Below, in pieces: positions 1-64,000 of a DNA stretch of 64,000 nucleotides. This stretch comes from a virus. The notes beneath the pieces are model-generated. The model was not told the origin of the DNA. It was given only the letters and a program-made list of their open reading frames with translations, and made no database searches. Numbering within the stretch: position 1 is the stretch's first letter; each line of letters opens with the position of its first letter. The DNA lies in IMG/VR virus record IMGVR_UViG_3300042090_002405, positions 1 through 64,000 of that record. One strand, 5' to 3'. Position numbers and translations under genes: made by a program.

Positions 1-32
1 AGTAGTAGTCGTGTCGTCTCTGCGTCCGTCAT
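1..32 (-). CDS. 5' end of a gene leaving the window
   Basis: An ATG at 32 (minus strand) lies 7 nt after an AAGGAG Shine-Dalgarno. Its first four bases overlap the stop of the short frame ending at 29, the same coupling used by most genes here. Only about ten codons (starting MTDAETTR) are visible before the window edge, so no function can be given. Confidence 0.5.
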   Translation of the reverse strand, partial: MTDAETTRLL

Positions 33-166
33 CGGTTGTCTCCTTGCTCTTCCGTCGTCGGCTCGAACTCGGCGCGCATCAGAATCGTCTCTGACGCCCA
101 CGTGGTTGCTGCCCTGGCGATTACGAGACCGGGATGTCGTCGTATGAACTCAGCCTCGCGCGCATA
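29..166 (-). other. Coding-like stretch after a stop codon
   Basis: Directly after the TAA of the gene at 167-388, the same frame stays open for about 45 codons (EFIRRHPGLVIARAATT and onward) to a TGA at 29-31, which overlaps the next start. The only ATG inside is at 79, giving a 16-residue peptide. The composition looks coded, but there is no start for the full length. It may be a relic, a readthrough tail or a broken gene. Confidence 0.3.
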
Positions 167-388
167 TTATTTCTCGGCCCACGCCGACAGCGACTCAGGC
201 CGATAGCAGCGCCCCCACTTCGGATCGAAGAAGACCTCCGTATCGCACCTGAAGACGGGGTCGTCCTTGATTATTAGCGGCATGGTCGCCATCCACCACC
301 AACGGCGATGGTCGCCGACCTCGCGCCTGCTTGTGCGGAGCGCTCGTCGCACCTCGCGATTCACCCTGGCCTTTCGCCGACGCTTCAT
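167..388 (-). CDS. Small hypothetical protein, basic N-terminus
   Basis: A 73-residue protein with an Arg/Lys-rich first third (MKRRRKARVNREVRRALR) followed by a hydrophobic, Trp-rich middle. The ATG at 388 is preferred over the upstream ATG at 451 because a GGAG sits 5 nt upstream and this start avoids the overlap with the HTH gene ending at 411. It lies in a minus-strand run behind the HTH protein. I do not recognise a family. Confidence 0.55.
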   Translation of the reverse strand: MKRRRKARVNREVRRALRTSRREVGDHRRWWWMATMPLIIKDDPVFRCDTEVFFDPKWGRCYRPESLSAWAEK

Positions 389-410
389 CGCTTCTCCTTC
401 GCGCCCACGA

Positions 411-632
411 CTACACGCTCGATTTCGTTTCGGTCGACGTCCGTTGCTCACGTCTCCGCTGATGGTACCTGCGCATCCCTGCCGACCTCGACCTCTGCTC
501 CCCAGACTCTCGCGCTAGCAACATGACCGTCTCCCGATTCACGCCCGCGAGCCGAGCAACCTCCCGCTGCGTCTCGCCCTGAGCAAGAAGCCACACGGCT
601 AGGTCCCATTTCGCCTGCGGGAGAGTGTTCAT
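411..632 (-). CDS. Small helix-turn-helix protein
   Basis: 73 residues. Residues about 13-40 (WLLAQGETQREVARLAGVN followed by RETVMLLARE) form a classical homeodomain-like HTH of the kind seen in resolvases and transposase N-termini. The basic tail has no other domain. The ATG overlaps the TGA of the upstream Cys-rich gene (ATGA), so the two are probably translated together. Likely a DNA-binding regulator; the target is unknown. Confidence 0.65.
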   Translation of the reverse strand: MNTLPQAKWDLAVWLLAQGETQREVARLAGVNRETVMLLARESGEQRSRSAGMRRYHQRRREQRTSTETKSSV

Positions 633-1183
633 ACACCCGAACGCAGGCCGATCGACGCAGCCTGTTCCTTCGTCAAGATAACGCTCGGCATCGGTCCGAG
701 CGGAACTACCTTCGCTTGCGGGTAGTGCCCCAAACAGTAGACACTCGGCGGCCTACAGCCGCACGCCGGACTGGCCCTGTTCTCGTTCGGGCGGCCACCC
801 CCGTCACAGTCTTCGCACCTGTACGTGTGTTCGTCGCCATCGTCGTCCGCTAGGCTGTACTCGCCTTCCCCAGCGCACGTATCGCAGACCTCGGGACCGT
901 CCCACCAGTGCTCGCAGTGCACCCCATCCTGGCGCCTGAAGCATGGCGTTGCGTCAGGACCGGAGTGGCCACACGAGCAGCACGTACCCCCTAACGGCCC
1001 CTCTCCACACGTCGGAATGCCCGGCTGAGTCACGTCGTCTCCTCCTGTACCGCGCGCACAATATCGCTCGGATCGGCATTCAACGCGCGTCCCACACGTC
1101 GCCTGGATCCCGTCAGGCACCTTCCCCTTGCACACCTTGTTCGGGTCACCCAGCTCCACCTTGCTCAGCTCGAAAGTCGTCAT
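629..1183 (-). CDS. Cys-rich zinc-binding hypothetical protein
   Basis: 184 residues with many Cys pairs. The centre has CDTCAGEGEY and later CEDCDGGG, which resemble the CxxCxGxG units of DnaJ-type zinc fingers. A metal-binding structural role is likely, but no J-domain or enzyme domain is present. It is the first gene of a run with the HTH protein at 411-632, coupled by an ATGA overlap. Function unknown. Confidence 0.55.
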   Translation of the reverse strand: MTTFELSKVELGDPNKVCKGKVPDGIQATCGTRVECRSERYCARGTGGDDVTQPGIPTCGEGPLGGTCCSCGHSGPDATPCFRRQDGVHCEHWWDGPEVCDTCAGEGEYSLADDDGDEHTYRCEDCDGGGRPNENRASPACGCRPPSVYCLGHYPQAKVVPLGPMPSVILTKEQAASIGLRSGV

Positions 1184-1221
1184 GGCTCGTCCTCTTCCTC
1201 TCGTTCACTGTGGCTCGTCGC

Positions 1222-1650
1222 TCAACCACCTAGTTCCTCGTCACCGTCGATGTCGTCGGGCTCCTGACTCGCCTCGATGCCGAGCGCGTGAGCTTGGTCA
1301 ACCCAGAGCGCCTTGCCGTCGATCGTCCTACCCCAGAGCCAGTAGGATCCGGGCGTCGACGACGTGTGCTCCCACCCACGCGACCGTAGGAACGCGTCCA
1401 CCCGGAAGCTCAGTTGCTCACCCTGCCACTTCGCCTCCGCCACGCTCCCAATCGCGCCAGCGTCGGACCACTCCAGCACGGTCTTCTTTTTTGCCACCGC
1501 TCGCGGATCGATCACGTCATCGGCGGCGTAGTTGCCGGACTGCGCCTTCGCCGCGTCCCATGCCCGTCGCGCGAGCGCTTTCGCCTCGGTCTCACTGCTC
1601 ACCGAGCCGAGGTCGTGCAGTATGCGATTCCACCACTTCTCGAAGTCCAT
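1222..1650 (-). CDS. Hypothetical protein with a duplicated 5' end
   Basis: 142 residues starting MDFEKWWNRILHDLG. A short Trp-rich segment near residues 95-115 and an acidic C-terminus are the only notable features, and no family is recognised. The first 24 codons and some upstream bases (1579-1657) recur exactly at 7640-7718, where the copy is truncated. This shows that the segment was duplicated recently. Confidence 0.6.
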   Translation of the reverse strand: MDFEKWWNRILHDLGSVSSETEAKALARRAWDAAKAQSGNYAADDVIDPRAVAKKKTVLEWSDAGAIGSVAEAKWQGEQLSFRVDAFLRSRGWEHTSSTPGSYWLWGRTIDGKALWVDQAHALGIEASQEPDDIDGDEELGG

Positions 1651-1657
1651 TGCCTTC
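1579..1657. repeat. 79-nt duplicated segment, copy 1
   Basis: These 79 nt are identical to 7640-7718. They cover the start region and first 24 codons of the gene at 1222-1650. By eye I see no mismatch between the copies. Confidence 0.9.
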
Positions 1658-1706
1658 GCGCCTTCGCGCGCACGACTACGCGCCTGATCCTTCTTCGCTC
1701 AACGAC

Positions 1707-1856
1707 TCACCGCGCCGCCTCTTCGAGCGCGTCGGTCGCCTCATGCTGACTCTTCATGCGGACCACGCACGGACGGAGACGGAAGCGACGCATGGCGCCG
1801 CAGGCGCGGCACGTGTTGTCGTGGTCCCAGTCGTGCGTGTCGTCGTGCTTCCCCAT
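1707..1856 (-). CDS. 49-residue CxxC protein
   Basis: A short gene with a GAGGGAG Shine-Dalgarno about 6 nt before the ATG at 1856. The peptide starts MGKHDDTHDWDHDNTCRACG: a His/Asp-rich N-terminus next to a CxxC pair suggests metal binding. It sits between the RNA ligase and the gene at 1222-1650, on the same strand as both. Function unknown. Confidence 0.5.
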   Translation of the reverse strand: MGKHDDTHDWDHDNTCRACGAMRRFRLRPCVVRMKSQHEATDALEEAAR

Positions 1857-1892
1857 CGCGTCTCCCTCGCCCATTCGTGTCCAGCGCGCATG

Positions 1893-2780
1893 TTATTGCG
1901 AACTCGCAGCGGTGGCGCTCGCACGAAGTGCGGACTGTAAGCGCGCCTTGAAGACCTCGGCCGTCTTCTTCCCAATGGCGGCCCTTGCCTCACGGCTGTC
2001 CACGATCTCTCCCGCGCCCTCGCGCATGACATCCTCGGTCATGGCGGCGATGACGTCTCGCATTCGTTCGATGCCTGCGTTCGGATCGAGCTTGTCGAGG
2101 ACGTGGGCAAGGCGTGTCGGCGTGACCCACTCGTCGGCAATCTCGGTCGCTCGCGTGAGCACTTGGAGCTTGTCCGGGTCGACCACCTTGCGCGGCGACG
2201 CCGTCTCGCGCTCATCATCCCTCTTGTGTTTCGCGATGATACGGCCGCCGCCGTTGTCCTTCAGTTCGATGAGCGGACGCAGCACCACGCCCTCACGCGG
2301 CTTGTCACTATCGACGACGCCGTTGCGCTTCGCCTGTTCGCTCGGCGCATCACGCTCCGCGTCGAGCGCTACTAGGTCCGTCGAGACCTTGGCGTAGTGC
2401 ACGAACTCCAAGCCGAGCTTAGTCGCGACGTCATGAGCCTGCGGGACTGCCAGAAAGATGCCACCGATCTCGACCTCGAACGCGACGAAGCGAAGCGACT
2501 CCCCGTAGCGCCACTTCTGACCCTGCTGGCTACCGCCGTACGCCTCGCCGTAGACGATGACGCCGTCATGCCCGAGAGCCGCGAACAACTCCCGCAGCTT
2601 CAGCTCGTCGAACAGCTTCGCGAATCGATCGTGCTTCTCCCCGCCAGACGAGAAGTGAACGCCGTTGTCGCGCCACGCAACATGGGCGCTCGTGCCGTGG
2701 ATCTTCTCCAGCGCGAAGCATTCGCGGAACATGAGGATCCGCTGGTCCTTGTACAGGTTGTTGATGTGCATGTAGCCCAC
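1893..2780 (-). CDS. RNA ligase, Rnl2-like family
   Basis: 295 residues. The nucleotidyltransferase motif I is visible as EKIHGTS at residues 25-31 (catalytic Lys26 in KxHG). EGVVLRP (motif IV) and IIAKHK (motif V) follow, as in T4 Rnl2-type ATP-dependent RNA ligases. The C-terminal about 100 residues are helical and probably give substrate specificity. GTG at 2780 is preferred because GGGAGG lies 9 nt upstream; the ATG at 2771 would be too far from it. Phages use such enzymes to seal nicked RNA, for instance tRNA cut by host defence. No polynucleotide kinase partner is seen nearby. Confidence 0.85.
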   Translation of the reverse strand: MGYMHINNLYKDQRILMFRECFALEKIHGTSAHVAWRDNGVHFSSGGEKHDRFAKLFDELKLRELFAALGHDGVIVYGEAYGGSQQGQKWRYGESLRFVAFEVEIGGIFLAVPQAHDVATKLGLEFVHYAKVSTDLVALDAERDAPSEQAKRNGVVDSDKPREGVVLRPLIELKDNGGGRIIAKHKRDDERETASPRKVVDPDKLQVLTRATEIADEWVTPTRLAHVLDKLDPNAGIERMRDVIAAMTEDVMREGAGEIVDSREARAAIGKKTAEVFKARLQSALRASATAASSQ

Positions 2781-2829
2781 GAGCCGTTACCTCCCTTCGT
2801 TTCCGTTTGCTGGCGCATCTAAGCGCGCA

Positions 2830-3012
2830 TCACTGCGCCCGGATCCTTGCGTTCACGCCCACATCATCCCAGAAACGCCACTGGATGTTCCGGTCGGTGA
2901 CGCACCGGCAAACGATTGCCAGCACGTCCAGCGCCTCATCGAACGGCAACGCCTTAAGGTAGTAGAGGATGCGAGCCGCGACCTCCAAGTGGAGCCCGTA
3001 CCGGACGGTCAT
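2830..3012 (-). CDS. 60-residue hypothetical protein
   Basis: Starts MTVRYGLHLEVAARILYYLK at an ATG overlapping the stop of the integrase remnant (ATGA), with GGAG 8 nt upstream. It contains two amphipathic helices and two Cys. It may originally have been the gene downstream of a complete integrase, as the gene at 8596 still is for recombinase 1. Function unknown. Confidence 0.55.
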   Translation of the reverse strand: MTVRYGLHLEVAARILYYLKALPFDEALDVLAIVCRCVTDRNIQWRFWDDVGVNARIRAQ

Positions 3013-3170
3013 CGCTTCTTCTCCGGCTCGTCGTCGCTGAGCCCCTCGGTCGGATTGTCCTGCCATACCGTCGCCGGGCGGATATACATCATCGCCGTCC
3101 GCTGATCCTTCCAGCGCCCCTGCCGCATGATCTGCGGCAACGTCCGCGTAGGCCCCGTGCCCGCCCGCAA
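3009..3170 (-). pseudogene. Tyrosine recombinase C-terminal remnant
   Basis: This frame encodes LPQIMRQGRWKDQRTAMMYI and ends in an acidic, Lys-rich tail. It is nearly the same as the last about 50 residues of recombinase 1 (8949-9986) and includes the catalytic Tyr and the GRW motif. Upstream of about 3170 the similarity stops and the R, K and HxxR parts are absent, so it cannot be an active recombinase. It marks an old partial duplication of the integrase region. Confidence 0.85.
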
Positions 3171-3352
3171 GACCGGACAGACCGCCATGATCCGTCGATT
3201 GGATAAGTTTTTCTTTCTCGTCGTCGGCATGTGCGTCTCCTGACCCCCCAAGTCCGCCCCCCACGCGCTTGGCGAGGGTCTCCCACGCGGCGAGGTCCAC
3301 GCACGGGACCCAACGGGCGGGGGGCGGGCTTGGAGGGTCACGTGTCTCGTTG

Positions 3353-3380
3353 CCGCGGGCTCAGCTCCGCGGGCTCAGCT
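3353..3380. repeat. Tandem 14-nt repeat
   Basis: The unit CCGCGGGCTCAGCT occurs twice in direct tandem between the integrase remnant and the small membrane protein gene. It lies at the end of the open stretch described at 3361-3450. Confidence 0.7.
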
Positions 3381-3450
3381 CCACCAGAAAAGCTGCTTTG
3401 ATCTTCTCGCCCAGCTCAGCATCCTTGGCGATGTCCTCCGACGGTTTCGT
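3361..3450 (-). other. Coding-like extension after a TAG stop
   Basis: After the TAG of the small membrane protein (3451-3630), the same frame stays open for 29 codons (SEDIAKDAELGEKIKAAFLV is part of it) to TGA. The composition is protein-like, but no start codon lies inside. It is either a C-terminal part lost by a stop mutation or a readthrough extension. The remaining 3171-3360 holds nothing I recognise. Confidence 0.35.
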
Positions 3451-3630
3451 CTAGGCTTCCTCCGCCTCGCCTTCCGTCTCGCCCTCCTCTCCCTCGCGCC
3501 GCTCCACGTACGCCTTGAGCGCGTGCCCGACGCGCGCGACTGCGACGCACGCCCCGAGCGCGTAACGCGCCAGGGTCAAACGAAACGTGTAAGCCACCAC
3601 CAAAACCACGATGACGTTGCCGGTAATCAT
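3451..3630 (-). CDS. Small single-span membrane protein
   Basis: 59 residues. MITGNVIVVLVVAYTFRLTL and the residues that follow form a hydrophobic N-terminal segment, and the C-terminus is highly acidic (REGEEGETEGEAEEA). A perfect AAGGAGG lies 8 nt before the ATG at 3630. It is the last gene of the MoxR/VWA operon and could be its membrane-associated component, but that is inference. Confidence 0.65.
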   Translation of the reverse strand: MITGNVIVVLVVAYTFRLTLARYALGACVAVARVGHALKAYVERREGEEGETEGEAEEA

Positions 3631-3688
3631 CTCGATTCCTCCTTTTGAAACCACGTCCAATGGGGCCCGGACGTCGACTCTTGCCGGT

Positions 3689-4609
3689 CTACTTCGCCTC
3701 GTTCGCCGCGTCCGCATCCGCCGCGAGCACCGCGACCGCAACCGCGGCTTGCGCGTTCTCTACCCCCGCACGGATCGCGTCGAGTTTGTCCCCCAAAAGC
3801 CCGGCGTAGCGATCTAGCCTCGCGAGCAAGTCTCGGCACTTCGTCTCGCGCGCCTCAAGCGCGCGCTTGCCGCGCCCTTCCGTAATCGTTTCGTTGACCT
3901 CTTGCACGGCGGTATCCGTGTCGTGCACGAGTGCCGAGAGAACCACCCTAAGGCTCCCTTCCGTCGAAGCCATGGGCGCGGCGTGCACTTCAAACTTGCC
4001 CCCCGTCACCCGCTGGACTGCGTTGACGAGCTTGGCGAACCGCGGGGCGCTTTCCGGTGGGAGGTAGTAGACGCCTCCCTTGATTGCGATGCCGCCTAGG
4101 CCGTCGACCTTCGCGGTAAACCAAGAGCTAATGTCCTCGTTCGTGAGCACGTCCTCTGCCGCGTGAAACGCCGCGCGAAGCTCTGAAACGATGTCCGGCC
4201 GTCCGTCGAACGATCCGGCCCGCGCCGTCGCGACGATGGGCGAGACGCGCGCGCCCATGCCCCCGCCGATCGAATGATTCACGTACGCGCCTTGGACGAG
4301 CTCCCACCCCTGCGTTCCCCGCTTGGCGCCTTCGATATTGCGGCGCGACACACACGAGAAGTCATGATCCGCCGCGACCTTTGCCGCGGCCCGCGCCGTG
4401 CGAAGGACCGTCGACGGGGCCTCCGGCGGGACGGCGCTAGAGCCCTCCGTCACAAGCGCACTCGTCAAGTCGGAGAGCGAAACGTCACCCCCCGGGGTTG
4501 CGAGGATATAAACGATCGCGCCCACCCCCTTTTCGCCGATCGCGTCGGCTTTGATCTCACCGTAGATCTTGCTGCCGATGTCCCGAACGTTGCTCACCAT
4601 CGCCACCAT
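3689..4609 (-). CDS. Hypothetical protein of the MoxR/VWA operon
   Basis: 306 residues from the ATG at 4609, chosen over a TTG at 4636 because an AGAGAG motif lies about 7 nt upstream. An alpha/beta N-terminal half with several Gly-rich turns is followed by a helical, Ala-rich C-terminus (from about residue 225) that probably forms a coiled coil. No catalytic motif is recognised. Its place directly downstream of the ATPase and metallopeptidase-like gene suggests a substrate, adaptor or assembled component of that system. Confidence 0.6.
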   Translation of the reverse strand: MVAMVSNVRDIGSKIYGEIKADAIGEKGVGAIVYILATPGGDVSLSDLTSALVTEGSSAVPPEAPSTVLRTARAAAKVAADHDFSCVSRRNIEGAKRGTQGWELVQGAYVNHSIGGGMGARVSPIVATARAGSFDGRPDIVSELRAAFHAAEDVLTNEDISSWFTAKVDGLGGIAIKGGVYYLPPESAPRFAKLVNAVQRVTGGKFEVHAAPMASTEGSLRVVLSALVHDTDTAVQEVNETITEGRGKRALEARETKCRDLLARLDRYAGLLGDKLDAIRAGVENAQAAVAVAVLAADADAANEAK

Positions 4610-4663
4610 GGGAATCTCTCTTTCTGACCCCGCCAAGGGCCGCTATTTACCTACTCTGCTTCG

Positions 4664-5845
4664 CTAGTACGCCTGAATCACTTCGGCCCACGTGGGGGGC
4701 CGTCCGCAGTAGGAAGGTTCCCGCGTGAGGACCACGATCACCGGGCACGCGGGCTCTTCGTTGGGCCACCCCGTCTCCCCGTCCGTAACGACCACGATCG
4801 CGTCGGGGGACGTCTCTTCTGCCCGGGCGATTCCAGCTACCATGTTCGTACCTCCCCCGCCGCGGAGGTAGTCCCGAAGATCGTCCACGTGCCGCACGTC
4901 CACGACGTCACCTGCCTCGGCATCACACGCCACGGCTTGCACGTGGCCCAACGCTAGGCACGCGTCGACTACGACCGCGAGGGCCGTACCGATGTCCCCC
5001 CCGCGCATGCTTCCCGAGGTATCCAAGACGAGCGAGACGCGCGGGACGGGCGCGCGGTAAACCGGCAGAATCATCGCACAACCCATGCCGCGCCGTGACG
5101 GGCGCGCGTAGCTCGGGGTCGGGCCGCGCTTGGCTTGCGTCGCATAGACGATCCGAGCCTGCACCATGGCACGCCAGTCGATCGTGGGCGCATCTCCCAT
5201 GCTCTCGGCCCAACGGAGCATGCCCGCTCCTACGCTTCCAGGCTTCGTTTTGGCAGCTTCGATCGTGGCTTGCGCGACCGCGACGCGTACCAGGTCCCCC
5301 TCCCCCTCGGAAAGGCCCGGGGGACCGCCGAGCCCCGCGGCCGGAAGCTCGCTTTCCGCGTCGTGCGGTGCGCCAGCGCCTGATCCGCCCGAGCATCCTG
5401 GCTCGGGACCCTTGCGAGGGTTGGAAGGTTGCGAGTAATACTCTTCGGCCGCGAGGCTCGGCGCCCACCCAAACGTCGCGGCGCGCACGCCGCACGAGGG
5501 CAGCTTGAGGACCTTCACTTCGTCGATCCGCGCGTTGATCTCACAGTCGCCCGAGCAATTCCAGCGCGGGTGATCGTCGGCGCCGATCGTCTTGGCGCGC
5601 GGACCGTGGCGTAGGATCTGGTGAAGCGCCTCGTGCACGAGAGCCGCGGGAAGACTCCCATCCGCGGCGCACTTGACCGCGAACGTGGGGTTGACCAGGA
5701 CGCGCCACTTGCTGTCTATCGCGAACGTCTCGACGTCGGACGATTCGACGTAGGAGCATGCCCAAAGACCCCGCGCGAGATAGGGGACGCTACGCGACGC
5801 CTGGAAGCGCGCCAGCGAGAGCAAGTCAGCGAGCTGGGGAGTCAT
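4664..5845 (-). CDS. VWA-domain metallopeptidase-like protein
   Basis: 393 residues. An N-terminal zinc-peptidase-like domain has HEALH at residues 71-75 (HExxH), followed by a Gly/Pro-rich linker near residues 150-190. A C-terminal VWA-like domain carries the MIDAS motif LDTSGSM and later VVTDGE. This is the DUF2201-type architecture (putative metallopeptidase plus VWA-like), which is typically encoded next to MoxR ATPases. The ATG overlaps the TGA of the MoxR gene (ATGA), so the two are translationally coupled. Such pairs are thought to act as an ATP-driven chaperone with a metal-dependent partner; the phage-borne role is unknown. Confidence 0.85.
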   Translation of the reverse strand: MTPQLADLLSLARFQASRSVPYLARGLWACSYVESSDVETFAIDSKWRVLVNPTFAVKCAADGSLPAALVHEALHQILRHGPRAKTIGADDHPRWNCSGDCEINARIDEVKVLKLPSCGVRAATFGWAPSLAAEEYYSQPSNPRKGPEPGCSGGSGAGAPHDAESELPAAGLGGPPGLSEGEGDLVRVAVAQATIEAAKTKPGSVGAGMLRWAESMGDAPTIDWRAMVQARIVYATQAKRGPTPSYARPSRRGMGCAMILPVYRAPVPRVSLVLDTSGSMRGGDIGTALAVVVDACLALGHVQAVACDAEAGDVVDVRHVDDLRDYLRGGGGTNMVAGIARAEETSPDAIVVVTDGETGWPNEEPACPVIVVLTREPSYCGRPPTWAEVIQAY

Positions 5846-6948
5846 CGCGCACCAGCGAGAAGCTTGGCGATGCGCGGGGGCATGACTGTGTGAGCTGGCG
5901 CCAGCTTGACGCCGGAAGGCGCTTGCTTGGGCAGCATGACTAGTTGCTGCGCGGCGAACATGGCGGCATCCGCCTGGCTCGCATCGCTGGCGACCGTCAC
6001 GAGAGCCCACGCGGCGCGCCAACGCGCATCCGTGAGATCACGCGACACCGCGGCAAAGACCATGGCGAAGGCTGCGATCGTCTTGTCCACGCGGCCGACG
6101 GGAACCTTCCAGGCGCTGGGGTTGGACAAGAGGACTTCGGGATCGATCTCGGCATCCGCGACGAACGCCAGGAATTCGACCGCCGGGCCCATGCCCACGC
6201 ATCCGCCCACGAGAGCCATGGTGTCTTCCACGTCGTATCCCAGCGAGCGCGCGACCGCGTACAGACGGATCGCGTGATCCCACGAGCGAGGGGACGGCCA
6301 GGCACGTCCGGCCGACACCGGATCCGTCGGCTCCTTCGAGAGAGTCTCTGGACGGCGGCGCACGAAAGCACTCGCCAGTGCCAGGGCCTTGCTCGTCTCG
6401 CTGGCGAGCGTGGACGCGTCAGGGTTGTCCAGGCTTGACCCGTCCGACGGCCAACCGTTGATCAACGCGTTCGCGTACGCTTCGGAATCGCTCGCCACGT
6501 CCAGGTGGCAGAAGCGGTTAGCCGCGGCCGACTCAAGCGAGCGTGCCGCTTGCCCCCGCGAAGGAGGGTTGCAGGCGATGACAACGGCCACGTGCGCGGG
6601 CGCCGCGTCGATAATGTCCAGGCTCGCGCCTTCCACTTCGCGCGTGCTCCGGTTGAATTCGTCCAGGAAGAGCACACCGAGCCGCTTGGACGCGAGGTAT
6701 GCATCCGCCAGGCGCTGGACTTCGGGCATGGTCAGGACCTTGATCTGACCGTCGATCGCCAGGCGAGGCTTGACGTCGATCGGCTCGAAACGCGAGAGCA
6801 GGCAACGCTCGATCGCGCGGTCCGTCGCCTTCGCGTAGGACAGCACGCGGGCGGTCTTGCCTCCCCCAGGGGCCCCCCAGATTGCGGCGGGCACGTGGGC
6901 GAGGATGCAGGCGTGCAGCCTGCGAACGATCGGATCGGCGTGGCTCAT
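5842..6948 (-). CDS. MoxR-type AAA+ ATPase
   Basis: 368 residues from ATG 6948. Walker A is GAPGGGKT at 25-32 and Walker B is VLFLDE ending at residue 97. IACNPPSRG fits sensor 1 in MoxR/dynein-related ATPases, and ANRF with nearby Arg residues fits the arginine-finger region. MoxR ATPases remodel or load cofactors on VWA-domain partners, and the partner follows immediately. The start overlaps the stop of a 42-residue leader protein (ATGA), so three genes are coupled. Longer readings of this frame to 7167 lack SD support. Confidence 0.88.
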   Translation of the reverse strand: MSHADPIVRRLHACILAHVPAAIWGAPGGGKTARVLSYAKATDRAIERCLLSRFEPIDVKPRLAIDGQIKVLTMPEVQRLADAYLASKRLGVLFLDEFNRSTREVEGASLDIIDAAPAHVAVVIACNPPSRGQAARSLESAAANRFCHLDVASDSEAYANALINGWPSDGSSLDNPDASTLASETSKALALASAFVRRRPETLSKEPTDPVSAGRAWPSPRSWDHAIRLYAVARSLGYDVEDTMALVGGCVGMGPAVEFLAFVADAEIDPEVLLSNPSAWKVPVGRVDKTIAAFAMVFAAVSRDLTDARWRAAWALVTVASDASQADAAMFAAQQLVMLPKQAPSGVKLAPAHTVMPPRIAKLLAGAR

Positions 6949-7073
6949 GATAGGCCCCCCGTCCAAAGCCCTTCCACCAAGGCCCCCAAGATGGTCCGGG
7001 CGAACGCATTCGCCCGGATCATGTCGGGGAAGGCCCGTAGGAAGGCCCCCTCCAAAGAAACGACGTAAACCAT
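6945..7073 (-). CDS. 42-residue leader protein of the MoxR operon
   Basis: Starts MVYVVSLEGAFLRAF, with a very strong SD (AAGGAGGAGAGG) just upstream. Its TGA overlaps the MoxR start. The peptide is helical and hydrophobic. It could be a small regulatory subunit or simply a translation leader for the ATPase. It is the first gene after the iteron-like repeats at 7157-7273. Confidence 0.6.
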   Translation of the reverse strand: MVYVVSLEGAFLRAFPDMIRANAFARTILGALVEGLWTGGLS

Positions 7074-7156
7074 TGACCTCTCCTCCTTCGGCCCCCGCCA
7101 AGGGGCCCGCGTCCCTTGCGGGGCGCACAAGGGTATATAGCAGCGGGCGTGCCAGC

Positions 7157-7273
7157 ATATACACCACCTATATACGTGCACTTACAGCTCATCCGTAACG
7201 CCCCCTAGGGCGCAGGGGTCGCGGTGTTGCGAAAGGTATACACCCCTAGTAGCAAACGGTATACACCACTAGT
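7157..7273. repeat. Iteron-like TATACACC repeats
   Basis: GGTATACACCCCTAGT (7235-7250) and GGTATACACCACTAGT (7258-7273) are 23 bp apart, about two helical turns. A third related site, ATATACACCACCTATATA, lies near 7157-7174, and GGTATATA occurs near 7132. They precede the MoxR/VWA operon and face the HTH gene at 7299. They are either operators for a dimeric repressor or origin iterons; the sequence alone does not decide. Confidence 0.65.
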
Positions 7274-7298
7274 GCGTACGGCCCCCCGCGCTGCGCCC

Positions 7299-7604
7299 CT
7301 ATCGTGGGGCCGGTTGCGCCCCCCGCCGAAGGGGCCCTTTAGGGGCCGCGTGAACGCCCGTGGCCCCGTTCCCGGGCACGCGCTCCTCGGCGGGGTTAGG
7401 GGCCCGATCTAGCCGTGGCCCCTCTTCTTCGAGGGCCCTAACGAGCCCCACCAAGGTCACGCGCGCGAGCCCCAAACGCTCGGCCGCTTCGGCGAACGTG
7501 GCTCTCCCAGCGAAGGCTTTTTCGATGCGTCTACGCCACGCGGCGGGGTCTTTCTTGCGGAGGGTGCGGAGGTCTTGTGCGGCTTGCGAGGGGGTACCGG
7601 GCAT
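7299..7604 (-). CDS. Fis-like HTH protein
   Basis: 101 residues. Residues about 30-60 (RATFAEAAERLGLARVTLVG) form an HTH of the Fis/HTH_8 type, and the C-terminus is Pro/Arg-rich and disordered. No good SD is seen at ATG 7604. It is transcribed toward the iteron-like repeats at 7157-7273, which makes it a candidate for the protein that binds them; this is inference. Confidence 0.5.
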   Translation of the reverse strand: MPGTPSQAAQDLRTLRKKDPAAWRRRIEKAFAGRATFAEAAERLGLARVTLVGLVRALEEEGPRLDRAPNPAEERVPGNGATGVHAAPKGPLRRGAQPAPR

Positions 7605-7639
7605 GCACTGGGCCTAAGCACGCGGCGTGCTAGCGCACG

Positions 7640-7718
7640 TTTCGCCTCGGTCTCACTGCTCACCGAGCCGAGGTCGTGCAGTATGCGATTCCACCACTTC
7701 TCGAAGTCCATTGCCTTC
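7640..7718. repeat. 79-nt duplicated segment, copy 2
   Basis: Identical to 1579-1657 over all 79 nt. Here it carries only the start and first 24 codons (MDFEKWWNRILHDLGSVSSE and on). After that the frame runs into unrelated Arg/Pro-rich sequence, so this copy is a gene fragment. Confidence 0.9.
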
Positions 7719-8135
7719 TCCTTGCGCGCCTTCGCGCGCGGTCATCTGCATGTTCACGGCGCAGCAGAAACAACCAACCTGGGTGGTTGGCGTCGCAGGC
7801 TGACATGCTCGCCGATGACTGGTCGACGGTGGACGAGTGAGCGAGTCTTGCTGGAGCCCGCCCCAACGCCTCACGCTCGCGAGCGCCGAGGCGAAGCACC
7901 CGCCGTCGTCCCCGAGTTTCCGCTTCACCTTAGCGCTCGGACCTCCGCCCCAATACCGCCCCCACCTCTCACACGGAGGGTGCGCGACCACGGGGTGCGG
8001 ACCACGGTACTGCCTGGCGTCGCGTTCCACATCCCAGGGGTCGACTCCGGGTAAGTCGTAGTAGCTCCCGCCCTTCGCGACGAAGAGCGCGGCCACCATC
8101 GGTGGGTCAGCGTTCGCGCGCAGTTCATCCCTCAA
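7653..8135 (-). pseudogene. Truncated phage protein (PVVAHPPC family)
   Basis: The first about 95 residues include VAALFVAKGGSYYDLPGVDP and HPVVAHPPCERWGRYW. I recognise this as a common phage/prophage hypothetical family that is normally well over 200 residues. After about 7840 the frame turns into unrelated sequence and runs into the 79-nt repeat, so the C-terminal half is lost. Possible starts are TTG 8135 or ATG 8099. It is probably non-functional. Confidence 0.6.
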
Positions 8136-8137
8136 GT
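8116..8137. repeat. 22-nt direct repeat, copy 1
   Basis: Twenty-two bases beginning GCGCGCAGTTCATCCC recur exactly at 8621-8642. Both copies encode LRDELRA on the minus strand. They flank the gene at 8207-8518 and may mark an insertion or cassette exchange. Confidence 0.75.
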
Positions 8138-8206
8138 TTCGTTCTACGCACGTCTTGCACCGGCGGTCACCATTGACTCGAACTTGAGGGATCTGGGGGC
8201 TTCTCG

Positions 8207-8518
8207 TTACAACATCGCAAGGGCGTCCCGCTCGGCCTCGTCCAGGACCGCCATGGCCTTCGAGTAGCCAAGGATGGCCGCGACAGCCTTCAAGAGCTGC
8301 TCGGGGCTTCGAGCCTGTCGTCCGGTGGGACGCCCAGGGCCATGCTTCTTGGGCCCCGTTGCGTTTTTTCGGGCCGCTGCCCTCATTCGGGCCGTTGCCC
8401 TCACGGAATAGACGTAATTGTCGTCGTAGAAGATGTTCGCCTTAGCTCCCTTTGCCACGACGTCTTTGGCGGGCATTGTGAGGGGTAGATCAAGGATGAA
8501 CTTGCTCTTTGTGCTCAT
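8207..8518 (-). CDS. Small basic protein with AT-hook-like motif
   Basis: 103 residues from ATG 8518 (AAAGGAA about 7 nt upstream). A further ATG at 8551 also has AAGGAAA, so the start is uncertain. An Arg/Ala-rich central stretch is followed by KKHGPGRPTGRQ, which resembles an AT-hook, and then a helical C-terminus. Probably nucleic-acid binding. It sits between the two 22-nt repeats. Confidence 0.5.
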   Translation of the reverse strand: MSTKSKFILDLPLTMPAKDVVAKGAKANIFYDDNYVYSVRATARMRAAARKNATGPKKHGPGRPTGRQARSPEQLLKAVAAILGYSKAMAVLDEAERDALAML

Positions 8519-8595
8519 GATCGGTTCCTTTCTTTTCGTTTCCTTTTCCATCGTGTTTCCTTGTCCAGCGCGCAGTGTTGTAGACGTCTTCACGA

Positions 8596-8952
8596 CTACG
8601 CCACCGTCCTTTCCTGTTCAGCGCGCAGTTCATCCCTCAAGTCGTGCATACAACCGATGCCAACGCACCCGCCGTCGGGGATCGTGACGCATCGTGCGTC
8701 CGGCCTGGCTACCCGGCGGACCCCATCAGCCGCTTGCTCGGGAGACACTCCAAGCTCGTCCAGACGACGATAAATCGCGTCCTCTGGAAGCATCGAGGCT
8801 ACGTCGTAGCAGTCGCGACACACCTCCACCGCGGTACGAAGGTCGGCGCCCGACGCGCCGCACACGTCGCAGTAGGGCGCCTCGGCAACTTCATCTTGTT
8901 TCGTTTCAGGCACCCCATCCTCCTTCGCGCGCAGGATTGCGTGCGGTTTCAT
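8596..8952 (-). CDS. Zinc-ribbon hypothetical protein
   Basis: 118 residues with CDVCGASG and, 17 residues later, CRDC, a four-Cys zinc-binding arrangement, then a helical segment. The ATG overlaps the TGA of recombinase 1 (ATGA), so the two are co-translated. It could be an excisionase-like accessory protein, but nothing in the sequence proves it. The C-terminus contains the second 22-nt repeat. Confidence 0.55.
   Translation of the reverse strand: MKPHAILRAKEDGVPETKQDEVAEAPYCDVCGASGADLRTAVEVCRDCYDVASMLPEDAIYRRLDELGVSPEQAADGVRRVARPDARCVTIPDGGCVGIGCMHDLRDELRAEQERTVA
8621..8642. repeat. 22-nt direct repeat, copy 2
   Basis: Exact match to 8116-8137, within the 3' end of the zinc-ribbon gene at 8596-8952. 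Confidence 0.75.
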
Positions 8953-9986
8953 TTCTTCTTACCCACATCGTCGCCTAGCCCATCACTCGCGTTGTCCTCC
9001 CAGACAGTCGCCGGGCGGATGTACATCATTGCCGTACGTTGGTCCTTCCAGCGACCCTGCCTCATGATCTTGGGAAGCGTCTTTCCCTTGACCGCAGCGG
9101 TCGTTGCGAAGCCCGACCGAAGGGAGTGGCCAGAGAACACCTTTTCAGGGTCGAGCCCCGCACGTTCAGCTACGGCTTTCACGAGGTTGGCGATGCTCTG
9201 AGGGATGAGAGCCTTTGCACCCATGCAATCGCTCCGAGGGTCAATGCGTCGAAAGAGGGGGCCGCTCTTGAGCCCTGAGACCTCCAGGTAGCGCTTGAGG
9301 AGCACGACAGGGCAGACTTCCGGGTCGGACTGTAAAGAGAGTCCTACGGTGTCGCCCGCCGCAAGCTGGTCTGTCTTGCTCTTCCGAATGTGCAAGATGA
9401 GCCCCTCGGGGGCGAACTCCAGATCCTCCACCTTGAGGGCAACGATCTCCCCACGACGGAGAGCGCCAAAGAAACCTAGAGAGAGGATCGCTCGGTCGCG
9501 GTAGGTGACCAAGTCCTCGAATCGCTTCTCTCGAAGAGCGCCAAGGCACTTCTTCAAGTCGGCGATCTGCATCGGGGCAACCCGCGTCTTTCGAGTCCCC
9601 TTCCGAAAGGCGATGCCCCGGAGCACCTTCGTCACGGCCGGGTGAGCGTGGGGCCAGTCATGGCCGTTCTGTCGCATGCAGAAGATGATCGCCTGGTAGG
9701 CGTGCTGAATCGAACCGTACTTGTACGCCTTCTTAGAGCTTCGCGGGTTGCCGCCTCGGTCCAACCAGCGCACCTCGACGTTGCCGTCTGCCAGGGCTGC
9801 GAGGTAGACCACGACGACTTCGATCGTTGTTGGCATGAACGGCAGCTCGCGCTCTGATGCCCACGCCACGAAGCGGCGGAACTCTTGCTGGTAGCAGAGG
9901 CGAGTCGCATCCGTGATCGTGGACTGCGAGTAGGCCGCTGCGCTGGCTACGAGTTCTCGGAGGTCATCACGTTTGGCGAGGTTGCT
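8949..9986 (-). CDS. Tyrosine recombinase 1 (integrase/Xer-like)
   Basis: About 345 residues. The N-terminal SAM-like DNA-binding domain (TRLCYQQEFRRFVAW) is followed by a catalytic domain with all expected residues: Arg in GALRRGE, Lys in RKSKTDQ, HSLRSG (HxxR), Trp in GRWKDQR and the nucleophile Tyr in AMMYIRP. It should therefore be active in site-specific integration or dimer resolution. The start is uncertain: GTG 9986 is used here, and GTGs at 10040 or 10058 are possible. The C-terminal part is copied in degraded form at 3009-3170. The acidic/Lys tail overlaps the next gene. Confidence 0.9.
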   Translation of the reverse strand, partial: SNLAKRDDLRELVASAAAYSQSTITDATRLCYQQEFRRFVAWASERELPFMPTTIEVVVVYLAALADGNVEVRWLDRGGNPRSSKKAYKYGSIQHAYQAIIFCMRQNGHDWPHAHPAVTKVLRGIAFRKGTRKTRVAPMQIADLKKCLGALREKRFEDLVTYRDRAILSLGFFGALRRGEIVALKVEDLEFAPEGLILHIRKSKTDQLAAGDTVGLSLQSDPEVCPVVLLKRYLEVSGLKSGPLFRRIDPRSDCMGAKALIPQSIANLVKAVAERAGLDPEKVFSGHSLRSGFATTAAVKGKTLPKIMRQGRWKDQRTAMMYIRPATVWEDNASDGLGDDVGKKK

Positions 9987-10118
9987 CACTCTTCGCCTCG
10001 GTCCCCGCGGGAGTCCCCGGAAACCACACCGACGATGTACCCATGAGCGGTGAGCCACTCACTGCGCTCGGCATCCGTCTTTTTCGTAAGAAAGTGACAT
10101 TTTCGCAGGTCGCGCGCA

Positions 10119-10301
10119 TTATCGGGAATCTGTCTCCCGCAACCGTGCGTTGCGAATTAGCTGCTCAATCGCCCCGCTTCTGGTCTGTCCCCGCGCTGCC
10201 CGGATGGTGTCTAGGCAGGCAAGTGCATCCGGCGACAGAGTAATAGTAACCATTGGTCGCGAACGCTTCGCGTTAGGCGTTGTTGATCCGGATCGGCTCA
10301 T
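10119..10301 (-). CDS. Ribbon-helix-helix protein RHH1
   Basis: 60 residues. MVTITLSPDALACLDTIRAA forms the beta strand and first helix of an RHH fold, followed by GQTRSGAIEQLI. Paralogue of the proteins at 10819-11004 and 38845-39063. ATGA overlap with the gene upstream. RHH proteins bind operators as dimers, so it probably regulates its own operon. Confidence 0.7.
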   Translation of the reverse strand: MSRSGSTTPNAKRSRPMVTITLSPDALACLDTIRAARGQTRSGAIEQLIRNARLRETDSR

Positions 10302-10543
10302 GACTTCGCCTCTATCAAGGTGCGGTAATCCCGCACCTGTTTCTCGAAGTGCGCCGACCAGCAAACGTGGCATGGCTCATGCTCCAAAGGCTGCGTACAG
10401 TGTTTGCAGAAGTGCGGCGCTGTCAGGGCTCGTGGAGCGGTGTAATGCGCCTCCACTTTGGCGCAATACTCCGCAATTTCTTCCGGCGTTGCTGGCCTAC
10501 CCTCGATAGTAGGCCAGCCTTTCGGACGTCGTATTTTCTTCAT
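10298..10543 (-). CDS. Small Cys-rich protein
   Basis: 81 residues beginning MKKIRRPKGWPTIEGRPATP. CKHC and CHVC pairs near residues 46-60 indicate a zinc ribbon. Coupled by ATGA overlaps to both neighbours (10540-10722 and 10119-10301), so it forms a three-gene operon. Function unknown. Confidence 0.6.
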   Translation of the reverse strand: MKKIRRPKGWPTIEGRPATPEEIAEYCAKVEAHYTAPRALTAPHFCKHCTQPLEHEPCHVCWSAHFEKQVRDYRTLIEAKS

Positions 10544-10722
10544 GCCGGAAGCCTGATGCCGCGCTTGCGGGCGATGGCGACGATGATGTCAAGGTTGCGG
10601 AGAGTGTGGCCGAGGTTGCGCGACTTCACAGCAGCGCCGTTGTAGGCGAGCGCCTTGGTCGCGAGGTAGTTTTCGACGAGAGCGGCATCCGAGAGATCCT
10701 TGAAGAGCGGCGTCCTGTTCAT
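10540..10722 (-). CDS. 60-residue helical protein
   Basis: MNRTPLFKDLSDAALVENYL and following residues are amphipathic and helical, with no Cys and no known motif. First gene of a three-gene minus-strand operon. The GTACGTAC site at 10742-10750 lies about 20 bp upstream of its ATG. Confidence 0.55.
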   Translation of the reverse strand: MNRTPLFKDLSDAALVENYLATKALAYNGAAVKSRNLGHTLRNLDIIVAIARKRGIRLPA

Positions 10723-10741
10723 GAGATTACTGTATGGTCGG

Positions 10742-10750
10742 GGTACGTAC
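10742..10750. promoter_or_regulatory. GTACGTAC operator-like site
   Basis: GGTACGTAC followed by AGCGC lies just upstream of the operon starting at 10722. The same core, in a perfect 18-bp palindrome, precedes another small-gene operon at 40234. A shared operator is likely; which protein binds it is unknown. Confidence 0.45.
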
Positions 10751-10818
10751 AGCGCAAGCGTTAAAACGACCGCGCGTATAGATTTGTCGAAACCGTCGAG
10801 TTTTGCAGGCCGCGCGCA

Positions 10819-11004
10819 TTATCGTGACTCCGTCGCCGCGATTCTCGCTCGTCGGATCAGTTGCTCGACAGCCCCGCTCCGGGTTGTCCCTCGGGCCTGG
10901 GCGATCCGGTCAAGGCGCGCAATTGCGTCAGGCGAGAGGGAGACGTGGATCAGCGGACGCTTGCGCTGCGCGTAGGGCGTCGTCGGGGTGCCGGATCGTG
11001 TCAT
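10819..11004 (-). CDS. Ribbon-helix-helix protein RHH2
   Basis: 61 residues from ATG 11004, which overlaps the upstream stop (ATGA). PLIHVSLSPDAIARLDRIAQ, then TTRSGAVEQLIRRA, very similar to RHH1. A basic N-terminal arm (TPYAQRKRP) precedes the DNA-contacting strand. Likely an autoregulator. Confidence 0.7.
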   Translation of the reverse strand: MTRSGTPTTPYAQRKRPLIHVSLSPDAIARLDRIAQARGTTRSGAVEQLIRRARIAATESR

Positions 11005-11592
11005 AGCGCCTCTCCCGATGGTCGCACACCTGATATCCACGCGGTCCCAACAGGAGCCTCGCGGGGTGCCCGCCCAACGACGTCCCACGCGCTTTCCCCG
11101 TCACGCGGCTCGAGCAACTGCGGGGCGCTCATGGGCGCGATCGACATGCCCCAATCGAGTGTCCCTCCACGCGCTCTGCAAATCTCCGCCACATCGCGAT
11201 CACGTCGTTCCAGCCACGCACGCATCCCAGCCGTGATCGCCTCTTCACGCGTATCGTGAGCGCTCACCGCCTCGAGCATGCCGCCTACCCCGAGCTGTGC
11301 ATGCCATGGGCGCTTGCGTCGCTGCACCCCGGCCGGCTGATGCGTGATCGCGAGCGATAAGCCGTATCGCTCCGCGATCCTAGTCTGCACGCTACGAGCA
11401 CGATTCTCATCGGGCGTAACGAGCGTGCCGGTCGATAGACCGAACGCGCCGAGCACATGGCGTAGAGCGGCGGTCGCACTCTCACTCCCGTGGCGCGTCT
11501 CACACCCATCAATGTAGTCTCGTTGTGGCTACAGCGCAAGGGGTAATCGACCGGGCCGTGTCGATTCCATGGACGGCGGTCGTGACAGTCAA
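11001..11592 (-). CDS. Hypothetical protein, frame interrupted
   Basis: The open frame from 11456 (GTG) to 11001 is well-coded (LVTPDENRARSVQTRIAERY). Upstream, the same frame stays protein-like back to a TAG near 11530 (YIDGCETRHGSESATAALRH). A separate short frame starts with a TTG at 11592 that overlaps the stop of the DnaA-like gene and reads MTVTTAVHGIDTARS to a TGA at 11509. Joining them needs a +1 shift between about 11540 and 11511. It is therefore either one gene with a frameshift or two genes with an unclear second start. Family not recognised. Confidence 0.45.
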
Positions 11593-11822
11593 GCCATACC
11601 GCGCAGCGCGTACATCACCGTCGCGTGGTCCCTCTCGCCCACGAATCCGCCAATCGCTTCGTACGTCCATCCCCACGCCCGCAACTTCCGATAGAGCTCC
11701 CGCCGGGCAGTCACCAACCGAGGCGCCCTCCGCCGGCCGAGTAGTGCCTGTACGGTCGTACCATTCGCGTCGGCGACGAAGCCGGCGAGAACGAGGGGAT
11801 CACGAGCGCCGAAGTTGATCAT
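11589..11822 (-). CDS. Stand-alone DnaA domain IV-like protein
   Basis: 77 residues. LLGRRRAPRLVTARRELYRK, then TYEAIGGFVGERDHATVMYA, matches the C-terminal domain IV of DnaA, including the signature GxRDHxTV helix that reads the DnaA box. The ATPase domains are absent. ATG 11822 overlaps the stop of the zinc-ribbon gene (ATGA), so I prefer it to the ATGs at 11915 and 11981. It may bind DnaA boxes to recruit or block host initiation, or act as an origin-binding factor for this element's replication genes just downstream in position. Confidence 0.75.
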   Translation of the reverse strand: MINFGARDPLVLAGFVADANGTTVQALLGRRRAPRLVTARRELYRKLRAWGWTYEAIGGFVGERDHATVMYALRGMA

Positions 11823-12034
11823 CGCCCACGCCGCGAATTCGTGACGGCCGCACCCCTTCGGCCCATCTGCTGGCGCGTCGTCACAGGACGTCGCCACATC
11901 GCGCATCCCATGCATCCTGATCGAAGAAGGATCCCGTTGCGATAGCCGGCAGTGAAATACGTCGTCCGGCAGTGGGGGCAACGCACCAAGGAAGACACGC
12001 CGAAACGGTCGTAGCGGAGAATCTCAACGGTCAC
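11819..12034 (-). CDS. Zinc-ribbon hypothetical protein
   Basis: 71 residues from a GTG at 12034 that overlaps the preceding stop (GTGA). CPHC and CMGC about 27 residues apart make a zinc ribbon, and the C-terminus is Arg-rich. It is coupled on both sides and lies directly before the DnaA-like gene. Function unknown. Confidence 0.5.
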   Translation of the reverse strand: MTVEILRYDRFGVSSLVRCPHCRTTYFTAGYRNGILLRSGCMGCAMWRRPVTTRQQMGRRGAAVTNSRRGR

Positions 12035-12237
12035 GACGGCAGAGTTCCCCCCGACTCCGGTTCGCCTTTCTGCCAGCTCTTGTGCAGCTCCGGATGCTCT
12101 CTAAAAAACAGCTCGTGCGCGCAGTGCGGCGAACAAGCCCGTACAGAATTGTCTTGGTGCTTGTGCGCGACGATCATCTTGGTGCAGATCGCGCACGGGC
12201 GAAGCGGAGTGCCGGGTGGGAAAACGGTCTTACCCAT
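12031..12237 (-). CDS. Small zinc-finger-like protein
   Basis: 68 residues starting MGKTVFPPGTPLRPCAICTK, with CAIC and CSPHC pairs typical of phage zinc-finger microproteins. The ATG at 12237 is chosen because the Dam-type gene ends at 12243. Its stop overlaps the next gene. Function unknown. Confidence 0.55.
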   Translation of the reverse strand: MGKTVFPPGTPLRPCAICTKMIVAHKHQDNSVRACSPHCAHELFFREHPELHKSWQKGEPESGGTLPS

Positions 12238-12242
12238 GGGCC

Positions 12243-12761
12243 CTACCGTTGCCGCGCGACATCGCGCACGTCCCATATTTCGAATCCTGGCGGCAGGCCA
12301 TAAACCGACAAGATCAGGTCCTTGGGGTAAGGATCTCGGCCGTCGAAGGATAATCGTCCTTGCAGTGCGAACACGCGGGCGTAGTTCCATACGTCCGCGG
12401 CGAACCAATTGCTGCCGATGCTAGCGGGCGTCAGGAAAAAAATCCGCCGGGGCCCCTTCGGACTGCGCGAGACACGACATTTCTCGGCCCACGGTGCGAT
12501 CGATCCGAAGGGCGGATTCAGCCAGAGGTCCCCGCGGATCTTTGTCCAATCTTGAGCGAGGCTGTTTTCCTCTTCGCAGTAGAAGTGCTTCGCCGCTGTT
12601 GTTTCGGGCTCGGCCGCAAGATCGTACGCGAACTCAAGGATTGTAAATCGCCGTTTGACCGCTTCGAGGAACGGACGCGGTGTCGCGTACGTTTGTACAG
12701 ACCGGCCGGGCTTTTGCGCGGGCATCTTTCGCGCGGGGCGCATCTTAGCGTCGGCCGTCAT
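12243..12761 (-). CDS. Phage DNA N-6-adenine methyltransferase (Dam-type)
   Basis: 172 residues from ATG 12761, which overlaps the stop of the helicase gene (ATGA). YATPRPF near residue 25 and the catalytic NPPF at 82-85 define the short phage Dam family (DNA N-6-adenine-methyltransferase). This family modifies adenines in the element's DNA, often protecting it from restriction. It is part of the replication operon. Confidence 0.85.
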   Translation of the reverse strand: MTADAKMRPARKMPAQKPGRSVQTYATPRPFLEAVKRRFTILEFAYDLAAEPETTAAKHFYCEEENSLAQDWTKIRGDLWLNPPFGSIAPWAEKCRVSRSPKGPRRIFFLTPASIGSNWFAADVWNYARVFALQGRLSFDGRDPYPKDLILSVYGLPPGFEIWDVRDVARQR

Positions 12762-14272
12762 CGGAACACCGTGAGTGTCCTCTCTGCCCTTGTGGCTGCC
12801 GTATACATCCATCTTGTCCTGTCCTCTCGAGACATCACACGGTACATGCTCGGCTCGAGCACGACACCCACATCTGCCGCCTGCGACCCTTGCATCTTGT
12901 GGCACGTGAGGGCGTACCCAAAATCATACAGCCCGCCCAGCGCCGCAAAGGACACCCCCATCTCTTTCACCTTGTCGAAGTCGATCGTTTTTTCCTCGAA
13001 GAACTGGAACTCGGACATAAGCGTCCCCGCGTTGCGGATGCCATCTTCGGCGAACCAGAGATCCGCGGCGACTTTGGGGGTCTTTCCCCCGCCGGATCGT
13101 ACCCCATCATTCTCTAGAATGGCCCGCATCCCGTTGTAGACCGGCGGGGTGTTTTTCAGGCACACGACGACCTCCCCCTTCGTGGGCGGCTCGTCCGTCG
13201 TCCCCAAGGCGGCGCGCACGTCATAGTTCAACGAACACCGGAGCCGGTTCGTCCACGACACGAGTACCGTCCCGAGTACGCTCTCCGGCGCGCAAGGATC
13301 CCTCTCGAGCCGGCTCGCCGGAAATCGGGTTGCGATCCAGTCCTCCAATTTTCGACGTGCGAGGATCGTGAAAAACTGCCCGTCTTCGAGCTCGTCGGCG
13401 ATGTCGCCCGTCTCGCGAATTCTCTTCGAGAGCTGGATGATGGGGTTGCCCTCGGCTTGCCGATGGATCTTCTCCAATCGAAGATCAGGCGCCCGCATCA
13501 GAGATCCCGCCCCGCGCACGGGCGGAAGCTGGCCGTGATCTCCGACAGCCAGCAAGGGCACACCGTGTCTCAACAGCGTTTCGAGGATGTCGTCCGAGAC
13601 CATCGACGCCTCGTCGACGATGATCAGCGAATAGTTCCGATCGAGTTTGTCTCGCCGGAGATATCGTGCGTTGTTGCACGTGCCACACGAGCTAAGGATC
13701 GGCTTGGGGGGCGGCACGGGCGGCGCGAGGCACGCCGGGCACGAAACAACCATAACCTTTTTGGCGATATCCGGAGCTCCGAGGTCTTCGCGGCAGCCCG
13801 CCGTCTTGGTGTGCTCCGGCTCCACTGTCGTGTTGTCGATCATGCAGACGGGGCACGGCCGGTACACGAGCCCGTGGATGGTCCCGCAATACGGCCGGAC
13901 CTCATATCGCGCTATCCCGCCCTCGTCACGGGGCACGGCCCGCGATACCGTCTTCACCCCTGCCTGTGCGAGTTTCCTCGCCAAAACAGAGGAGGCCTTG
14001 CCGGTAAAGGCGCAGAAGGCTAAGGAGGAACCGTCGAGCTCCTGTGCGAGCACAGACAAAATGTAGCTCTTCCCCGTGCCGCCAAATCCCGCGAGGGTCA
14101 GAGTCCTCTTCGCACCCGTACCACGATCGAGCCACGCGCGCACCCCCGACAGTGCCGCATGTTGATCGGGCGAGAGATCTTTCGTCTTGGTGGGGCGCAC
14201 GGCCCAGTGCGGCACATCTGTGCCCCCTCCGTCGCCTCCGTCGGCATAGCCCCCTTCGAGCACGTCGTTCAT
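12758..14272 (-). CDS. RecD/Dda-like SF1 helicase with zinc insert
   Basis: 504 residues. Walker A GFGGTGKS at 62-69, DExx box VDEAS at about 219-223, GDHGQLPPV as motif III, and late motifs around YALTCHKMQGSQ and YTAATRAE, as in SF1B 5'-3' helicases (RecD2, Dda). Between motif I and the DE box, residues about 129-200 hold seven Cys (140, 143, 160, 178, 181, 196, 199) in CxxC pairs, an insert not usual for the family. AAGGGG lies upstream of ATG 14272. Expected to unwind DNA for replication or recombination with the adjacent polymerase. Confidence 0.88.
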   Translation of the reverse strand: MNDVLEGGYADGGDGGGTDVPHWAVRPTKTKDLSPDQHAALSGVRAWLDRGTGAKRTLTLAGFGGTGKSYILSVLAQELDGSSLAFCAFTGKASSVLARKLAQAGVKTVSRAVPRDEGGIARYEVRPYCGTIHGLVYRPCPVCMIDNTTVEPEHTKTAGCREDLGAPDIAKKVMVVSCPACLAPPVPPPKPILSSCGTCNNARYLRRDKLDRNYSLIIVDEASMVSDDILETLLRHGVPLLAVGDHGQLPPVRGAGSLMRAPDLRLEKIHRQAEGNPIIQLSKRIRETGDIADELEDGQFFTILARRKLEDWIATRFPASRLERDPCAPESVLGTVLVSWTNRLRCSLNYDVRAALGTTDEPPTKGEVVVCLKNTPPVYNGMRAILENDGVRSGGGKTPKVAADLWFAEDGIRNAGTLMSEFQFFEEKTIDFDKVKEMGVSFAALGGLYDFGYALTCHKMQGSQAADVGVVLEPSMYRVMSREDRTRWMYTAATRAERTLTVFR

Positions 14273-14288
14273 CGTCGGATCCCCTTTC

Positions 14289-17200
14289 TTAGAATTCGCT
14301 CCACCGTCGTCCGCGCTTCGTCTCTGTCGGGAGGAAAAACTCCCGCGCCTCCGGGCACACCTGACTTTCCGGAAACCGAACAGGTTCTTCCCACAGCGCG
14401 TTGATCAACGTCACGATTCGATCATCACCCTTTTTACCCTCGATGATCGCCGCGTCGTGATACTGCCCTACTACGCGAGCTGTCTTCGGTAACTGCCGCG
14501 AAAGCAATACGAGACGCTCGTTCATCACGTCCGCGATACCCCCTTGGATCGGCCGATTTGCGACATCAGTAGGTTTGGGCGCGTACCCAAACCAACTTTT
14601 GCGTCCGATCAAAGGCGACGGGAGAAACCCGTGTTTCTTCACGAAGGCGATGTTCGCTTCAACATAAGCATAATAGACTTTGTATGCCGCCTTTAGCGAA
14701 GAGAGCATCTCCTCGACATCCCCTAGTTCTACATCGAACCCTTGCGCCCGCAGATACGCGAACACCGTCGGTACCTCCGCGAGATACGCAACCGCAAAGC
14801 CAGCATTCTTCGCTACGTCACGGTAGGGTTTGCCGCAGTTGCACGCAGCGCCCGAAGATCCGCCGGCCCCATGGCGTAGGCAGTGTTTGCCTTTCGGGTC
14901 TCGCTCGATCATCTCGCGAGCGTCAGGGAACAGCACCAGAGCGTTGCCGACGTGGACATCCCCCTTGCATGTGTTCAAGAATGCGGGATCGCCAGAGAGA
15001 TTTGCAGCCATGCGTGCTTCTGCCTGACTGTTTCTGACAAACACGCCGGCGGCGAGCGCGTAGTTGTGATCGGGGGCTACCGCGATACTCCAGACGTCTG
15101 CGCACCCGTCGGGCTCAATGGAAACAACCTTGTGGTTCAAGCCTTGTTCAGCGCCGACCTTCTTGCACTTGCGTGCACAAAACAGTGCGGTGGGTCGTGT
15201 GGGCTGTCGGCCGCAGATCGCACAAGGTTGTCGCGTCTTTGTTCGCGCCAACCCGTAACACTTGCGTGAGCAAAACTTGGCTAAGCTTGTCGTCTTATGG
15301 GCACCGCAGAGGGCGCATATCTGCGCGGGGTTGTAACGCCCGTTTGCGGCGCCATAGTGTGCGGTTTTCCCTTCAGCCGTTGCGCGCCGAAGCGCTCGGG
15401 TCATCTTCGCGCGCACCTTTGGATCGGCCCATTGTCGACGGGCTTGCACGCGACCGTGATCCGCCTGGTGCTCTGCCGCATGCTTGTACTCGAGATTGCT
15501 CGGGACATTGTCCGAAGAGTCTTCGTTCTTGTGGTGCACATCATGGCCAGTGGGGCGAGGGCCATAGACAGTCGCGGCGACCTCTACGTGTGTCCTTGAA
15601 TACGTGAAGGCATCATGGGCATATAAACGTTCGCGACCTCCGACGATTTGCTTTCGGAGCGGTAACAGCCGATCGCCCGGCTGAAGATCCCGTGCGAGTC
15701 GGTCGGTTGGGCCGCCGCACGGCCATGGACCTTTCTTGTGCGGCCGCGTCTCGACTCGCGGCAGCACGATCCATTTATGCTCGGGGGTGCACCTGACCAC
15801 TTCGCCATTGTCGAGCGTGACTTTCAGGATAGGCTTGCGGCCAACGTGCAAATGCTGAGTGATTTTTCCGATGGCCGGGCGACGTGTTGAAGCACGATAT
15901 GTGTAGACGAGATCGCCAACCGCCAGCGTGCGTATCGGTTTGGCCCCGGTGGGCCCATCTATGAGCGTATCGCCGGTAAAGCACAAATCGAAGTAGTACA
16001 GATCGTGATTTGGAGCGGCCACGTACATTTCCCGAACGCGCTCTTCGAGTGCCGTGCTCCACCGCGGTACCGACTGCATGCGACAACTCCATCTGCCAGA
16101 TACTGCCCCGAATGATTTCCAATTGAAATGCGCTCGGTCGTCCTTGTGCACCTTCACTGCCTCTATATACGTGCTGCGTATCTTTCCGACGACACGCCAC
16201 CGCAATAGGGCATCGGCGAACTTGGCGGCTTTCCCTCGGCCCTTCTTCAATTCCTCCAAGGTGGCGTTTGACGTCGAAGCAAGCCCCGTCCCGGTCGGGT
16301 TGAGCATCGGTGCTCGGAGGCGTGTAAAGAGGATCCGGCGGATCTCCCCGAGTCGTCCAGGTGACAGATCCGGGACACCAGAGATAGATCTCAACCGCCC
16401 CTTCAAAGCGGCCGCACGCCTTTTCAATAGCTTCGACAAAAGGCGCTTTCGTTTTCGGTCTACACGAAAACCAGTCTCTTGAATCTGTTCGCACAAAAGT
16501 GCGGTGGCCTTGTCGTGTGCGTAGACCTTGGTTTCATCCCGAAGATCATTCTGCATCGCGTGCCACACTCGGGCAGTGAGGATCACGTCACAGGAATTGT
16601 AAAAGTGAAGATCGTCGGACGTCATATCTTGCGGGGGGAGCCCCTTCTCGGTGGCTTGACGCCGCCCGAATCGTACCTTCCATGGCCGCGCATCGAGGAA
16701 CACGCTTACGACATGATCTAGCCGTTGCGGCATATGTCCCGCGAAGGCGTGGTGCGCGATGAGTGTGTCCTCCATTCGGGCGGGGTCGACCGCTGCACCA
16801 TCACGGCCAAGCGCAAGCGCATCGAAGTTGTACCCGTTGTGGAACACCGTCTTGCGCGACGCGAGCGCCTTCGTCAGCACCCCCGCATGTATCTCCTCAC
16901 GCCAGGGCCCAAAGACGACGACCCTCTTAGTATCCCCAACTCCCACGCAGAGGATCTTGACCAACAAGGGCGACAACGGGTCAACGCTTTCGGTCTCGAT
17001 GTCACATGAGACGGTCTCATCAAGAACCGCCAAGGCGGCCGCTAAAGTGGCAGCGTCGTCCGTCGCGAGATACACCCGCTCGCGCGTACGGAACTCCTCC
17101 AGCGTGTCTACTCTCTCTATTCGATCCTCGAGATCTTCGTCCTTCAGTTCGCCGTCGGCCCACCGTCGCGCACGGTCGAGATCCAACTTGAGGATCGGCG

Positions 17201-17861
17201 TCCACGCATCCGCCCGCAGTACAAACGCCGGGTGGACAGTCGGGAACACCACCCTCTCTTTTAGATCTTGCCGCGCACGGAGGGTTTGTACCCTCAGTTC
17301 GGCTTCCCGGATTGCCCCCTTGTCTTTCTGCCGTTCGGCCTTCCGCAGTCCGCTTTCGGCCGTCTTGATGTTCGAGGAGAGATCGCGGCATCGCCATACG
17401 AAGCCCCGTACAAGCAAGATGCTCTTCGTCCCGAGCACGCTCTTGGCGGCCTGCTTGCCTAAAGGGACGATCGGGGTACCCGGATCGAGAGAAGAGAGCT
17501 CCCGCGCGAGCCGTGGGGCACAGCATTCCGCCGCTCGGTCGGCCTCCTTGTCGGTGTCCCCGCGGCACAGGGCCGCATTGGTCGCGAAGACGTCCCATCG
17601 CGAGATCCCGACGTCCGAAAGGGTGTCATCTAAAAGGGACCCGGATTGCCCGATGAAGCCGGTCTTGAAGACTTCCTCTTTTCGGCCAGGCCCCTCACCC
17701 ACTACGATCAGCTTCGGGGCACGTCCCGACCGGGGGGGTTCGTAGGGGACGACGGGGTTACCCCGTAGGGGGCAGAGGTCGCAGCGCGCGCCGTGTTTGA
17801 CGGGGTCGTATGACGAGACGTCACGGGGGGTGTGCCCGTCCCATGGGGAGAGGGCGAACAT
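14289..17861 (-). CDS. Uracil-DNA glycosylase-DNA polymerase A fusion with intein
   Basis: 1190 residues from ATG 17861, whose start overlaps the previous stop as TGATG. Residues about 25-220 are a family 4-like uracil-DNA glycosylase domain (GEGPGRKEE, TNAALCRGD, TVHPAFVLR). Then comes a 3'-5' exonuclease (CDIETES, HNGYNFDAL, NSCDVILTARVW) and a family A polymerase. Motif A reads YYFDL, then after a 318-residue intein SQAEARMAANL. Motif B is RDVAKNAGFAVAYL and motif C is QYHDA, where the usual HDE has Ala. It copies the element's DNA. A UDG-like domain on PolA is, as I recall, also present in SPO1-type phages. The extein product would be about 872 residues. Confidence 0.92.
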   Translation of the reverse strand: MFALSPWDGHTPRDVSSYDPVKHGARCDLCPLRGNPVVPYEPPRSGRAPKLIVVGEGPGRKEEVFKTGFIGQSGSLLDDTLSDVGISRWDVFATNAALCRGDTDKEADRAAECCAPRLARELSSLDPGTPIVPLGKQAAKSVLGTKSILLVRGFVWRCRDLSSNIKTAESGLRKAERQKDKGAIREAELRVQTLRARQDLKERVVFPTVHPAFVLRADAWTPILKLDLDRARRWADGELKDEDLEDRIERVDTLEEFRTRERVYLATDDAATLAAALAVLDETVSCDIETESVDPLSPLLVKILCVGVGDTKRVVVFGPWREEIHAGVLTKALASRKTVFHNGYNFDALALGRDGAAVDPARMEDTLIAHHAFAGHMPQRLDHVVSVFLDARPWKVRFGRRQATEKGLPPQDMTSDDLHFYNSCDVILTARVWHAMQNDLRDETKVYAHDKATALLCEQIQETGFRVDRKRKRLLSKLLKRRAAALKGRLRSISGVPDLSPGRLGEIRRILFTRLRAPMLNPTGTGLASTSNATLEELKKGRGKAAKFADALLRWRVVGKIRSTYIEAVKVHKDDRAHFNWKSFGAVSGRWSCRMQSVPRWSTALEERVREMYVAAPNHDLYYFDLCFTGDTLIDGPTGAKPIRTLAVGDLVYTYRASTRRPAIGKITQHLHVGRKPILKVTLDNGEVVRCTPEHKWIVLPRVETRPHKKGPWPCGGPTDRLARDLQPGDRLLPLRKQIVGGRERLYAHDAFTYSRTHVEVAATVYGPRPTGHDVHHKNEDSSDNVPSNLEYKHAAEHQADHGRVQARRQWADPKVRAKMTRALRRATAEGKTAHYGAANGRYNPAQICALCGAHKTTSLAKFCSRKCYGLARTKTRQPCAICGRQPTRPTALFCARKCKKVGAEQGLNHKVVSIEPDGCADVWSIAVAPDHNYALAAGVFVRNSQAEARMAANLSGDPAFLNTCKGDVHVGNALVLFPDAREMIERDPKGKHCLRHGAGGSSGAACNCGKPYRDVAKNAGFAVAYLAEVPTVFAYLRAQGFDVELGDVEEMLSSLKAAYKVYYAYVEANIAFVKKHGFLPSPLIGRKSWFGYAPKPTDVANRPIQGGIADVMNERLVLLSRQLPKTARVVGQYHDAAIIEGKKGDDRIVTLINALWEEPVRFPESQVCPEAREFFLPTETKRGRRWSEF
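15030..15983 (-). other. Intein with HNH homing endonuclease
   Basis: 318 residues inserted in polymerase motif A between the catalytic Asp-Leu and a Ser. It begins CFTGDTLIDGPTG (Cys1, block A) and ends YALAAGVFVRN followed by Ser, so the +1 nucleophile is Ser and the residue before the last Asn is Arg instead of the usual His. The middle contains an HNH nuclease core (GHDVHHKNEDSSDNVPSNLE) and two CxxC/CxxxC zinc fingers (about intein residues 222-272). The intein is expected to splice itself out; without splicing the polymerase has a split active site. Confidence 0.92.
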
Positions 17862-18052
17862 CAGTCGAGAAACCGCGGGCAGTTTCCACACGTGCACACC
17901 CCCCACCCGTCGGTATGGACCGCACGGGGGCACCCGCATCGCACCCTCGAACAGGTGTCGGCGTCGGTAGTGGCATCCCCGTCCTCATCGTCGATGAAGA
18001 TCAGCTCATCGTCGAGATCGTCGGCACCGTCAACATCGTCAACCGTAGTCAT
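17861..18052 (-). CDS. Small acidic, Cys-rich protein
   Basis: 63 residues: an acidic N-terminal half (DDVDGADDLDDELIFIDDED) and a Cys-rich end (CGCPRAVHTDGWGVCTCGNC), probably zinc-binding. GGAAGGAG lies 8 nt before ATG 18052. It is coupled to the polymerase by a TGATG overlap and could be a polymerase accessory factor. Confidence 0.6.
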   Translation of the reverse strand: MTTVDDVDGADDLDDELIFIDDEDGDATTDADTCSRVRCGCPRAVHTDGWGVCTCGNCPRFLD

Positions 18053-18074
18053 CGGTCGGCGCTCCTTCCCTCTG

Positions 18075-18100
18075 TCTTCTTCTTCTTCTTCTTCTTCTTT
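18075..18100. repeat. TCT trinucleotide run
   Basis: About eight TCT units in a row upstream of the small acidic gene (17861-18052). This is a microsatellite-like tract in an untranslated region, on the GA-rich side of the minus-strand transcript. Confidence 0.7.
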
Positions 18101-18243
18101 TGCCGTTTGCTGTTCCGTCGAAAGCGTCCGCCGAAGTCGTGCCCGACTGCGTCAGGAAGGGGGAGACCGACGTACGAAGAACCCACGTGGGGGTAGACAC
18201 GCGAGAGTTCGTTGCGGGCGCTCCTCGGCGGGCGCTTTCGACG

Positions 18244-18267
18244 GGGGAGGCTTGCGGACCTCCCCCA
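18244..18267. terminator. GC-rich hairpin after SSB-like gene
   Basis: GGGGGAGG and CCTCCCCC form a perfect 8-bp stem around an 8-nt loop. It lies in the 270-bp gap between the SSB-like gene and the small acidic gene. There is no T-run on either side, so it is a weak terminator candidate or an attenuating or RNA-stabilising hairpin. Confidence 0.4.
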
Positions 18268-18290
18268 TCCTTCTGCTGCACAAGATAAGA

Positions 18291-18314
18291 GATCCGGAGA
18301 TCCGGAGATCCGGA
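18291..18314. repeat. GATCCGGA tandem repeat x3
   Basis: Three perfect tandem copies of the octamer GATCCGGA begin 9 bp downstream of the SSB-like gene. Each copy contains GATC, so the tract holds three closely spaced potential Dam-type sites. Confidence 0.8.
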
Positions 18315-18322
18315 TATTCCCG

Positions 18323-18931
18323 TCAGCGGCGGGCCTTACCTCCCTTCTGCACCTTGCGCGGCGCCTCTTCCTCTTCCTCCTCTTCCTCTTTGCTCTTGGT
18401 CACGAGGCCGGCACCTGGCTTCGCGAAGCGCACATCCGTATCCGTGAGCTCCTCGCCGCTCTCCGCGATGCGCTTGGAGTGCACGGTCCAGATCGTCAAT
18501 TTTTGCCCCTCGAGGGCATCGAAGAGCGGCCGGAAGTCCTCCTCGGATGTCACCTCGGTCGGGTAGACCTCGCCCATGTCGATGTCGAGTGCTGTGCACA
18601 ATGATCGGAGGCGTTGTTTCATCATGTTGGCGCCGCGACGCTTGGTCGCGTCCTCGTCGTCAAAGATAATGATCGACAAGGACACTTCGGAGCCCTGAAA
18701 GCTCTCGTTCTTCTCGTCCGCCGCCGTGAGCAGCTTGAAGGGTACGATAAGACGAGGATCGCCCTTCTGGGTGATCAGCATCTTGCACTTCCCCTTAGGG
18801 ATCTGTGCCTCCCACTCGCCCTCGGGGGCGTCGGGCTTGATCTCGGTGGATGTCTTTCGCGGCTTGAAGGCTAGTTTCTTCTCGCCGTTGCCGTGCCTGT
18901 TGGTTTCGTGCGTGCCGTTTGCCATTGTCAT
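18323..18931 (-). CDS. SSB-like phage protein with acidic tail
   Basis: 202 residues. A beta-rich core (EGEWEAQIPKGKCKMLITQK followed by PRLIVPFKLL) resembles the DUF669-type single-strand-binding proteins found next to Sak-type recombinases. A KSKEEEEEEEEAP run near the C-terminus looks like the acidic protein-docking tail of SSBs, followed by a Lys-rich end. AAAGAG lies upstream of ATG 18931. It probably coats single-stranded DNA for the adjacent Sak4-like ATPase; family membership is inferred from pattern and position. Confidence 0.55.
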   Translation of the reverse strand: MTMANGTHETNRHGNGEKKLAFKPRKTSTEIKPDAPEGEWEAQIPKGKCKMLITQKGDPRLIVPFKLLTAADEKNESFQGSEVSLSIIIFDDEDATKRRGANMMKQRLRSLCTALDIDMGEVYPTEVTSEEDFRPLFDALEGQKLTIWTVHSKRIAESGEELTDTDVRFAKPGAGLVTKSKEEEEEEEEAPRKVQKGGKARR

Positions 18932-19048
18932 GGTCTCTTTCTTCTCTTCTCGGGTGTGCTGGATCCGGTGAGGCGTCCGGATCGGACGTGCGCTGTCAAC
19001 ACTTCGAGCCGCACCGCGCGGTCCGAAGTCGTGCCTCTACGTTCTTTC

Positions 19049-19852
19049 TTACGAGGACGAAGAGGAGGACGTCCGCGCAGAGCCGTTCGGTTTCTCCTTC
19101 CGCTCGCGAGGCGCGGGGGAGCTCATCGCCTTCATGAATTCGCCGAAGTCGGCCGGGATGTCCCTCGTCCCGTCTACGCTCCTGCAACCCGGCCCCCACA
19201 CGCCCTGAGGGTTGATCTTGAAGACGCGCTCATCCCCACGCGCGGCCTTCTCCATAAAGATGACATCCTTGAAGAGGGCGGGGAGTTCCTCTCTTGCGCT
19301 GCCCCCGATCATCGGAACGATGCCAATCCCCGACTTCGGGCGTTGCGTCACGCCGGTCTCCGGATCGGTGATCTCGCCGGACTGTTCGATAAAGTGGGTG
19401 ATAAAAACGGCGTGGGCGTTGATGTCCAAGGACCGCCGGACGATGTTGAGGAGCCGCGACTTGTACTCCGGCCAGTAGCGTCGGCCATCCGGTTGCTTGC
19501 TCTTGTTGGCGACGGCGGAAGCATCGCGCAACGCGCCCTCTAGCCACGAGGCGTAGAGAGAAAAGTCATCGTTGACGATCCACTTGTACTTGCCCTCTTT
19601 GACGCCCCGTCGGGCCTCCTTGAGGGCGGTCTCCATGTCGTTCTCGTCACGGATGAGATCCCACTCGAATTTTTTTGTCCGACGAACGGCGGGCTCGAGG
19701 CCGCTCTTATCCCCACAGACGAGGACGTAACCCGGGCCGAAGGCACGGACGAGCGAGTCGATCGCCGTTGTTGTTTTCCCGCACTTCGCGGCGCCCATAA
19801 GGAGCACCCGAAGGTACGTCTCGCGCTCAAGCGCGGAAGCTGCATGCGGCAT
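19049..19852 (-). CDS. Sak4-like RecA-fold ATPase
   Basis: 267 residues from ATG 19852 (GGAGAAGGGG just upstream). Walker A MGAAKCGKTTT at residues 19-29, Walker B-like KWIVNDD, and AVFITHFIE in the position of RecA motif 4. This fits the AAA_24/Sak4 group of phage single-strand annealing or recombination ATPases. The C-terminus ends in a Ser run. The SSB-like gene follows it, a usual partnership. It likely loads on SSB-coated DNA for recombination or repair. Confidence 0.75.
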   Translation of the reverse strand: MPHAASALERETYLRVLLMGAAKCGKTTTAIDSLVRAFGPGYVLVCGDKSGLEPAVRRTKKFEWDLIRDENDMETALKEARRGVKEGKYKWIVNDDFSLYASWLEGALRDASAVANKSKQPDGRRYWPEYKSRLLNIVRRSLDINAHAVFITHFIEQSGEITDPETGVTQRPKSGIGIVPMIGGSAREELPALFKDVIFMEKAARGDERVFKINPQGVWGPGCRSVDGTRDIPADFGEFMKAMSSPAPRERKEKPNGSARTSSSSSS

Positions 19853-20025
19853 TCTGATCCCCTTCTCCCGGCGCCGCGGGGAGTTCCCTTTGCTGTCTTT
19901 TTTTCCCGTCCCCTCTCGTATCTGCCGGCGTTGCGGGCAGCTCGTCACTCAAGCGGCGGGATGACCGTCCTACCTCTAGCGGTTCGCGCCCGCAAGAAGA
20001 AAAAAGACCGCCCCGCGAAAAGACA

Positions 20026-20059
20026 ACGGCCCTCTCCGTGACGAGCGGAAGAGGGCCGT
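20026..20059 (-). terminator. Rho-independent terminator
   Basis: ACGGCCCTCT pairs with AGAGGGCCGT over 10 bp, with CCG/CGG pairing inside. On the minus strand it is followed by TTGTCTTTTC. It lies about 70 bp past the HNH gene and would end the primase-HNH transcript. The rest of 19853-20127 holds no gene I support. Confidence 0.7.
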
Positions 20060-20127
20060 CTGACACCCCCAAGGGCGTCGAAGCGCGGGCGGCGGGGAGC
20101 GGGCCGCGCACTCAAGGTGGTATCACA

Positions 20128-20739
20128 CTAAACCGCGTCGCGGTACGAAAAGAACTTGCCTTCTGCCCAAAACCCTTTCTTGAGCCAGAGGCACGACCCC
20201 GCAGTCGTCCGTCGAATGCTCTCCCGCAATTGCTTGTGCATTGCACGTGTTGCGCGCGTGGGTCGGCCCAGGCGGCGCCACTCTCGCCACGCGTGCCATG
20301 CAGCCCGGAGTACCTCGTTACGGTTGCCGCCTAAGGCGCGGAGCGCGGCGGCGAGCTCTCTGTAAGAAGAGGGCTCCTTGAGCAACGGTTTTTTGGCCTC
20401 ATCGTCGGCCAAATCACCGATCCAGTCCTCGCGCCCTCGCTGGTGCCGGAGGTACTCGACGAAGGAATACCTACATCCTGCTACAAAAGTGCAACCCTTG
20501 CCTTGGTTGCAAAGGAGACAGCAAGCGATGAGATTTGACCCCTCGTCGGATCCGCCGGCTGCGACAGGGAGAATGTGATCAACTACAAGCTTTGTCTCCG
20601 GAGACCCCGTAAAACAAGCCCCGCAGTAGCCACACGCGAAGCCGAAACGCGAGAGGACGCGAAAGCGCACAGAAGGCCGGATCGAGCGCCCAGGGGGCTG
20701 CCGTCTCCTTTTGGACGAGTGTACTTTGCATGTCGGCAT
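20128..20739 (-). CDS. HNH endonuclease
   Basis: 203 residues. ACGYCGACF, VVDHILPVAAGGSDE, and NLIACCLLCNQGKG form a standard HNH nuclease with two zinc-holding Cys pairs (residues about 36-80). The C-terminal half is helical and basic. ATG 20739 (or GTG 20742) has AAGGGGG upstream and overlaps the end of the primase gene. It may process replication intermediates or be a free-standing homing enzyme. Confidence 0.85.
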   Translation of the reverse strand: MPTCKVHSSKRRRQPPGRSIRPSVRFRVLSRFGFACGYCGACFTGSPETKLVVDHILPVAAGGSDEGSNLIACCLLCNQGKGCTFVAGCRYSFVEYLRHQRGREDWIGDLADDEAKKPLLKEPSSYRELAAALRALGGNRNEVLRAAWHAWREWRRLGRPTRATRAMHKQLRESIRRTTAGSCLWLKKGFWAEGKFFSYRDAV

Positions 20740-22376
20740 CACGATCCCCCTTGTTTTGTCTTGCAGATCGCCTTGTCAATAGACATGACGTTGGAGACGT
20801 TGGAGACACTAGAGACACCTGGGTCCCTATTATCGGCAGATCTAGGAGTCGTATTTCTTTTCGAGGATGCCCTAGCGTTTTGGGCGGTTATCCCCCCCGA
20901 GGCGTCTCTAGTGTCTCTAGTGTCTCCTGAAGGAACAGGTGCGATCTTTCGCGTAAACCCGCGCCATCCCCTCTTTTTTTCTGGCCCAATGTTCGTGGCG
21001 CGCTGAAAGCCCATCTCGAGGAGACGCTCCGCGAGCGCGCGCTCCGAAAAATTGAAGAGATTATTTTTCTCGCACCAACCCTTCGAGGTGCGGAAAAGAT
21101 CCTCGTTCGTGATGGTGAGTTCAGAGCCGCGCGTCATGCGTTCCTCTACGAATTTCCCGACCCAATCCTCACTTTCGCGGTACTCGCGCGTCGCCTCCCG
21201 AACGGCCCCGGGAACGGGAAGTCCGGATTTCTGCCACAGGAGGCACCCGCGCACGCTCCACGCGAGGATGCCCTCAACTTCGCTCAGAAGTGTCTCCAGG
21301 AGGTTCCGATTCACTTTTTCGATGCGGACGGTGAAGGGCACCAGGGCGATCCGATCCCAGAAGCTATCCGACGTGTCTTTCACGCGGGGCTTGTGGTTCG
21401 TCGCGAGGATGATCTTGTGGGTCGGGTCGAACTCCCAGAAGTCTTCGCGCATACGCCGGGCTTTGAGGGTGTCGTTACCCGTAAGCCGCTTGACTTGCTC
21501 TTCGTCGAAAACCCGGCCCTTTTTCACTTCGCTTGCGATGGCGAGCCGCACCCCAAAGAGGTCCGCAACCTCGGTGGGATGCGCCTCGGTGTCTCGTGCC
21601 ATCAAGAGCGTCGGCGCCGCGGAGATCGCATAGGCCCCCAAGACTGTCTGTAGAACGCGCAGAAAGACGCTCTTGCCGTTCCGACCCCCACCGAAGAGGA
21701 CCACGAACATCCGCTCAGTGACGGCCCCCGTAAGGCAGTACCCGACGTAGCGCTGCAAGAACCCTCGTACCTCCTCGTCGGGCACGACCTCCTTTAGGAA
21801 CCGTTCCCACTTCGGCGCCTTCGCCTCAGCGCGAAAGTTGAAGGGGATGATCTGTGTGAGGAGGTTTCGCGGCGAGTGCTCTTTCAGCTTGCCGGTGCGT
21901 AGATCGATCGTCCCGTTCCGACAGTTGAGGAGCATCGGGTCACGGTTCAGCTTCGAGTGGTCGATCGCAACGTCGTCCTCTGCTTTGGCGAGGGCGATCA
22001 TCGCTTCGACCCGCGATCGTGCCCGAGAGCTCTTGTACCAGCGAAGGATCGCGGCCTTCTTCTTGTCGTCGACGACCTCCTTGGCGCTCTGACGAATGTG
22101 CAAAGCGGTCGCCTTCGCGAGGGCGATCATCTTGATGCTGCCGACGTCTTGCCGCCAGCGAGCCCCGTCCCACACGACGTACTCCCCCCACGCCGGGACA
22201 TAATGAAACTCGTTGTAGAAGAGGGCGGCTAGCCGCTCGGCGTTGCCTGTGTCTGTATGATCGTAAGAGCGGCTCACGATCCCTGCCCTCGCGCAGTCGT
22301 GACGGATCTCGTCTTGCCGCGTGTTTGGCCCTTCGGTGACGCCTTCGTCATAGGCTCCCCACCCGGCGCTTCTCAT
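20739..22376 (-). CDS. Phage/plasmid primase-helicase, P4 D5 type
   Basis: 545 residues. A D5-type N-terminal domain (LNCRNGTIDLRTGKL at about 150) precedes an SF3 helicase with Walker A GGGRNGKS at 229-236, then ASEVKKG and ILATNHKPRVKDTSDSFWDR as SF3 motifs. The classic catalytic primase (AEP) domain is absent, so it may act as helicase only. The C-terminus is low-complexity (SGDTRDTRDAS, VSSVSNVSNV), encoded by an inverted repeat. No SD is obvious at ATG 22376; GTG 22340 is an alternative. It would open the origin or drive fork movement. Confidence 0.88.
   Translation of the reverse strand: MRSAGWGAYDEGVTEGPNTRQDEIRHDCARAGIVSRSYDHTDTGNAERLAALFYNEFHYVPAWGEYVVWDGARWRQDVGSIKMIALAKATALHIRQSAKEVVDDKKKAAILRWYKSSRARSRVEAMIALAKAEDDVAIDHSKLNRDPMLLNCRNGTIDLRTGKLKEHSPRNLLTQIIPFNFRAEAKAPKWERFLKEVVPDEEVRGFLQRYVGYCLTGAVTERMFVVLFGGGRNGKSVFLRVLQTVLGAYAISAAPTLLMARDTEAHPTEVADLFGVRLAIASEVKKGRVFDEEQVKRLTGNDTLKARRMREDFWEFDPTHKIILATNHKPRVKDTSDSFWDRIALVPFTVRIEKVNRNLLETLLSEVEGILAWSVRGCLLWQKSGLPVPGAVREATREYRESEDWVGKFVEERMTRGSELTITNEDLFRTSKGWCEKNNLFNFSERALAERLLEMGFQRATNIGPEKKRGWRGFTRKIAPVPSGDTRDTRDASGGITAQNARASSKRNTTPRSADNRDPGVSSVSNVSNVMSIDKAICKTKQGGS
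20802..20927. repeat. 16-nt inverted repeats in primase 3' end
   Basis: GGAGACACTAGAGACA at 20802-20817 is the exact reverse complement of the 16 nt at 20912-20927. Extra half-copies (TTGGAGACG twice; GTCTCTAGT twice) lie next to each arm. They encode the low-complexity tail of the primase. Confidence 0.85.
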
Positions 22377-22386
22377 ATATTAGAAC

Positions 22387-22416
22387 TTGCGCGAGGGACC
22401 CCGGGTCTACTATATG
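22387..22416 (+). promoter_or_regulatory. Candidate sigma-70 promoter
   Basis: TTGCGC (22387-22392), an 18-nt spacer, and TATATG (22411-22416) in the 120-bp gap between the divergent primase gene and the plus-strand RHH/nuclease operon. Its position fits transcription of 22497 onward. Confidence 0.4.
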
Positions 22417-22496
22417 GACATCCCCTCAAGCAACCTCAAATCACCGAACCGCATCACGCACCGTACGACGCGCCGCAGCAAGCCAAGGAGCACCCG

Positions 22497-22733
22497 ATGA
22501 ACTACGTCAATTTCTCGCTCCACTTCCCGGATGCCGCGGTCCTTAGAGAGATCAAGAGGGCGGCCAAAGCGCGGGGCATCTCGCCGGGGATGTTTATCCG
22601 TTTGTCCGCTGAACGGTGCCTCGCGCAGAACGCCGTTTTTCGCGCAGAGTCCGACGAGAAAGAGAAAGAGAAGAAGAAAGAGGAGGAGAAGGAGAAAGAA
22701 AAGAGGAAGCGCCCGGCGAAGAGGGCCGCTTGA
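22497..22733 (+). CDS. RHH-like protein with Lys/Glu-rich tail
   Basis: 78 residues. MNYVNFSLHFPDAAVLREIK followed by GISPGMFIRLSAERCL gives strand-helix-helix. The last third is a charged run (EKEKEKKKEEEKEKEKRKR). AAGGAG lies 6 nt before ATG 22497. First gene of the plus-strand recombination operon and probably its autoregulator. Confidence 0.65.
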   Translation: MNYVNFSLHFPDAAVLREIKRAAKARGISPGMFIRLSAERCLAQNAVFRAESDEKEKEKKKEEEKEKEKRKRPAKRAA

Positions 22734-22734
22734 C

Positions 22735-23940
22735 ATGAACGATGCGAGGAGAACGCTGCAACCGTCCGCCTCCAAGACGGGGCTCCTACTAGAGTGCGCG
22801 TACCCGTTCGATAAGATCATCGCCACCACCGGCCCGGGTGACCGCGAGTCCGCCGACTATGGGCTCGCGTTCCACGAGCTCATCGCGTGGAGCATCGAGA
22901 ACGACTGGGCATCACCCTCAACGAGAAGAATCGCCGAGACGGCGGCGCGGTGGGGCCTCGACGACAGCGCCAAAGACGAGGAGTTGGCCCCGCACATCGC
23001 CGAAGCCGCGGGGATCCTCCGACGGTGGCTCGCGGGCGCGAACCCCTTCAAGATCAACTTTCTAGAGGGAAAGACCCACACGGAGATCTCGTACGCGCTC
23101 GGCCCTAGGGGGGCGCGTCGGATCGCCCCGCCGACCGTGGACGAGCACATCTACGAGGACCTTCGGTCGGGGGAAATAGCGGGCACGGCTGATCTCATGA
23201 TCGAACCCGCAAGGAGAAGTACGCCGTGGCTCGTGCTCGACCACAAGACGGGACAGTCCGATTTCTCCGAGCCCCTGAAGATCCCCCAGCTCTTGACGCT
23301 CGCGGCGTGCGTCGAAGCGAGAAACGTGATCGTGGCCGTCTTGCATGCCCGGCGTCGGGGCATGACGGCCGTCTACGGCGACCACGTCCCCAAGGAGATG
23401 TTGACGGAACACTGCCGGAAGGTGTTTGGACAGCTCGCCCGGATCGGCGACGGCAGCATGCGGCCGGGCACTTGGTGTCTCTCCGAGAGATGCCCAGCCG
23501 CGGCCGCCGGGGTATGCCCCGCGCGAGATGCGGAGCTCCTCGAGAAGGCCGGACATGTTCTCACGGGCCTCGTGGAATGGGTCGATCCTGACAAATCGTC
23601 GATGGAGCGGCGAGTGTTCGGCTCCTCGCGGATGACGCGCCCCCAAAAGTTGGGAATGCTATACACCGTCGTCCAGCAAGCTGAAAAGCTCGCCGTGGCC
23701 GCGAGAAGAGAGATCCGTACCGAGGTCGCCGCCGGGGCACTTCCGGAGCTCCCCTCGGCCAGCGGCGGGGGCTATCTCACGATCAGAAAGTACGAGCGCG
23801 AGACATTGTCAAAAGCATCCTACGTGCGCGCGTACGGCGCCGCGGCGGCAGAGCGCGCCTTTCAGAAATTACGGCGGGACGGAGCCATCGAGACGACAAC
23901 GGTAGAAGCGCTGCACATAGAAAAGGAGCGGGGATCATGA
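22735..23940 (+). CDS. Cas4/AddB-like PD-(D/E)XK nuclease with Fe-S Cys set
   Basis: 401 residues. His47 in FHELI, Asp153 in GTADLMI and the DHK at 169-171 in LVLDHKTGQ make the PD-(D/E)XK core of RecB-like nucleases. Cys21 near the N-terminus plus Cys248, Cys253 and Cys261 (CLSERCPAAAAGVCP) match the 1+3 cysteine pattern that holds a 4Fe-4S cluster in Cas4 and AddB. Likely an exonuclease producing single strands for the Sak4/SSB recombination set. ATG 22735 lies just after the previous stop. Confidence 0.82.
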   Translation: MNDARRTLQPSASKTGLLLECAYPFDKIIATTGPGDRESADYGLAFHELIAWSIENDWASPSTRRIAETAARWGLDDSAKDEELAPHIAEAAGILRRWLAGANPFKINFLEGKTHTEISYALGPRGARRIAPPTVDEHIYEDLRSGEIAGTADLMIEPARRSTPWLVLDHKTGQSDFSEPLKIPQLLTLAACVEARNVIVAVLHARRRGMTAVYGDHVPKEMLTEHCRKVFGQLARIGDGSMRPGTWCLSERCPAAAAGVCPARDAELLEKAGHVLTGLVEWVDPDKSSMERRVFGSSRMTRPQKLGMLYTVVQQAEKLAVAARREIRTEVAAGALPELPSASGGGYLTIRKYERETLSKASYVRAYGAAAAERAFQKLRRDGAIETTTVEALHIEKERGS

Positions 23941-24434
23941 CGACAAAAACGAAAATGATAGACGACAACGATCGACGGTACGACGCACGCAAGGAAGATG
24001 GCCCACCCCCCGCGCCCGCGCCGATCAAGAGGACGATCGCCGTTCGCCCGGCGCACAGCATGAAGGTCGTCTACGTCGCACACCCCCTCGGTGGCGGGCC
24101 CGGCCGCGAAGACAACCGCCGCGCCGCCGCGAAGTGGGTCGGAGAGATCGGCAAATTGGGGGTTGCCCCCGTGGCGGACTGGATCATCCTCTCGGGGCAG
24201 TGGCCCGAAGAAGACGGCGGGAGGGAGCTCGGCCTACGGATCGACCGAGCTTTGATTGAACGCTGTGACGAGATCTGGCTCGTCGGGCCCCGTATCTCGC
24301 CGGGCATGACGATCGAGGCCGAACACGCCCGCACATGGGGAAAGCCCGTGCGCGACCTCACGGAGTGCGCGACGATCGAAGAGGTAAAAGACCTCCTCCG
24401 ACAGGCCTCTAGAGAGGAGATCGTCTCCTCGTGA
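23937..24434 (+). CDS. DUF7768/DUF4406-like Rossmann protein
   Basis: 165 residues. After a 40-residue disordered leader, MKVVYVAHPLGGGPGREDNR and DEIWLVGPRISPGMTIEAEH match the small phage family related to nucleoside 2-deoxyribosyltransferases. It may act on nucleotides or nucleotide-derived signals. The function is not established. ATGA overlap with the nuclease gene and GTGA overlap with the helicase gene show tight coupling. Confidence 0.65.
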   Translation: MTTKTKMIDDNDRRYDARKEDGPPPAPAPIKRTIAVRPAHSMKVVYVAHPLGGGPGREDNRRAAAKWVGEIGKLGVAPVADWIILSGQWPEEDGGRELGLRIDRALIERCDEIWLVGPRISPGMTIEAEHARTWGKPVRDLTECATIEEVKDLLRQASREEIVSS

Positions 24435-26251
24435 AGGTCGTAGCAGTCGGCGATGGGATCTACGCCTTTCGGTGTTCGTACTTCTCTCGTGCGCTCGTTG
24501 ATCACGCGAAGATGGTGCCGGGGATGCGCTTCGATGGCCCCTCGCGCGAGTGGAGAGGGTACGCCGACGCGTGCGCAGCTTTGGCGGCGCGCCTCCGACA
24601 CGCCGGGCTAAAGTTGGACACGGACGATCTCCCCAGGCCGGACGCTTGGCGGACGGCGCCTACACCCTTCTTGTTCGCGACAAATGGACTCCGCGACTAT
24701 CAAGTCGAGGGCGTGCGCTTTTTGATCGCGCGGAGCACGCAGGGGGCACTCCTCGCCGACGGGATGCGGCTCGGAAAATCGCTGGAGGCGATTGTTGCCG
24801 CCCGCGCGATCAAGCAGAAGACGCTCGTTATCTGTCAATCACACGTCGTCGGGGTGTGGGGCCGTGATCCCGAAAGCCCCGTCGGGCCCGGTGAGATCGC
24901 GAAGTGGTGGCCCGACGCGTGGCTCTCCGGAGCCCTTCGGGGTGCCCCCGAGACGGGGGATGCGCCGGGGGTCGTCGTGCTTGAGGGCGTCCGTCCCGTT
25001 CCGAAGATGTGGCTGGCAGAGCACTCCTCCGCGGCGGTCGTCGTGGTCTCCTACGACATCGTCTACGCATGGACGGAGATCCTGAAAGAGTGGGATTTCA
25101 AGACTTTGATCATCGACGAAGGACACTGCATCTCGAACCACAAATCCCGGCGCAGCACGGCGATCGAAGAGCTCGCGGCGCACGCGAAAAGAAAGATGGT
25201 TCTCACGGGCACCCCGATGACGAACCGGCCCAGGGATCTGTTCAACGTGCTGGAAACGCTCGCCCCCGGCCGGTTCGGATGGTTCTTCACGCACGAAAGG
25301 CCCGACGGATCCGTTGGCGGATCCTTCTCGCGGCTGTTCTGCGACGCGAAGCAAAAGACGATCGGGAAGGGGCCCGAAGCCAGATCGGTTTGGGACTTCT
25401 CCGGCTCTAGTAATCTGGACCCGGAAGGGATCGGGGGCTTGGCGATTGCCCCCGAAGAGAGCCTTCGTTCTCGATTGGCGTATCTGATGCTTCGGCGCGT
25501 AAAGTCCGAAGTCGATTCTCAGCTTCCGCCGAAGACTCGCCAGGTCATCGACGTTCGTATCCCGGCCACCAAGATGGTCACGATAACGGGATCGATGATG
25601 TCCGATCGTGGGGCCCTTCGCAGGGCTCTAGATCTGTCGGCGGACGGGAAGATAAAGGCCGTTGTCGATCTTCTTCGTACGCACGTCGAGGAGGGCGAAA
25701 AGGTCATCTGCTTTTGCTACCGGCGACTCTTCGCCGAAACTCTCGCAAAGGAGCTCAAGAAGAAGGGCGCTTCGGCGGAGTACGTGCACGGCGGGTTGGT
25801 CCAACGTCAGAGAGACGAGCGAATCTTGCTCTGCCGCAAGAGCCCCGAACCGTGCGTGCTCTGCGCGACCATCGACACAACCTCGACGGGTATCGATCTA
25901 TCCTTCTCGTCAGTTGCAGTGTTCGCTGAACTCTCTTGGGAGCCGCACGAACTCGTGCAAGCCGAGGAAAGGATCTATCGTTTCGGCTCTTCGGAGAAAC
26001 CCCTCGTGCAGTACATCATCGCGAAGGGTACGGGCGACGAGCTCATCGTCCGTGCGGTAGTCAATAAGCTGGATGACTTCGAGAAGGCCATCGGGAAGAC
26101 TGGGGATCGGATGAAGGAAGATCTCTCGGGTGGGCTCCGCGGCGAGGCCGCTTTGCGGCGGCTGGCGGGAGCCCTCGCAGAGATGCAACAGGCAGCGCCC
26201 CCGAAAGGGAGAGCCGGCAAGAAAAGAAAGAGCGCGGGAGTCGAGCGATGA
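24431..26251 (+). CDS. SNF2-family helicase/ATPase
   Basis: 606 residues from a GTG at 24431 that overlaps the previous stop. LLADGMRLGKS (motif I, about 107-117), LIIDEGHCIS (motif II, 227-236), LTGTPMTNRP (III), then a C-terminal lobe with STGIDLSFSS and QAEERIYRFGS (motif VI). This fits SMARCAL1/phage-type SNF2 translocases that anneal or remodel DNA at forks. The basic tail ends PKGRAGKKRKSAGVER. A zinc-ribbon frame continues in the same phase after its TGA. Confidence 0.85.
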   Translation: MKVVAVGDGIYAFRCSYFSRALVDHAKMVPGMRFDGPSREWRGYADACAALAARLRHAGLKLDTDDLPRPDAWRTAPTPFLFATNGLRDYQVEGVRFLIARSTQGALLADGMRLGKSLEAIVAARAIKQKTLVICQSHVVGVWGRDPESPVGPGEIAKWWPDAWLSGALRGAPETGDAPGVVVLEGVRPVPKMWLAEHSSAAVVVVSYDIVYAWTEILKEWDFKTLIIDEGHCISNHKSRRSTAIEELAAHAKRKMVLTGTPMTNRPRDLFNVLETLAPGRFGWFFTHERPDGSVGGSFSRLFCDAKQKTIGKGPEARSVWDFSGSSNLDPEGIGGLAIAPEESLRSRLAYLMLRRVKSEVDSQLPPKTRQVIDVRIPATKMVTITGSMMSDRGALRRALDLSADGKIKAVVDLLRTHVEEGEKVICFCYRRLFAETLAKELKKKGASAEYVHGGLVQRQRDERILLCRKSPEPCVLCATIDTTSTGIDLSFSSVAVFAELSWEPHELVQAEERIYRFGSSEKPLVQYIIAKGTGDELIVRAVVNKLDDFEKAIGKTGDRMKEDLSGGLRGEAALRRLAGALAEMQQAAPPKGRAGKKRKSAGVER

Positions 26252-26512
26252 CCAACGGACGAGAACACGAACAAGCAAAAGACGGGCGGCGAGGGTGAAG
26301 ATTCGATCGAGGACGTATGCCTTCTATCCTGCGACATTTGCGGCCAGGAAGAGATCGCGGAGGAAGTAGACGAGTTTTGGGTCACGTTCACGGCCCCTAC
26401 GGCCTTCGAAGTGCTCGTGTGCGACGATTGCGCCGACGACTCGAAAAACCTCGAGAGGGCTCTTCAGATATTCCTGGAAACGCGTGCAGCTAGCAGAATG
26501 CTGGCATCATGA
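26248..26512 (+). CDS. Zinc-ribbon protein needing a +1 frameshift
   Basis: ATG 26248 has GGAG 7 nt upstream and overlaps the helicase stop, but its frame ends after 16 codons at GGG TGA (26293-26298). The +1 frame, which is also the helicase frame, then encodes a convincing zinc ribbon (VCLLSCDICGQEE, then VCDDCADD) to a TGA at 26510-26512 that overlaps the next start. No start codon serves this frame alone. Either +1 slippage at GGG-UGA, similar in principle to prfB, or an indel explains it. Confidence 0.5.
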
Positions 26513-27117
26513 GCACGGGCATGCACCCGAAAGATCGTTTCGCGCAGCTAACCGCCCTCGTCCAAAGGGAGCTGCCCTCTTTGGGGGAGTGCGCCGCGCC
26601 CGCGCGGCGCCCCTCCAAGGCCGGCTGGAGCGCCTCCGAGGTGCTCAAGGCCCTCCAGGAGGGACGGAAGAAAGAAGACGAGGCAAGGCGCAAGCGACGC
26701 GGACGCATCTTGGCGATGATGGCGTGCGCATGGCGAGAACGAGCATACGTGGGTTTTCTTGAGCGACGACTCCCCGCGTTCCGGTGCGGGGATCAAACAG
26801 TCCGCGTGGTCACAATCGTTCAGGCAGACGGGGCACGGCTCGTGGCTGCACACGGCGCACGGTTGCTGCTCGCACTCGGCGCACGCGATCTCCAAAAGAG
26901 CATCGTCGTACTCGAGCGGCGGTTGCGACGTCCAACCGGAGAGGTGCGGGCGAATCCTGGCTCGTCTCATCGCGGCTTGCCGTGCGAGCGAATCACGCCG
27001 GAGTCTATCCGCGTCCGCTCGGACTTCTGCAACGGGTACCCCGTCGAGAAGGCAAACTCAGGACCTGGCAGTCGTCCTCCGCCGTCGACCCGTCAATCTC
27101 GACCAACAAGACGTTAG
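26509..27117 (+). CDS. Hypothetical protein, C-terminal half doubtful
   Basis: ATG 26509 overlaps the stop of the zinc-ribbon frame, so the start is credible. The first about 80 residues (MSTGMHPKDRFAQLTALVQR and a charged helix ending RRKRRGR) look coded. Beyond about 26760 it runs antisense to a Cys-rich minus-strand frame, and only one of the two can be fully real. Function unknown. Confidence 0.35.
   Translation: MSTGMHPKDRFAQLTALVQRELPSLGECAAPARRPSKAGWSASEVLKALQEGRKKEDEARRKRRGRILAMMACAWRERAYVGFLERRLPAFRCGDQTVRVVTIVQADGARLVAAHGARLLLALGARDLQKSIVVLERRLRRPTGEVRANPGSSHRGLPCERITPESIRVRSDFCNGYPVEKANSGPGSRPPPSTRQSRPTRR
26548..26970 (-). CDS. Cys-rich hypothetical protein
   Basis: The N-terminal 75 residues contain CAECEQQPCAVCSHEPCPVC and further CxxC pairs, a clear zinc-cluster pattern. 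The C-terminal half is Gly/Pro/Leu-rich and antisense to the plus-strand gene at 26509, so it may end earlier in reality. ATG 26970 has no SD, but it lies 35 bp after the previous minus-strand gene. Function unknown. Confidence 0.4.
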   Translation of the reverse strand: MRRARIRPHLSGWTSQPPLEYDDALLEIACAECEQQPCAVCSHEPCPVCLNDCDHADCLIPAPERGESSLKKTHVCSFSPCARHHRQDASASLAPCLVFFLPSLLEGLEHLGGAPAGLGGAPRGRGALPQRGQLPLDEGG

Positions 27118-27160
27118 GATGTTCGAAGGTTGCTTCGCATGCTTGGCAACGAAAGTTCAC
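27005..27160 (-). CDS. 51-residue zinc-finger-like protein
   Basis: A GTG at 27160 overlaps the TGA of the upstream gene (GTGA). The peptide begins MNFRCQACEATFEHPNVLLV, with one CxxC at residues 5-8, and ends before 27005. The start pattern and Cys pair support a real microprotein. Function unknown. Confidence 0.5.
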   Translation of the reverse strand: MNFRCQACEATFEHPNVLLVEIDGSTAEDDCQVLSLPSRRGTRCRSPSGRG

Positions 27161-27552
27161 GTTGCGGTTCTCTTGCCGTTGCCGATCGTGTACGTCGTCG
27201 CTCTCTTGTTGCCCGATTTCTTGATCCGCTTCTCTTTCAGAGCCAGGGCGATGGGCCGGGGAAGCTCTTTCGCCTCGAGTCCGAGTTTTTCGCGGAGCGC
27301 TTCGGCCCGGAGCCCTTCGGGGGCCTTTGCGAGCAAAGAGCAGATCTTGTCGACAACCGCGCCGACGTCAGCGGCGGAGCGACGGGGGAGCCGGCCCGAG
27401 GCATTCCTCTTTTTTCGAGCCCCCAACGTCGGCGACGCCGCGGGGGCGGTACCGTTCGGCTTCACCTTCTTAATGACTTCGTTCAGGACCATCGCGCGGA
27501 TAGCAGCGACGAGCTCTTCCACCTTTTGCTCTACTTGTGCCGAGGTCGACAT
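27157..27552 (-). CDS. Small DNA-binding-like protein
   Basis: 131 residues. A helical N-terminus is followed by a disordered Pro/Ala/Lys linker, then a winged-helix-like C-terminus (GLRAEALREKLGLEAKELPR followed by ALKEKRIKKSGNKRATTY). This layout recalls histone-like or HTH proteins that act on DNA. AAGGAAG lies upstream of ATG 27552. It is divergent from the RHH gene at 27649. Confidence 0.6.
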   Translation of the reverse strand: MSTSAQVEQKVEELVAAIRAMVLNEVIKKVKPNGTAPAASPTLGARKKRNASGRLPRRSAADVGAVVDKICSLLAKAPEGLRAEALREKLGLEAKELPRPIALALKEKRIKKSGNKRATTYTIGNGKRTAT

Positions 27553-27648
27553 GAGTATTCTTTCTTCCTTCCTTCCGAGGCCACCGTAGCGTCCTCGTAG
27601 CTCGCCGTCAACCCGTGAGCTTGACTGAGCTACATAGGAGGTGGCACA

Positions 27649-27864
27649 ATGGCGGCTGGCATGAAAAAGAAGGAGAGAAAGCCCAAGGGCGTCAAGAAGG
27701 ACCTAACCAAGGTCCGCATGCTTCGTATGGGAGCCGATCTCGAGGCACGCATATGTGAACATCAGGCACGCGTCGAGGGGGAGACCGGATACGCGATTCA
27801 GGGGGGCTTTTCGGGTATGGTGCGCCTCCTGCTTGAGGAGGCCTTGGAGAGTCACTATGGATGA
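27649..27864 (+). CDS. RHH-like protein starting the microprotein train
   Basis: 71 residues with a basic N-terminal arm (MKKKERKPKGVKKDLTKVRM) and a following strand-helix-helix that resembles an RHH fold. TAGGAGGTG lies 7 nt before ATG 27649, the strongest SD of the cluster. It is the first of a long series of overlapping small genes and probably regulates it. Confidence 0.6.
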   Translation: MAAGMKKKERKPKGVKKDLTKVRMLRMGADLEARICEHQARVEGETGYAIQGGFSGMVRLLLEEALESHYG

Positions 27865-28112
27865 AGCGAATGACAAGAGCTGAGTTCATACAACGAGCCG
27901 TCCTCGCCGTCAGCGATCGCCGTTCTATATCCGACGCGGTTGACCTCGCCAACGCGCTTGAATCATCTGGAAAGGCACCGTGGGACGACACGAAAGAAAA
28001 TCGCCAGAACCGCGAGCAAATGATGTTCGGCGGGTGCCCTACTTGCGAGCGGTATCTTGACATCATCGCCGAACTGAAGACCGCCGAACTGAAACGCAAT
28101 CGGCAAGCGTAA
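27861..28112 (+). CDS. 83-residue hypothetical protein
   Basis: ATGA overlap with the RHH-like gene. MKRMTRAEFIQRAVLAVSDR forms a helix, and a single CPTC pair near residue 60 suggests a metal site. After its TAA another frame stays protein-like up to 28216, so this gene may have a longer or shifted version. Confidence 0.55.
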   Translation: MKRMTRAEFIQRAVLAVSDRRSISDAVDLANALESSGKAPWDDTKENRQNREQMMFGGCPTCERYLDIIAELKTAELKRNRQA

Positions 28113-28171
28113 GCATCATCGGGCGCGTTGCGGCCACGTGCCGCCAGGTAGGAAGAGAGGAATCCGCCAAA

Positions 28172-28216
28172 ATGCTCGAGGCGGTGGCGCGCGAAGTAAG
28201 CGCACGTGACAGATGA
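28172..28216 (+). CDS. 14-residue ORF MLEAVAREVSARDR
   Basis: A short ORF with its TGA overlapping the next ATG (ATGA) and a GAGAGG about 11 nt upstream of its own ATG. The same frame is protein-like from about 28109 (IIGRVAATCRQVGREESAKM) but lacks a start. Either a leader peptide or the end of a frameshifted gene. Confidence 0.3.
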   Translation: MLEAVAREVSARDR

Positions 28217-28509
28217 CTCAGCGACCCTACCGCGAACTAGCGCTTGTCGCGCCACGCGTCGATGAGCTGGCGACACCCTTGTCACCGCTCAGCAAGACAC
28301 GGTGTCCAAAATGTACCGCAATACCTGAATTCTCAGCATTCGCTTCTTCATACAAATCCGATCCAATCGTATTCAGTGGCCGTGGCCTATGCACTGGGCG
28401 GAAGATCGGGCACGAGACGCGCGAGCATTTTCACGTCAAATGCAGAGTCTGCAAATCGCGTTTCTTGATGGCACCGGCGGATAGCCCCTCTCCGATGGAT
28501 GACAAATGA
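28213..28509 (+). CDS. Zinc-ribbon microprotein
   Basis: 98 residues. CPKC and CRVC 46 residues apart form a zinc ribbon split by a His-containing loop (GHETREHFHVKC). Overlaps neighbours on both sides by ATGA. Function unknown. Confidence 0.55.
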   Translation: MTQRPYRELALVAPRVDELATPLSPLSKTRCPKCTAIPEFSAFASSYKSDPIVFSGRGLCTGRKIGHETREHFHVKCRVCKSRFLMAPADSPSPMDDK

Positions 28510-28811
28510 CCGACTACATCCGCACCGATGCCGAGCTCGCTCATCAGCACGCCTACGAGGCGCGCGAAGCCGCCCGGCATGCCGTCGCGGCGATCCACTA
28601 CCGCATCGTCGAGAGCGCCCCGCCGCCGGCGGACATCATCACCCGCGGGGCCGCATGGCGCGTCGTCCGCGAGATCTCCAAAAAGCAGGAATGGAGCGGA
28701 TGGTTTTTCAGACGCGTAGAGGCCGCTGCGTACCGCGACGAGCAGATGCGACGAGACAGAGCAGCGGCGCAGAGGCTAGGGATTCATGTGCACGTGACGG
28801 GCGATCGATGA
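28506..28811 (+). CDS. 101-residue helical protein
   Basis: MTDYIRTDAELAHQHAYEAR, then long Ala/Glu/Arg-rich helices with a Trp-containing turn (SKKQEWSGWFFRRVEAAAY). ATGA overlaps at both ends. No family recognised. Confidence 0.55.
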   Translation: MTDYIRTDAELAHQHAYEAREAARHAVAAIHYRIVESAPPPADIITRGAAWRVVREISKKQEWSGWFFRRVEAAAYRDEQMRRDRAAAQRLGIHVHVTGDR

Positions 28812-29020
28812 CCACCGTCGGCGTCTCCGGCATGGGCCGCGATCAACTGATTGCGCTGCTCCACGCAACCGCCGACGAGCGGGATGCAATGCGCAAGGCG
28901 CTCCAGGACACCCTCAGCGTCATCGCTAAGGAGGCCGAAACACCGCATGCACGCCATGGCGATCTTGATCGGCGCATCAAGGACATCGAACAGTTAGCTC
29001 GCGTTGCGCTTTGGTTGTAA
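28808..29020 (+). CDS. 70-residue coiled-coil-like protein
   Basis: Starts MTTVGVSGMGRDQLIALLHA. Mostly heptad-like helix (ADERDAMRKALQDTLSVIAK). ATGA overlap with the upstream gene. Phage proteins of this shape are common and unassigned. Confidence 0.55.
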   Translation: MTTVGVSGMGRDQLIALLHATADERDAMRKALQDTLSVIAKEAETPHARHGDLDRRIKDIEQLARVALWL

Positions 29021-29032
29021 CGGAGGAATCCT

Positions 29033-29299
29033 ATGGACGCACGACAGAAAGCAAAAGACCTGATAACCCTCGCCCTCGACGAGCGCACCCCAGAAAAGGA
29101 GCGGATTTCGGCCGCTTTTGGATGCCTGAAGGTGATCGCGAAAAACGGGCTCCTCGACAGTCCTCTTGACGGCATCCTCAGCAGCGATAACGAGACGGTA
29201 CAGGCCGCTGCGACAATCTTCGAGGCGTTGTCCAACCCCGTCCTCGTGAAGAGCGTACGGAAGATCGCGGGCGGGTTCAGCCGGGGGCGGCGGCGATGA
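29033..29299 (+). CDS. 88-residue hypothetical protein
   Basis: Starts MDARQKAKDLITLALDERTP after GGAGGAATCCT, a good SD about 5 nt upstream. All-helical with a basic end (GGFSRGRRR). The stop overlaps the next start. Function unknown. Confidence 0.55.
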   Translation: MDARQKAKDLITLALDERTPEKERISAAFGCLKVIAKNGLLDSPLDGILSSDNETVQAAATIFEALSNPVLVKSVRKIAGGFSRGRRR

Positions 29300-29598
29300 G
29301 CATGCGGGGTGAACCGGCACGAGAGTGGTTCACTTTATTTGAAAATAGAGTGAAAATATTGGAGGGGAAGGTGCGGCGGCTCGAAGAAAGGAGCGTTCAA
29401 CCCTCCGTCGAGACGACGACGGGCACCGAGGACATGAACGCCGCCCGTGAGTGGCTCCGCCGCGAAGCGACCGAAGCGCCGTACGAGGGCCAGCGGGAGC
29501 GGCTTGCCGCCTTGCTCGCGAAAACGCGTCGGGATGCGCTGGAGCGAGCGATGCTATATGCGTGGAAATCGCCGCAGAATGTGTTCAGGAAGGCATGA
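29296..29598 (+). CDS. 100-residue coiled-coil protein
   Basis: ATGA overlap. An N-terminal heptad segment (FENRVKILEGKVRRLEERSV) is followed by a second helical domain. It resembles small phage scaffolding-like or regulatory helices, but no assignment can be made. Confidence 0.5.
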   Translation: MSMRGEPAREWFTLFENRVKILEGKVRRLEERSVQPSVETTTGTEDMNAAREWLRREATEAPYEGQRERLAALLAKTRRDALERAMLYAWKSPQNVFRKA

Positions 29599-29651
29599 GA
29601 GACGGGGCGTTGCTCTGTAAAGGATACATCGAGGCGCTAATCGGAAAGTAG
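29595..29651 (+). CDS. 18-residue ORF, end of first part of the train
   Basis: MRDGALLCKGYIEALIGK, with an ATGA overlap to the gene before it. It is very short, and only the coupled start supports it. It ends 2 bp before the convergent RuvA-C-like gene. Confidence 0.3.
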   Translation: MRDGALLCKGYIEALIGK

Positions 29652-29653
29652 GA

Positions 29654-30019
29654 TCAGCTACAGAGCTTCGCGATCCCCTCCTTGATCAGCCCCTCGAGGG
29701 GCTCCCCGGCGACCACCCGCGGGCGCACCGTCGCGGCGAACGCCCGAACAGCGGGCGCCCGGAACCCCATCCCGACTAGGGCATGCGTGAGCTGCTCCTC
29801 CTTCGGGCCCTCCCCTGCCTTCTCGGCCGGCTTCGGCGCGGTCTCCGGGGCCCTCGGGGCCTTCGCCGGGCTCTTCATGGCCCCCGCCAGCCATGCTACC
29901 GCCCTCGTCATCGCCTGTAGCGCCCTAGCAGCCAGCTCGAGGAGTCCGGCGGTCAAGCCGAGCACCCCGGCGACGAGCCCGAAGACGGCAACCAAGAGGC
30001 GGATGACGGCACGTTTCAT
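29654..30019 (-). CDS. Membrane-anchored RuvA C-terminal-like protein
   Basis: 121 residues. Residues 5-48 are hydrophobic (MKRAVIRLLVAVFGLVAGVL and on), giving one or two membrane passes. A Pro/Ala/Lys linker (50-75) is followed by EEQLTHALVGMGFRAPAVRA and ending GLIKEGIAKL, which resembles the UBA-like domain III of RuvA that contacts RuvB-type ATPases. GCAGGAGG lies 8 nt before ATG 30019. It may tether a AAA+ ATPase (for instance the MoxR protein) to the membrane; that is inference. Confidence 0.55.
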   Translation of the reverse strand: MKRAVIRLLVAVFGLVAGVLGLTAGLLELAARALQAMTRAVAWLAGAMKSPAKAPRAPETAPKPAEKAGEGPKEEQLTHALVGMGFRAPAVRAFAATVRPRVVAGEPLEGLIKEGIAKLCS

Positions 30020-30112
30020 GATCTGTCCTCCTGCGCGCGGATCCTGTCTGCACCTCTATTCTAACCATCTGGGATTCGGCGTCAACCAGCGACGTTCTTT
30101 AGGTTGCAGTGG

Positions 30113-30141
30113 TTGACAAGGAATCGCACTGGGATTATTGT
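30113..30141 (+). promoter_or_regulatory. Sigma-70-like promoter, possibly leaderless
   Basis: TTGACA (30113-30118), a 17-nt spacer, and TATTGT (30136-30141). The expected start point is near 30148, exactly where an ATG (MKTARKTSTTKKTTKK) begins. It precedes the second half of the microprotein train. Confidence 0.6.
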
Positions 30142-30147
30142 GAGGGT

Positions 30148-30429
30148 ATGAAGACGGCGCGAAAGACCTCGACGACGAAGAAGACCACGAAGAAGTTTGC
30201 CCCGGTATTGGTTCCACCACCCACATTCGGAGATTTGCATGACCCTCGCCGATTTAGAACTCGAGCTCGCCAAGCGCGGTGTCGTTCTCGCGGTTCACCG
30301 ATCAGCCGGCCGCTGGCTTGCTCTCGTCACGGGAGAGGTGAGTGGTACCGGCGAGTCATTGGAACTAGACGTGGCGGTCTATCGAGCGCTAGCAAAGTTC
30401 GACGAAAAAATAGCGCAGAGCTTCTGTAA
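30148..30429 (+). CDS. Possible leaderless basic ORF
   Basis: ATG 30148 lies 7 nt past the -10 box and opens a frame with a Lys/Thr-rich start (MKTARKTSTTKKTTKKFAPV). From about residue 30 it overlaps the SD-supported gene at 30239 and becomes Arg-rich and atypical. Perhaps only the first 30 codons matter, as a leader for the next gene. Confidence 0.25.
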   Translation: MKTARKTSTTKKTTKKFAPVLVPPPTFGDLHDPRRFRTRARQARCRSRGSPISRPLACSRHGRGEWYRRVIGTRRGGLSSASKVRRKNSAELL

Positions 30430-30442
30430 GGGGTCAGCGTGA
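30239..30442 (+). CDS. 67-residue hypothetical protein
   Basis: GGAG 7 nt before ATG 30239. MTLADLELELAKRGVVLAVH, then a Trp-containing beta hairpin and a helical end. The stop overlaps a GTG start (GTGA). No family recognised. Confidence 0.55.
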   Translation: MTLADLELELAKRGVVLAVHRSAGRWLALVTGEVSGTGESLELDVAVYRALAKFDEKIAQSFCKGSA

Positions 30443-30609
30443 CCTCCGGGCGCCCTCGTCGCGGCGGTCCTCGTCGATCAAAATACGCCCTCCAGCACCC
30501 CTATTGCTGCCCCGTCTGCGGCGGTGCGATGCGTGAAACTTCAGGGATGGTGCGTGTTCTGGTTTGCGCCGATCGCACGTGCGCACCGGCCTTTTATCGA
30601 AAGGGATGA
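30439..30609 (+). CDS. 56-residue zinc-ribbon protein
   Basis: GTG start overlapping the previous stop. A basic N-terminus (TSGRPRRGGPRRSKYALQ) precedes CCPVCGGAM and two further Cys (VCADRTC), a short zinc ribbon like those of transcription-factor-type microproteins. The stop overlaps the next ATG. Confidence 0.55.
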   Translation: MTSGRPRRGGPRRSKYALQHPYCCPVCGGAMRETSGMVRVLVCADRTCAPAFYRKG

Positions 30610-30788
30610 AAATGTGGACGATCGAGTGCCGATGGGCGAAAGAGGGATGCGAGTGGGTGCGGCAGGTCGACTTGGATGGCCGACCATCCGTGTATTACTC
30701 GCACCAAGAGGCCGCACAGGACGCGGCGACGCTAAACGACATGGCGGGGGCGACGGGTTGGGAGTTCCGGGCGGTCGTGGCGCCATGA
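30606..30788 (+). CDS. 60-residue hypothetical protein
   Basis: MKMWTIECRWAKEGCEWVRQ, then a beta-rich segment with VYYSHQEAAQDAATLND. ATGA overlaps at both ends. The pattern (Trp/Cys-rich strands plus a helix with DAATL) recalls small phage SPOR-like or DUF folds, but I cannot assign it. Confidence 0.5.
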   Translation: MKMWTIECRWAKEGCEWVRQVDLDGRPSVYYSHQEAAQDAATLNDMAGATGWEFRAVVAP

Positions 30789-30952
30789 ACCATCTGTCGC
30801 GAGACGAGCTAAGCCTCGTTCGGGCCTTTTTGCGGGATCGGCAGGGCCAGGTTGTTCCGACGCCGCGTGCTTGGATTACGGCACTCCTGGACGAGGTCGA
30901 GCAACGTCGACGCGCCTCCAACGAAGACGACGAGGTAGAGAAGAAGTCATGA
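30785..30952 (+). CDS. 55-residue hypothetical protein
   Basis: MNHLSRDELSLVRAFLRDRQ, then an acidic/basic C-terminus (EQRRRASNEDDEVEKKS). ATGA overlaps at both ends. Function unknown. Confidence 0.5.
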   Translation: MNHLSRDELSLVRAFLRDRQGQVVPTPRAWITALLDEVEQRRRASNEDDEVEKKS

Positions 30953-31137
30953 CTGACAAGGAAGAGAGCAGTATCCAGATAGCCGTACGCCTTCCGGAGT
31001 CCTGGCTCAGGGAGCTCGACGACTTCGCCAAGGCGGCGTCCGAGCCGGGACGGCAGACGTACCGTGCGGACGTGCATCGAATGGCACTTCGTCGCGGGCT
31101 TGATCTTTTGGCGAAAGAGCGCAAGAAGCGGGGATGA
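30949..31137 (+). CDS. Ribbon-helix-helix protein
   Basis: 62 residues. SSIQIAVRLPESWLRELDDF followed by YRADVHRMALRRGLDLLAKE is a classical RHH fold. ATGA overlaps at both ends. A likely transcriptional regulator within the microprotein train. Confidence 0.75.
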   Translation: MTDKEESSIQIAVRLPESWLRELDDFAKAASEPGRQTYRADVHRMALRRGLDLLAKERKKRG

Positions 31138-31343
31138 GAAAAGTAGAGGAGGAACCCGTCTGCCCCGCGGCCATTGCCGGGACGGATCCCTCGTGGGTGC
31201 CCCGAACGCCCGATCTGCGCTTCGGGCTGCGCAACGGCCGGCTCTGCTCACTGCCGCAGAGACTGTCGCTGAAGCCGACGGTAGAGGAAATGATCGTCGT
31301 CGACGAGCCCACCGAGGGGGACCGGAACGAAGAGGCAAGATGA
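31134..31343 (+). CDS. 69-residue hypothetical protein
   Basis: MRKVEEEPVCPAAIAGTDPS, then RFGLRNGRLCSLPQRLSLKP and an acidic end. Two isolated Cys, no motif. ATGA overlaps at both ends. Confidence 0.45.
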   Translation: MRKVEEEPVCPAAIAGTDPSWVPRTPDLRFGLRNGRLCSLPQRLSLKPTVEEMIVVDEPTEGDRNEEAR

Positions 31344-31537
31344 AGACGTGTATCGTGTGCGATTGTCGCGACAGCGGCTCGGAAGGTTTGCCGGATGCGC
31401 TCTTACAGGGCGCGGCGACTACTACTCTCGCCTTTGTTCTTGAAGAGGGCGTCACGGCTGCAAGAGACGGTTTGTGTGGTCGACACCGGACGTTGGTAGA
31501 GGCGGCGCGGGAGATAGCTAGAGGAATGCGGCAATGA
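31340..31537 (+). CDS. 65-residue CxxC protein
   Basis: Starts MKTCIVCDCRDSGSEGLPDA. CIVCDC and a later CGRH give a compact metal-binding set, with helices between. ATGA overlaps at both ends. Confidence 0.5.
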   Translation: MKTCIVCDCRDSGSEGLPDALLQGAATTTLAFVLEEGVTAARDGLCGRHRTLVEAAREIARGMRQ

Positions 31538-31710
31538 GACTCGTGGTCATCGAAAGCCCGTACGGGCGCAATGTAGACGGCTCCGTTGCCATGCGAGCGC
31601 ATATGTGCAAACACGACCGAGGGGCCGAGTGGGAGTCGGAGGTGTGTCACGATTGCGGGATGCGGTTGAAGGGAACGGGGCGCCCTCATCCGGTAGAATA
31701 TGACGAATGA
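31534..31710 (+). CDS. 58-residue zinc-binding-like protein
   Basis: MRLVVIESPYGRNVDGSVAM at the N-terminus resembles the first strand and loop of DUF4406-like nucleotide-handling proteins (compare 23937-24434), followed by CKHDR and CHDCGMRLKG. It may be a shortened relative. ATGA overlaps at both ends. Confidence 0.45.
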   Translation: MRLVVIESPYGRNVDGSVAMRAHMCKHDRGAEWESEVCHDCGMRLKGTGRPHPVEYDE

Positions 31711-31874
31711 ACCGCGCCGAGCATGCGTACGCCGGTCTCCATGATGTGACGTCGATCGGCGTCGTTCGCGTGGTGGCAGTCGAACAGAACACGATTCGCG
31801 TGATAGGATGGGTACGCCGTCCGCGCCAGAAACCGTATCGCGCGCTGCGCCCTTTTTGCGAGGAGCCGTCATGA
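31707..31874 (+). CDS. 55-residue hypothetical protein
   Basis: MNRAEHAYAGLHDVTSIGVV, then VRVVAVEQNTIRVIGWVRRP, an all-beta pattern. ATGA overlaps at both ends. Function unknown. Confidence 0.45.
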   Translation: MNRAEHAYAGLHDVTSIGVVRVVAVEQNTIRVIGWVRRPRQKPYRALRPFCEEPS

Positions 31875-32194
31875 GCGTCCAATTCATCGTGCAAGTCTTC
31901 GTGTCTTCGAGGTCCAAGCTTGAAGCGCCCGACATTGAAGGAGTGGTGTACGACGTCGCTAGCACAAGCACGTTTCATGGATGTTCGTGGACCTACCACG
32001 ACGGAACGGCAGTCGGGGGACTATATCAGTTCGAGCGCAGTCTCCACACGCCGGAGGACGCAGAGGCCTCGACGATCATCCGTGACATTCAACGGGGTAT
32101 TCGGCGTGCGGTCGGCGCGGGCCCGACCATAGACGTGCGCGTTCTGAACGCTGATCAGGCTAGATGGGTAGTTGAATTGAGGCGGCGGGGATAG
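31871..32194 (+). CDS. 107-residue protein ending the microprotein train
   Basis: MSVQFIVQVFVSSRSKLEAP opens a beta-rich fold, with a helical C-terminus. ATGA overlap with the gene before it. It ends 1 bp from the convergent 648-residue gene, so transcription meets there. Function unknown. Confidence 0.5.
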   Translation: MSVQFIVQVFVSSRSKLEAPDIEGVVYDVASTSTFHGCSWTYHDGTAVGGLYQFERSLHTPEDAEASTIIRDIQRGIRRAVGAGPTIDVRVLNADQARWVVELRRRG

Positions 32195-32195
32195 A

Positions 32196-34142
32196 TCAGT
32201 CCCCGCGTACGGGGCCTTCGGCCGCGGACCGTTTCGGCCTCACCGTCGATCGCGGCGGATTCCGGCTCAAGATGAACTCCACGTATCCGCCCTCTTGGTC
32301 GGCGTGCTGCTTGGCCTCGCCGTAGTCGCGGAAGGGGCCGGCGACGGCGCGGCCGTCCACGTCGACGGCGATGTAATCGCGAACGGCATGCCCCCCGGCT
32401 TCCGCGATGGTTCCTCCTTGAGGGCCGCTCATCGCTCTACGGTTCGATAGTCCGTGCGCCGGAGAATGCTCTACGATCGGCTCCGCGTTGGCCGGCAGCC
32501 TATCGATCGTCTTCCGCTCGCCCGGCGCGTGCGTGTGCCAGTAGCCGCCCTCGGACCAAACGCAGGATTCGGCGTACCAGCCGTCCTCCAGCGGGAAGTA
32601 GAGTCTTGTTTCGCCGTCGACGACGCTTACGTGGGTCGCGCCCTCGCGCTGGGCGTGCGCGATGAGCTCGGGGAGGGTAGAGAAATCAGCAACTAGGTGT
32701 TGCGTCTCGCGAGCCCGCTTGCTCGTCAAAGGCGGATACTCATCGATGACATCGGCCCCGTAATGCAGGGTGACCCGATATCCCTGTCGTGCATGCGTCA
32801 ATGCGGATACTCTCGCCCTACGTTCGTCGTGCGCAAACGTCGCGCTTGCTAACGAATGGGTCCCGTAATCAGGGCGCGAGAGAGTGAGCCACCAACCTTC
32901 ATGCTCTTCGGAGACGGTCTCGTGCATTTCTCGCATTCCGCGCCCCGCCATCGGCCCATGCCCCGGCTGCGTCGTGGCCAGATTCGACGCCTCTTCGCGA
33001 CTCCACCATCGTTGCCAGGATGGACCGAAACGGTGGCCGCCGTCGATCGGCTGAATCGCATGTGCAATGGCGCCATCGATATGGGCTCCATGCGACGCTA
33101 GAGCTGCCTCGAATTGATAAATCGACGGCGTGGATCCTTGCACATGCCACTCAACAGTGACCTTGTCAGACTGGATGTCGTGTGGCGTGGGGGCGCCTTT
33201 GGCGTAGAGGTTGGTAGCCTTGTAGTCGTAGATGACTACGTCGCCGACTTTCCACTCGAACGCCGTCTTGTACGGATCTGCGACCATGTGCGGCTGTCCG
33301 AACATGCGAACTAAGTCGGAGTATTTTGCAAGGAGGATATTCTCGTCGCGCAGGAAGACAGGTCCGGACGGTTCCGTCTTGCCGCATCGGCCGGCCACGG
33401 TTCCCCGCACCTCTCCGACTTCTCCGCCCTCCGCAAGTGCCGCCGCCAGCGCATCCCGGATGGTGTAGAGCTCGTCGATGTCTTTCTTCGAGAAGGTCCC
33501 CTTGCCGAGGTGGTACTTCTTCCCTGTTTTTTTCACCTTGCCGATGTCGGTCTCGATGTTCGCCAAGGCATCGCGAATGACCTCCGCGGGAGCCTCCCCG
33601 CCGCTACTGTAGATCGCATAGAGCGGATCCCCCTGCCCGGCCCACCAGTTCTGAAAGAGCTGCAACGCTTCGTAGTCGTAGATTATGATCACACGGTCGG
33701 CGTCCACGGGATGATGGTGTTGGCGAACTACGGGCTTCGGGCTCATCGGCGTCTCCAAGTACGAGGACTCTTCTTTCAGGCCTTCGGTGCTTCCGTAGGG
33801 CGCAGGGGCCACGACGGAGAGAGGTTCTTCAGCGGGGCGAATCGCGTCCTCCCATGTGAGCTTCTCACGGATCCACCATGCAGGCGCGCCAGTAAGCCAC
33901 GCCTCGCCGCGGGGGCTGATCCGCACTAGCAAATCGATGATCTTGTCGCCGATTTTGTCCGCGCGTCCTTCGAACCGTTCAAGTTTCGCGCGCTCGGCCC
34001 GTGTGATCCAGTTCTGCCAGCGCGGGTCGGAATAACCGTACCGAGCTTGCAGCGAAGATCGGTACTCGTCGGCAGCGGCGCGCGCCGTCGCGTAGGACGC
34101 GTGCAGATCATCCCATCTTCGTCTGTCGGCCGCGGTAGGCAT
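32196..34142 (-). CDS. Large hypothetical protein, two similar modules
   Basis: 648 residues. An N-terminal helical part (1-110) is followed by VIIIYDYEALQLFQNWW near 150 and VVIYDYKATNLYAKGAP near 305, which look like two versions of the same strand-loop. The C-terminal segment RDYIAVDVDGRAVAGPFRDY near 600 resembles a repeat often seen at the end of phage polyvalent proteins. No catalytic motif is seen. GGAGA lies about 11 nt before ATG 34142. It follows the acidic protein gene in a three-gene operon. Confidence 0.55.
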   Translation of the reverse strand: MPTAADRRRWDDLHASYATARAAADEYRSSLQARYGYSDPRWQNWITRAERAKLERFEGRADKIGDKIIDLLVRISPRGEAWLTGAPAWWIREKLTWEDAIRPAEEPLSVVAPAPYGSTEGLKEESSYLETPMSPKPVVRQHHHPVDADRVIIIYDYEALQLFQNWWAGQGDPLYAIYSSGGEAPAEVIRDALANIETDIGKVKKTGKKYHLGKGTFSKKDIDELYTIRDALAAALAEGGEVGEVRGTVAGRCGKTEPSGPVFLRDENILLAKYSDLVRMFGQPHMVADPYKTAFEWKVGDVVIYDYKATNLYAKGAPTPHDIQSDKVTVEWHVQGSTPSIYQFEAALASHGAHIDGAIAHAIQPIDGGHRFGPSWQRWWSREEASNLATTQPGHGPMAGRGMREMHETVSEEHEGWWLTLSRPDYGTHSLASATFAHDERRARVSALTHARQGYRVTLHYGADVIDEYPPLTSKRARETQHLVADFSTLPELIAHAQREGATHVSVVDGETRLYFPLEDGWYAESCVWSEGGYWHTHAPGERKTIDRLPANAEPIVEHSPAHGLSNRRAMSGPQGGTIAEAGGHAVRDYIAVDVDGRAVAGPFRDYGEAKQHADQEGGYVEFILSRNPPRSTVRPKRSAAEGPVRGD

Positions 34143-34144
34143 TT

Positions 34145-34609
34145 TTACCGGCGTCTCCTCGACTCCATCACGTGCGTCGGCGGGGTCGATACGACGGGCG
34201 GGGGCGGTACTTCCTCCTCTTCCTCTTCTTCCTCCTCATCGTTCTCTTCGTCGTTCTCTTCGTCCCCCTCGCATCCCTCGTCCTCTTCTTCCTCGTCTTC
34301 TTCAAACTCTTCCTGGATCTCGTCCCACAGCTCCCGGGCGCCGTCTTCGTGTTCGAACCATGTCACCTCGAAGCATCCGTCCACCTGCTCGAACACCGCC
34401 GCAACGCTCGTGTCCAAAAGCGCGTCGTCGCTGTCGTCGAGTGCAACGTTCTCGTCCGCGATGCTCCGGATGCGCATCCGCGTGGAGGGACTTATCCAGA
34501 GAAGTCCGTACCAGTTGCCGTCGACGTCCTCCTCTTCCTCGTCGGCGCCCCCGTCTTGCGTGAGCTCGTACGCGTACCGATCGAGGTTGTTGCTGAATTT
34601 TCCGGGCAT
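34145..34609 (-). CDS. Highly acidic hypothetical protein
   Basis: 154 residues from ATG 34609, 8 nt after GGAGGAG; the ATG at 34615 would overlap the SD. A compact N-terminal domain (about 1-85) is followed by an Asp/Glu-only tract of about 40 residues and a short basic end. Such tails mimic DNA or dock onto basic proteins. It may be a structural or anti-host protein; unknown. Confidence 0.55.
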   Translation of the reverse strand: MPGKFSNNLDRYAYELTQDGGADEEEEDVDGNWYGLLWISPSTRMRIRSIADENVALDDSDDALLDTSVAAVFEQVDGCFEVTWFEHEDGARELWDEIQEEFEEDEEEEDEGCEGDEENDEENDEEEEEEEEEVPPPPVVSTPPTHVMESRRRR

Positions 34610-34640
34610 CGTCATCTCCTCCAAAGTCCGTGCATACGAT

Positions 34641-36056
34641 CTACGAGAGCACGATCGCGCTCGGCACCACCGGTACCGCAAGCGCGAGTTGCAGCGTACG
34701 CCCGAAGAGGCCGCTCAGGAAGGTCGGAGCGGGGTTCATCGTCTGAGGGCTCAGGGGCGGGTTAGGAGGAGGGATCGCCGTACCCGGATTGACGAACTCC
34801 CCCACGAGGGTCTCGAGTTGCGCCGCGTTCGGAGGGGACCCCAACGGCGGAGCGACGAGTTGCGCACTCGAGAGGATTGAGTTGTCATTGAGCCCGACCC
34901 ACGGGCTCGTCAACGTCAATAGTCCAGGGGAGATCGCGGCGATGATGTAGCTCTGAGGGACGCCCCCGAAGGGCGTGTCGACGGTAGGCTGCGCCGTGAA
35001 CTGAATTCCCTGGCCCGCGCTGAGGGTGCCTGTCAGATCGGCAGAGACGGGCACGCTCGGCGATCCGGGGCTCAGCGTGAACCCTGCGGGCAAGATCGGC
35101 GCGGAGTTGCCCTGTTGCGCGAGCGCCGCGAAAGACGGCGGCATGTACCCTAACGGCCGAGTGATCAGAAGTTGGGTTTGATCAGTCAGGAGTTGAAACT
35201 GAGCTTGTGAGATTCCGACGGGAATCGCGGGCGGTATCGTCGACAGCTCGCAGAGAGTGATCTGCCCGACGCTGTTCCCGAAGCTCCCTGCTGTCGCAAC
35301 AGACATCGAGAGGATGTCGTAGATGTCAACGCTTCCCGCGGCGAGCGTCACGGGGGCGGGGTACTTCCCTGCGAGCGATGTTGTCACAGTGAAGGGCCCA
35401 GCTCCCGTAGAATCCAGGTACTCGATCGTGACGGACTGCGCGCCCGTACCCGGCGGGATCGCTGGAGTTGTCGGCACGCCGGCGGTATCGAGGGGCGACG
35501 TCGAGTAGATCGCCGCGGTGACGGCTGGTGCGGGGATCATCACTGCCGCCGTGCCGTCGGCCGAAAACGGGCCCGTATAGGGCGTCGTTAAAGCAACGAA
35601 TGTCGGAAAGACCCCAGCGACCGTATAGAACACGCCCGGCTGTGAGGCGAACTGCACAATATTGCCGAGGGAGAGTGACGGCCTTTCGCTCACCGTTGTG
35701 AGGGCGTTCACGTCGCCAGGTGTTGTGAGGAAGAACCCCGGCAACGGCTTCGCCTGCAACAAAGGTCCCGGACGTCCCGGCGGGATCGCCGTGATAGGCC
35801 TACCGGGGAACGATGGCGGCGCGGTCGGCGTGTGCGTCGCGTCCGTGTTCAATACGATCGTTCGCGTGGCCGTCGTCGCCGTATTCGTCGTCGTGTCGCC
35901 CGCGACGGTCAACCCGAAAAGCTGGCCGAGCACAGGATCGGCGACGCCTCCTTGTGTGTAGAGCTCCACGTCGGCTAGCTCGGCTGCGGCTTGTGCGGGC
36001 CCATACGAGGTGCCGGCGACGGAGACGGTGTACGCGAGAGTGATCTGGGACGTCAT
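34641..36056 (-). CDS. Ser/Thr/Pro-rich putative structural protein
   Basis: 471 residues, beta-rich and low in charge, with many Thr, Pro, Gly and Ala (TTTNTATTATRTIVLNTDAT and on). No signal peptide. Composition resembles the fibre/surface proteins at 45-62 kb, though it lacks their N-terminal tag. Its position before the acidic and 648-residue genes suggests one operon. Likely a virion or surface structural protein. Confidence 0.5.
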   Translation of the reverse strand: MTSQITLAYTVSVAGTSYGPAQAAAELADVELYTQGGVADPVLGQLFGLTVAGDTTTNTATTATRTIVLNTDATHTPTAPPSFPGRPITAIPPGRPGPLLQAKPLPGFFLTTPGDVNALTTVSERPSLSLGNIVQFASQPGVFYTVAGVFPTFVALTTPYTGPFSADGTAAVMIPAPAVTAAIYSTSPLDTAGVPTTPAIPPGTGAQSVTIEYLDSTGAGPFTVTTSLAGKYPAPVTLAAGSVDIYDILSMSVATAGSFGNSVGQITLCELSTIPPAIPVGISQAQFQLLTDQTQLLITRPLGYMPPSFAALAQQGNSAPILPAGFTLSPGSPSVPVSADLTGTLSAGQGIQFTAQPTVDTPFGGVPQSYIIAAISPGLLTLTSPWVGLNDNSILSSAQLVAPPLGSPPNAAQLETLVGEFVNPGTAIPPPNPPLSPQTMNPAPTFLSGLFGRTLQLALAVPVVPSAIVLS

Positions 36057-36354
36057 GCGCCGAGCCTAGCGGATGCCGAAGACGGCGCCGAGGTCGAAAA
36101 CGATAGTCGAAGCGAGTAGAGGGCCAGGGATAGCTCTGGGCCTCGCTCGGATCTTGTCCTTGGGCGTGCGTGGGGCATGCGATGGGGCGGGGTCGGCAGG
36201 GGAGCCAGAGACACGCCGTGAGACAACCTGGTATGTGCCCGCGGGATGCGGGGTATGCGTGTTCGAAAGGAAACCACGGCAGGGCCGGATTTGGCCTCTC
36301 GGGGGTACCTAAATTGATTGCTTGCGGCCAACCTTATGGTGCTAAGATTGGCGG
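36057..36354. other. Intergenic region before recombinase 2
   Basis: About 300 bp between the divergent structural-protein gene and recombinase 2. It contains AT-richer sequence near 36310-36350 (AATTGATTGCTTGCGG), but I see no clear promoter, repeat or tRNA. As it adjoins an integrase start it is a place to look for an attachment site. Confidence 0.3.
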
Positions 36355-37644
36355 GTGTCAGATGGTGTAGTATTACGTAGGCGAAGACGGCGCCAATGGG
36401 CCGCGCCAGGGGCCGTCCCCGTGCGGCGAAAGCGCTACCGCGCGCGCCCGCGGCCGCTACAGGGTCCTAGCGTCGCGCCCCCTTCGCTACCGTCCGTCGA
36501 TACGGCGGGGCTCGTGTTGGCATCAAGTGCCCCGACGGTTGATGCGGTTGATGCGGCCCTCGCGCGCGACACTCCCGATGATGTGAGGGCACGTCTTGCG
36601 GTGCGGCAGTATGTGCAATCTCAGCTCTCCCGGCGCAGTAGGGAGAACGCGGTAGACGCGCTTCGTCGCATCGCTCGGATAGCAAGGAACGACCCGACGG
36701 CCCCAGCCGAAGCCTTCCCATGGCCCTCCATCTCCATGGAGATGGCTGAAATGATTCGGCGCGTGCTATCCGATCAGACGTTGCCTGGAGCGGCCTCGCC
36801 GATCTCACCAGGTACAGCCAACCTGACGTTGTCACATCTACGCGGCATCGTGCGGACGATGCACAAGATGGGTCTCATTGGCGAGAAACAGCTCTCTATC
36901 GCGCAGCCGATGATGATCAAGAACCTGCGAGCGACGCGCAACGAACGCGGAGACTCATTGTCAGTCGACGTGGAGCAAAAACTACGTCGGGCCGCTCGAG
37001 CGCTTGGCGGCTATCGAGGAACGATGCTGAATACGGCTATCGTGGTCGCGATTGGTGCGGGTCTTCGCCGCGAAGAGGTCGCAGGCCTCATGCTTCACGG
37101 TTTGCGTAAGCCGGGGTTGCTGACGGTCATCGGCAAGGGCAACAAGGAACGGGACCATGCGATCGACCCGCAAATGCAGGCCGCGATTGACGAATGGATG
37201 ACGGAACGTGCGAAGCTTCAACCGGGCCATCACAATCTTTTTTGCTCGCCCGATCGCCCTGAACAGAAACTCTCGACCTGGAGCTTTTGGTCTTTGCTCC
37301 GCAAAGTCGCACACACGGCGTTTGGGGGATCTAGGCCGTGCGGGGGCGACTGCCCATGCTTGGATGTGCTAACCGGGCCGCACGATTTTCGTCGGACGTT
37401 CGCTACACGAATGTTCGCTGCTGGCTTCGACATACGCGAGGTGCAAGTGCTCATGGGGCACGCATCACCAGAGACCACGGCTCGCTACGACAAGCGAGCC
37501 AAGTCGGATCTCTTAGAGAAACGCCGCCGCATGCGAATGTTCACCGTCGAAGAGTCCGTGGGTGAGATCAAAGATCCTGAGGAGCTTCTCGCGCTCATTC
37601 CGAAAGAACCGAAACGACCGCGATCTAGAAGAGGCACATCATGA
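36355..37644 (+). CDS. Tyrosine recombinase 2
   Basis: 429 residues from a GTG. An Arg-rich, Pro-rich leader (1-45) precedes a SAM-like N-terminal domain and a catalytic domain with Arg (GLRREEVAGL), Lys (GKGNKERD), HDFRRT (HxxR), GHAS (second His) and Tyr in ARYDKR. All catalytic residues are present. A CGGDCPC insert lies between the Lys and HxxR motifs. It is not closely similar to recombinase 1, so the element has two independent integration or resolution systems. Confidence 0.9.
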   Translation: MSDGVVLRRRRRRQWAAPGAVPVRRKRYRARPRPLQGPSVAPPSLPSVDTAGLVLASSAPTVDAVDAALARDTPDDVRARLAVRQYVQSQLSRRSRENAVDALRRIARIARNDPTAPAEAFPWPSISMEMAEMIRRVLSDQTLPGAASPISPGTANLTLSHLRGIVRTMHKMGLIGEKQLSIAQPMMIKNLRATRNERGDSLSVDVEQKLRRAARALGGYRGTMLNTAIVVAIGAGLRREEVAGLMLHGLRKPGLLTVIGKGNKERDHAIDPQMQAAIDEWMTERAKLQPGHHNLFCSPDRPEQKLSTWSFWSLLRKVAHTAFGGSRPCGGDCPCLDVLTGPHDFRRTFATRMFAAGFDIREVQVLMGHASPETTARYDKRAKSDLLEKRRRMRMFTVEESVGEIKDPEELLALIPKEPKRPRSRRGTS

Positions 37645-37691
37645 ACGCGTGGGCGAACGGGGTGTGTCTAGTTCCGCACGTCCGGCGGCCG

Positions 37692-37907
37692 TTACTCGTC
37701 CTCGTAGCCTTCTCCCTTAGTCGACACCATTTCCACAACTACCAAGCCGAACATGACGAGGACAAGAATGGGCCACCCGATGGTAGCGACCATTACCCCG
37801 GGCCACGTACGGGCAATTCCCTTTCGCGAGATGAACACGAAGACACGACCGATGAGCAAGTACAGAAATAGCAAGAGCCCAGCAAGAGCCCCAGCATCAA
37901 AGCGCAC
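37692..37907 (-). CDS. Small membrane protein, two spans
   Basis: 71 residues: ALAGLLLFLYLLIGRVFVFI and VMVATIGWPILVLVMFGLVV make two transmembrane helices, with an acidic end. GTG 37907 is the only start that fits after the stop of the upstream gene at 37917. Convergent with recombinase 2. Holin-like in size, but unassigned. Confidence 0.55.
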   Translation of the reverse strand: MRFDAGALAGLLLFLYLLIGRVFVFISRKGIARTWPGVMVATIGWPILVLVMFGLVVVEMVSTKGEGYEDE

Positions 37908-37916
37908 CTCGAAAGA

Positions 37917-38174
37917 TCAGAGTGACTTTAGCGCGTACACTCCGGTGATCGCCCCCGAGATGCTCGTCACGGCGTTCGCCACCCCCGCCACCGTCGCAAG
38001 AACATCGAGCAGCTTCTGCCAGACTTCCGGCCCCTCCGTGACAGCGGCGGTCGCGCGAGACGCGATCACAAGCTTTCGTTCCTCGTCGGTGCCGTCGAGG
38101 AGCACGGCGGCTTGCTCCTCAGAGAGCCAAGGGGCCGCGACGATCATCTGCGCGACGAGCTCGGCGCGGGTCAT
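37917..38174 (-). CDS. 85-residue protein with UBA-like N-terminus
   Basis: MTRAELVAQMIVAAPWLSEE begins a helical domain, and the C-terminus (LATVAGVANAVTSISGAITG) is a hydrophobic segment that could insert in a membrane. GGAG lies 9 nt upstream of ATG 38174. Function unknown. Confidence 0.5.
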   Translation of the reverse strand: MTRAELVAQMIVAAPWLSEEQAAVLLDGTDEERKLVIASRATAAVTEGPEVWQKLLDVLATVAGVANAVTSISGAITGVYALKSL

Positions 38175-38247
38175 GATCGGCTCTCCTCGATCGCCCAGAG
38201 GAGAAGACCTATCGCGCAGCCTAGGGTGAAGGCCAAAAGATGCATGG

Positions 38248-38514
38248 CTATTGGGGGCAACCGGCGTCGATGGGATCGGTCGCCGTCGGCGTGATCCGGT
38301 GTCGTGCTTGGATTGCTCGCGCGGCGCACACGTTTGCCAGATCAAGAATGCGTCCGACGCCCCCCTCTTGCTGATGACTTGCAGCAAGAACCGACAGCCG
38401 CACCTCTTGGTCGAGCGCGGCTTTGTCCTCCGCATAGAGCTGATGACACGCGAGGACGGACATCGTAGCGGGGAGCGCCGATAGCACGGACAGGACGATG
38501 AGCTCTCTTTTCAC
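38248..38514 (-). CDS. Small exported or membrane-anchored protein
   Basis: 88 residues from a GTG overlapping the previous stop (GTGA). VKRELIVLSVLSALPATMSV is a signal-like helix and is followed by LACH, possibly a lipobox (Leu-Ala-Cys). The rest is helical. This fits a spanin-like or periplasmic phage protein, but it is unproven. Confidence 0.5.
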   Translation of the reverse strand: MKRELIVLSVLSALPATMSVLACHQLYAEDKAALDQEVRLSVLAASHQQEGGVGRILDLANVCAARAIQARHRITPTATDPIDAGCPQ

Positions 38515-38648
38515 AGCGTTCCCCCGTCCTCTACGGTCCATGTCCCCTGCGGATAGCAATACGCCCACGCAAGCGTCATCGCCACGGTCATGATGATGCA
38601 AGTCACGACGGAGAGGAGAGCAACGTTGCTCCAATCCTTTTGTGTCAC
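38511..38648 (-). CDS. 45-residue membrane protein
   Basis: GTG 38648 overlaps the previous stop (GTGA) and the TGA overlaps the next start. VALLSVVTCIIMTVAMTLAW forms a single membrane helix. With its neighbour at 38248 it recalls a small membrane/periplasmic pair of a lysis or exclusion cassette. Confidence 0.5.
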   Translation of the reverse strand: MTQKDWSNVALLSVVTCIIMTVAMTLAWAYCYPQGTWTVEDGGTL

Positions 38649-38830
38649 GATTGCACCATCGATCGGGGTGTGTCCGGCTTCCGGCAAGCCTCGAGCACCG
38701 CCATCTGTACGTGCGGAGGGAATTCGGCGAGCCAGCCAAAGCACCGTCGAAGAAGGTTCGTCGAAACGTTCAACGATTCGGCGCCTTGGGCGAGGATCGA
38801 GGGGCTATAACGTTGCGGATCGAAAGGCAT
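38645..38830 (-). CDS. 61-residue hypothetical protein
   Basis: MPFDPQRYSPSILAQGAESL, helical, ending KPDTPRSMVQS. The stop is coupled to the next gene (GTGA). There is no SD at ATG 38830, so the start is tentative. Function unknown. Confidence 0.4.
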   Translation of the reverse strand: MPFDPQRYSPSILAQGAESLNVSTNLLRRCFGWLAEFPPHVQMAVLEACRKPDTPRSMVQS

Positions 38831-38844
38831 GGAAGAGCGCGGAT

Positions 38845-39063
38845 TTACTCGCGCTTGCGTGAGGATGCAAGAGGCGCATCGAGGATCAACTGCTCGAGCG
38901 TCCCCGACCGCGTCTGTACACGCTCCGTTGCGAGTTTTTTTAGATGCGCGAGGGCCTCGCGCGAAAGCGTGAACGTCGCCATTTGACGGGTTCGCTGCTC
39001 GTTGGTGCGGGTTGGGGTGCCGGAACGTCTTCGCAGCGAATCGGCCCCGGACATCTCCAGCAT
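38845..39063 (-). CDS. Ribbon-helix-helix protein RHH3
   Basis: About 72 residues. MATFTLSREALAHLKKLATE followed by VQTRSGTLEQLILDA is the same RHH type as those at 10119 and 10819, including the TRSG..EQLI signature and a Thr/Arg-rich N-terminal arm. Start at ATG 39063 or 39054. A probable repressor of this small-gene operon. Confidence 0.65.
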   Translation of the reverse strand: MLEMSGADSLRRRSGTPTRTNEQRTRQMATFTLSREALAHLKKLATERVQTRSGTLEQLILDAPLASSRKRE

Positions 39064-39083
39064 CTTCTTCGTTGGTCTCACGA

Positions 39084-39350
39084 CTAAACCTCGTCGTCGG
39101 ATCGAGCGGTTCGGGTGGCTCGTTCGCGTAGCGAGGCGACGACACCGCGGTTGTACTCTGCGCATGCCCGATCGAACGCGCTAGTTCCCTCTTTGACGCC
39201 CCACTTCTTGGCGCACGCGGTCGCTCCCATCGCGTTGATCGTTGATTCGTTCCATCCGGCGGATTGCGCGGCAGCCTCCTCCGCTCGCTCTGCCCGGGTC
39301 ACGCGGTCGCGGGCGGCCATGAGTCTGGTGCGCAGGGTTTCCCTGTTCAT
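39084..39350 (-). CDS. 88-residue helical protein
   Basis: MNRETLRTRLMAARDRVTRA, then EEAAAQSAGWNESTINAMGA and an Arg-rich end. ATGA overlap with the gene before it. The pattern of small charged helices is typical for phage regulators, with no specific match. Confidence 0.5.
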   Translation of the reverse strand: MNRETLRTRLMAARDRVTRAERAEEAAAQSAGWNESTINAMGATACAKKWGVKEGTSAFDRACAEYNRGVVASLRERATRTARSDDEV

Positions 39351-39589
39351 GACCGCACCTCGTCCAGGATCCAGCCGAGTCGTTCCCTGACGCGCGCAGG
39401 GACCTTTGCCTCGGGCACGAGTTCCCACTCCCCACCGCCGGTCTGGGGCCCGCTAACCGTCGCCCCGAATCCGCCGTTCCACGAGCCGTCCTCGTCGGCG
39501 AGATAGAACCCCCATCGCGAATCGGGGTCAGGCACCTGCACGAGCCAGGTTCGGCCAGAGCGAACGTAACCGAGTGCCGGCGCGTTCAC
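39347..39589 (-). CDS. 80-residue beta-rich protein
   Basis: MNAPALGYVRSGRTWLVQVP, then WGFYLADEDGSWNGGFGATV, a Trp/Gly-rich beta sheet, possibly a small SH3-like fold. GTG start overlapping the previous stop (GTGA) and ATGA overlap with the next gene. Function unknown. Confidence 0.5.
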   Translation of the reverse strand: MNAPALGYVRSGRTWLVQVPDPDSRWGFYLADEDGSWNGGFGATVSGPQTGGGEWELVPEAKVPARVRERLGWILDEVRS

Positions 39590-39955
39590 GACGCCACCTC
39601 GGCCGCCCGCTCAGCGTCGGCGCGTGTCGCATAGACTTCGATCGTATCGTCGTCTACGTAGCCGGCGAGCAGATTGATCGTCGTACGAAACCCGCTGTCG
39701 GATCTCGTGCACCGACGCCTCGACCTCCGCTTCCGCCACCGACGTAGGCAGGGAAGTGTCGATCCACCCGTCATCGTCGCGCGTCGTCACGACGACGAGC
39801 GGCTGAAGGCGCTGCTCACACGAAACATCTACGTCGGTCCCGGGGAACGCCTCGGCAATCGCCTCGGCGAGCGCCGTCTCGTACGCCGCGAGGTCGTCTG
39901 ACGTGTAGTCGCACCCCCAATCGAGGGTGTCCCGCACCACGATCGAGCGGCTCAC
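39586..39955 (-). pseudogene. Frameshifted hypothetical protein
   Basis: The start (GTG 39955) and the stop (39586) are both coupled to neighbours by GTGA overlaps, but the interval is 370 nt, one more than a multiple of three. The first frame is good to about ASVHEIRQR and the +1 frame continues well (INLLAGYVDDDTIEVYATRA). A one-base change near a GGGTTT tract around 39690 would explain it. It is either a real lesion, a sequencing error or, less likely, programmed slippage. Confidence 0.55.
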
Positions 39956-40188
39956 GACGCCACCTCGTCAGCCGCTTCGCAGTGCGCAGGGAACTCGTCG
40001 GCCTCCTCACAATCGGCCCAATCCGCCTCCTCAACTTCCGCGCGGATCCAATCCCCTTCACCGGGGTATCGCCCGGTCTGTATCTGGCCCACGAGACGCA
40101 TCACTCGATACAGTTGCCCGTTGCCCGGCACATAGGCGCCAACCGTCGGCAGCCCGTTCCCTCGCGCGCAAATCACTGCCTCGATCAT
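39952..40188 (-). CDS. 78-residue hypothetical protein
   Basis: MIEAVICARGNGLPTVGAYV opens a beta-rich fold, followed by an acidic helical C-terminus with three Cys. GGAGG lies about 9 nt before ATG 40188. First gene of the small-gene operon reaching 37692, with two GTACGTAC elements upstream. Confidence 0.5.
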   Translation of the reverse strand: MIEAVICARGNGLPTVGAYVPGNGQLYRVMRLVGQIQTGRYPGEGDWIRAEVEEADWADCEEADEFPAHCEAADEVAS

Positions 40189-40233
40189 CCCCGCATCCTC
40201 CTCGGAGCCCCGCGCCCCACGAGAAAGAACATA

Positions 40234-40300
40234 GCGCGGTACGTACCGCGCGCAAGCCCGGCGGGTCGGTTTCGGACGGATGTTCAGGTACGTACCGCGC
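40234..40300. promoter_or_regulatory. Palindromic GTACGTAC operators
   Basis: GCGCGGTACGTACCGCGC (40234-40251) is a perfect 18-bp palindrome. GGTACGTACCGCGC (40287-40300) is a partial second copy. Both lie upstream of the minus-strand operon starting at 40188, about 46 and 100 bp away. The core also occurs at 10742-10750. A strong repressor or activator binding-site candidate. Confidence 0.7.
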
Positions 40301-40304
40301 AGCG

Positions 40305-41357
40305 CTAGGTCTTCGGCCACCCTGCCGCAAGCCCCTGCGTGGCGAGCTGGATCGCCTCCGTCTTCGTCAGGACGAACCCCGCCGAGGACAACCCCGCGAC
40401 GGCCCAGCTCTGGGCCTGTGCGAGCTCCACAGCGGCCCCAGGGGTCGCCCGCGCGGCCGCGGGGGCCGGCTTCGGGGGGAACAGCGCGACGACCGCCGCA
40501 ACCGCCTGTGCGTTGCCCCCGAGGGCGACCCATTTGTCGGCCTGATCGGCGACGTGGCGGCCGTGGCTATCGAATCCCGTCTTGTTGAACTGGAGCGCAC
40601 TGAAGGTGACGAAGCATTCGGGATCCACACTAGCCACGAAGGCCGAGCTCACCCACGCCCATGAGCCCCACGTCCATACGCGGTAGAAGCCGTTCAGGGA
40701 CGTCCCGTTGCTCGAGTCGTTTGGGCCGGCGATGTCCGCGAGGGCCGAGTAGTGGCCGTTGTTCGGGTTGGGCGTATCGGCGTTCGGCCACACGGTTCCC
40801 TGTGCGAACCCTGCGAGAAAGTCGTCCGGGACGCTCCATGCGAGGCAGATGCCGTAGAACTGATCTTGACAATACTGCGCAAGCGGAACGTTCGTCACGT
40901 CGACGTCGAGGTGATCCGCGATCACTGCCGTCGAGTCCCCCGCGATTCCTCCACCGGCCGGGGTCCAGATGCCGGAGGGTCCAACGAGCATGTCTTCGTC
41001 AGTCCCGTTGTCTCCGCCGCTTACGCTTTCATATTGGCTGATCAGGGCGGCTTGATTGACGGATATCTCTGCGAATCCTGGTTGCCCCTGGCCATAGGTG
41101 CGAATCTCGTCGATGTGCGCACACATCACGGGGCCGCAATCGCCATACTGATTGTTGCCAAGCATAGGACAAGAGACTGTTGCGTTACCTGTGCAGTCTA
41201 CAGGTAACACTGTTGTGGGCGGCGCGACGTGTCCAACAGGCAATACCGCTTTCGCCATCGGCTTCTTGCGGCGAAGCAGATCGCGGTGGTGAAAATGGAC
41301 CCACGTCCCGTGCTTAGGGAGCCATACCTTTTGTGAGGTGGACGTTTTCGAAGCCAT
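40305..41357 (-). CDS. Papain-like cysteine peptidase-type protein
   Basis: 350 residues. LGNNQYGDCGPV with Cys74 and NPNNGHYSAL with His202 match a papain-fold family common in phages and soil bacteria (GNDQYGDC-type). Trp-rich strands (WTWGSWAWVS) follow. There is no signal peptide, and the first 35 residues are basic. AGGGAG lies before ATG 41357. It may process virion proteins or attack the cell wall on entry. Confidence 0.7.
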   Translation of the reverse strand: MASKTSTSQKVWLPKHGTWVHFHHRDLLRRKKPMAKAVLPVGHVAPPTTVLPVDCTGNATVSCPMLGNNQYGDCGPVMCAHIDEIRTYGQGQPGFAEISVNQAALISQYESVSGGDNGTDEDMLVGPSGIWTPAGGGIAGDSTAVIADHLDVDVTNVPLAQYCQDQFYGICLAWSVPDDFLAGFAQGTVWPNADTPNPNNGHYSALADIAGPNDSSNGTSLNGFYRVWTWGSWAWVSSAFVASVDPECFVTFSALQFNKTGFDSHGRHVADQADKWVALGGNAQAVAAVVALFPPKPAPAAARATPGAAVELAQAQSWAVAGLSSAGFVLTKTEAIQLATQGLAAGWPKT

Positions 41358-41372
41358 GGTTTTCTCCCTTCT

Positions 41373-42035
41373 CTATTCCTTGTGCCGGATCGAGCGGAGC
41401 TTCACGCGAAAGTCGGGATCCTCGAGAAGCGCCGCGACCTTTGTGGACTTAATCACCAAAGTCCCCGCATCGCCCGCCGGCCCGTTCGTCCAAAGATCGA
41501 TGATGTTCGCGATTTCTTGCGCCGTGATCATGCCGCACGAAGTGCCGACCGCCGTTGCGATGTCCTCGAACGTTGTTGTACCGGCTGCGACGGCTGCTGC
41601 GATGGCCTCCTCTACGCAAATCGTCACCTGGCCCACGTCGGCGGTAACGGGAGCAACCTTGTTACAGCCCGCGACAGCGGCAGCGACGGTTTCGTGCGCA
41701 TGCGCATGCGATGGCTGTGTACGGGGCAACGCAAAGGCCAGCAAGATGAGCGCTGCCAGAGCGTAAATCATCCGCAAGGCGGCGGGCGCTTTCGTCTCCG
41801 CGGGCGGTGTGGGCGCAGGAGGCGGCACTACGGGCGGGGTGTTCGGCGGGACGATAATGCTCCGCGCGACGAGCGCGATCACGACCGCGACGAGCCCGCC
41901 CCAGGGGCCTAGCTTCGTCAGATCGAGGCTTCCCGGCTGAAGGAGCTGCTGCCCGACGGCGGTGACCAGAAGCGTCAGCACGGCGGCGAGGTGGGCCGAG
42001 TTGAGAGATACGCGCGAGCCTAGTTTCAGGTTCAT
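41373..42035 (-). CDS. Membrane protein with three hydrophobic segments
   Basis: 220 residues. Hydrophobic stretches at about 15-32, 45-62 (LVAVVIALVARSIIVPP) and 86-104 (MIYALAALILLAFALP), with a Pro-rich loop between. The C-terminal half is soluble and helical. A holin-like or anchoring role in a lysis region is possible. No family is certain. Confidence 0.55.
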   Translation of the reverse strand: MNLKLGSRVSLNSAHLAAVLTLLVTAVGQQLLQPGSLDLTKLGPWGGLVAVVIALVARSIIVPPNTPPVVPPPAPTPPAETKAPAALRMIYALAALILLAFALPRTQPSHAHAHETVAAAVAGCNKVAPVTADVGQVTICVEEAIAAAVAAGTTTFEDIATAVGTSCGMITAQEIANIIDLWTNGPAGDAGTLVIKSTKVAALLEDPDFRVKLRSIRHKE

Positions 42036-42055
42036 CGGTCGAAGATACTACAAGA

Positions 42056-42253
42056 GTGCGCGCCTTCGTACTCCTCTTGGCCCTTCTGTCGGCTTGCGGC
42101 ATGTGGGCGCAGACAGGGAGCATCTACCGCGGGAGTTGCGTCCACGCGGGCGTACGGCCGGCCAGTGACGGGGGCGGCGACTATGCCGTGACCTTGCAGG
42201 TCAGCACGGACTTCCCCCTCTGCAAGAACGTCTACCCGTCTCGTGGACGTTAG
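42056..42253 (+). CDS. Small lipoprotein
   Basis: 65 residues from GTG 42056. VRAFVLLLALLSACGMWAQT has a clear signal sequence and lipobox (LLSAC, Cys14), followed by a short periplasmic part with two Cys. It lies on the opposite strand between two membrane-protein genes. In size it resembles an outer spanin (Rz1-like), but it is Pro-poor and unpaired. Confidence 0.5.
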   Translation: MRAFVLLLALLSACGMWAQTGSIYRGSCVHAGVRPASDGGGDYAVTLQVSTDFPLCKNVYPSRGR

Positions 42254-42954
42254 CGGGTCGGGGCAACCGTTGTTGCCGCGTGTTTTGCTTCGCTCGCGCA
42301 CCAAGCCAGAAGGGGGCCCGCTGTCGAGATCCCCGCGAGCACCGCCAGCACGATCTTCAAATTTCGAACACGATTGCGCGAAAGCTTTTTGATCGCCTGT
42401 TCCGCCTCTGCTGCTGCGCGGGCTTGTTTCCTTTGCGCTTCCTCGGCGCCTTCCGCGCGTGCTTTGGACAAGGCGGCCTCTTTTTCTGCCGTCTCGCGCG
42501 CCTCGTGCAGCTCGTTGATCTGATCTTGGATCTGCGCGAGATAGTCGGGCTTGATTGTCCACGAACCCGTGTCCGACGGCTTGCCGGGGGGCGGCATCAC
42601 CGAGCGCATGCCGTGGACGCTGCTGTACGCGCCAGGGTATGGCGAAGGTCGTCGCTTGGAGGACTCTTCGTCGAGGCGCTTCTCGAGATCGTCTGTCCGC
42701 TTCGCCATCAAATTCACGAGGCGGTGTTGCGAGGTAATCTCTTCGCGGAGGGCCTTGAAATTTTGCTCGTCGCGCTGCGAATGCGCCTCGATGGTTGCAG
42801 ATAGGCCCGTGTGATTTTTCACGAGCTCGTTGCGCAGAGCATTCGACTCGGCGCGATACTCGTGCGCTGTGACAGGGCGCCGATTTGGATCCGCTAGGGT
42901 CTGGTAGAGCGCGTGGATCATCTCCTCTTGGCTCAGCAGCGGCGGGGACGGCAT
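42250..42954 (-). CDS. Coiled-coil protein with C-terminal membrane anchor
   Basis: 234 residues from ATG 42954 (AAGGAG 6 nt upstream). A long coiled coil (about 40-185, including AETAEKEAALSKARAEGAEE-like heptads) ends in NLKIVLAVLAGISTAGPLLA, a membrane helix. It could be a phage tether or lysis accessory protein. It converges with the small lipoprotein gene. Confidence 0.55.
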   Translation of the reverse strand: MPSPPLLSQEEMIHALYQTLADPNRRPVTAHEYRAESNALRNELVKNHTGLSATIEAHSQRDEQNFKALREEITSQHRLVNLMAKRTDDLEKRLDEESSKRRPSPYPGAYSSVHGMRSVMPPPGKPSDTGSWTIKPDYLAQIQDQINELHEARETAEKEAALSKARAEGAEEAQRKQARAAAEAEQAIKKLSRNRVRNLKIVLAVLAGISTAGPLLAWCASEAKHAATTVAPTR

Positions 42955-43156
42955 CCTCAGCTCCTTCGGCGGAAACGGCAGCAACGGCGACAGAAACGGA
43001 ATCCTCCCCAAGTGTAGAGCGCCCCTCAAGATACCGCCGGCCTCTGCCGGACCCGCCGTCGTGAACATTAGGGAGCCTCGTTTCGCTCCGAGCGTACTCC
43101 GGGCGGGACGCTACAGCTACCGTCTCCTGCGAGGTGGTTTGCGGTATGCTTTTAGC

Positions 43157-43315
43157 ATGCGAACCTCATCCATATGCCGCCGGTGCCACCGCCTTCGGGC
43201 CGTAGACGAGACCCGAGCCTGTGCGACGTGCGTGGCGGAGCTCCGCGCGCAGGAGCGCCGCCGTCCAGCACCCCCACCGCCCACGGTGGCTGTCGTGCCG
43301 GAGAAGCCGACCTAA
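43157..43315 (+). CDS. 52-residue zinc-finger-like protein
   Basis: MRTSSICRRCHRLRAVDETR, then ACATC, giving two CxxC pairs, and a Pro-rich end. The ATG lies next to an ATGCTTTTAGCAT inverted repeat. The frame is open upstream to 43061, but the Arg-rich leader is not convincing. Function unknown. Confidence 0.4.
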   Translation: MRTSSICRRCHRLRAVDETRACATCVAELRAQERRRPAPPPPTVAVVPEKPT

Positions 43316-43318
43316 GCC

Positions 43319-44530
43319 CTAAGAGCCCTCGTCGAGGGTGTCGCCACGGGTCGACATCGCCCCCTCGCCGCTCTTGAGCTCGTGGAGCAGCGTGAAGACG
43401 CGCTCGTATTTTTTCCGGCACGCCGCGAGCGAATACTTTTCGCGTGCCGCCGCCGCGATGTCTTCTCGGTTGAGACGCCCCTCTAGCACGAGCTCGACCG
43501 AGCGGATCATGTCCCCTAGCGTCCGGAAGCGGTACCCATTAAGACCGGGCTCGATGGTCTCCGTGAAGGCCCCCCAATCGCTCGCGAGAAGGGGGGTTCC
43601 GGAGAGAAGCCCCTCGACGCCCGAGCCCCCGAAGGGCTCGATGAATTGCGTAGGCATGATGCTCGCGACAGCGTTCCGCATCCATTTTGATCGGTCCTTG
43701 CCGACGAGGGCCCCGACGTACTCCGCTTTGCCGGCATACTCGCCGCAGTGTGCGCGGATCCATTCGAAGTCCCCCTGCCCCGCGAAGACAAATCGAAGGG
43801 CGCTCTTGGGATACTTTTGGAACCATGCTTTCAGGAGGGTCCCGACGATGTCCGCGCCTTTGGACGAATTGATCCGCCCCATGAAGAGGATGTACGGCCC
43901 TTTCGCGTCGCCTTCGCCTTTGCCGTACGGCCACTCTTCCGGATCGAAGTAGTTCGGGATCACGAACGAGTAGCAAGGGTTCGTTCCAAGTCCGTACGAA
44001 GTGCCTTCCCAGCGGCCGAGATGCCGGTACATCCACGCGTGGCTCTCATAGATACGTGCGGTCGTACCGGCTTGGGTGGGCCCCTCGATGGGGGCGTCCG
44101 GGTAGCCGATGCCGGTCTCAACGTGCATCGCCGCGGCGAATTCGGGGATGATACTCGCATGTGCACAACCGAATGGGTGCGCTACGAAGTCGTGCAAACG
44201 GACGCGTTTCCGCATCGCGCGACGAAGGCGCTCCTCGAAGAGCCGATGCCCCTCCGATCCAACCTTCGCATGGTTTCCGATAAAGTCGGCAGGGTCTCGA
44301 GGGTAGAGCTTTCGAACCTCGCTCTTGGTGAGGATCTTCACGTGTTCGTCGGCGAGGCTCTCCGACCCTTCGTTGCCGTACTCGATTACCCCGCCTTGGA
44401 AGAAGCCCTTCATCATCTTCGGGAAGCGCAGGGCCTTCATCGTGAAAGCGCAGTGGCTGAACTCTAAAGAGGGGACGGTGTGAAACGGCGCGATTAGATG
44501 AAGCGCGCCAGGCACAGACGCGCGCTTCAT
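43319..44530 (-). CDS. Glycosyltransferase, GT-B fold (GT4-like)
   Basis: 403 residues. The C-terminal Rossmann domain has YILFMGRINSSKGADI and EPFGGSGVEGLLSGTPLLAS, the ExxxxxxxE motif that binds the sugar nucleotide in GT4-type enzymes. The N-terminal domain is less conserved. No signal peptide, so it is cytoplasmic. Its ATG overlaps the stop of the RHH-like gene (ATGA). It lies downstream of the collagen-like protein and the GT-A enzyme, which points to glycosylation of that protein. Confidence 0.85.
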   Translation of the reverse strand: MKRASVPGALHLIAPFHTVPSLEFSHCAFTMKALRFPKMMKGFFQGGVIEYGNEGSESLADEHVKILTKSEVRKLYPRDPADFIGNHAKVGSEGHRLFEERLRRAMRKRVRLHDFVAHPFGCAHASIIPEFAAAMHVETGIGYPDAPIEGPTQAGTTARIYESHAWMYRHLGRWEGTSYGLGTNPCYSFVIPNYFDPEEWPYGKGEGDAKGPYILFMGRINSSKGADIVGTLLKAWFQKYPKSALRFVFAGQGDFEWIRAHCGEYAGKAEYVGALVGKDRSKWMRNAVASIMPTQFIEPFGGSGVEGLLSGTPLLASDWGAFTETIEPGLNGYRFRTLGDMIRSVELVLEGRLNREDIAAAAREKYSLAACRKKYERVFTLLHELKSGEGAMSTRGDTLDEGS

Positions 44531-44736
44531 CGCTGGATCCCAGGCTGGGGCTGGGGGTCATATTTGCCACTGCTCGCGAGACGTGCGCAGGTACGAATCC
44601 ATGCCGACAATGTTGCCCCACTCGCTCGCGCGGCCTTTGTAAAGATCTTCTCTTCTTCGGGTGTGATTCGAAGATGCACGCTCACCGTGCGCTTCGAGCT
44701 CTTCGGCCGCCCGCGCACCTGCCCGCGCGGCGTCAC
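44527..44736 (-). CDS. RHH-like protein
   Basis: 69 residues from GTG 44736. KRTVSVHLRITPEEEKIFTK followed by ATLSAWIRTCARL is an RHH fold of the type seen in antitoxins and MobC-like proteins. Coupled by overlap to both neighbours (GTGA, ATGA). Possibly a regulator of the glycosylation genes. Confidence 0.6.
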   Translation of the reverse strand: MTPRGQVRGRPKSSKRTVSVHLRITPEEEKIFTKAARASGATLSAWIRTCARLASSGKYDPQPQPGIQR

Positions 44737-45089
44737 TTTGCTATCCGGCTAGGCCCATTATCTGTGGCGGCGGCAAGGCCCAACAGGAGATCGTCGTACC
44801 CGCGTACCTGAATGTAGACGAGGGGCGGCTCCCGATCGACCGTAGGGGCCTTGATCACTTCTGCGAGGAGTTTGAGGTCTCCCTCTTCGAGTTGCATCGT
44901 CTGTCCGACGCTCTTTTCGAACTCTTTCTTGAGCCGAAGCATCGCGTCGAGGTTCGTAATCGGTGTGGTCCAACGCTTGTCGTTGAGCCAATGCCCGAGT
45001 GCGTAAGCCCGAAACGAGTACGCGTTGCCCGCGGCGCCAGAGATTTGATCGCGGAGCACGACGGTCGCGGGGATGGGCGCTTCTCTCAT
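44733..45089 (-). CDS. 118-residue hypothetical protein
   Basis: MREAPIPATVVLRDQISGAA, then helical segments (NLDAMLRLKKEFEKSVGQTM) and a beta-rich end. ATG 45089 is chosen because the longer frame overlaps the upstream gene. Coupled to the RHH-like gene. It resembles small phage tail-assembly chaperone-like proteins only in size. Confidence 0.5.
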   Translation of the reverse strand: MREAPIPATVVLRDQISGAAGNAYSFRAYALGHWLNDKRWTTPITNLDAMLRLKKEFEKSVGQTMQLEEGDLKLLAEVIKAPTVDREPPLVYIQVRGYDDLLLGLAAATDNGPSRIAK

Positions 45090-45121
45090 TCCGCGCCGTG
45101 TAGACCAGAAAAAGAGGCGGG

Positions 45122-45775
45122 TCAACCCCCGGGCGTGTTCGTCGCGTAGAACTCATGCCCTCCCGAGTGCATGACGTGCCCTGGCCCGCCACACCAAAGC
45201 ATCACGCGACCGCCGAGGGCTCGCCACCGCGCGCAGAAAGAGAGATCTTCCGAAAGAAGGCCGTCCCCCTCGGTCGGCCCCGTGTAGAGCAGTCCGAAGA
45301 GGTCGGCGCACTTCCACGGGTTGGGGTGGTCCGTGTAGATCCGCGCGGCTTTCGTCATCTCTTCGAGACATTTTCTCGAAGTGAGCGTGAAACCGAACCC
45401 TAACCCTTCTACCTCGAGGAGATCCCCTTCGCGTTTTTTGTCCGGCAGCGCTGCATGCGTAAACTTGATGGGGTAATCCTTTCCTACGTACGGTGCGCCG
45501 ACGAGGTCCTCTCTCGTATCGATCATCCTCTGTATGATTTCCGGTCTGTCTGCCCACTGGTCAGCATCGAGCCAAAGAACGTGCGTCATCTTCTCTAGGC
45601 GGGTGTCCTGAAGAATACGCGCGGCGAGACGGTTCCTCGCTCGTACGGGCTCGAACGATACCGCGGTCTTTGCGAAGCGGGGTGGCACTAGGTTCGCGCG
45701 GAAATCCGCGAACCCCAGTGTGACCAGCGCATTTTTCGGGTTCGTTCCTCGAACGGGCGTGGCGACGACGATCAC
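45122..45775 (-). CDS. Glycosyltransferase, GT-A fold
   Basis: 217 residues from GTG 45775, 7 bp after the collagen-like gene. Rossmann start MIVVATPVRGTNPKNALVTL, then THVLWLDADQWADRP with the DxD at residues 70-72 that binds the nucleotide-sugar metal ion, and later GLGFGFTLTSRK and DLSFCARWRALGG. Typical small GT2-like phage glycosyltransferase. Its acceptor may be the Thr-rich collagen-like protein encoded just upstream. Confidence 0.82.
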   Translation of the reverse strand: MIVVATPVRGTNPKNALVTLGFADFRANLVPPRFAKTAVSFEPVRARNRLAARILQDTRLEKMTHVLWLDADQWADRPEIIQRMIDTREDLVGAPYVGKDYPIKFTHAALPDKKREGDLLEVEGLGFGFTLTSRKCLEEMTKAARIYTDHPNPWKCADLFGLLYTGPTEGDGLLSEDLSFCARWRALGGRVMLWCGGPGHVMHSGGHEFYATNTPGG

Positions 45776-45782
45776 GGCGCGG

Positions 45783-47177
45783 TCACGGCGCGGCGGTTGT
45801 ACCGCCGACGTAGAAGGGTGAACCGCCCACGAGCACCTCGAAATAGTGCGTGGGCGCTGTCCCGGTACCGCCGATAGTCTGCCCGGAGAAGTTGACGAGG
45901 CCGCCCGACGTCGCCGCCAACACTAGGTTGCTTCCGCTTGCCGCTGCGAGCTCCAAGATACCGCTCGTCGCGAAGATAGATGCTGTTCCTCCGGCTGACG
46001 CCAAGAAGTATTGACCGCTGCTCGCGTTGAGCTCGAGTTGCCCGGTTGTCTCTAGCGTCGCTACTCCACTCGCCGCCGTGATGAAAACGGTTCCAGTGTC
46101 CGGGGTGAGTGTGATGTTTGTCGAAGACGTCTCGAGCGTCATGCCCCCCGCGCCCGTCGCATCGAGAACTACCGTAGAGCCCGTCAGATGTGCTGCGCCG
46201 GCCGCCGCGAGAAGCAGTGTTGCGTTCGCACCATTGCCCTCCAGCATGAGGTCACTCGACGACGTGAGCGTCTGCGCGCCACTTGTGCCGAGCGTCGTTA
46301 CATCCGTGGATGGGGCCAGAAGGATTCCGCCGCCTGAAGCGGAGATCTCTACAGACAGAGCTGCGTCAATGTCGATGTTGCCGCCCGACGACGTGATCGT
46401 GAGCAGAGCGCCGCCCGTGAGCGTCTCGTTGCCACCTGTGCCGAAAGTCGTCGTGTTGTTGGAGGGGGCGATCGTGATGCCGCCCCCCGCGGTCGAGATG
46501 TCTAGACCGCTGCTTCCGATGATTCCGGGGCCGCCGTTGATGGTGACGGCGCCGTTCGAAAATGTTGTGTTGCCGCCCCCTGGGTTGACCGCGATCGATC
46601 CGGAATTCGTTTCGATCGTGATCTGCGCGCCCCCTAGGGGGGACGACGTGAAAACTGTAAGCGTGTCGTTATCGTTGTTGCCAAGAGTGGCGCTTCCTCC
46701 GCCGAAGCTGTTGCCACCGTTGATCCACGCGTTGGCAGCACCTGCGCCGGTTGCGCCCTGAGGGCCGGTCGCCCCTGTCGTGCCTACTCCCGTAGCACCG
46801 GCCGCGCCCTGCACGCCAGTTGCGCCCTGTACGCCGGTTGCGCCCGTCGCGCCGCCCCCCGGGCCGGTCGGCCCTTGTAGCCCCGTCGCGCCGGTCGACC
46901 CCGCCCCTGTGGCACCCGTCACTCCCGTTGCGCCCTGCACGCCGGTTGCCCCGGCAACACCCGTCGCTCCCGTGGCCCCCGAGCCGGGCCCCGTTGCTCC
47001 CTGGACGCCCGTGGCGCCGGTCGCCCCTGCTCCCGTCGCACCCTGTACCCCGGTAGCACCCGGCGGGCCCGCAACGCCCGTCGCACCCGTTGCGCCTCCG
47101 CCGGCCCCTCCGCCGCTGCTGGGAGGGCTTTCGTAGGTGTTGGGCGACTTATTTTTGATCCCTGCGATAGACCCCAT
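45783..47177 (-). CDS. Tagged collagen-like fibre protein
   Basis: 464 residues. Residues 1-16 ([16 protein letters not shown]) are the shared N-terminal tag. Residues about 25-147 are Gly-X-Y triplets rich in GAT, GVQ and GPT, a trimeric collagen-like stalk. The C-terminal 300 residues are repetitive beta-structure ([15 protein letters not shown]-like units) expected to form a trimeric beta-helix. No signal peptide. GGAG lies 9 nt upstream. Likely a virion or cell-surface fibre; the Thr-rich stalk is a candidate O-glycosylation target. Confidence 0.82.
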
Positions 47178-47205
47178 GGAAGAAACTCCGCGTTGGCTGT
47201 GACGG

Positions 47206-48879
47206 TTAGCGGACCGGAGGCGGTGCCGGGAACGCCGGGTGCGTCACTACCGGAGTCTCCATAGGCGTCGCTGGGTACCTTTCAGGATCGAGCTTCGGCG
47301 GTCGAAGGGCGCGCTCGATCGGATGGTCCAAGAGGAAGCTCGGGACATCCGCCGATTTGATCGTGGGGCCAAGTGGCTGAAGCCCCGGGACGGGATCGCT
47401 TACTCCGACGGGCCCTTGCGGGTAAGGCCCGTACGCTGCGCCCGAAGGCTGGGCACCTCCGCCGTCGAAAAAGTGCCCATGCCTGTGCCCGTGTCCGTAG
47501 TGGGCCGCCCACTGCCGGAGACGATTCCACTTGTCCGATCCGTGCACCGGGGGCCGAGGGCGACCCACGATCGCCTCGAGCCGATGCGCGTGCACGAGGG
47601 GGGCGCCGGGCACCTCGTGGCTCACTCCGGCGAGGGCGGTACGCGCGATGGGCTCCGGGATACCTAGCTTTTTCGCGAGGTCTATGGAGGAGAGCCCCGC
47701 GAGGGCTGGTTGCGATACGAGCGCCGCGGCGGCCTGGTGGGCCAGATCTGCGGCGTTCGCTGGGAGATTTTGTTTCACGTCACGGATGGCGGAGGAAAGG
47801 AGATCATTCGTCTGCGCGCCGAGGGCGTTGAGCACTTTTCCGACGGGGCCGCCGCTAGCCGCGGGGGGAAGGAGCTGGTGGGCGGCGGCGTAACCCTTCT
47901 TCTGGAGGCCTTGTGCTGTCGAGAGCGCCAACCCCGTGTCGAAGGCATGCGAGGAGGCCTGATCGAGCCCCTGCTTCGCAGTCGCGATCTGGGCCAAGAC
48001 GGGACCGGCTGCCCCCTGCGCGGCTTGCGTGAGCTGGTTACCGATGGCGGCGCCTTGCTGGAGCGCTTGCTGGGCCGCCGGCCCCGCGGCTTGGCCGATG
48101 ACCGCCCCAGCGGCGCCCAAAACATCCTGAGGAAGAGGCTTGCCCTCGGCGAGGTTTGCTGCCGCCGTGAGGCCGGAGGTGGCTTCGGGAGGAACGCCTG
48201 CGACCTGAGAGGCGTATTTGGCCTTGTCGCTGAGCCACTGCGTCACTTGCTTCTTTTGATCGAGAATGGCTTGGCCGATGTTCTTGCCGTGGAGCGCTTC
48301 GTCGGTCGCGCCGAGAACCAAAGTTTTTGCGAAGAAGGCGGGGTTGGCCTGCATGTAGCCAGACTTGTACGTCTGCGCGAGGGTGTTCAGGACCTTGTTC
48401 TTCGCGAGGTCCTTACCGATCTTCTTTCCGGCTCCGGTGTGGCCCGCCTCGACGGCGCCGGTGGCCAGGATCGCGGCGGCACCCGCCCCTGGAATAAACG
48501 CCACGGGGCCGACTTTCGTTGCGTCTTGCGCGATCTGCTTGAGGGCTTTCAGTGGCTGGAACTTGAACCCTACCCCTATCGATCCGCCAGCGCCGGAGAC
48601 ACCCGGCGTTCCGGTTCTGCCACTTTCGAGCTTCGTGGCGCGCGCCTGAAGCACGCTCGCCGCCGCGGGGTAGCCAGGCAAGAGTAGTGTCGCAAACGAC
48701 CGTAGCTTCGTCGGATCGGTCTCTTGGTGCGCCGCCGTAAGGACCGCGCTCTCGAGATCCTTCGGCAGGTTCGCGTCGAGGACGGGTTTACTAGAAGCAA
48801 CGATCAGATTCGACGGACCGCTCACGCCGATTTGGAACCCGATCGCCGCTCGGCCGCCCCTAGAGATACGCTCGTGCAT
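47206..48879 (-). CDS. Large Ala-rich structural protein
   Basis: 557 residues from ATG 48879. The central part is helical and Ala/Gln-rich ([20 protein letters not shown]), with a hydrophobic stretch near 130 ([20 protein letters not shown]). The C-terminus is Pro/His/Gly-rich ([16 protein letters not shown]). It resembles phage internal or tail proteins that may cross a membrane, but no family is certain. The 285 bp before its start hold nothing I recognise. Confidence 0.5.
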
Positions 48880-49164
48880 GGGCCGAGCGTACCACGACCT
48901 ACTCGACCACCATCCTGAGAAAATGAGGGGTTCGTGAGCCCGTCCCGGAGAAGTCGGATGCGCACCGCCGTCTTCCCCCGCCTGGTGTCCCGGCGAGCCA
49001 TACGTCGGATGCGGTCTCGACGATCTCACTCTGCCGGGGGTACTTCTCTCGTAGGGCTCATGGAGGACGGTCTCCGTGAGTCGGCTCGCCGAGAGCCCGA
49101 TCGGCTTGGCTGCCCTGTGGTGGGGCGCCAGGCCGTTCGCGTTTCGGCGGTGGTGAGAGCCCAT

Positions 49165-49707
49165 CTAGTTTTGTGCGTACGGATGCTCGCGCCAGTAAGT
49201 CATCGCGCGGCCCATCCTCCGCGCAGATCGGCGCTCGGCGCGCGGCGTGTTCCACGCGAGCCCGTCGGTGTACTCGGCAAGCCACGTACGAGGGTCCGAT
49301 CCGCGACAAATTCGAAAACTTTCTTGCACCATTTCGATCGCTACGCCTGATGCCCCCAGCATGCCCGAGCACGTACGGTCGCGCGACCGTACGGTCTGAA
49401 AGAGACCCCAGGATTTGTTTGAGTCGCCGCCCTTCTTGCACATGGTGACGTCGTCACGAAAGTGACTTTCGTCGGCCGCGATCGCGACGAGGAGCAAACC
49501 CGTCTTTGCCCGCGCCGCGATGGGATCTCGGTCGGCGAACACCGGCTGCACGTACGGCTGGGAGACGGCGAAGGCGATGTCCCGCGCGATGGCCTCGTAG
49601 CGCGCTTCGGTCACTTCTTCGTTCTCGGTCCACCGATGCTCCTCTACGGGAACGAACGTGTGCATCGCGGCAAGAAGCCAGAGTGTGAGGTGTAGGATGT
49701 TCGGCAT
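49165..49707 (-). CDS. Exported lytic transglycosylase-like protein
   Basis: 180 residues from ATG 49707. MPNILHLTLWLLAAMHTFVP is a signal peptide, and AIAADESHFRDD with Glu80 followed by KSWGLFQT matches the SLT/lysozyme-like active site (ES...GLxQ). It would cut peptidoglycan in the periplasm. The AWNTPRAERRSARRMGRA segment fits the end of the domain. Likely an endolysin or virion entry enzyme. Confidence 0.7.
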   Translation of the reverse strand: MPNILHLTLWLLAAMHTFVPVEEHRWTENEEVTEARYEAIARDIAFAVSQPYVQPVFADRDPIAARAKTGLLLVAIAADESHFRDDVTMCKKGGDSNKSWGLFQTVRSRDRTCSGMLGASGVAIEMVQESFRICRGSDPRTWLAEYTDGLAWNTPRAERRSARRMGRAMTYWREHPYAQN

Positions 49708-49750
49708 GACCGGCGCTTCTAGCGCGGCAGAGACCGAAGGCCAACCCGTT

Positions 49751-49948
49751 TCATTCACGGGGCGGCGGTCGCGAGCGCTTCTTCCTTCGCAGGATTGCTT
49801 CGACGAGAAGAGTGCGCACGGCATCTGATCGCGAGACGCTATGAGTTTTCTGGGCTCGTTGCATCTCCTCCGCAATCTCATCGATTTCCTTCATGAGATC
49901 GCGTCCAATACGCAGGCCCAGATGTACACCCGTGTCTTCGTGGCTCAT
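49751..49948 (-). CDS. Ribbon-helix-helix regulator
   Basis: 65 residues from ATG 49948 (or 49966). VHLGLRIGRDLMKEIDEIAE followed by VSRSDAVRTLLVEAI is an RHH fold with a basic end (RRKKRSRPPPRE). Its promoter contains direct repeats between the -10 and -35 boxes, a typical autorepressor arrangement. Confidence 0.7.
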   Translation of the reverse strand: MSHEDTGVHLGLRIGRDLMKEIDEIAEEMQRAQKTHSVSRSDAVRTLLVEAILRRKKRSRPPPRE

Positions 49949-49952
49949 ACCA

Positions 49953-49982
49953 ATATTGTTGCACAAGCTTGCACAATGTCAA
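49953..49982 (-). promoter_or_regulatory. Promoter with embedded operator repeats
   Basis: On the minus strand, TTGACA (49977-49982) and CAATAT (49953-49958) are 18 nt apart. The whole spacer is TTGTGCAAGCTTGTGCAA, two 8-bp direct repeats. A protein bound there would block RNA polymerase, and the downstream RHH protein is the likely binder. Confidence 0.7.
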
Positions 49983-50022
49983 ACAGCATCTAGTATGAGC
50001 GTCGGAGGCGGGACACGAAAAC

Positions 50023-51189
50023 ATGAAAACCCTTCTTTGCGCGACGATGACGGTGTTTGCGGTGGCGACAACGGGTTGTATGGCAGCATCATCGCCATCG
50101 CCATCTCCTGTAGAGGAGGCCACAGGAACGACCGAAGAGGCCGCCACGACGACATGCACGAACGACTCGCAGTGCTCTGGCACCACGCCGTTCTGCACTG
50201 GATTGTCCCTCGCGTTGAACGCGAGCAGCACGACGCAGACCATCAACGGAGAGTCCGTCGCCGCGGGCAACTTCGCCGAGTACATGCCGCAGACGGTCGG
50301 GGAGTGCACGGGATGGTCCACGACTAATTCGCGTGCGTCGCAAGTACAGGGATCCTGCGCAGCGGGGCAGATCTGTGTGAACCTGAATGGCGGAGCTCAA
50401 GGGTCCTGCTACACGACGTGCACGGGATCAGGGCAGGGCACGTGCTCGGCGGGTTTGATCTGCGATTCGAACACGAACGTGTGCTCTACGAACGCGTCGG
50501 CGTGTGCTTCTGGGCTCGCGGTTTTCGGAAGCACTCCGCTTACCGTGACGTCCAAGGCGACCTACTCGGGTGGCACGGTCACCTACGGACAAGAGATTGG
50601 TGGGTCTGCGATTCCCTCGGCGGGGCACTGGGTGCCTGAGGTGTGGGCAACAACCCCGTCTTGGTCGACCAAAATCAAGGTCAACTTCAACATGCAAGGC
50701 ATCTGCACGTGGATCTCGAACAGTGACACGCAAGCGACTTGCACTGCGAGTGACGAGTCTTGGTACGCGACCAACGGCGTCGACGTGTGTTCGTACTACA
50801 CGACGGGTGCTGCCGAGGTCTTCTGCATGGAGTCCGACGTGTTCGGGGAGACGGGCGAGCTCGTCGAGTACAGAGCCCTCACTACGACGACGCCCTTCGG
50901 CGTCACGCAGTCAGCGCTGACTGCCGTGAGCCCGCCCGCTAACTTCACGCTTCCCGCCCGAGGAACCGTTCCTCCCGGTGTGGAGGGTGTAACGGGCTCG
51001 AGCGGGACGACGTGGCAGACACTCGAGGGCCCCGCTGGCACTTCGGGCGGCTATGCCGGATACGGCGGCTATGGCGGCTATGGCGGGGCCGGCGGCTACA
51101 GTGGATATGGTGGTTACGGTATCTACGGCAGCTACGGCGGATACGGCGGGGACTGCGCCTACGGCGGTTGCGGCGGCTTCGGCGACTGA
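50023..51189 (+). CDS. Large lipoprotein with Gly-Tyr-rich tail
   Basis: 388 residues. MKTLLCATMTVFAVATTGCM has a lipobox (TTGC, Cys19). Cys motifs CTNDSQCSGTTPFC and CAAGQICVNLN follow, of the type abundant in myxobacterial exported proteins. The last about 45 residues are GGYGGYGG repeats, likely a flexible or adhesive tail. It is divergent from the RHH gene and its promoter region lies in the same gap. A surface-exposed host-like protein, perhaps acquired. Confidence 0.7.
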   Translation: MKTLLCATMTVFAVATTGCMAASSPSPSPVEEATGTTEEAATTTCTNDSQCSGTTPFCTGLSLALNASSTTQTINGESVAAGNFAEYMPQTVGECTGWSTTNSRASQVQGSCAAGQICVNLNGGAQGSCYTTCTGSGQGTCSAGLICDSNTNVCSTNASACASGLAVFGSTPLTVTSKATYSGGTVTYGQEIGGSAIPSAGHWVPEVWATTPSWSTKIKVNFNMQGICTWISNSDTQATCTASDESWYATNGVDVCSYYTTGAAEVFCMESDVFGETGELVEYRALTTTTPFGVTQSALTAVSPPANFTLPARGTVPPGVEGVTGSSGTTWQTLEGPAGTSGGYAGYGGYGGYGGAGGYSGYGGYGIYGSYGGYGGDCAYGGCGGFGD

Positions 51190-51199
51190 TCCTGAAGTC

Positions 51200-51451
51200 C
51201 TATTTGCAGGGGTGCCCGTCCGTACCCGTCGTCGGGTGCCCCTTGCAGGCGGGACGGCCTGGCCACCACGTCCCGGGTTTCGTGGGGGCAGGTTTGGAAG
51301 CGGGTTTGCCGTTCACGTACTTCGGCAGTCCGGGGCCGCAGTGCGCACAGAACTGGGTTGTCTTGGTAGCCGGTCTCTTCTTGGCCGCCTCGGCGTTACC
51401 GACGGCGGCTACTGCGATAGCGACCGTGAGGGCTAGGATGATAGTTCGCAT
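51200..51451 (-). CDS. Small exported Cys-containing protein
   Basis: 83 residues. MRTIILALTVAIAVAAVGNA is a signal peptide with cleavage likely after AEA. The mature part has CAHCGPG and a Pro/Gly-rich basic body ending DGHPCK. AAGGAAG lies upstream of the ATG. It lies 15 bp after the 1467-residue gene, in the same operon. Function unknown. Confidence 0.65.
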   Translation of the reverse strand: MRTIILALTVAIAVAAVGNAEAAKKRPATKTTQFCAHCGPGLPKYVNGKPASKPAPTKPGTWWPGRPACKGHPTTGTDGHPCK

Positions 51452-51466
51452 TGAATTCTTCCTTCC

Positions 51467-54400
51467 TCACGGGGCCGACGAGTTGAACGTTGCCGTGAAG
51501 ACTTGCGGGTAAATGCCCGGGGCAGTTTGGCATGTGCCTCCCGTGCAAACGTTTGAGGCACAATCAGCATTGTGCACGCACGTGATGCTCTGTCCGACGT
51601 TGGGGACGTTTTGGGTCTGGCAGAGGCCGTTGATGCAAGCGCCAACACCACCAGTTCCTGAGATAGGCGGACAGTCGGTCGAGAGCTCGCAAGTGGATCC
51701 CGTAATGTTGGCCTGGAGTGGATCTAAACCGTTACGGTTATCGGCCCACGTCGTTACCCATTTGCCCCCGCCAACGCCTACTAGTCCGAAGTCATAATCG
51801 CCGATCGTTGTGTTGTATGTCAGGACGCGTTCTGGGGCGGGTGTCTGCGAGCCCGAGCTGATCGTGGTAGTTCCGTGCGGACAAGATCCGCCCGTGCACG
51901 GGGCAACACCGACCTGAAATCCAAATCCGACGATTTGATACTCAAAATCTTGAGTTTGATTTCCGTAATTACACGAGGCCTGACCTGCGCCAGGAAATGG
52001 GGCCGACGCACCGCCAGAGCAGAAACCACCAACGCATTGACTGGTCGGTCCATTGTAGGCGCAGTCTGCGTTAGAGCCGCACGCGCACACTTCAGCGGGC
52101 GATGAACTGGTGGGGGGAACATCTACGCAGTTTGCGCAACTTCCGTTAGGCCCATTGCAGCCGGCGGTGCAATCGTTGTAGCCGAGCGTGGTATTATACG
52201 TACAGCCGATTCCGAATCCTAATCCTGTTGGGATTATGCAATCCACATTGATGCCCAATAGCCCGGTAGCAGGCGGCGTTCCGTTGTTGGTGGTGGGGAT
52301 TTGGGTGCGATACCCGTAGCCCGTGCACTCGTTGAGCAACACGTTGTTGGCTGCTGTGCCGTACCCCTGCGCTAGAACGCACTGCGGGTAGCCGGCGTCG
52401 GGAGCGATCGGGTCTTGGCCAACTCCGGGGGTGAACGGGGCTGTCGGGAGTGCCGTGCCCGCATCGGTGGGGAAATTGACCCTGACTGTCTGGTGAAATG
52501 TCACGGCGGCGTAAATGTTGCTCCCACCGCTGCCTTGTGTGATTGCGATGTTCGATCCGTACTGATTGCCGGAGATCTCTGCGATACCAGATGTGGCCCC
52601 GTAGCCCGTATCGTACGTCGGAACGACGAGCGCTCCTCCGTATGCAGCAACCCCTGCTGTGTAGTTCGTGTTCAGGACTTGTACCGGTTTCGTCGTGGAT
52701 GGGGATATCATTGACGCCCATTCGTCCGCAACCTGCCCCGCTGTAGCGGCAGGCCATTGCCCCGCGACAGCGCGAAGACCACGGTATTGCGTCGCGGCGG
52801 CCTGGTATTGCGCTTGGTTGCACCCAGGTTGTCCGAGCACGCATGTGGACGTGAAAACCGGACGCTCGTACACGAACACGAATTCGCCGGGCGCATTTCC
52901 GGGAGCACCGTTAACGAGCGACGAAACAGAACCGGCCCAATACGGATTGACCGCCATTGACACGCGATACCAATGATTGCCGTTACCGCGAGGAGTAGGC
53001 CCAAGTCCTTCGAACAGGGATCCCTGCAGGGATACCTGCGGGACGAAACCAGACCCTGCCCCGTTTGCTCCGCTGTTGTTGTTCGGATTGCTCGTAAGGA
53101 CGAGGGGGTAAGCAGGATTGCCAAGAGTATCCAAGTCCTTGCCCAGAACGTACGTAGTCCAATCGCTAGCGTATCCGTGATACGGGTTGTCTGAAACGGA
53201 CAGATACCAAACGAGTCCGACGTTTGTAACCTGATCTCTGGTAGACGAAATCGATCCGGGGGCCAGGAACGGCGCATTGCCCGGCAATTGATTGCTCGGC
53301 GCTGCACCGCCATTCCAAACCACAGGATATTGCGCCCCCACGTAGATGAGGTAGATGCGGGGCGCACACGGCTGGGTTCCGTTGCCACATGTAGCCGGCT
53401 TATGGCGCACTGCCATATTCATTTGCCATGGCTGTTGCACCGGCAGGCAATTGCCGTATGTGCCGTTGCCGAGGTTACAGCTATCGAGATTCAAGAAGTG
53501 CAGCCGGTTAGCGTCTCGAGAGCTATTGTAACCGTTGATCGGCGCAACAGACGGGTCTGCGTCCGTCGCAATCGGCGTTTGGTGCACCCCATCGACGGCG
53601 AACTGCCCAGACGGCAAGCATGCGTCCTGTACGAGCCCACACTGCCCTGTCACGGTGTTCGGTGTCGTCACTGCCGAACCCAATGCCAACGTGCCGTTGC
53701 CTCCTCCGGTGCATCCAGTAAAGCTGGTGGCGGTCATACCGGTGCACGTGACGGTTTGTTCGCCCGGAATCCCGGGAGGAGAAGTGTTGACAAGGATACT
53801 TGCGGGCGCTGCGGGGAAGCCGGCGGTCGACGTGACATTGATCGTTGCTTGGGGAAGTCTCTTGCCCGCAGACGCCGCCGCGATTGCCGTAGTGGCGGTG
53901 CCGATACATTGCACGCCCGCACAGCAACGGGTCGCGTTGCTTTTTTGGGACGCTACGCACGTAGATTGCGACGCACCGAATGCGGACTGAACGTACCCAG
54001 CAAAGCTCGGTTGACAACTACCGTTTTGGTCTCGAGATGCAGAGGTCCATTCGTTCCAACCGTTTTGCTTGGTTGCAGAGACGCCCGCTATAGGACCGCA
54101 GTTCGCCGGATCTGGGACAGGAAAGGCGTAAGAGTTGTTGCAGGGTACGCCGTTCAAGCAATGCGGGGGGACGGGTGTAAAATGAAAACTGCCCGTCGGA
54201 TCGACCGGAACCTCTGCGAGATATGGGCCTGCCAACGGGTCAGGTAGCCCTGGATTCCGGATCGAGAACGTGCCCGTATTTTGATATTGGATGGGTTGTT
54301 GTCCTGCGTTTGCAGCATCCCACACCACCTCGAGATTCGCTGGCTGGTTGGGCGTCGGATTGCACCCAGACGTTCCTATGACACACGTGTTACCGTCGAC

Positions 54401-55870
54401 GCGCACCATCGGCGCGTCTGCGATTCCAGCTCCGTAAGTCACGTCGTCCATGAACGATCCCATGGAAACGGTGGCGGAGTTCGTAAAGCTCTTACCACCG
54501 TTTGTGCTGACGGTCAGTGTGATGTCCTGGATGCTGCCGCCAGTGGCAAAATTGGATGCTAAAGTTGCCCAGTTATAGAACCCACCGCCGGCAGCGCTGG
54601 CATTTAGCGTGCCATTCTGGGTTGTCCCGCATACGCCAGTCCCACATGCGTAGTTTTGCGGCCCCGGTGCAGAGATCCCGCACGTTCCGTTAGATATCCC
54701 CGGGCACACTAGACCTTGAGGGCAATCGGCATTTGTGTTGCAACTGAAATTCAAGGATGGAGGCGGGAAACCGGAGCCCAACAACGCAGTTTGCATGTTC
54801 CCGCAAATCGAATTGCATCCACCTGCGAACAGTCCCGATCCGCTACTGAGGCTATCATCGCAGAACTGCTCCGCCGCGGTCCCGTCTTTGCCGTGCGGGC
54901 ATGTCGCATCGGCGGCGGCTTGTGTAGATCCGGTACAGACACAGAAACCGGGGGATGCCGATGTGCATGTCGAAGGGGTACAAGGATCGGTGCCGTCTGG
55001 AGTGCAAAGCATCGTTCCGGGACAATCGGATTGCACGAGACATGTCGGCTCGCCGTAGAGAGATCCGTTTGAGGCACACGTCGGCAGCGTCGGTCCTATG
55101 AGCGGTGCTGCTCCCGCCGGAGGTGGAAACGTTTGGGCCTTCGTCTGTACGTAGCTCGCGATGACAGCAAGGTCGTTGCCGGTATTGCCACTACCCCCCT
55201 TCGTGTTGTTTGCGTACGGGACTGCTGTGATCGTGCCGTTGAACGCAAAATCCCCAAACGCCGCGTTGCTCCCGTGGTCTCCACCAGCACCCCACTTCTG
55301 CGAGCAAGCATTTGCGCCTGCCGTGATTCCGTTGGCAGGACAAGCCCACTGGTAAAAATTTGGGTTGTTGGCCGCTACCGTGCTCGTAGTGGGCCCAGAT
55401 CCGACACTGACCGTAGAGCTCCAGTTCGAGAACGTGGGCCCCGAAGCCGTCAGTGACGCCTCCGAAAAATGCAGTATCTGCGACCCTGAAGCGTTTGGAT
55501 CGCTCACGATCCTCGTCGCGAAGTTATTGACGTACTGCTGACCCCCGCCCTTCATATTCAGGAGCGTTCCGTTGATATCTGCGCCCGAGATGAGCCCCTT
55601 CACGCAACTCGTCGGCGGGGCGCATCCGTTCTGCCCTGCGCCTGTTCCTGGGGGCAGCGTCGGGTCGCACGTAATCCACGAACCGGAGCAGTGGCTGGGG
55701 GTTGTCAGCCACGTATTGCCTGACACCCCCGTGATGAGCGGCCCCGAAGCGCCGAACATCCCCGGCGCGAGCCCCATTCGGTTTCCTGGGCCGGTGTTGC
55801 GACAACACGCCCACACCGCAGCGGCGATGACGAGAAAAGAAGCAGCTAGAGCGGCAATCTTGCGATTCAT
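51467..55870 (-). CDS. Very large exported protein with myxobacterial Cys motifs
   Basis: 1467 residues from ATG 55870, which forms a TGATG overlap with the tagged fibre gene. MNRKIAALAASFLVIAAAVW is a signal peptide with a Cys just after it (possible lipobox AVWACC). The body is beta-rich with STNGGKSFT (Asp-box/BNR-like) and DDVTYGAG units, and many Cys repeats such as CNTNADCPQGLVC, CELSTDC and CVHNADCASNVC. It looks like a surface beta-propeller or adhesin. Its host-type Cys repeats suggest capture from a myxobacterial genome. Confidence 0.75.
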   Translation of the reverse strand: MNRKIAALAASFLVIAAAVWACCRNTGPGNRMGLAPGMFGASGPLITGVSGNTWLTTPSHCSGSWITCDPTLPPGTGAGQNGCAPPTSCVKGLISGADINGTLLNMKGGGQQYVNNFATRIVSDPNASGSQILHFSEASLTASGPTFSNWSSTVSVGSGPTTSTVAANNPNFYQWACPANGITAGANACSQKWGAGGDHGSNAAFGDFAFNGTITAVPYANNTKGGSGNTGNDLAVIASYVQTKAQTFPPPAGAAPLIGPTLPTCASNGSLYGEPTCLVQSDCPGTMLCTPDGTDPCTPSTCTSASPGFCVCTGSTQAAADATCPHGKDGTAAEQFCDDSLSSGSGLFAGGCNSICGNMQTALLGSGFPPPSLNFSCNTNADCPQGLVCPGISNGTCGISAPGPQNYACGTGVCGTTQNGTLNASAAGGGFYNWATLASNFATGGSIQDITLTVSTNGGKSFTNSATVSMGSFMDDVTYGAGIADAPMVRVDGNTCVIGTSGCNPTPNQPANLEVVWDAANAGQQPIQYQNTGTFSIRNPGLPDPLAGPYLAEVPVDPTGSFHFTPVPPHCLNGVPCNNSYAFPVPDPANCGPIAGVSATKQNGWNEWTSASRDQNGSCQPSFAGYVQSAFGASQSTCVASQKSNATRCCAGVQCIGTATTAIAAASAGKRLPQATINVTSTAGFPAAPASILVNTSPPGIPGEQTVTCTGMTATSFTGCTGGGNGTLALGSAVTTPNTVTGQCGLVQDACLPSGQFAVDGVHQTPIATDADPSVAPINGYNSSRDANRLHFLNLDSCNLGNGTYGNCLPVQQPWQMNMAVRHKPATCGNGTQPCAPRIYLIYVGAQYPVVWNGGAAPSNQLPGNAPFLAPGSISSTRDQVTNVGLVWYLSVSDNPYHGYASDWTTYVLGKDLDTLGNPAYPLVLTSNPNNNSGANGAGSGFVPQVSLQGSLFEGLGPTPRGNGNHWYRVSMAVNPYWAGSVSSLVNGAPGNAPGEFVFVYERPVFTSTCVLGQPGCNQAQYQAAATQYRGLRAVAGQWPAATAGQVADEWASMISPSTTKPVQVLNTNYTAGVAAYGGALVVPTYDTGYGATSGIAEISGNQYGSNIAITQGSGGSNIYAAVTFHQTVRVNFPTDAGTALPTAPFTPGVGQDPIAPDAGYPQCVLAQGYGTAANNVLLNECTGYGYRTQIPTTNNGTPPATGLLGINVDCIIPTGLGFGIGCTYNTTLGYNDCTAGCNGPNGSCANCVDVPPTSSSPAEVCACGSNADCAYNGPTSQCVGGFCSGGASAPFPGAGQASCNYGNQTQDFEYQIVGFGFQVGVAPCTGGSCPHGTTTISSGSQTPAPERVLTYNTTIGDYDFGLVGVGGGKWVTTWADNRNGLDPLQANITGSTCELSTDCPPISGTGGVGACINGLCQTQNVPNVGQSITCVHNADCASNVCTGGTCQTAPGIYPQVFTATFNSSAP

Positions 55871-57525
55871 CACGCGACCTCGGTGTAGCGGTTGACACAT
55901 GAAATGTGCAGCGTGACAGGCACAGCAGTGGCTGGCGCCTGTGAAATTTGAAAGAGCAATGTGCCCGTGAAGGTGCCATCATCGAGTGCCTGGAAAAGCC
56001 AGTTCCCCGTCGCCGGCTGCGCGCCCGCTGTTCCCGTCGTGGTCGTCACAGCGATCTGCCCTGGCGGTCCTGCGACGGGGAAGATGATGGGGCCCGAACC
56101 GGGCCACGAGCACGATACGGTCGTCTCGAAGGTCGCGAAATCGGCGTAGCTTGCGGAGGTGGCTGTGGTGCTCGTGGGGCCGCTCGTGAGTGCTGCGCCA
56201 TTGGCGAATGGAGCGGGGGTTGGCGTGCCGGTAAAAGTCAACGTTCCCACCGCGGCCGACGTCGGCGCGATCGTCGCAGAGTTCGTCCCATCCGTGACGA
56301 CATCCCCGGGCGCGAACGCCGGGCCCGTCACGGCGCCAATGCTGATCTCATTCTGCACCTGCCCCTGCGCGACGACGGATATATCGAGCAGATAGGCCTT
56401 CCCGGCCTGGAGCTGAAACGGCCCCGGGGTCGTCCCCGACGCCAGATTAGAGGCGGCGCCGGTGTTGGTGCCAAGAAACGGCTGATCCGAGAACTGTGCG
56501 TCGCCCGGGACCGAGATGGCCCCGCCCGCGAACGCGCGCTGCGTGCTCCGCGTCGCAACGGCCTGATAGCCAGCCGCTTCTGCCGCGTCTGCGCGCGCCT
56601 GGCACTCGATGCCCCGCGCAAACGCGGCGCCCATGTTGACGGAGATCGCTACGGACTGCCGGCCGAGCGCGACATCGCCCGGCGGAAGCCCTGAAACAGG
56701 GGGTGCGATAGAGCCGGCGATGCAGTTGAAGCCCGCGACGAAGGCGTAAGCCGAGTTGGCTTGACAGGAGCCGAATGCCACGCCCCACGAGCTCAGGACG
56801 GACGCTTGAGGGCCGTACGCGAATCCGCCGATTGCGGTCGGAGCAACAAAGCTGCCGTTGCCGCCTGCAAACGAGTTCTGCCCAGCCGCGATGTTCTGAT
56901 TCCCACCTGGCACATAGGCGCCCATGCCGGCGGCGATGTTTCCGATTCCGCCCCCCACACCCGATGCGTACCCCGTGGCGGAGTTCTTGAGGCCGCCGGC
57001 AACGGTTGCGTACGCGCCGACAGTAGGATCCAAGAAGATCCCGCTCGTAGCTGTCGCGGTAGCCCCCGACAACACCCCTTGGAGGGAATCGCCGCTGCTG
57101 ATGGTCCCGCCGGTCACCCCCGCAAGGGTCAGGACAGATCCGGTATCGCTCGCGACAACCGCACTGGCTCCGGAGGTTAGATCGTTGACCGATTCACCGA
57201 CCTGAAAGGTACCGGTAAGAAGATCGTAGCTGACAGTCGCGGCGCCGGCTTGGTTCTGGTCACCGCCCCCTATCGTCGTGTAGTTCGCCGTTGCGCCGGG
57301 GTTCACCCCCGATGTGTCATTGCCCGCAGAGAAGATCCCCGTGGCGTTCGGGTTGACGGCGCTGTTCGTCCCACCGTTGCTACGGTTAGACTGAATGTCG
57401 ACCGCCCCGGAGACGGTGTTGAAGACGAACGGGAGCAAGCCGATAACCCCCCCGCTGCCTACCGCCGGCGAAATCGGATAGGTGATCGGAGACTTGTTTT
57501 TTAGTCCAGCGACTACGGCAACCAT
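55870..57525 (-). CDS. Tagged fibre protein with YadA-like head
   Basis: 551 residues. MVAVVAGLKNKSPITYPISP is the N-terminal tag. Residues about 165-240 (YATVAGGLKNSATGYASGVG and repeats such as NIAAGQNSFAGGNGS) match the 14-residue left-handed beta-roll repeat of YadA-type trimeric heads. The C-terminal part is beta-rich and may be a receptor-binding domain. No signal peptide, so export, if any, depends on assembly. GGGAG lies 8 nt upstream. TGATG coupling to the large exported protein. Confidence 0.78.
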   Translation of the reverse strand: MVAVVAGLKNKSPITYPISPAVGSGGVIGLLPFVFNTVSGAVDIQSNRSNGGTNSAVNPNATGIFSAGNDTSGVNPGATANYTTIGGGDQNQAGAATVSYDLLTGTFQVGESVNDLTSGASAVVASDTGSVLTLAGVTGGTISSGDSLQGVLSGATATATSGIFLDPTVGAYATVAGGLKNSATGYASGVGGGIGNIAAGMGAYVPGGNQNIAAGQNSFAGGNGSFVAPTAIGGFAYGPQASVLSSWGVAFGSCQANSAYAFVAGFNCIAGSIAPPVSGLPPGDVALGRQSVAISVNMGAAFARGIECQARADAAEAAGYQAVATRSTQRAFAGGAISVPGDAQFSDQPFLGTNTGAASNLASGTTPGPFQLQAGKAYLLDISVVAQGQVQNEISIGAVTGPAFAPGDVVTDGTNSATIAPTSAAVGTLTFTGTPTPAPFANGAALTSGPTSTTATSASYADFATFETTVSCSWPGSGPIIFPVAGPPGQIAVTTTTGTAGAQPATGNWLFQALDDGTFTGTLLFQISQAPATAVPVTLHISCVNRYTEVA

Positions 57526-57553
57526 GTCTTATCTCCCTGTCCTATTTCCTATT

Positions 57554-59161
57554 TCAGTTGGCCAGATTGCAGAGACTACCGCCGCCCTCGACCCATAGGC
57601 ACCCCAGCGTGGCGCCCAAGTTGGAGTCGGCGTTAGCGGCGCTCGCAGTGATGTTGCACGTAAGCGTGGGTGATGCGACAGTAGGTACCCCCAGACATGC
57701 TTTGGTCTGACCGTTTAGGGTGATCCCGCCAGTCTCTAGAAACGTTGCGGCGGCCTCGCCAGCTCCGGACGGGTAAGTCACGTGGCCGTTCGATGTAACG
57801 CCTAGGGTCCCTGTGCCCCAAAGGAACGGCCCCAGAGTGGGAAACGAGTCGGAGCTGTTGAGGTTCAGCGAACCGTTTACGGTGAGGGTCGATCCGTCCA
57901 AGTACGCGGTGCCGAGGATCCCGCCGCTGACGTTGATGAGATTCCCGTGGCCCTGCGCGAAAATCACGTCGTTCGTAAATTGTCCATAGTTTGGCGTGAT
58001 GTTGTACGAGTTCCCGGTGCCAAAAAAGCCCGCTGAATAACAAGTGCCAGACGCCTGTAGGCCTGTGACAATAGACGTATTCGAAAGAGGGCCGCCATAC
58101 GACGGCAAGACGCCGCCGAGGATTGCCGAGTTGATGAATCCATTTCCTACGAGAGGGCCGGCGTTGGGCGTTGCCACGTAGACCGGATAGTTGCTCGTAC
58201 TCTCGACGAATTCGGTAGCGGCACCGATAGTAATCCCGGCGAAAACATTCGTCGTCGTCGGCGTACGCACGCCGATGTTGTAAAGAACGAGACCGTTCGC
58301 GAAGGTTGATGTGCTCTCGCCTTGCACTACGGCTCCGGCTGTGGCGATGTTGATTTGCGGCGTCGAGTTGATCGTGACGGTGTCCCCCGTCGTCCATACG
58401 TCTTGCTCTTGCGGATTCTCGCAGTTCTTGAGCTCCGGCGGGGATATTGAGATTGCGCTTGCCGTCTGGCTCATCAGCCACGTCGTGCCAGACACTAGCT
58501 TGTAGAGCCATCCTCTAGAGGCATGCGTTGAGTTGATGACGAGTAGCCCAGGTGAAAGAGAGCCCGCATCGGCACCAGCAAAGGTCACCTCGAGAAGCTG
58601 CGGCGTAGATCGGTTCTTTGCGGCCACGACCGTGATGGTGGTCGTCTGCACCGTAGTAAGGGCCCCTTCGAGAAGAACGCTTGCACCCGATTCGAGGAAG
58701 TACGGCCCCACGTACCATACGTCAGAGTCGCTCGTGTTCGAACTCATCGCCTTGATCGTCGTGTTCTGCCGGATGCGCGGGCTCATCGTGCCCCATCGCG
58801 CAACGATCTGCGTATACGAAAGGCAGGGGCCGTCGGCGATCCCGGGAATCCCCGACGTGCACGTCGACTGTCCGCACGTGACATTACCGTCGCTCGCGCA
58901 TCCGGAGGTATTGCTGGGATCGACGTACCATGCCGCCTGGCTCCAAGAGCTCGGGCACGTAGGTGCCCCGCCATCACCGGGAGCTGTCGAGCACAGAGGG
59001 GGAAAAACAACAGGGGGCGGCAGAGCGTTTGCCGCACCGAACGTCTGGCCATTCGCGCCGGCCGCAGGGGCAGTTTCGATGGCGGTACGTTGGCCGTAGA
59101 TGCTCACCACCAAGGCGAAGACAGCGCACCCCAGAACGAAAAACGAAAACTTCTTCGACAT
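57554..59161 (-). CDS. Exported beta-helix-like protein
   Basis: 535 residues. MSKKFSFFVLGCAVFALVVS is a signal peptide or anchor. A Cys-rich region near residues 60-110 is followed by repeated strands (NIATAGAVVQGESTSTFANG and on) typical of right-handed beta-helix proteins. The ATG forms TGATG with the preceding tagged gene (59161-61617). Probably a surface protein acting with its tagged partner. Confidence 0.7.
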   Translation of the reverse strand: MSKKFSFFVLGCAVFALVVSIYGQRTAIETAPAAGANGQTFGAANALPPPVVFPPLCSTAPGDGGAPTCPSSWSQAAWYVDPSNTSGCASDGNVTCGQSTCTSGIPGIADGPCLSYTQIVARWGTMSPRIRQNTTIKAMSSNTSDSDVWYVGPYFLESGASVLLEGALTTVQTTTITVVAAKNRSTPQLLEVTFAGADAGSLSPGLLVINSTHASRGWLYKLVSGTTWLMSQTASAISISPPELKNCENPQEQDVWTTGDTVTINSTPQINIATAGAVVQGESTSTFANGLVLYNIGVRTPTTTNVFAGITIGAATEFVESTSNYPVYVATPNAGPLVGNGFINSAILGGVLPSYGGPLSNTSIVTGLQASGTCYSAGFFGTGNSYNITPNYGQFTNDVIFAQGHGNLINVSGGILGTAYLDGSTLTVNGSLNLNSSDSFPTLGPFLWGTGTLGVTSNGHVTYPSGAGEAAATFLETGGITLNGQTKACLGVPTVASPTLTCNITASAANADSNLGATLGCLWVEGGGSLCNLAN

Positions 59162-61617
59162 CATTGCAGTACCCACGCTGTGCCTGTGTAGTAGAGGGTC
59201 GCGCCCCCACCGGCGGGGATAGACGCGAGAGCGCCGGTGCCGGCATCGAGGACGGTCAACGTGTTTCCGGAGTCATCGGTCCGCGTGATCCGTAGTGTCT
59301 GCGCAGCAGGCCCGGAGTCGAGAAGCGTGATTGTCGTGTTCACCGCAAGGGACTTGACGGTGTACCAGTTGCCGCCTTGCGTGTAGCCGGCGGTCGCGCC
59401 CGCACCGGTGATCGACAAAGACACCGCACCGCCCGCGGGATTGTTGATTGCTGCGCCTGGGACAGGCCCTGCGAGGTAGCCGCCCACTACAACCACGACA
59501 ACGTTGGCCGAGTAGCTCCCGCCTTGAGCGATAAAGGTGAGCCACGATTGGCCGTCGAATGTGGCGACGGTGCCCGGCGCTCCTGACAGCGCAGTCGCCT
59601 CTTCGAAACGCGTTCGATAGAACGTGAACTGCGTCGCGACGAGGCTAGGCGAGTCGATCTGGCAATCGTCGTAGGTCTGCGTCGTGGTCGTCGTGATCGC
59701 GACGGTGTCCAAAACAGAGCATCCCGAGACGGCCTGGACGCTCCCACATGACAAGTTGGTCGAGACCCAATTCACGTCATTGGAGAGTCCTAGCTTCCAC
59801 GTGGGTGACGCGCCGGACGTGACGACGAGCTGGGTGTCGTTGTTCTCCACGAGGAGCGCAGAGAAGTTCGTTGCGCCGGAAACGTTCAAGGTGCTGTTGA
59901 GAAGCTCGCCGTCCTTGAGGAGGAGAGCGCTTTGGCACGAGCCCGGACCGTCAGTGACGGTCATCGCCATCTCGTTGATGGCCAGTGCTTCAAAAACGAG
60001 GAGCGCTTGCGAGGGGATAAACGCCGTGACGCCGTTGGCCCAATTGACCGTCAAGCCGGTCATCATCACGGGCCCCGTGAATGTCGGAGCCGCGGGGAAA
60101 TTGGTCGAAGTGATCTGGATCGATCGACATGGAGGAATCGTCCACGTTTGTGGATCTGGGTCCCACACGTCCGCCGCGGTAGGGGCTATCGATCCGACCT
60201 CGAACGTGGCCGCATCGTCAGCACTCGTCGGATCCCCTAGCGTCGCAAGCCACGCTTCGGGACTAGAGTACGGGGCGCTCTCGGTGCCGTTCTGAAAAGC
60301 CGCCGGCACGAGGGTATTGCCGTCGATCCAACGAAATCGCGCAAGAGGGACCGCGCCGCCGCCATCCGAAGACTGCCCAAAGATCTGAAGAACCCAATGG
60401 CCGCTTTCAAAATATACTACGACGCTCCCAGGCCCCGTCAGGGTGATAATCGTACCGCTGCCAGCATCTAGGATTTGGAGCTCAGCGCCCTCCGTATTGT
60501 CGGTGCGCGTAAAGCAGATCGTGTCTCCTGGATCGGCGGTGTCCGCCACCGTGATGGTGGTAACGCCCTCCGCAAGGGTTGGGATGGTGTACCAGTTGCC
60601 GCCCTGTTCGTATCCCGACGAAGCACCGGTGCCGATGATCGAAACGGTCACCGATTCCGTAATATTCGCGCCGGGTACTTGCCCCGCGAGAAAGCCGCCC
60701 GTGACAGCGACGATCGTAGAGCCGTACGTGCAATCCGCGTCTTGAAACGCCTTCCACGAGATGCCGTCGAACTCCGCGGTGGGCGCGGAGAGTACGCACG
60801 CTTGTGACCAACTCGTCTGGTTGAAAAAGCACTGCGCCCCCGCCGTTAGACCGGGCGCGCCGATAGACGCTCTCGTGTAGTTCTGGTTGCCGCTCGTCGT
60901 GATCGTACCGCTGTCAGAGACGATCGAATCCTCTGCCTGCAACCCCGCGCAGGTTAGGTTCGTAGAGCTCCATTGACTCCCCTCTTGAAGCGTGAGCGAC
61001 CACGTCGGAGTAGCGCTGGACGTTACTTGCAGCTGCGCTTGGGTGCCGCTGATGTCGAGAATCTCGAAAAGAGCCGCTCCTGTCACGTCGAGCGTGCCTT
61101 GCAGGTTGCTGCTACCGAAGATCAACGCAGATGGGGCGGATCCAGCCGCGTCCGTGATCGTCATCGTGAGGCCGGAAATGTTGGCGTTCTCGACGATGAA
61201 CGTGGCGATCGTGGGCACGAACGCCGCCGGGGCGTTGTTCCAATTGATTGTCAGTGGTGCGAACGACGGCGCCACCATGTTGAACGCCATGAGGATGACG
61301 TTTCGGCTACTGGGTACAGTCCACGTTTGCGGATTCGGACTCCACGCATCCGCTGCAGCCGGGGAGATGACGCCTAGCTCGGCTGTCGATGCGTCGTCGG
61401 TGCTCGTCGGTGCGCCCAGCGTGTTGAGCCATGCCTCGGGGCTTTGGTACGGCGTCCCGGGTGCGCCGTTCTGCATCGCAGGCGCGACGGTCGTGTACGC
61501 GTCGATCCATCGTAGCCGCTTCAGCGGAACGTCCGAGAAGGGACCGGAGCCGCCCATGCCCAGCGACCTCTCGTAGGTGAGAGGCGATCGATTCTTGATG
61601 CCGAGAATAGAGCCCAT
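59161..61617 (-). CDS. Tagged protein with two tandem domains
   Basis: 818 residues. MGSILGIKNRSPLTYERSLG is the N-terminal tag. A domain of about 400 residues is repeated: LKRLRWIDAYTTV with SPEAWLNTLGAPTSTDDAST in the first copy and LARFRWIDGNTLV with SPEAWLATLGDPTSADDAAT in the second. Both contain a beta-helix-like middle (TVPSSRNVILM and TIPPCRSIQIT) and a closing QGGNWYTI/V motif. GAGGGAT lies before the ATG. No signal peptide. It likely forms a trimeric spike. Confidence 0.8.
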   Translation of the reverse strand: MGSILGIKNRSPLTYERSLGMGGSGPFSDVPLKRLRWIDAYTTVAPAMQNGAPGTPYQSPEAWLNTLGAPTSTDDASTAELGVISPAAADAWSPNPQTWTVPSSRNVILMAFNMVAPSFAPLTINWNNAPAAFVPTIATFIVENANISGLTMTITDAAGSAPSALIFGSSNLQGTLDVTGAALFEILDISGTQAQLQVTSSATPTWSLTLQEGSQWSSTNLTCAGLQAEDSIVSDSGTITTSGNQNYTRASIGAPGLTAGAQCFFNQTSWSQACVLSAPTAEFDGISWKAFQDADCTYGSTIVAVTGGFLAGQVPGANITESVTVSIIGTGASSGYEQGGNWYTIPTLAEGVTTITVADTADPGDTICFTRTDNTEGAELQILDAGSGTIITLTGPGSVVVYFESGHWVLQIFGQSSDGGGAVPLARFRWIDGNTLVPAAFQNGTESAPYSSPEAWLATLGDPTSADDAATFEVGSIAPTAADVWDPDPQTWTIPPCRSIQITSTNFPAAPTFTGPVMMTGLTVNWANGVTAFIPSQALLVFEALAINEMAMTVTDGPGSCQSALLLKDGELLNSTLNVSGATNFSALLVENNDTQLVVTSGASPTWKLGLSNDVNWVSTNLSCGSVQAVSGCSVLDTVAITTTTTQTYDDCQIDSPSLVATQFTFYRTRFEEATALSGAPGTVATFDGQSWLTFIAQGGSYSANVVVVVVGGYLAGPVPGAAINNPAGGAVSLSITGAGATAGYTQGGNWYTVKSLAVNTTITLLDSGPAAQTLRITRTDDSGNTLTVLDAGTGALASIPAGGGATLYYTGTAWVLQ

Positions 61618-61644
61618 GGATCCCTCGTTCGCCCGCGCTTGGCC

Positions 61645-62148
61645 TCAGACGCTCACGACTTCGACGGTAAGGCGCGCCGACGGCGAAACGGAAGGCGGTT
61701 TACCCAAAACCGTCGCGCTCGTCGCTCCGTCCTGACAAATCGCGTCGAGTTGCACCGTGTAACTACCTGTCGAGGTCACCGGCACTTCGAAGACACGCGT
61801 GACGGTCTGGCTCGGCATGATAATCGTCGAGTTTTCAACACCGTCCTGAATAACCGGAGGTCCGGGGGGTTGAGATATGAATATGCCCGTGAAGATCGTC
61901 CCATTTCCAGCGATGGAGGTGTAATTGACCGTCGCATGGACGATGATCTTCTGCCCTGCGGCCGCAAGGATCCCAGTGATCGTCACGAGGGGCGTATCGA
62001 CGGAGTCGCTAACCGTGATCGTGTCCGCCCCGTTGTCCCCGTAGTACGTCGCGACGAGTCCCGGCGGTACCGCCATCCCCGAGCCCACGGCGGGAGATTG
62101 CTCATAGGTGCTCGGGGAGCGATTTTTGGTGCCTGTCAGGTAGCCCAT
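61645..62148 (-). CDS. Tagged beta-rich protein
   Basis: 167 residues from ATG 62148 (AAAGGAT upstream). MGYLTGTKNRSPSTYEQSPA is the N-terminal tag, here shortest and clearest, joined to a single beta-sandwich-like domain (TITVSDSVDTPLVTITGILA and on). It is the smallest member and the best one for defining the tag. Confidence 0.75.
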   Translation of the reverse strand: MGYLTGTKNRSPSTYEQSPAVGSGMAVPPGLVATYYGDNGADTITVSDSVDTPLVTITGILAAAGQKIIVHATVNYTSIAGNGTIFTGIFISQPPGPPVIQDGVENSTIIMPSQTVTRVFEVPVTSTGSYTVQLDAICQDGATSATVLGKPPSVSPSARLTVEVVSV

Positions 62149-62279
62149 CGAAGATCCTTTTTCTTTCTTGCCGTGATCCACTGCACGAAGCCGTGTCGTG
62201 GCAGATCACGGTTTGAGAGTCAGGATCTCGACGTCGTCACGTTTTGCTTGCTGCCGATCGACTTTTGAAAAACTCGCGT

Positions 62280-62756
62280 TTATCCCGGGTACGTAAGAAC
62301 GACTCCAACGTCCGTGACATCTGCTCCCGCAACGGTCCCGGGGTTGTTGGAGATCGGGCTCAAGAGACTTGCGCCTAGTGGGAAAGTCAGCACGGTGACG
62401 TTGTACGGAGAGCCGTTCGGCAACGGGTCAGAAAACGTGAACGGGCCGTTTGCAGTGAGTGTGAGATCGTCTCCGCCGTTGATCTGCAAAACGAGCGGAC
62501 CTGTCCCGGTGTCGTATCCCGACAACGTGCCCCCCACGGTGAACAGGTCAGCCGCCACTACGGAGGCGCGTAGCGAGATCGCTTGGTCTTTCGGCCGCGA
62601 TGCGTTCGACCATCCACTGTACTCCGTGTCGTAAACCGAGCCTGTGGCGACGAAGTTCGCGAATTCGCGGTACACTGCCTCGTCCATGAGCTGGCGCGAG
62701 CAGCCGTTTTCGCTAGCGCCTCCCTTCGCGCGAAGCGTGGTCAACTTCCTTCTCAT
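62280..62756 (-). CDS. Beta-rich hypothetical protein
   Basis: 158 residues from ATG 62756, which overlaps the stop of the DUF1360-like gene (ATGA). A helical N-terminus (MDEAVYREFANFVATGSVYD) precedes Ser/Thr/Gly-rich beta strands ending GVVLTYPG. Untagged. Probably another structural component of the same module. Confidence 0.55.
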   Translation of the reverse strand: MRRKLTTLRAKGGASENGCSRQLMDEAVYREFANFVATGSVYDTEYSGWSNASRPKDQAISLRASVVAADLFTVGGTLSGYDTGTGPLVLQINGGDDLTLTANGPFTFSDPLPNGSPYNVTVLTFPLGASLLSPISNNPGTVAGADVTDVGVVLTYPG

Positions 62757-63043
62757 GACACTTTCTCCTCTTCGCCCGGGTCTCCGAGCAGCTTGAGCAA
62801 AACCGCATCTGCTAGCAGCGCAAGAAAGCTCGTCGCCGCCCCTACGACCGCTGCGTCCCCTATGCGGCCGAATCCTACGGTGACAATCCCGCTCGCCCCC
62901 GCCGCTGCCCCAACCCATGTACCGGTGCACTGACTGCACTCGAAGAGGGCCGGGAAAAGCCGTCGGATCGGACGCGCGATCGTGCTGCGCACGACGAGGA
63001 GCGTCGCGCCGATCAGCGCGGAGAGGAGGAGGATCGAGGTCAT
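62753..63043 (-). CDS. DUF1360-like membrane protein
   Basis: 96 residues. Two or three membrane helices with FECSQCTGTWVGAAAG, which matches the CxxCxxxWVG core of DUF1360 phage membrane proteins. ATGA overlaps at both ends. Function unknown. Confidence 0.65.
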   Translation of the reverse strand: MTSILLLSALIGATLLVVRSTIARPIRRLFPALFECSQCTGTWVGAAAGASGIVTVGFGRIGDAAVVGAATSFLALLADAVLLKLLGDPGEEEKVS

Positions 63044-63228
63044 CGGCGTGCGGAGAGCACCTCGAGAAGATGCGCAGCTACAGCGGGGCGGAGTTTGATG
63101 ATGCCGACCGAACCGGCTTCGGCATCGTCGTCGGTGAGCTCGACAGAACCGTCCTCGAAGAGGCGTATTTTCGGACAGCGCTTGTAGCCACAGCACATTG
63201 TCTCTCCGTGGATGACTTTCGGGTTCAT
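63040..63228 (-). CDS. 62-residue Cys-containing protein
   Basis: MNPKVIHGETMCCGYKRCPK, then FEDGSVELTDDDAEAGSVGI, a short metal-binding-like N-terminus and a helical end. GGAAGGAG lies upstream. This shape (CCGxxxCP plus acidic middle) is frequent in phage genomes; unassigned. Confidence 0.6.
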   Translation of the reverse strand: MNPKVIHGETMCCGYKRCPKIRLFEDGSVELTDDDAEAGSVGIIKLRPAVAAHLLEVLSARR

Positions 63229-63233
63229 CGCTT

Positions 63234-63779
63234 TCACCTTCTCCTTCCGCCGCCGCCGCCGCCCGAGAAGACAGCGCCCATCGCCAAAAACGCAGCGACA
63301 CCCACGCCACCCAGAACGAGCGTGCTCTTCTTGAGAAACCACGGCGAGGGCTCCTCGATCGGTGCCGCTGGTGCCGCCTGTGCCGTCGCGACTGGCGCCG
63401 CAGAGGGCCCGTCCGCGGCCGTACCGCTGTCAGCCGGATGCGCCTTCGATTGCGTGTACTCGTGCTTTGAGCTGCGCTTCGCCGTTACGATTCCGCCGCC
63501 GCAATTGCTCTGCCCATGCCCCGCCCACCACGATGGTCGCGGATGGCAACCTGCCGGGGCACCCGGGGATACAGCTTGCGCGGCCTTTGCCGTGGACGCG
63601 CCGTACTTTCCATCGGGCGTGAGCCCCGCGGCCGTCTGGAAGTTGCACACGAGCTGCACGTTCGCGAGGTCGCACGGATCTACCTGTGCGAGTGTCATGG
63701 CGAACGCTTGCGATGAGCCCGTGTCGTCGCCGATCCCGACGGCGCGGACCGCGCGCCCGTTGTACCGAAGAGAGAACAT
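63234..63779 (-). CDS. Peptidoglycan-binding-like protein with membrane anchor
   Basis: 181 residues from ATG 63779 (TGATG with the upstream gene). VQLVCNFQTAAGLTPDGKYG followed by ASTAKAAQAV matches the PG_binding_1 fold (FQ...GL..DG.YG..T). A Pro/Ala linker leads to LKKSTLVLGGVGVAAFLAMG, a C-terminal membrane helix, and a Gly/Arg end. It may link the cell wall to the membrane in lysis or entry. Confidence 0.65.
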   Translation of the reverse strand: MFSLRYNGRAVRAVGIGDDTGSSQAFAMTLAQVDPCDLANVQLVCNFQTAAGLTPDGKYGASTAKAAQAVSPGAPAGCHPRPSWWAGHGQSNCGGGIVTAKRSSKHEYTQSKAHPADSGTAADGPSAAPVATAQAAPAAPIEEPSPWFLKKSTLVLGGVGVAAFLAMGAVFSGGGGGGRRR

Positions 63780-64000
63780 CAGCGCCAAGCCTTCGCAATA
63801 GTCGCAGGTAATGCGGGTGCCGCCGAGGGCGCGGCTCGATGTCCGTGCGATCTCGATCCGCCCTTCTTTCGGGCCATGTGAACGACACCCGCAACGAGTG
63901 CAACTCCGGCCAGCCCGATCCCCACCTTGGCCGGCGTGCTGAGATTGCGGAACTTGTCGAGCGCCGACGAAGCGGACGGTGGCACCGGGGAGGGAGCCGC
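63779..64000 (-). CDS. Small membrane protein, possibly cut by the window edge
   Basis: KVGIGLAGVALVAGVVHMAR is one membrane helix flanked by basic, Ser/Ala/Pro-rich ends. A GTG at 63985 could start it, but the frame stays open to the edge, so it may be longer. TGATG coupling to the peptidoglycan-binding-like gene. Confidence 0.45.
   Translation of the reverse strand, partial: AAPSPVPPSASSALDKFRNLSTPAKVGIGLAGVALVAGVVHMARKKGGSRSHGHRAAPSAAPALPATIAKAWR

Follow-up and report, generated by a model that had tools for sequence, protein, structure and literature searches.

A short N-terminal tag shared by unrelated spike-like proteins of soil viruses from an apparently undescribed family

Why should four proteins whose bodies have nothing in common begin with the same few residues? 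The question is raised by the window analysed here, bases 1-64000 of an 81,287-base IMG/VR virus record (G000), in which a preliminary description had noticed the motif G-x-K-N-[KR]-S-P-x-T-Y at the start of four proteins. A six-frame scan of the window recovers the motif at exactly those open reading frames (ORFs), with four copies, each in the first residues of a minus-strand ORF, and no fifth; trinucleotide shuffling of the 81-kb record yields the full motif in none of 300 trials. The motif does lie within the first 20 residues, as had been claimed, although the tag itself is longer, spanning about residues 1-25, with [IVL]-x-G-x ahead of the quoted motif and often an S-P-x-V-G-x-G linker behind it. 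The tags, located by motif scan and by a tag HMM, and the proteins that carry them are as follows:

62080..62148, minus strand: tag MGYLTGTKNRSPSTYEQSPAVGS of the 167-aa protein
61645..62148, minus strand: tagged protein 1 (167 aa), with a beta-rich body for which no homologue was detected
61549..61617, minus strand: tag MGSILGIKNRSPLTYERSLGMGG of the 818-aa protein
59161..61617, minus strand: tagged protein 2 (818 aa), in which the tag precedes two putative beta-helix-like domains of ~400 aa
57454..57525, minus strand: tag MVAVVAGLKNKSPITYPISPAVGS of the 551-aa protein
55870..57525, minus strand: tagged protein 3 (551 aa), whose repeats look YadA-head-like by eye
47109..47177, minus strand: N-terminal tag of the 464-aa protein
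45783..47177, minus strand: tagged protein 4, 464 aa, collagen-like, matching tail-fibre PHROGs

The four bodies had been called unrelated, and BLASTP indeed detects no homology between them; nor does a simple hydropathy test find a signal-peptide-like hydrophobic stretch in residues 1-40, in agreement with the earlier reading. The 818-aa protein consists of two tandem copies of one ~400-residue domain, which recurs in tagged proteins of eight relatives, where it reads 'FIDGDT..PFKTI', a start of beta-helix-like character from which a beta-helix-like fold is inferred. Residues 31-161 of the tagged, YadA-like 551-aa protein have a partial homologue in one relative (L008) that carries no tag. 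Untagged genes lie within the same interval (51467-55900, 57554-59176, 47206-49164, 49165-49881 and 50023-51189). Those at 57554-59176 and 51467-55900 (minus strand) encode large proteins whose N-termini bear hydrophobic segments resembling a signal or anchor, and some 15-30 bases of each gene are shared with the end of the tagged gene before it; the product of 50023-51189, on the plus strand inside the tagged cluster, is lipoprotein-like, with a lipobox-like TTGCMAASS.

The exact motif proved too narrow a query, with only four chance matches across IMG/VR outside this record, all internal or in very short ORFs; a wider tag was nevertheless found among relatives, which encode several proteins each with related starts (for example MSHIVGRGRYARETYPSPP, MSKIAGLKGRSPETYPDP and MGYLTNSKRKSPEVYP) beside a conserved block containing a 449-aa protein. 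The window motif is a local dialect of this general tag, whose pattern is approximately M-x-x-[ILV]-x-G-[RK]-(basic)-x-T-Y-P. An HMM built from 38 N-terminal starts and run on every stop-to-stop ORF gave approximately 90 matches above 11 bits, all at start codons, with a reversed-sequence control reaching at most 8.4 bits. The seeds had been picked as N-termini, and the independent evidence comes from matches beyond the seeds and from a collection-wide scan for DNA encoding GRGRYAxETYP in all of IMG/VR, in which the capsid-type gene was not used and no start codon was required. That scan returned 22 stretches with 23 matches, and a start codon stands five residues before the G in 23 of 23; all of the contigs belong to this virus family except one (L070), which has five tags and several genes in common with the family and no 200-aa gene in its 53 kb. 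Taken over whole related IMG/VR records, the tag HMM marks 103 places in 22 of 24, including four in the window's record, with two to nine tagged proteins per record in those 22 and a tag of ~16-25 residues at the extreme N-terminus. Internal occurrences never rise above background. The tag is marginal in one relative (G012) and absent from the 29 kb of another (G001) whose 449-aa protein is 78% identical, and tag peptides compared with INPHARED gave only chance matches (E about 8-9).

Preferences by position are pronounced among 75 tags: G in 73, I/L/V two residues before it in 58, R after it in 50, E and T ahead of Y in 47 and 52, and P after Y in 63, with at least two basic residues in 74 and a consensus of IxGRGRYARETYP. 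The 75 tagged proteins, from 17 genomes, fall into 37 body clusters by BLASTP, a number that may be an overcount because BLASTP misses distant homologues, and body types include collagen-like, jelly-roll and beta-helix-like forms. Each of the two largest clusters has 17 members. The first holds proteins mostly of 160-240 residues, usually the product of the first tagged gene; the second is the beta-helix-like protein, whose domain begins at about residue 29, directly behind the tag, in some cases, and after collagen-like repeats in two very long proteins (from position 1,104 of 1,870 residues and from 841 of 1,858). At least one tagged ORF is not spike-like (54 aa, with a hydrophobic segment), and some tagged genes are located well away from the conserved block or are encoded on the opposite strand. 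With the tag on such varied bodies, and a YadA-like homologue lacking it, tag and body therefore act as independent modules.

The first body cluster was modelled with AlphaFold2 from 16 rows, using the protein of a relative (L017) and not one from the window. The model (pLDDT 86) has low confidence over residues 1-28, followed by beta strands, and predicts a beta sandwich behind a disordered tag, although the low confidence of the tag may reflect either disorder or merely the shallow alignment. In a Foldseek search of the PDB the C-terminal domain of BclA ranks first, and the best 50 matches include TNF-family ligands, ExsFA/BxpB and the complex of ExsF with a leader peptide (9h3d), at TM-scores of about 0.43-0.65; viral matches are mostly phage and giant-virus proteins with collagen and C1q.

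The tag is probably the N-terminal docking peptide of interchangeable virion spike proteins, and the proposal of a common docking or sorting site for a short conserved tag on variable display-type domains survives as the best reading. In the host cytoplasm, the tagged proteins would form trimers by way of their collagen, jelly-roll or beta-helix parts, and the N-terminal strands of the trimers would be bound during assembly by one common virion site, on a vertex or capsid protein. The hydrophobic [ILV]-x-G, the basic residues and T-Y-P would likely slot into an inter-subunit cleft, by analogy with the exosporium leader in ExsF or FNPVYPY in the adenovirus penton base. With one common socket, each virus could therefore carry or exchange many receptor-binding heads.

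Two known systems may resemble the tag in the way they work, though not necessarily by descent. The exosporium leader peptide of BclA type docks into a cleft that lies at the interface of the ExsF trimer (PMC11952670; PDB 9h3d), and in the BclA / F-Anchor system of the Bacillus cereus group, too, it is collagen-like display proteins that carry a short peptide at the N-terminus; C1q/TNF-type domains are shared as well, the widespread tagged body being nearest to the BclA, ExsFA and BxpB folds. The BclA-type architecture is represented in part, with tag plus collagen in many proteins and tag plus a BclA-like fold in one cluster, and many tagged proteins have neither. In contrast to the F-Anchor, the tag reads MxxIxGRGRYARETYP, and the leader of IGPT..LPPI type is absent from all 75 tags; unlike the exosporium leader, it lies in a virus record, not among spore genes, and on many unrelated bodies. 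The analogy with BclA that had been drawn at the outset accordingly holds, because of the Foldseek matches, for fold and architecture and not for tag sequence. The adenovirus fibre tail, FNPVYPY, which sits in a cleft between penton-base subunits (PMC8156859), is also a conserved short N-terminal peptide with a Y-P element, and it fixes a trimeric spike to the particle, as is proposed for the tag; it differs in that an adenovirus carries a single fibre type or a few, every one of them shaped as a fibre, and FNPVYPY does not occur in the tags, which have T-Y-P.

Tailed-phage tail fibres also combine a constant N-terminus with variable receptor-binding bodies, although their N-termini are folded domains on a tail, whereas the tag is a peptide of 16-25 residues in records where no terminase or portal was found. 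A collagen-like stretch is shared with P5 of the tectiviruses PRD1 and PR772, a spike with a C-terminal knob from bacterial viruses that have no tail; the PR772 spike, collagen-like motif and knob, is attached via a folded base (PMC6750898), and P5 differs from the tag in being held by this folded N-terminal base domain, as a heteropentamer with P31. No sequence relation to P5 was found.

Further evidence comes from variation of the tag between viruses. On unrelated bodies, tags are more alike within a genome (likeness 0.573) than between genomes (0.510; 0/2000 permutations), and the virus of the window is an extreme case of such a dialect, at 0.64 within and 0.31 between. This pattern would be expected from co-evolution with a virus-encoded partner, and also from copying within the genome. 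Identical residues of the tag core use the same codon in 46.9% of comparisons within a genome, compared with 45.2% expected from codon usage; recent copying of tags is disfavoured because of this result, and the randomised codons point therefore to selection on the peptide, not the DNA.

A signal for export or cell sorting, which would send these proteins to a secretion machine or the host envelope instead of the virion, would account for the N-terminal position and the basic residues, and hydrophobic or lipoprotein-like N-termini are encoded beside the tagged genes; however, a hydrophobic core is present in none of the 75 tagged proteins, twin-arginine anatomy is absent by inspection (no RR followed by a hydrophobic stretch), and virus-specific dialects are more easily reconciled with a partner encoded by the virus than with an export machine of the host, which leaves this explanation rather unlikely.

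It must also be considered whether the records are viral. The 449-residue orphan protein (record 67789-69138) leads to 27 IMG/VR loci at 64-78% identity, and proteins of 449, 200, 333 and 289 residues are common to all 27, with several more in most. The conserved block is placed as follows:

record 63779-64648 (window part 63779..64000), minus strand: 289-aa conserved protein, opening the conserved orphan block
record 64908-77598, outside the window: rest of the conserved orphan block
record 64908-69138: strongly conserved 449-, 200- and 333-aa orphans, with homologues in loci L008-L034

For the proteins of 449, 200 and 333 residues, searches of Pfam, PHROGs and PDB sequences gave nothing convincing; the 449-residue protein has no match in INPHARED, PLSDB or GTDB, nor has the 200-residue protein in GTDB, where the two were used to look for a host. 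From conservation and gene order, the three are inferred to be structural, capsid-type proteins, and the 449-residue one is a candidate double-jelly-roll major capsid protein. Genes for a family A DNA polymerase, D5-type primase, Dda-like and SNF2 helicases, integrase-family proteins, RNA ligase and a CDP-alcohol phosphatidyltransferase are present in the record, and LysM, peptidoglycan-binding and transglutaminase-like proteins are common to the records, together with the orphan block. The polymerase lies in a single ORF (14289-17939, minus strand) that also matches uracil-DNA glycosylase and contains an intein-like insertion with an HNH endonuclease. A GIY-YIG homing-endonuclease-like gene sits between two conserved structural-type genes in some members only (record G000 65873-67084, minus strand; L009; L021).

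Searches for the terminase large subunit in 23 records gave one weak match, which proved to be an SF2 helicase-like ORF (G008), and those for portal and Terminase_6N in 14 records gave none; control genomes score in these searches, and the related records may be incomplete. An FtsK-type ATPase (PF01580) gave one sub-threshold match in 10 records. The baseplate attachment suggested earlier is improbable, as the searched records yielded neither a terminase nor a portal, and nothing observed points to a surface layer; a tail-less virion is plausible, with the proviso that the records may be incomplete.

Plasmid-like or integrative elements that show surface proteins on the host cell would likewise have no detectable terminase, portal or known capsid gene, and would fit the integrase-family matches and the NikA-like matches found alongside them. 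All of the records are nevertheless classed as viral in IMG/VR, they combine the conserved orphan block with LysM, peptidoglycan-binding and transglutaminase-like proteins, they encode polymerase A, D5-type primase and helicases, and searches of PLSDB plasmids and of GTDB genomes matched nothing; a non-viral origin is accordingly unlikely, and the tag-bearing records are apparently large dsDNA viruses from soil, belonging to an undescribed family. No description of the tag or of the family was found in the open-licence literature.

That the four genes are diverged paralogues retaining the N-terminus alone is very improbable. Tags are alike within a genome and two body families occur as tandem copies in some relatives, as paralogy would predict, yet the bodies are of differing type (collagen repeats, jelly roll, beta-helix-like) and fall into the 37 clusters, and the profile of the first cluster meets the 167-residue protein of the window weakly and at residues 1-23 alone, its body aligning not at all; for the four window genes paralogy was rejected from BLASTP and profile comparison. 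A DNA or RNA element at gene starts (a recombination or shuffling site, or a translation signal), to which swappable bodies behind a tag might point, can be set aside, being contradicted by codon choice at the level of random usage and by an upstream identity of 0.27 within genomes, equal to background.

Short N-terminal docking peptides are known singly, in adenovirus fibre and BclA, whereas the present family of viruses apparently relies on one peptide code for an entire set of spikes that are unrelated to one another; what is apparently new is an unusually wide cargo range for a short N-terminal tag, in a virus family that seems to be undescribed. If the docking reading is true, receptor-binding proteins of uncultivated viruses would be recognisable from their first 20 residues, and the exchange of spikes without capsid redesign would be explained. 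The findings also point to a large virus lineage for whose conserved, presumably structural proteins the searched libraries offer no counterpart. A broader picture is offered tentatively, as one that may well fail: undescribed large tail-less bacterial DNA viruses with one capsid socket for many spikes, in which further tags (R-x-G-x-x-V-x-G-F-[GA]-L-G; MRRKL..SRPRDQAISLR) would sort other virion proteins.

Glycosyltransferase and glycosyltransferase-like genes (43319-44530 and 45122-45775, minus strand) lie beside the tagged collagen-like gene, and a CDP-alcohol phosphatidyltransferase-like gene is found at record 78726-79160 (plus strand; placed there from the gene's sequence); these genes possibly serve spike-glycan and lipid modification. 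Two further N-terminal modules occur:

record 77756-78715 and 79136-80026, plus strand: second tag (HMM)
record 63779-64648, minus strand: second tag, internal (HMM)
L021 17560-17874, L023 16258-16563, L024 15661-16014, L029, L035, L065 and others: second tag
window 62280..62939, minus strand: gene with a third conserved N-terminal module (MRRKL..ASRPKDQAISLR), neighbour of the tagged genes

The second tag, distinct from the first, reads about E-[ST]-[IV]-x-x-G-G-R-x-V-x-G-F-[AG]-L-G and most of the proteins bearing it have a hydrophobic segment that resembles a membrane helix; its HMM gives 46 distinct matches above 10 bits, 42 of them near a start codon, with a reversed control of at most 8.9 bits. 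The third module, which reads MRRKLKNLKNKSGHSENGAPRQLIDEAxYRE..YDSEYSGWSxASRPRDQAISLR, is carried by the window, L008, L010, L014, L029, L030, L041 and L070. The protein at 62280-62939 could be a partner of the tagged proteins or a separate anchor. The module is usually a stand-alone protein of ~70 aa, but it is joined to collagen-like repeats in the L070 protein and, in the window, to a body rich in beta structure.
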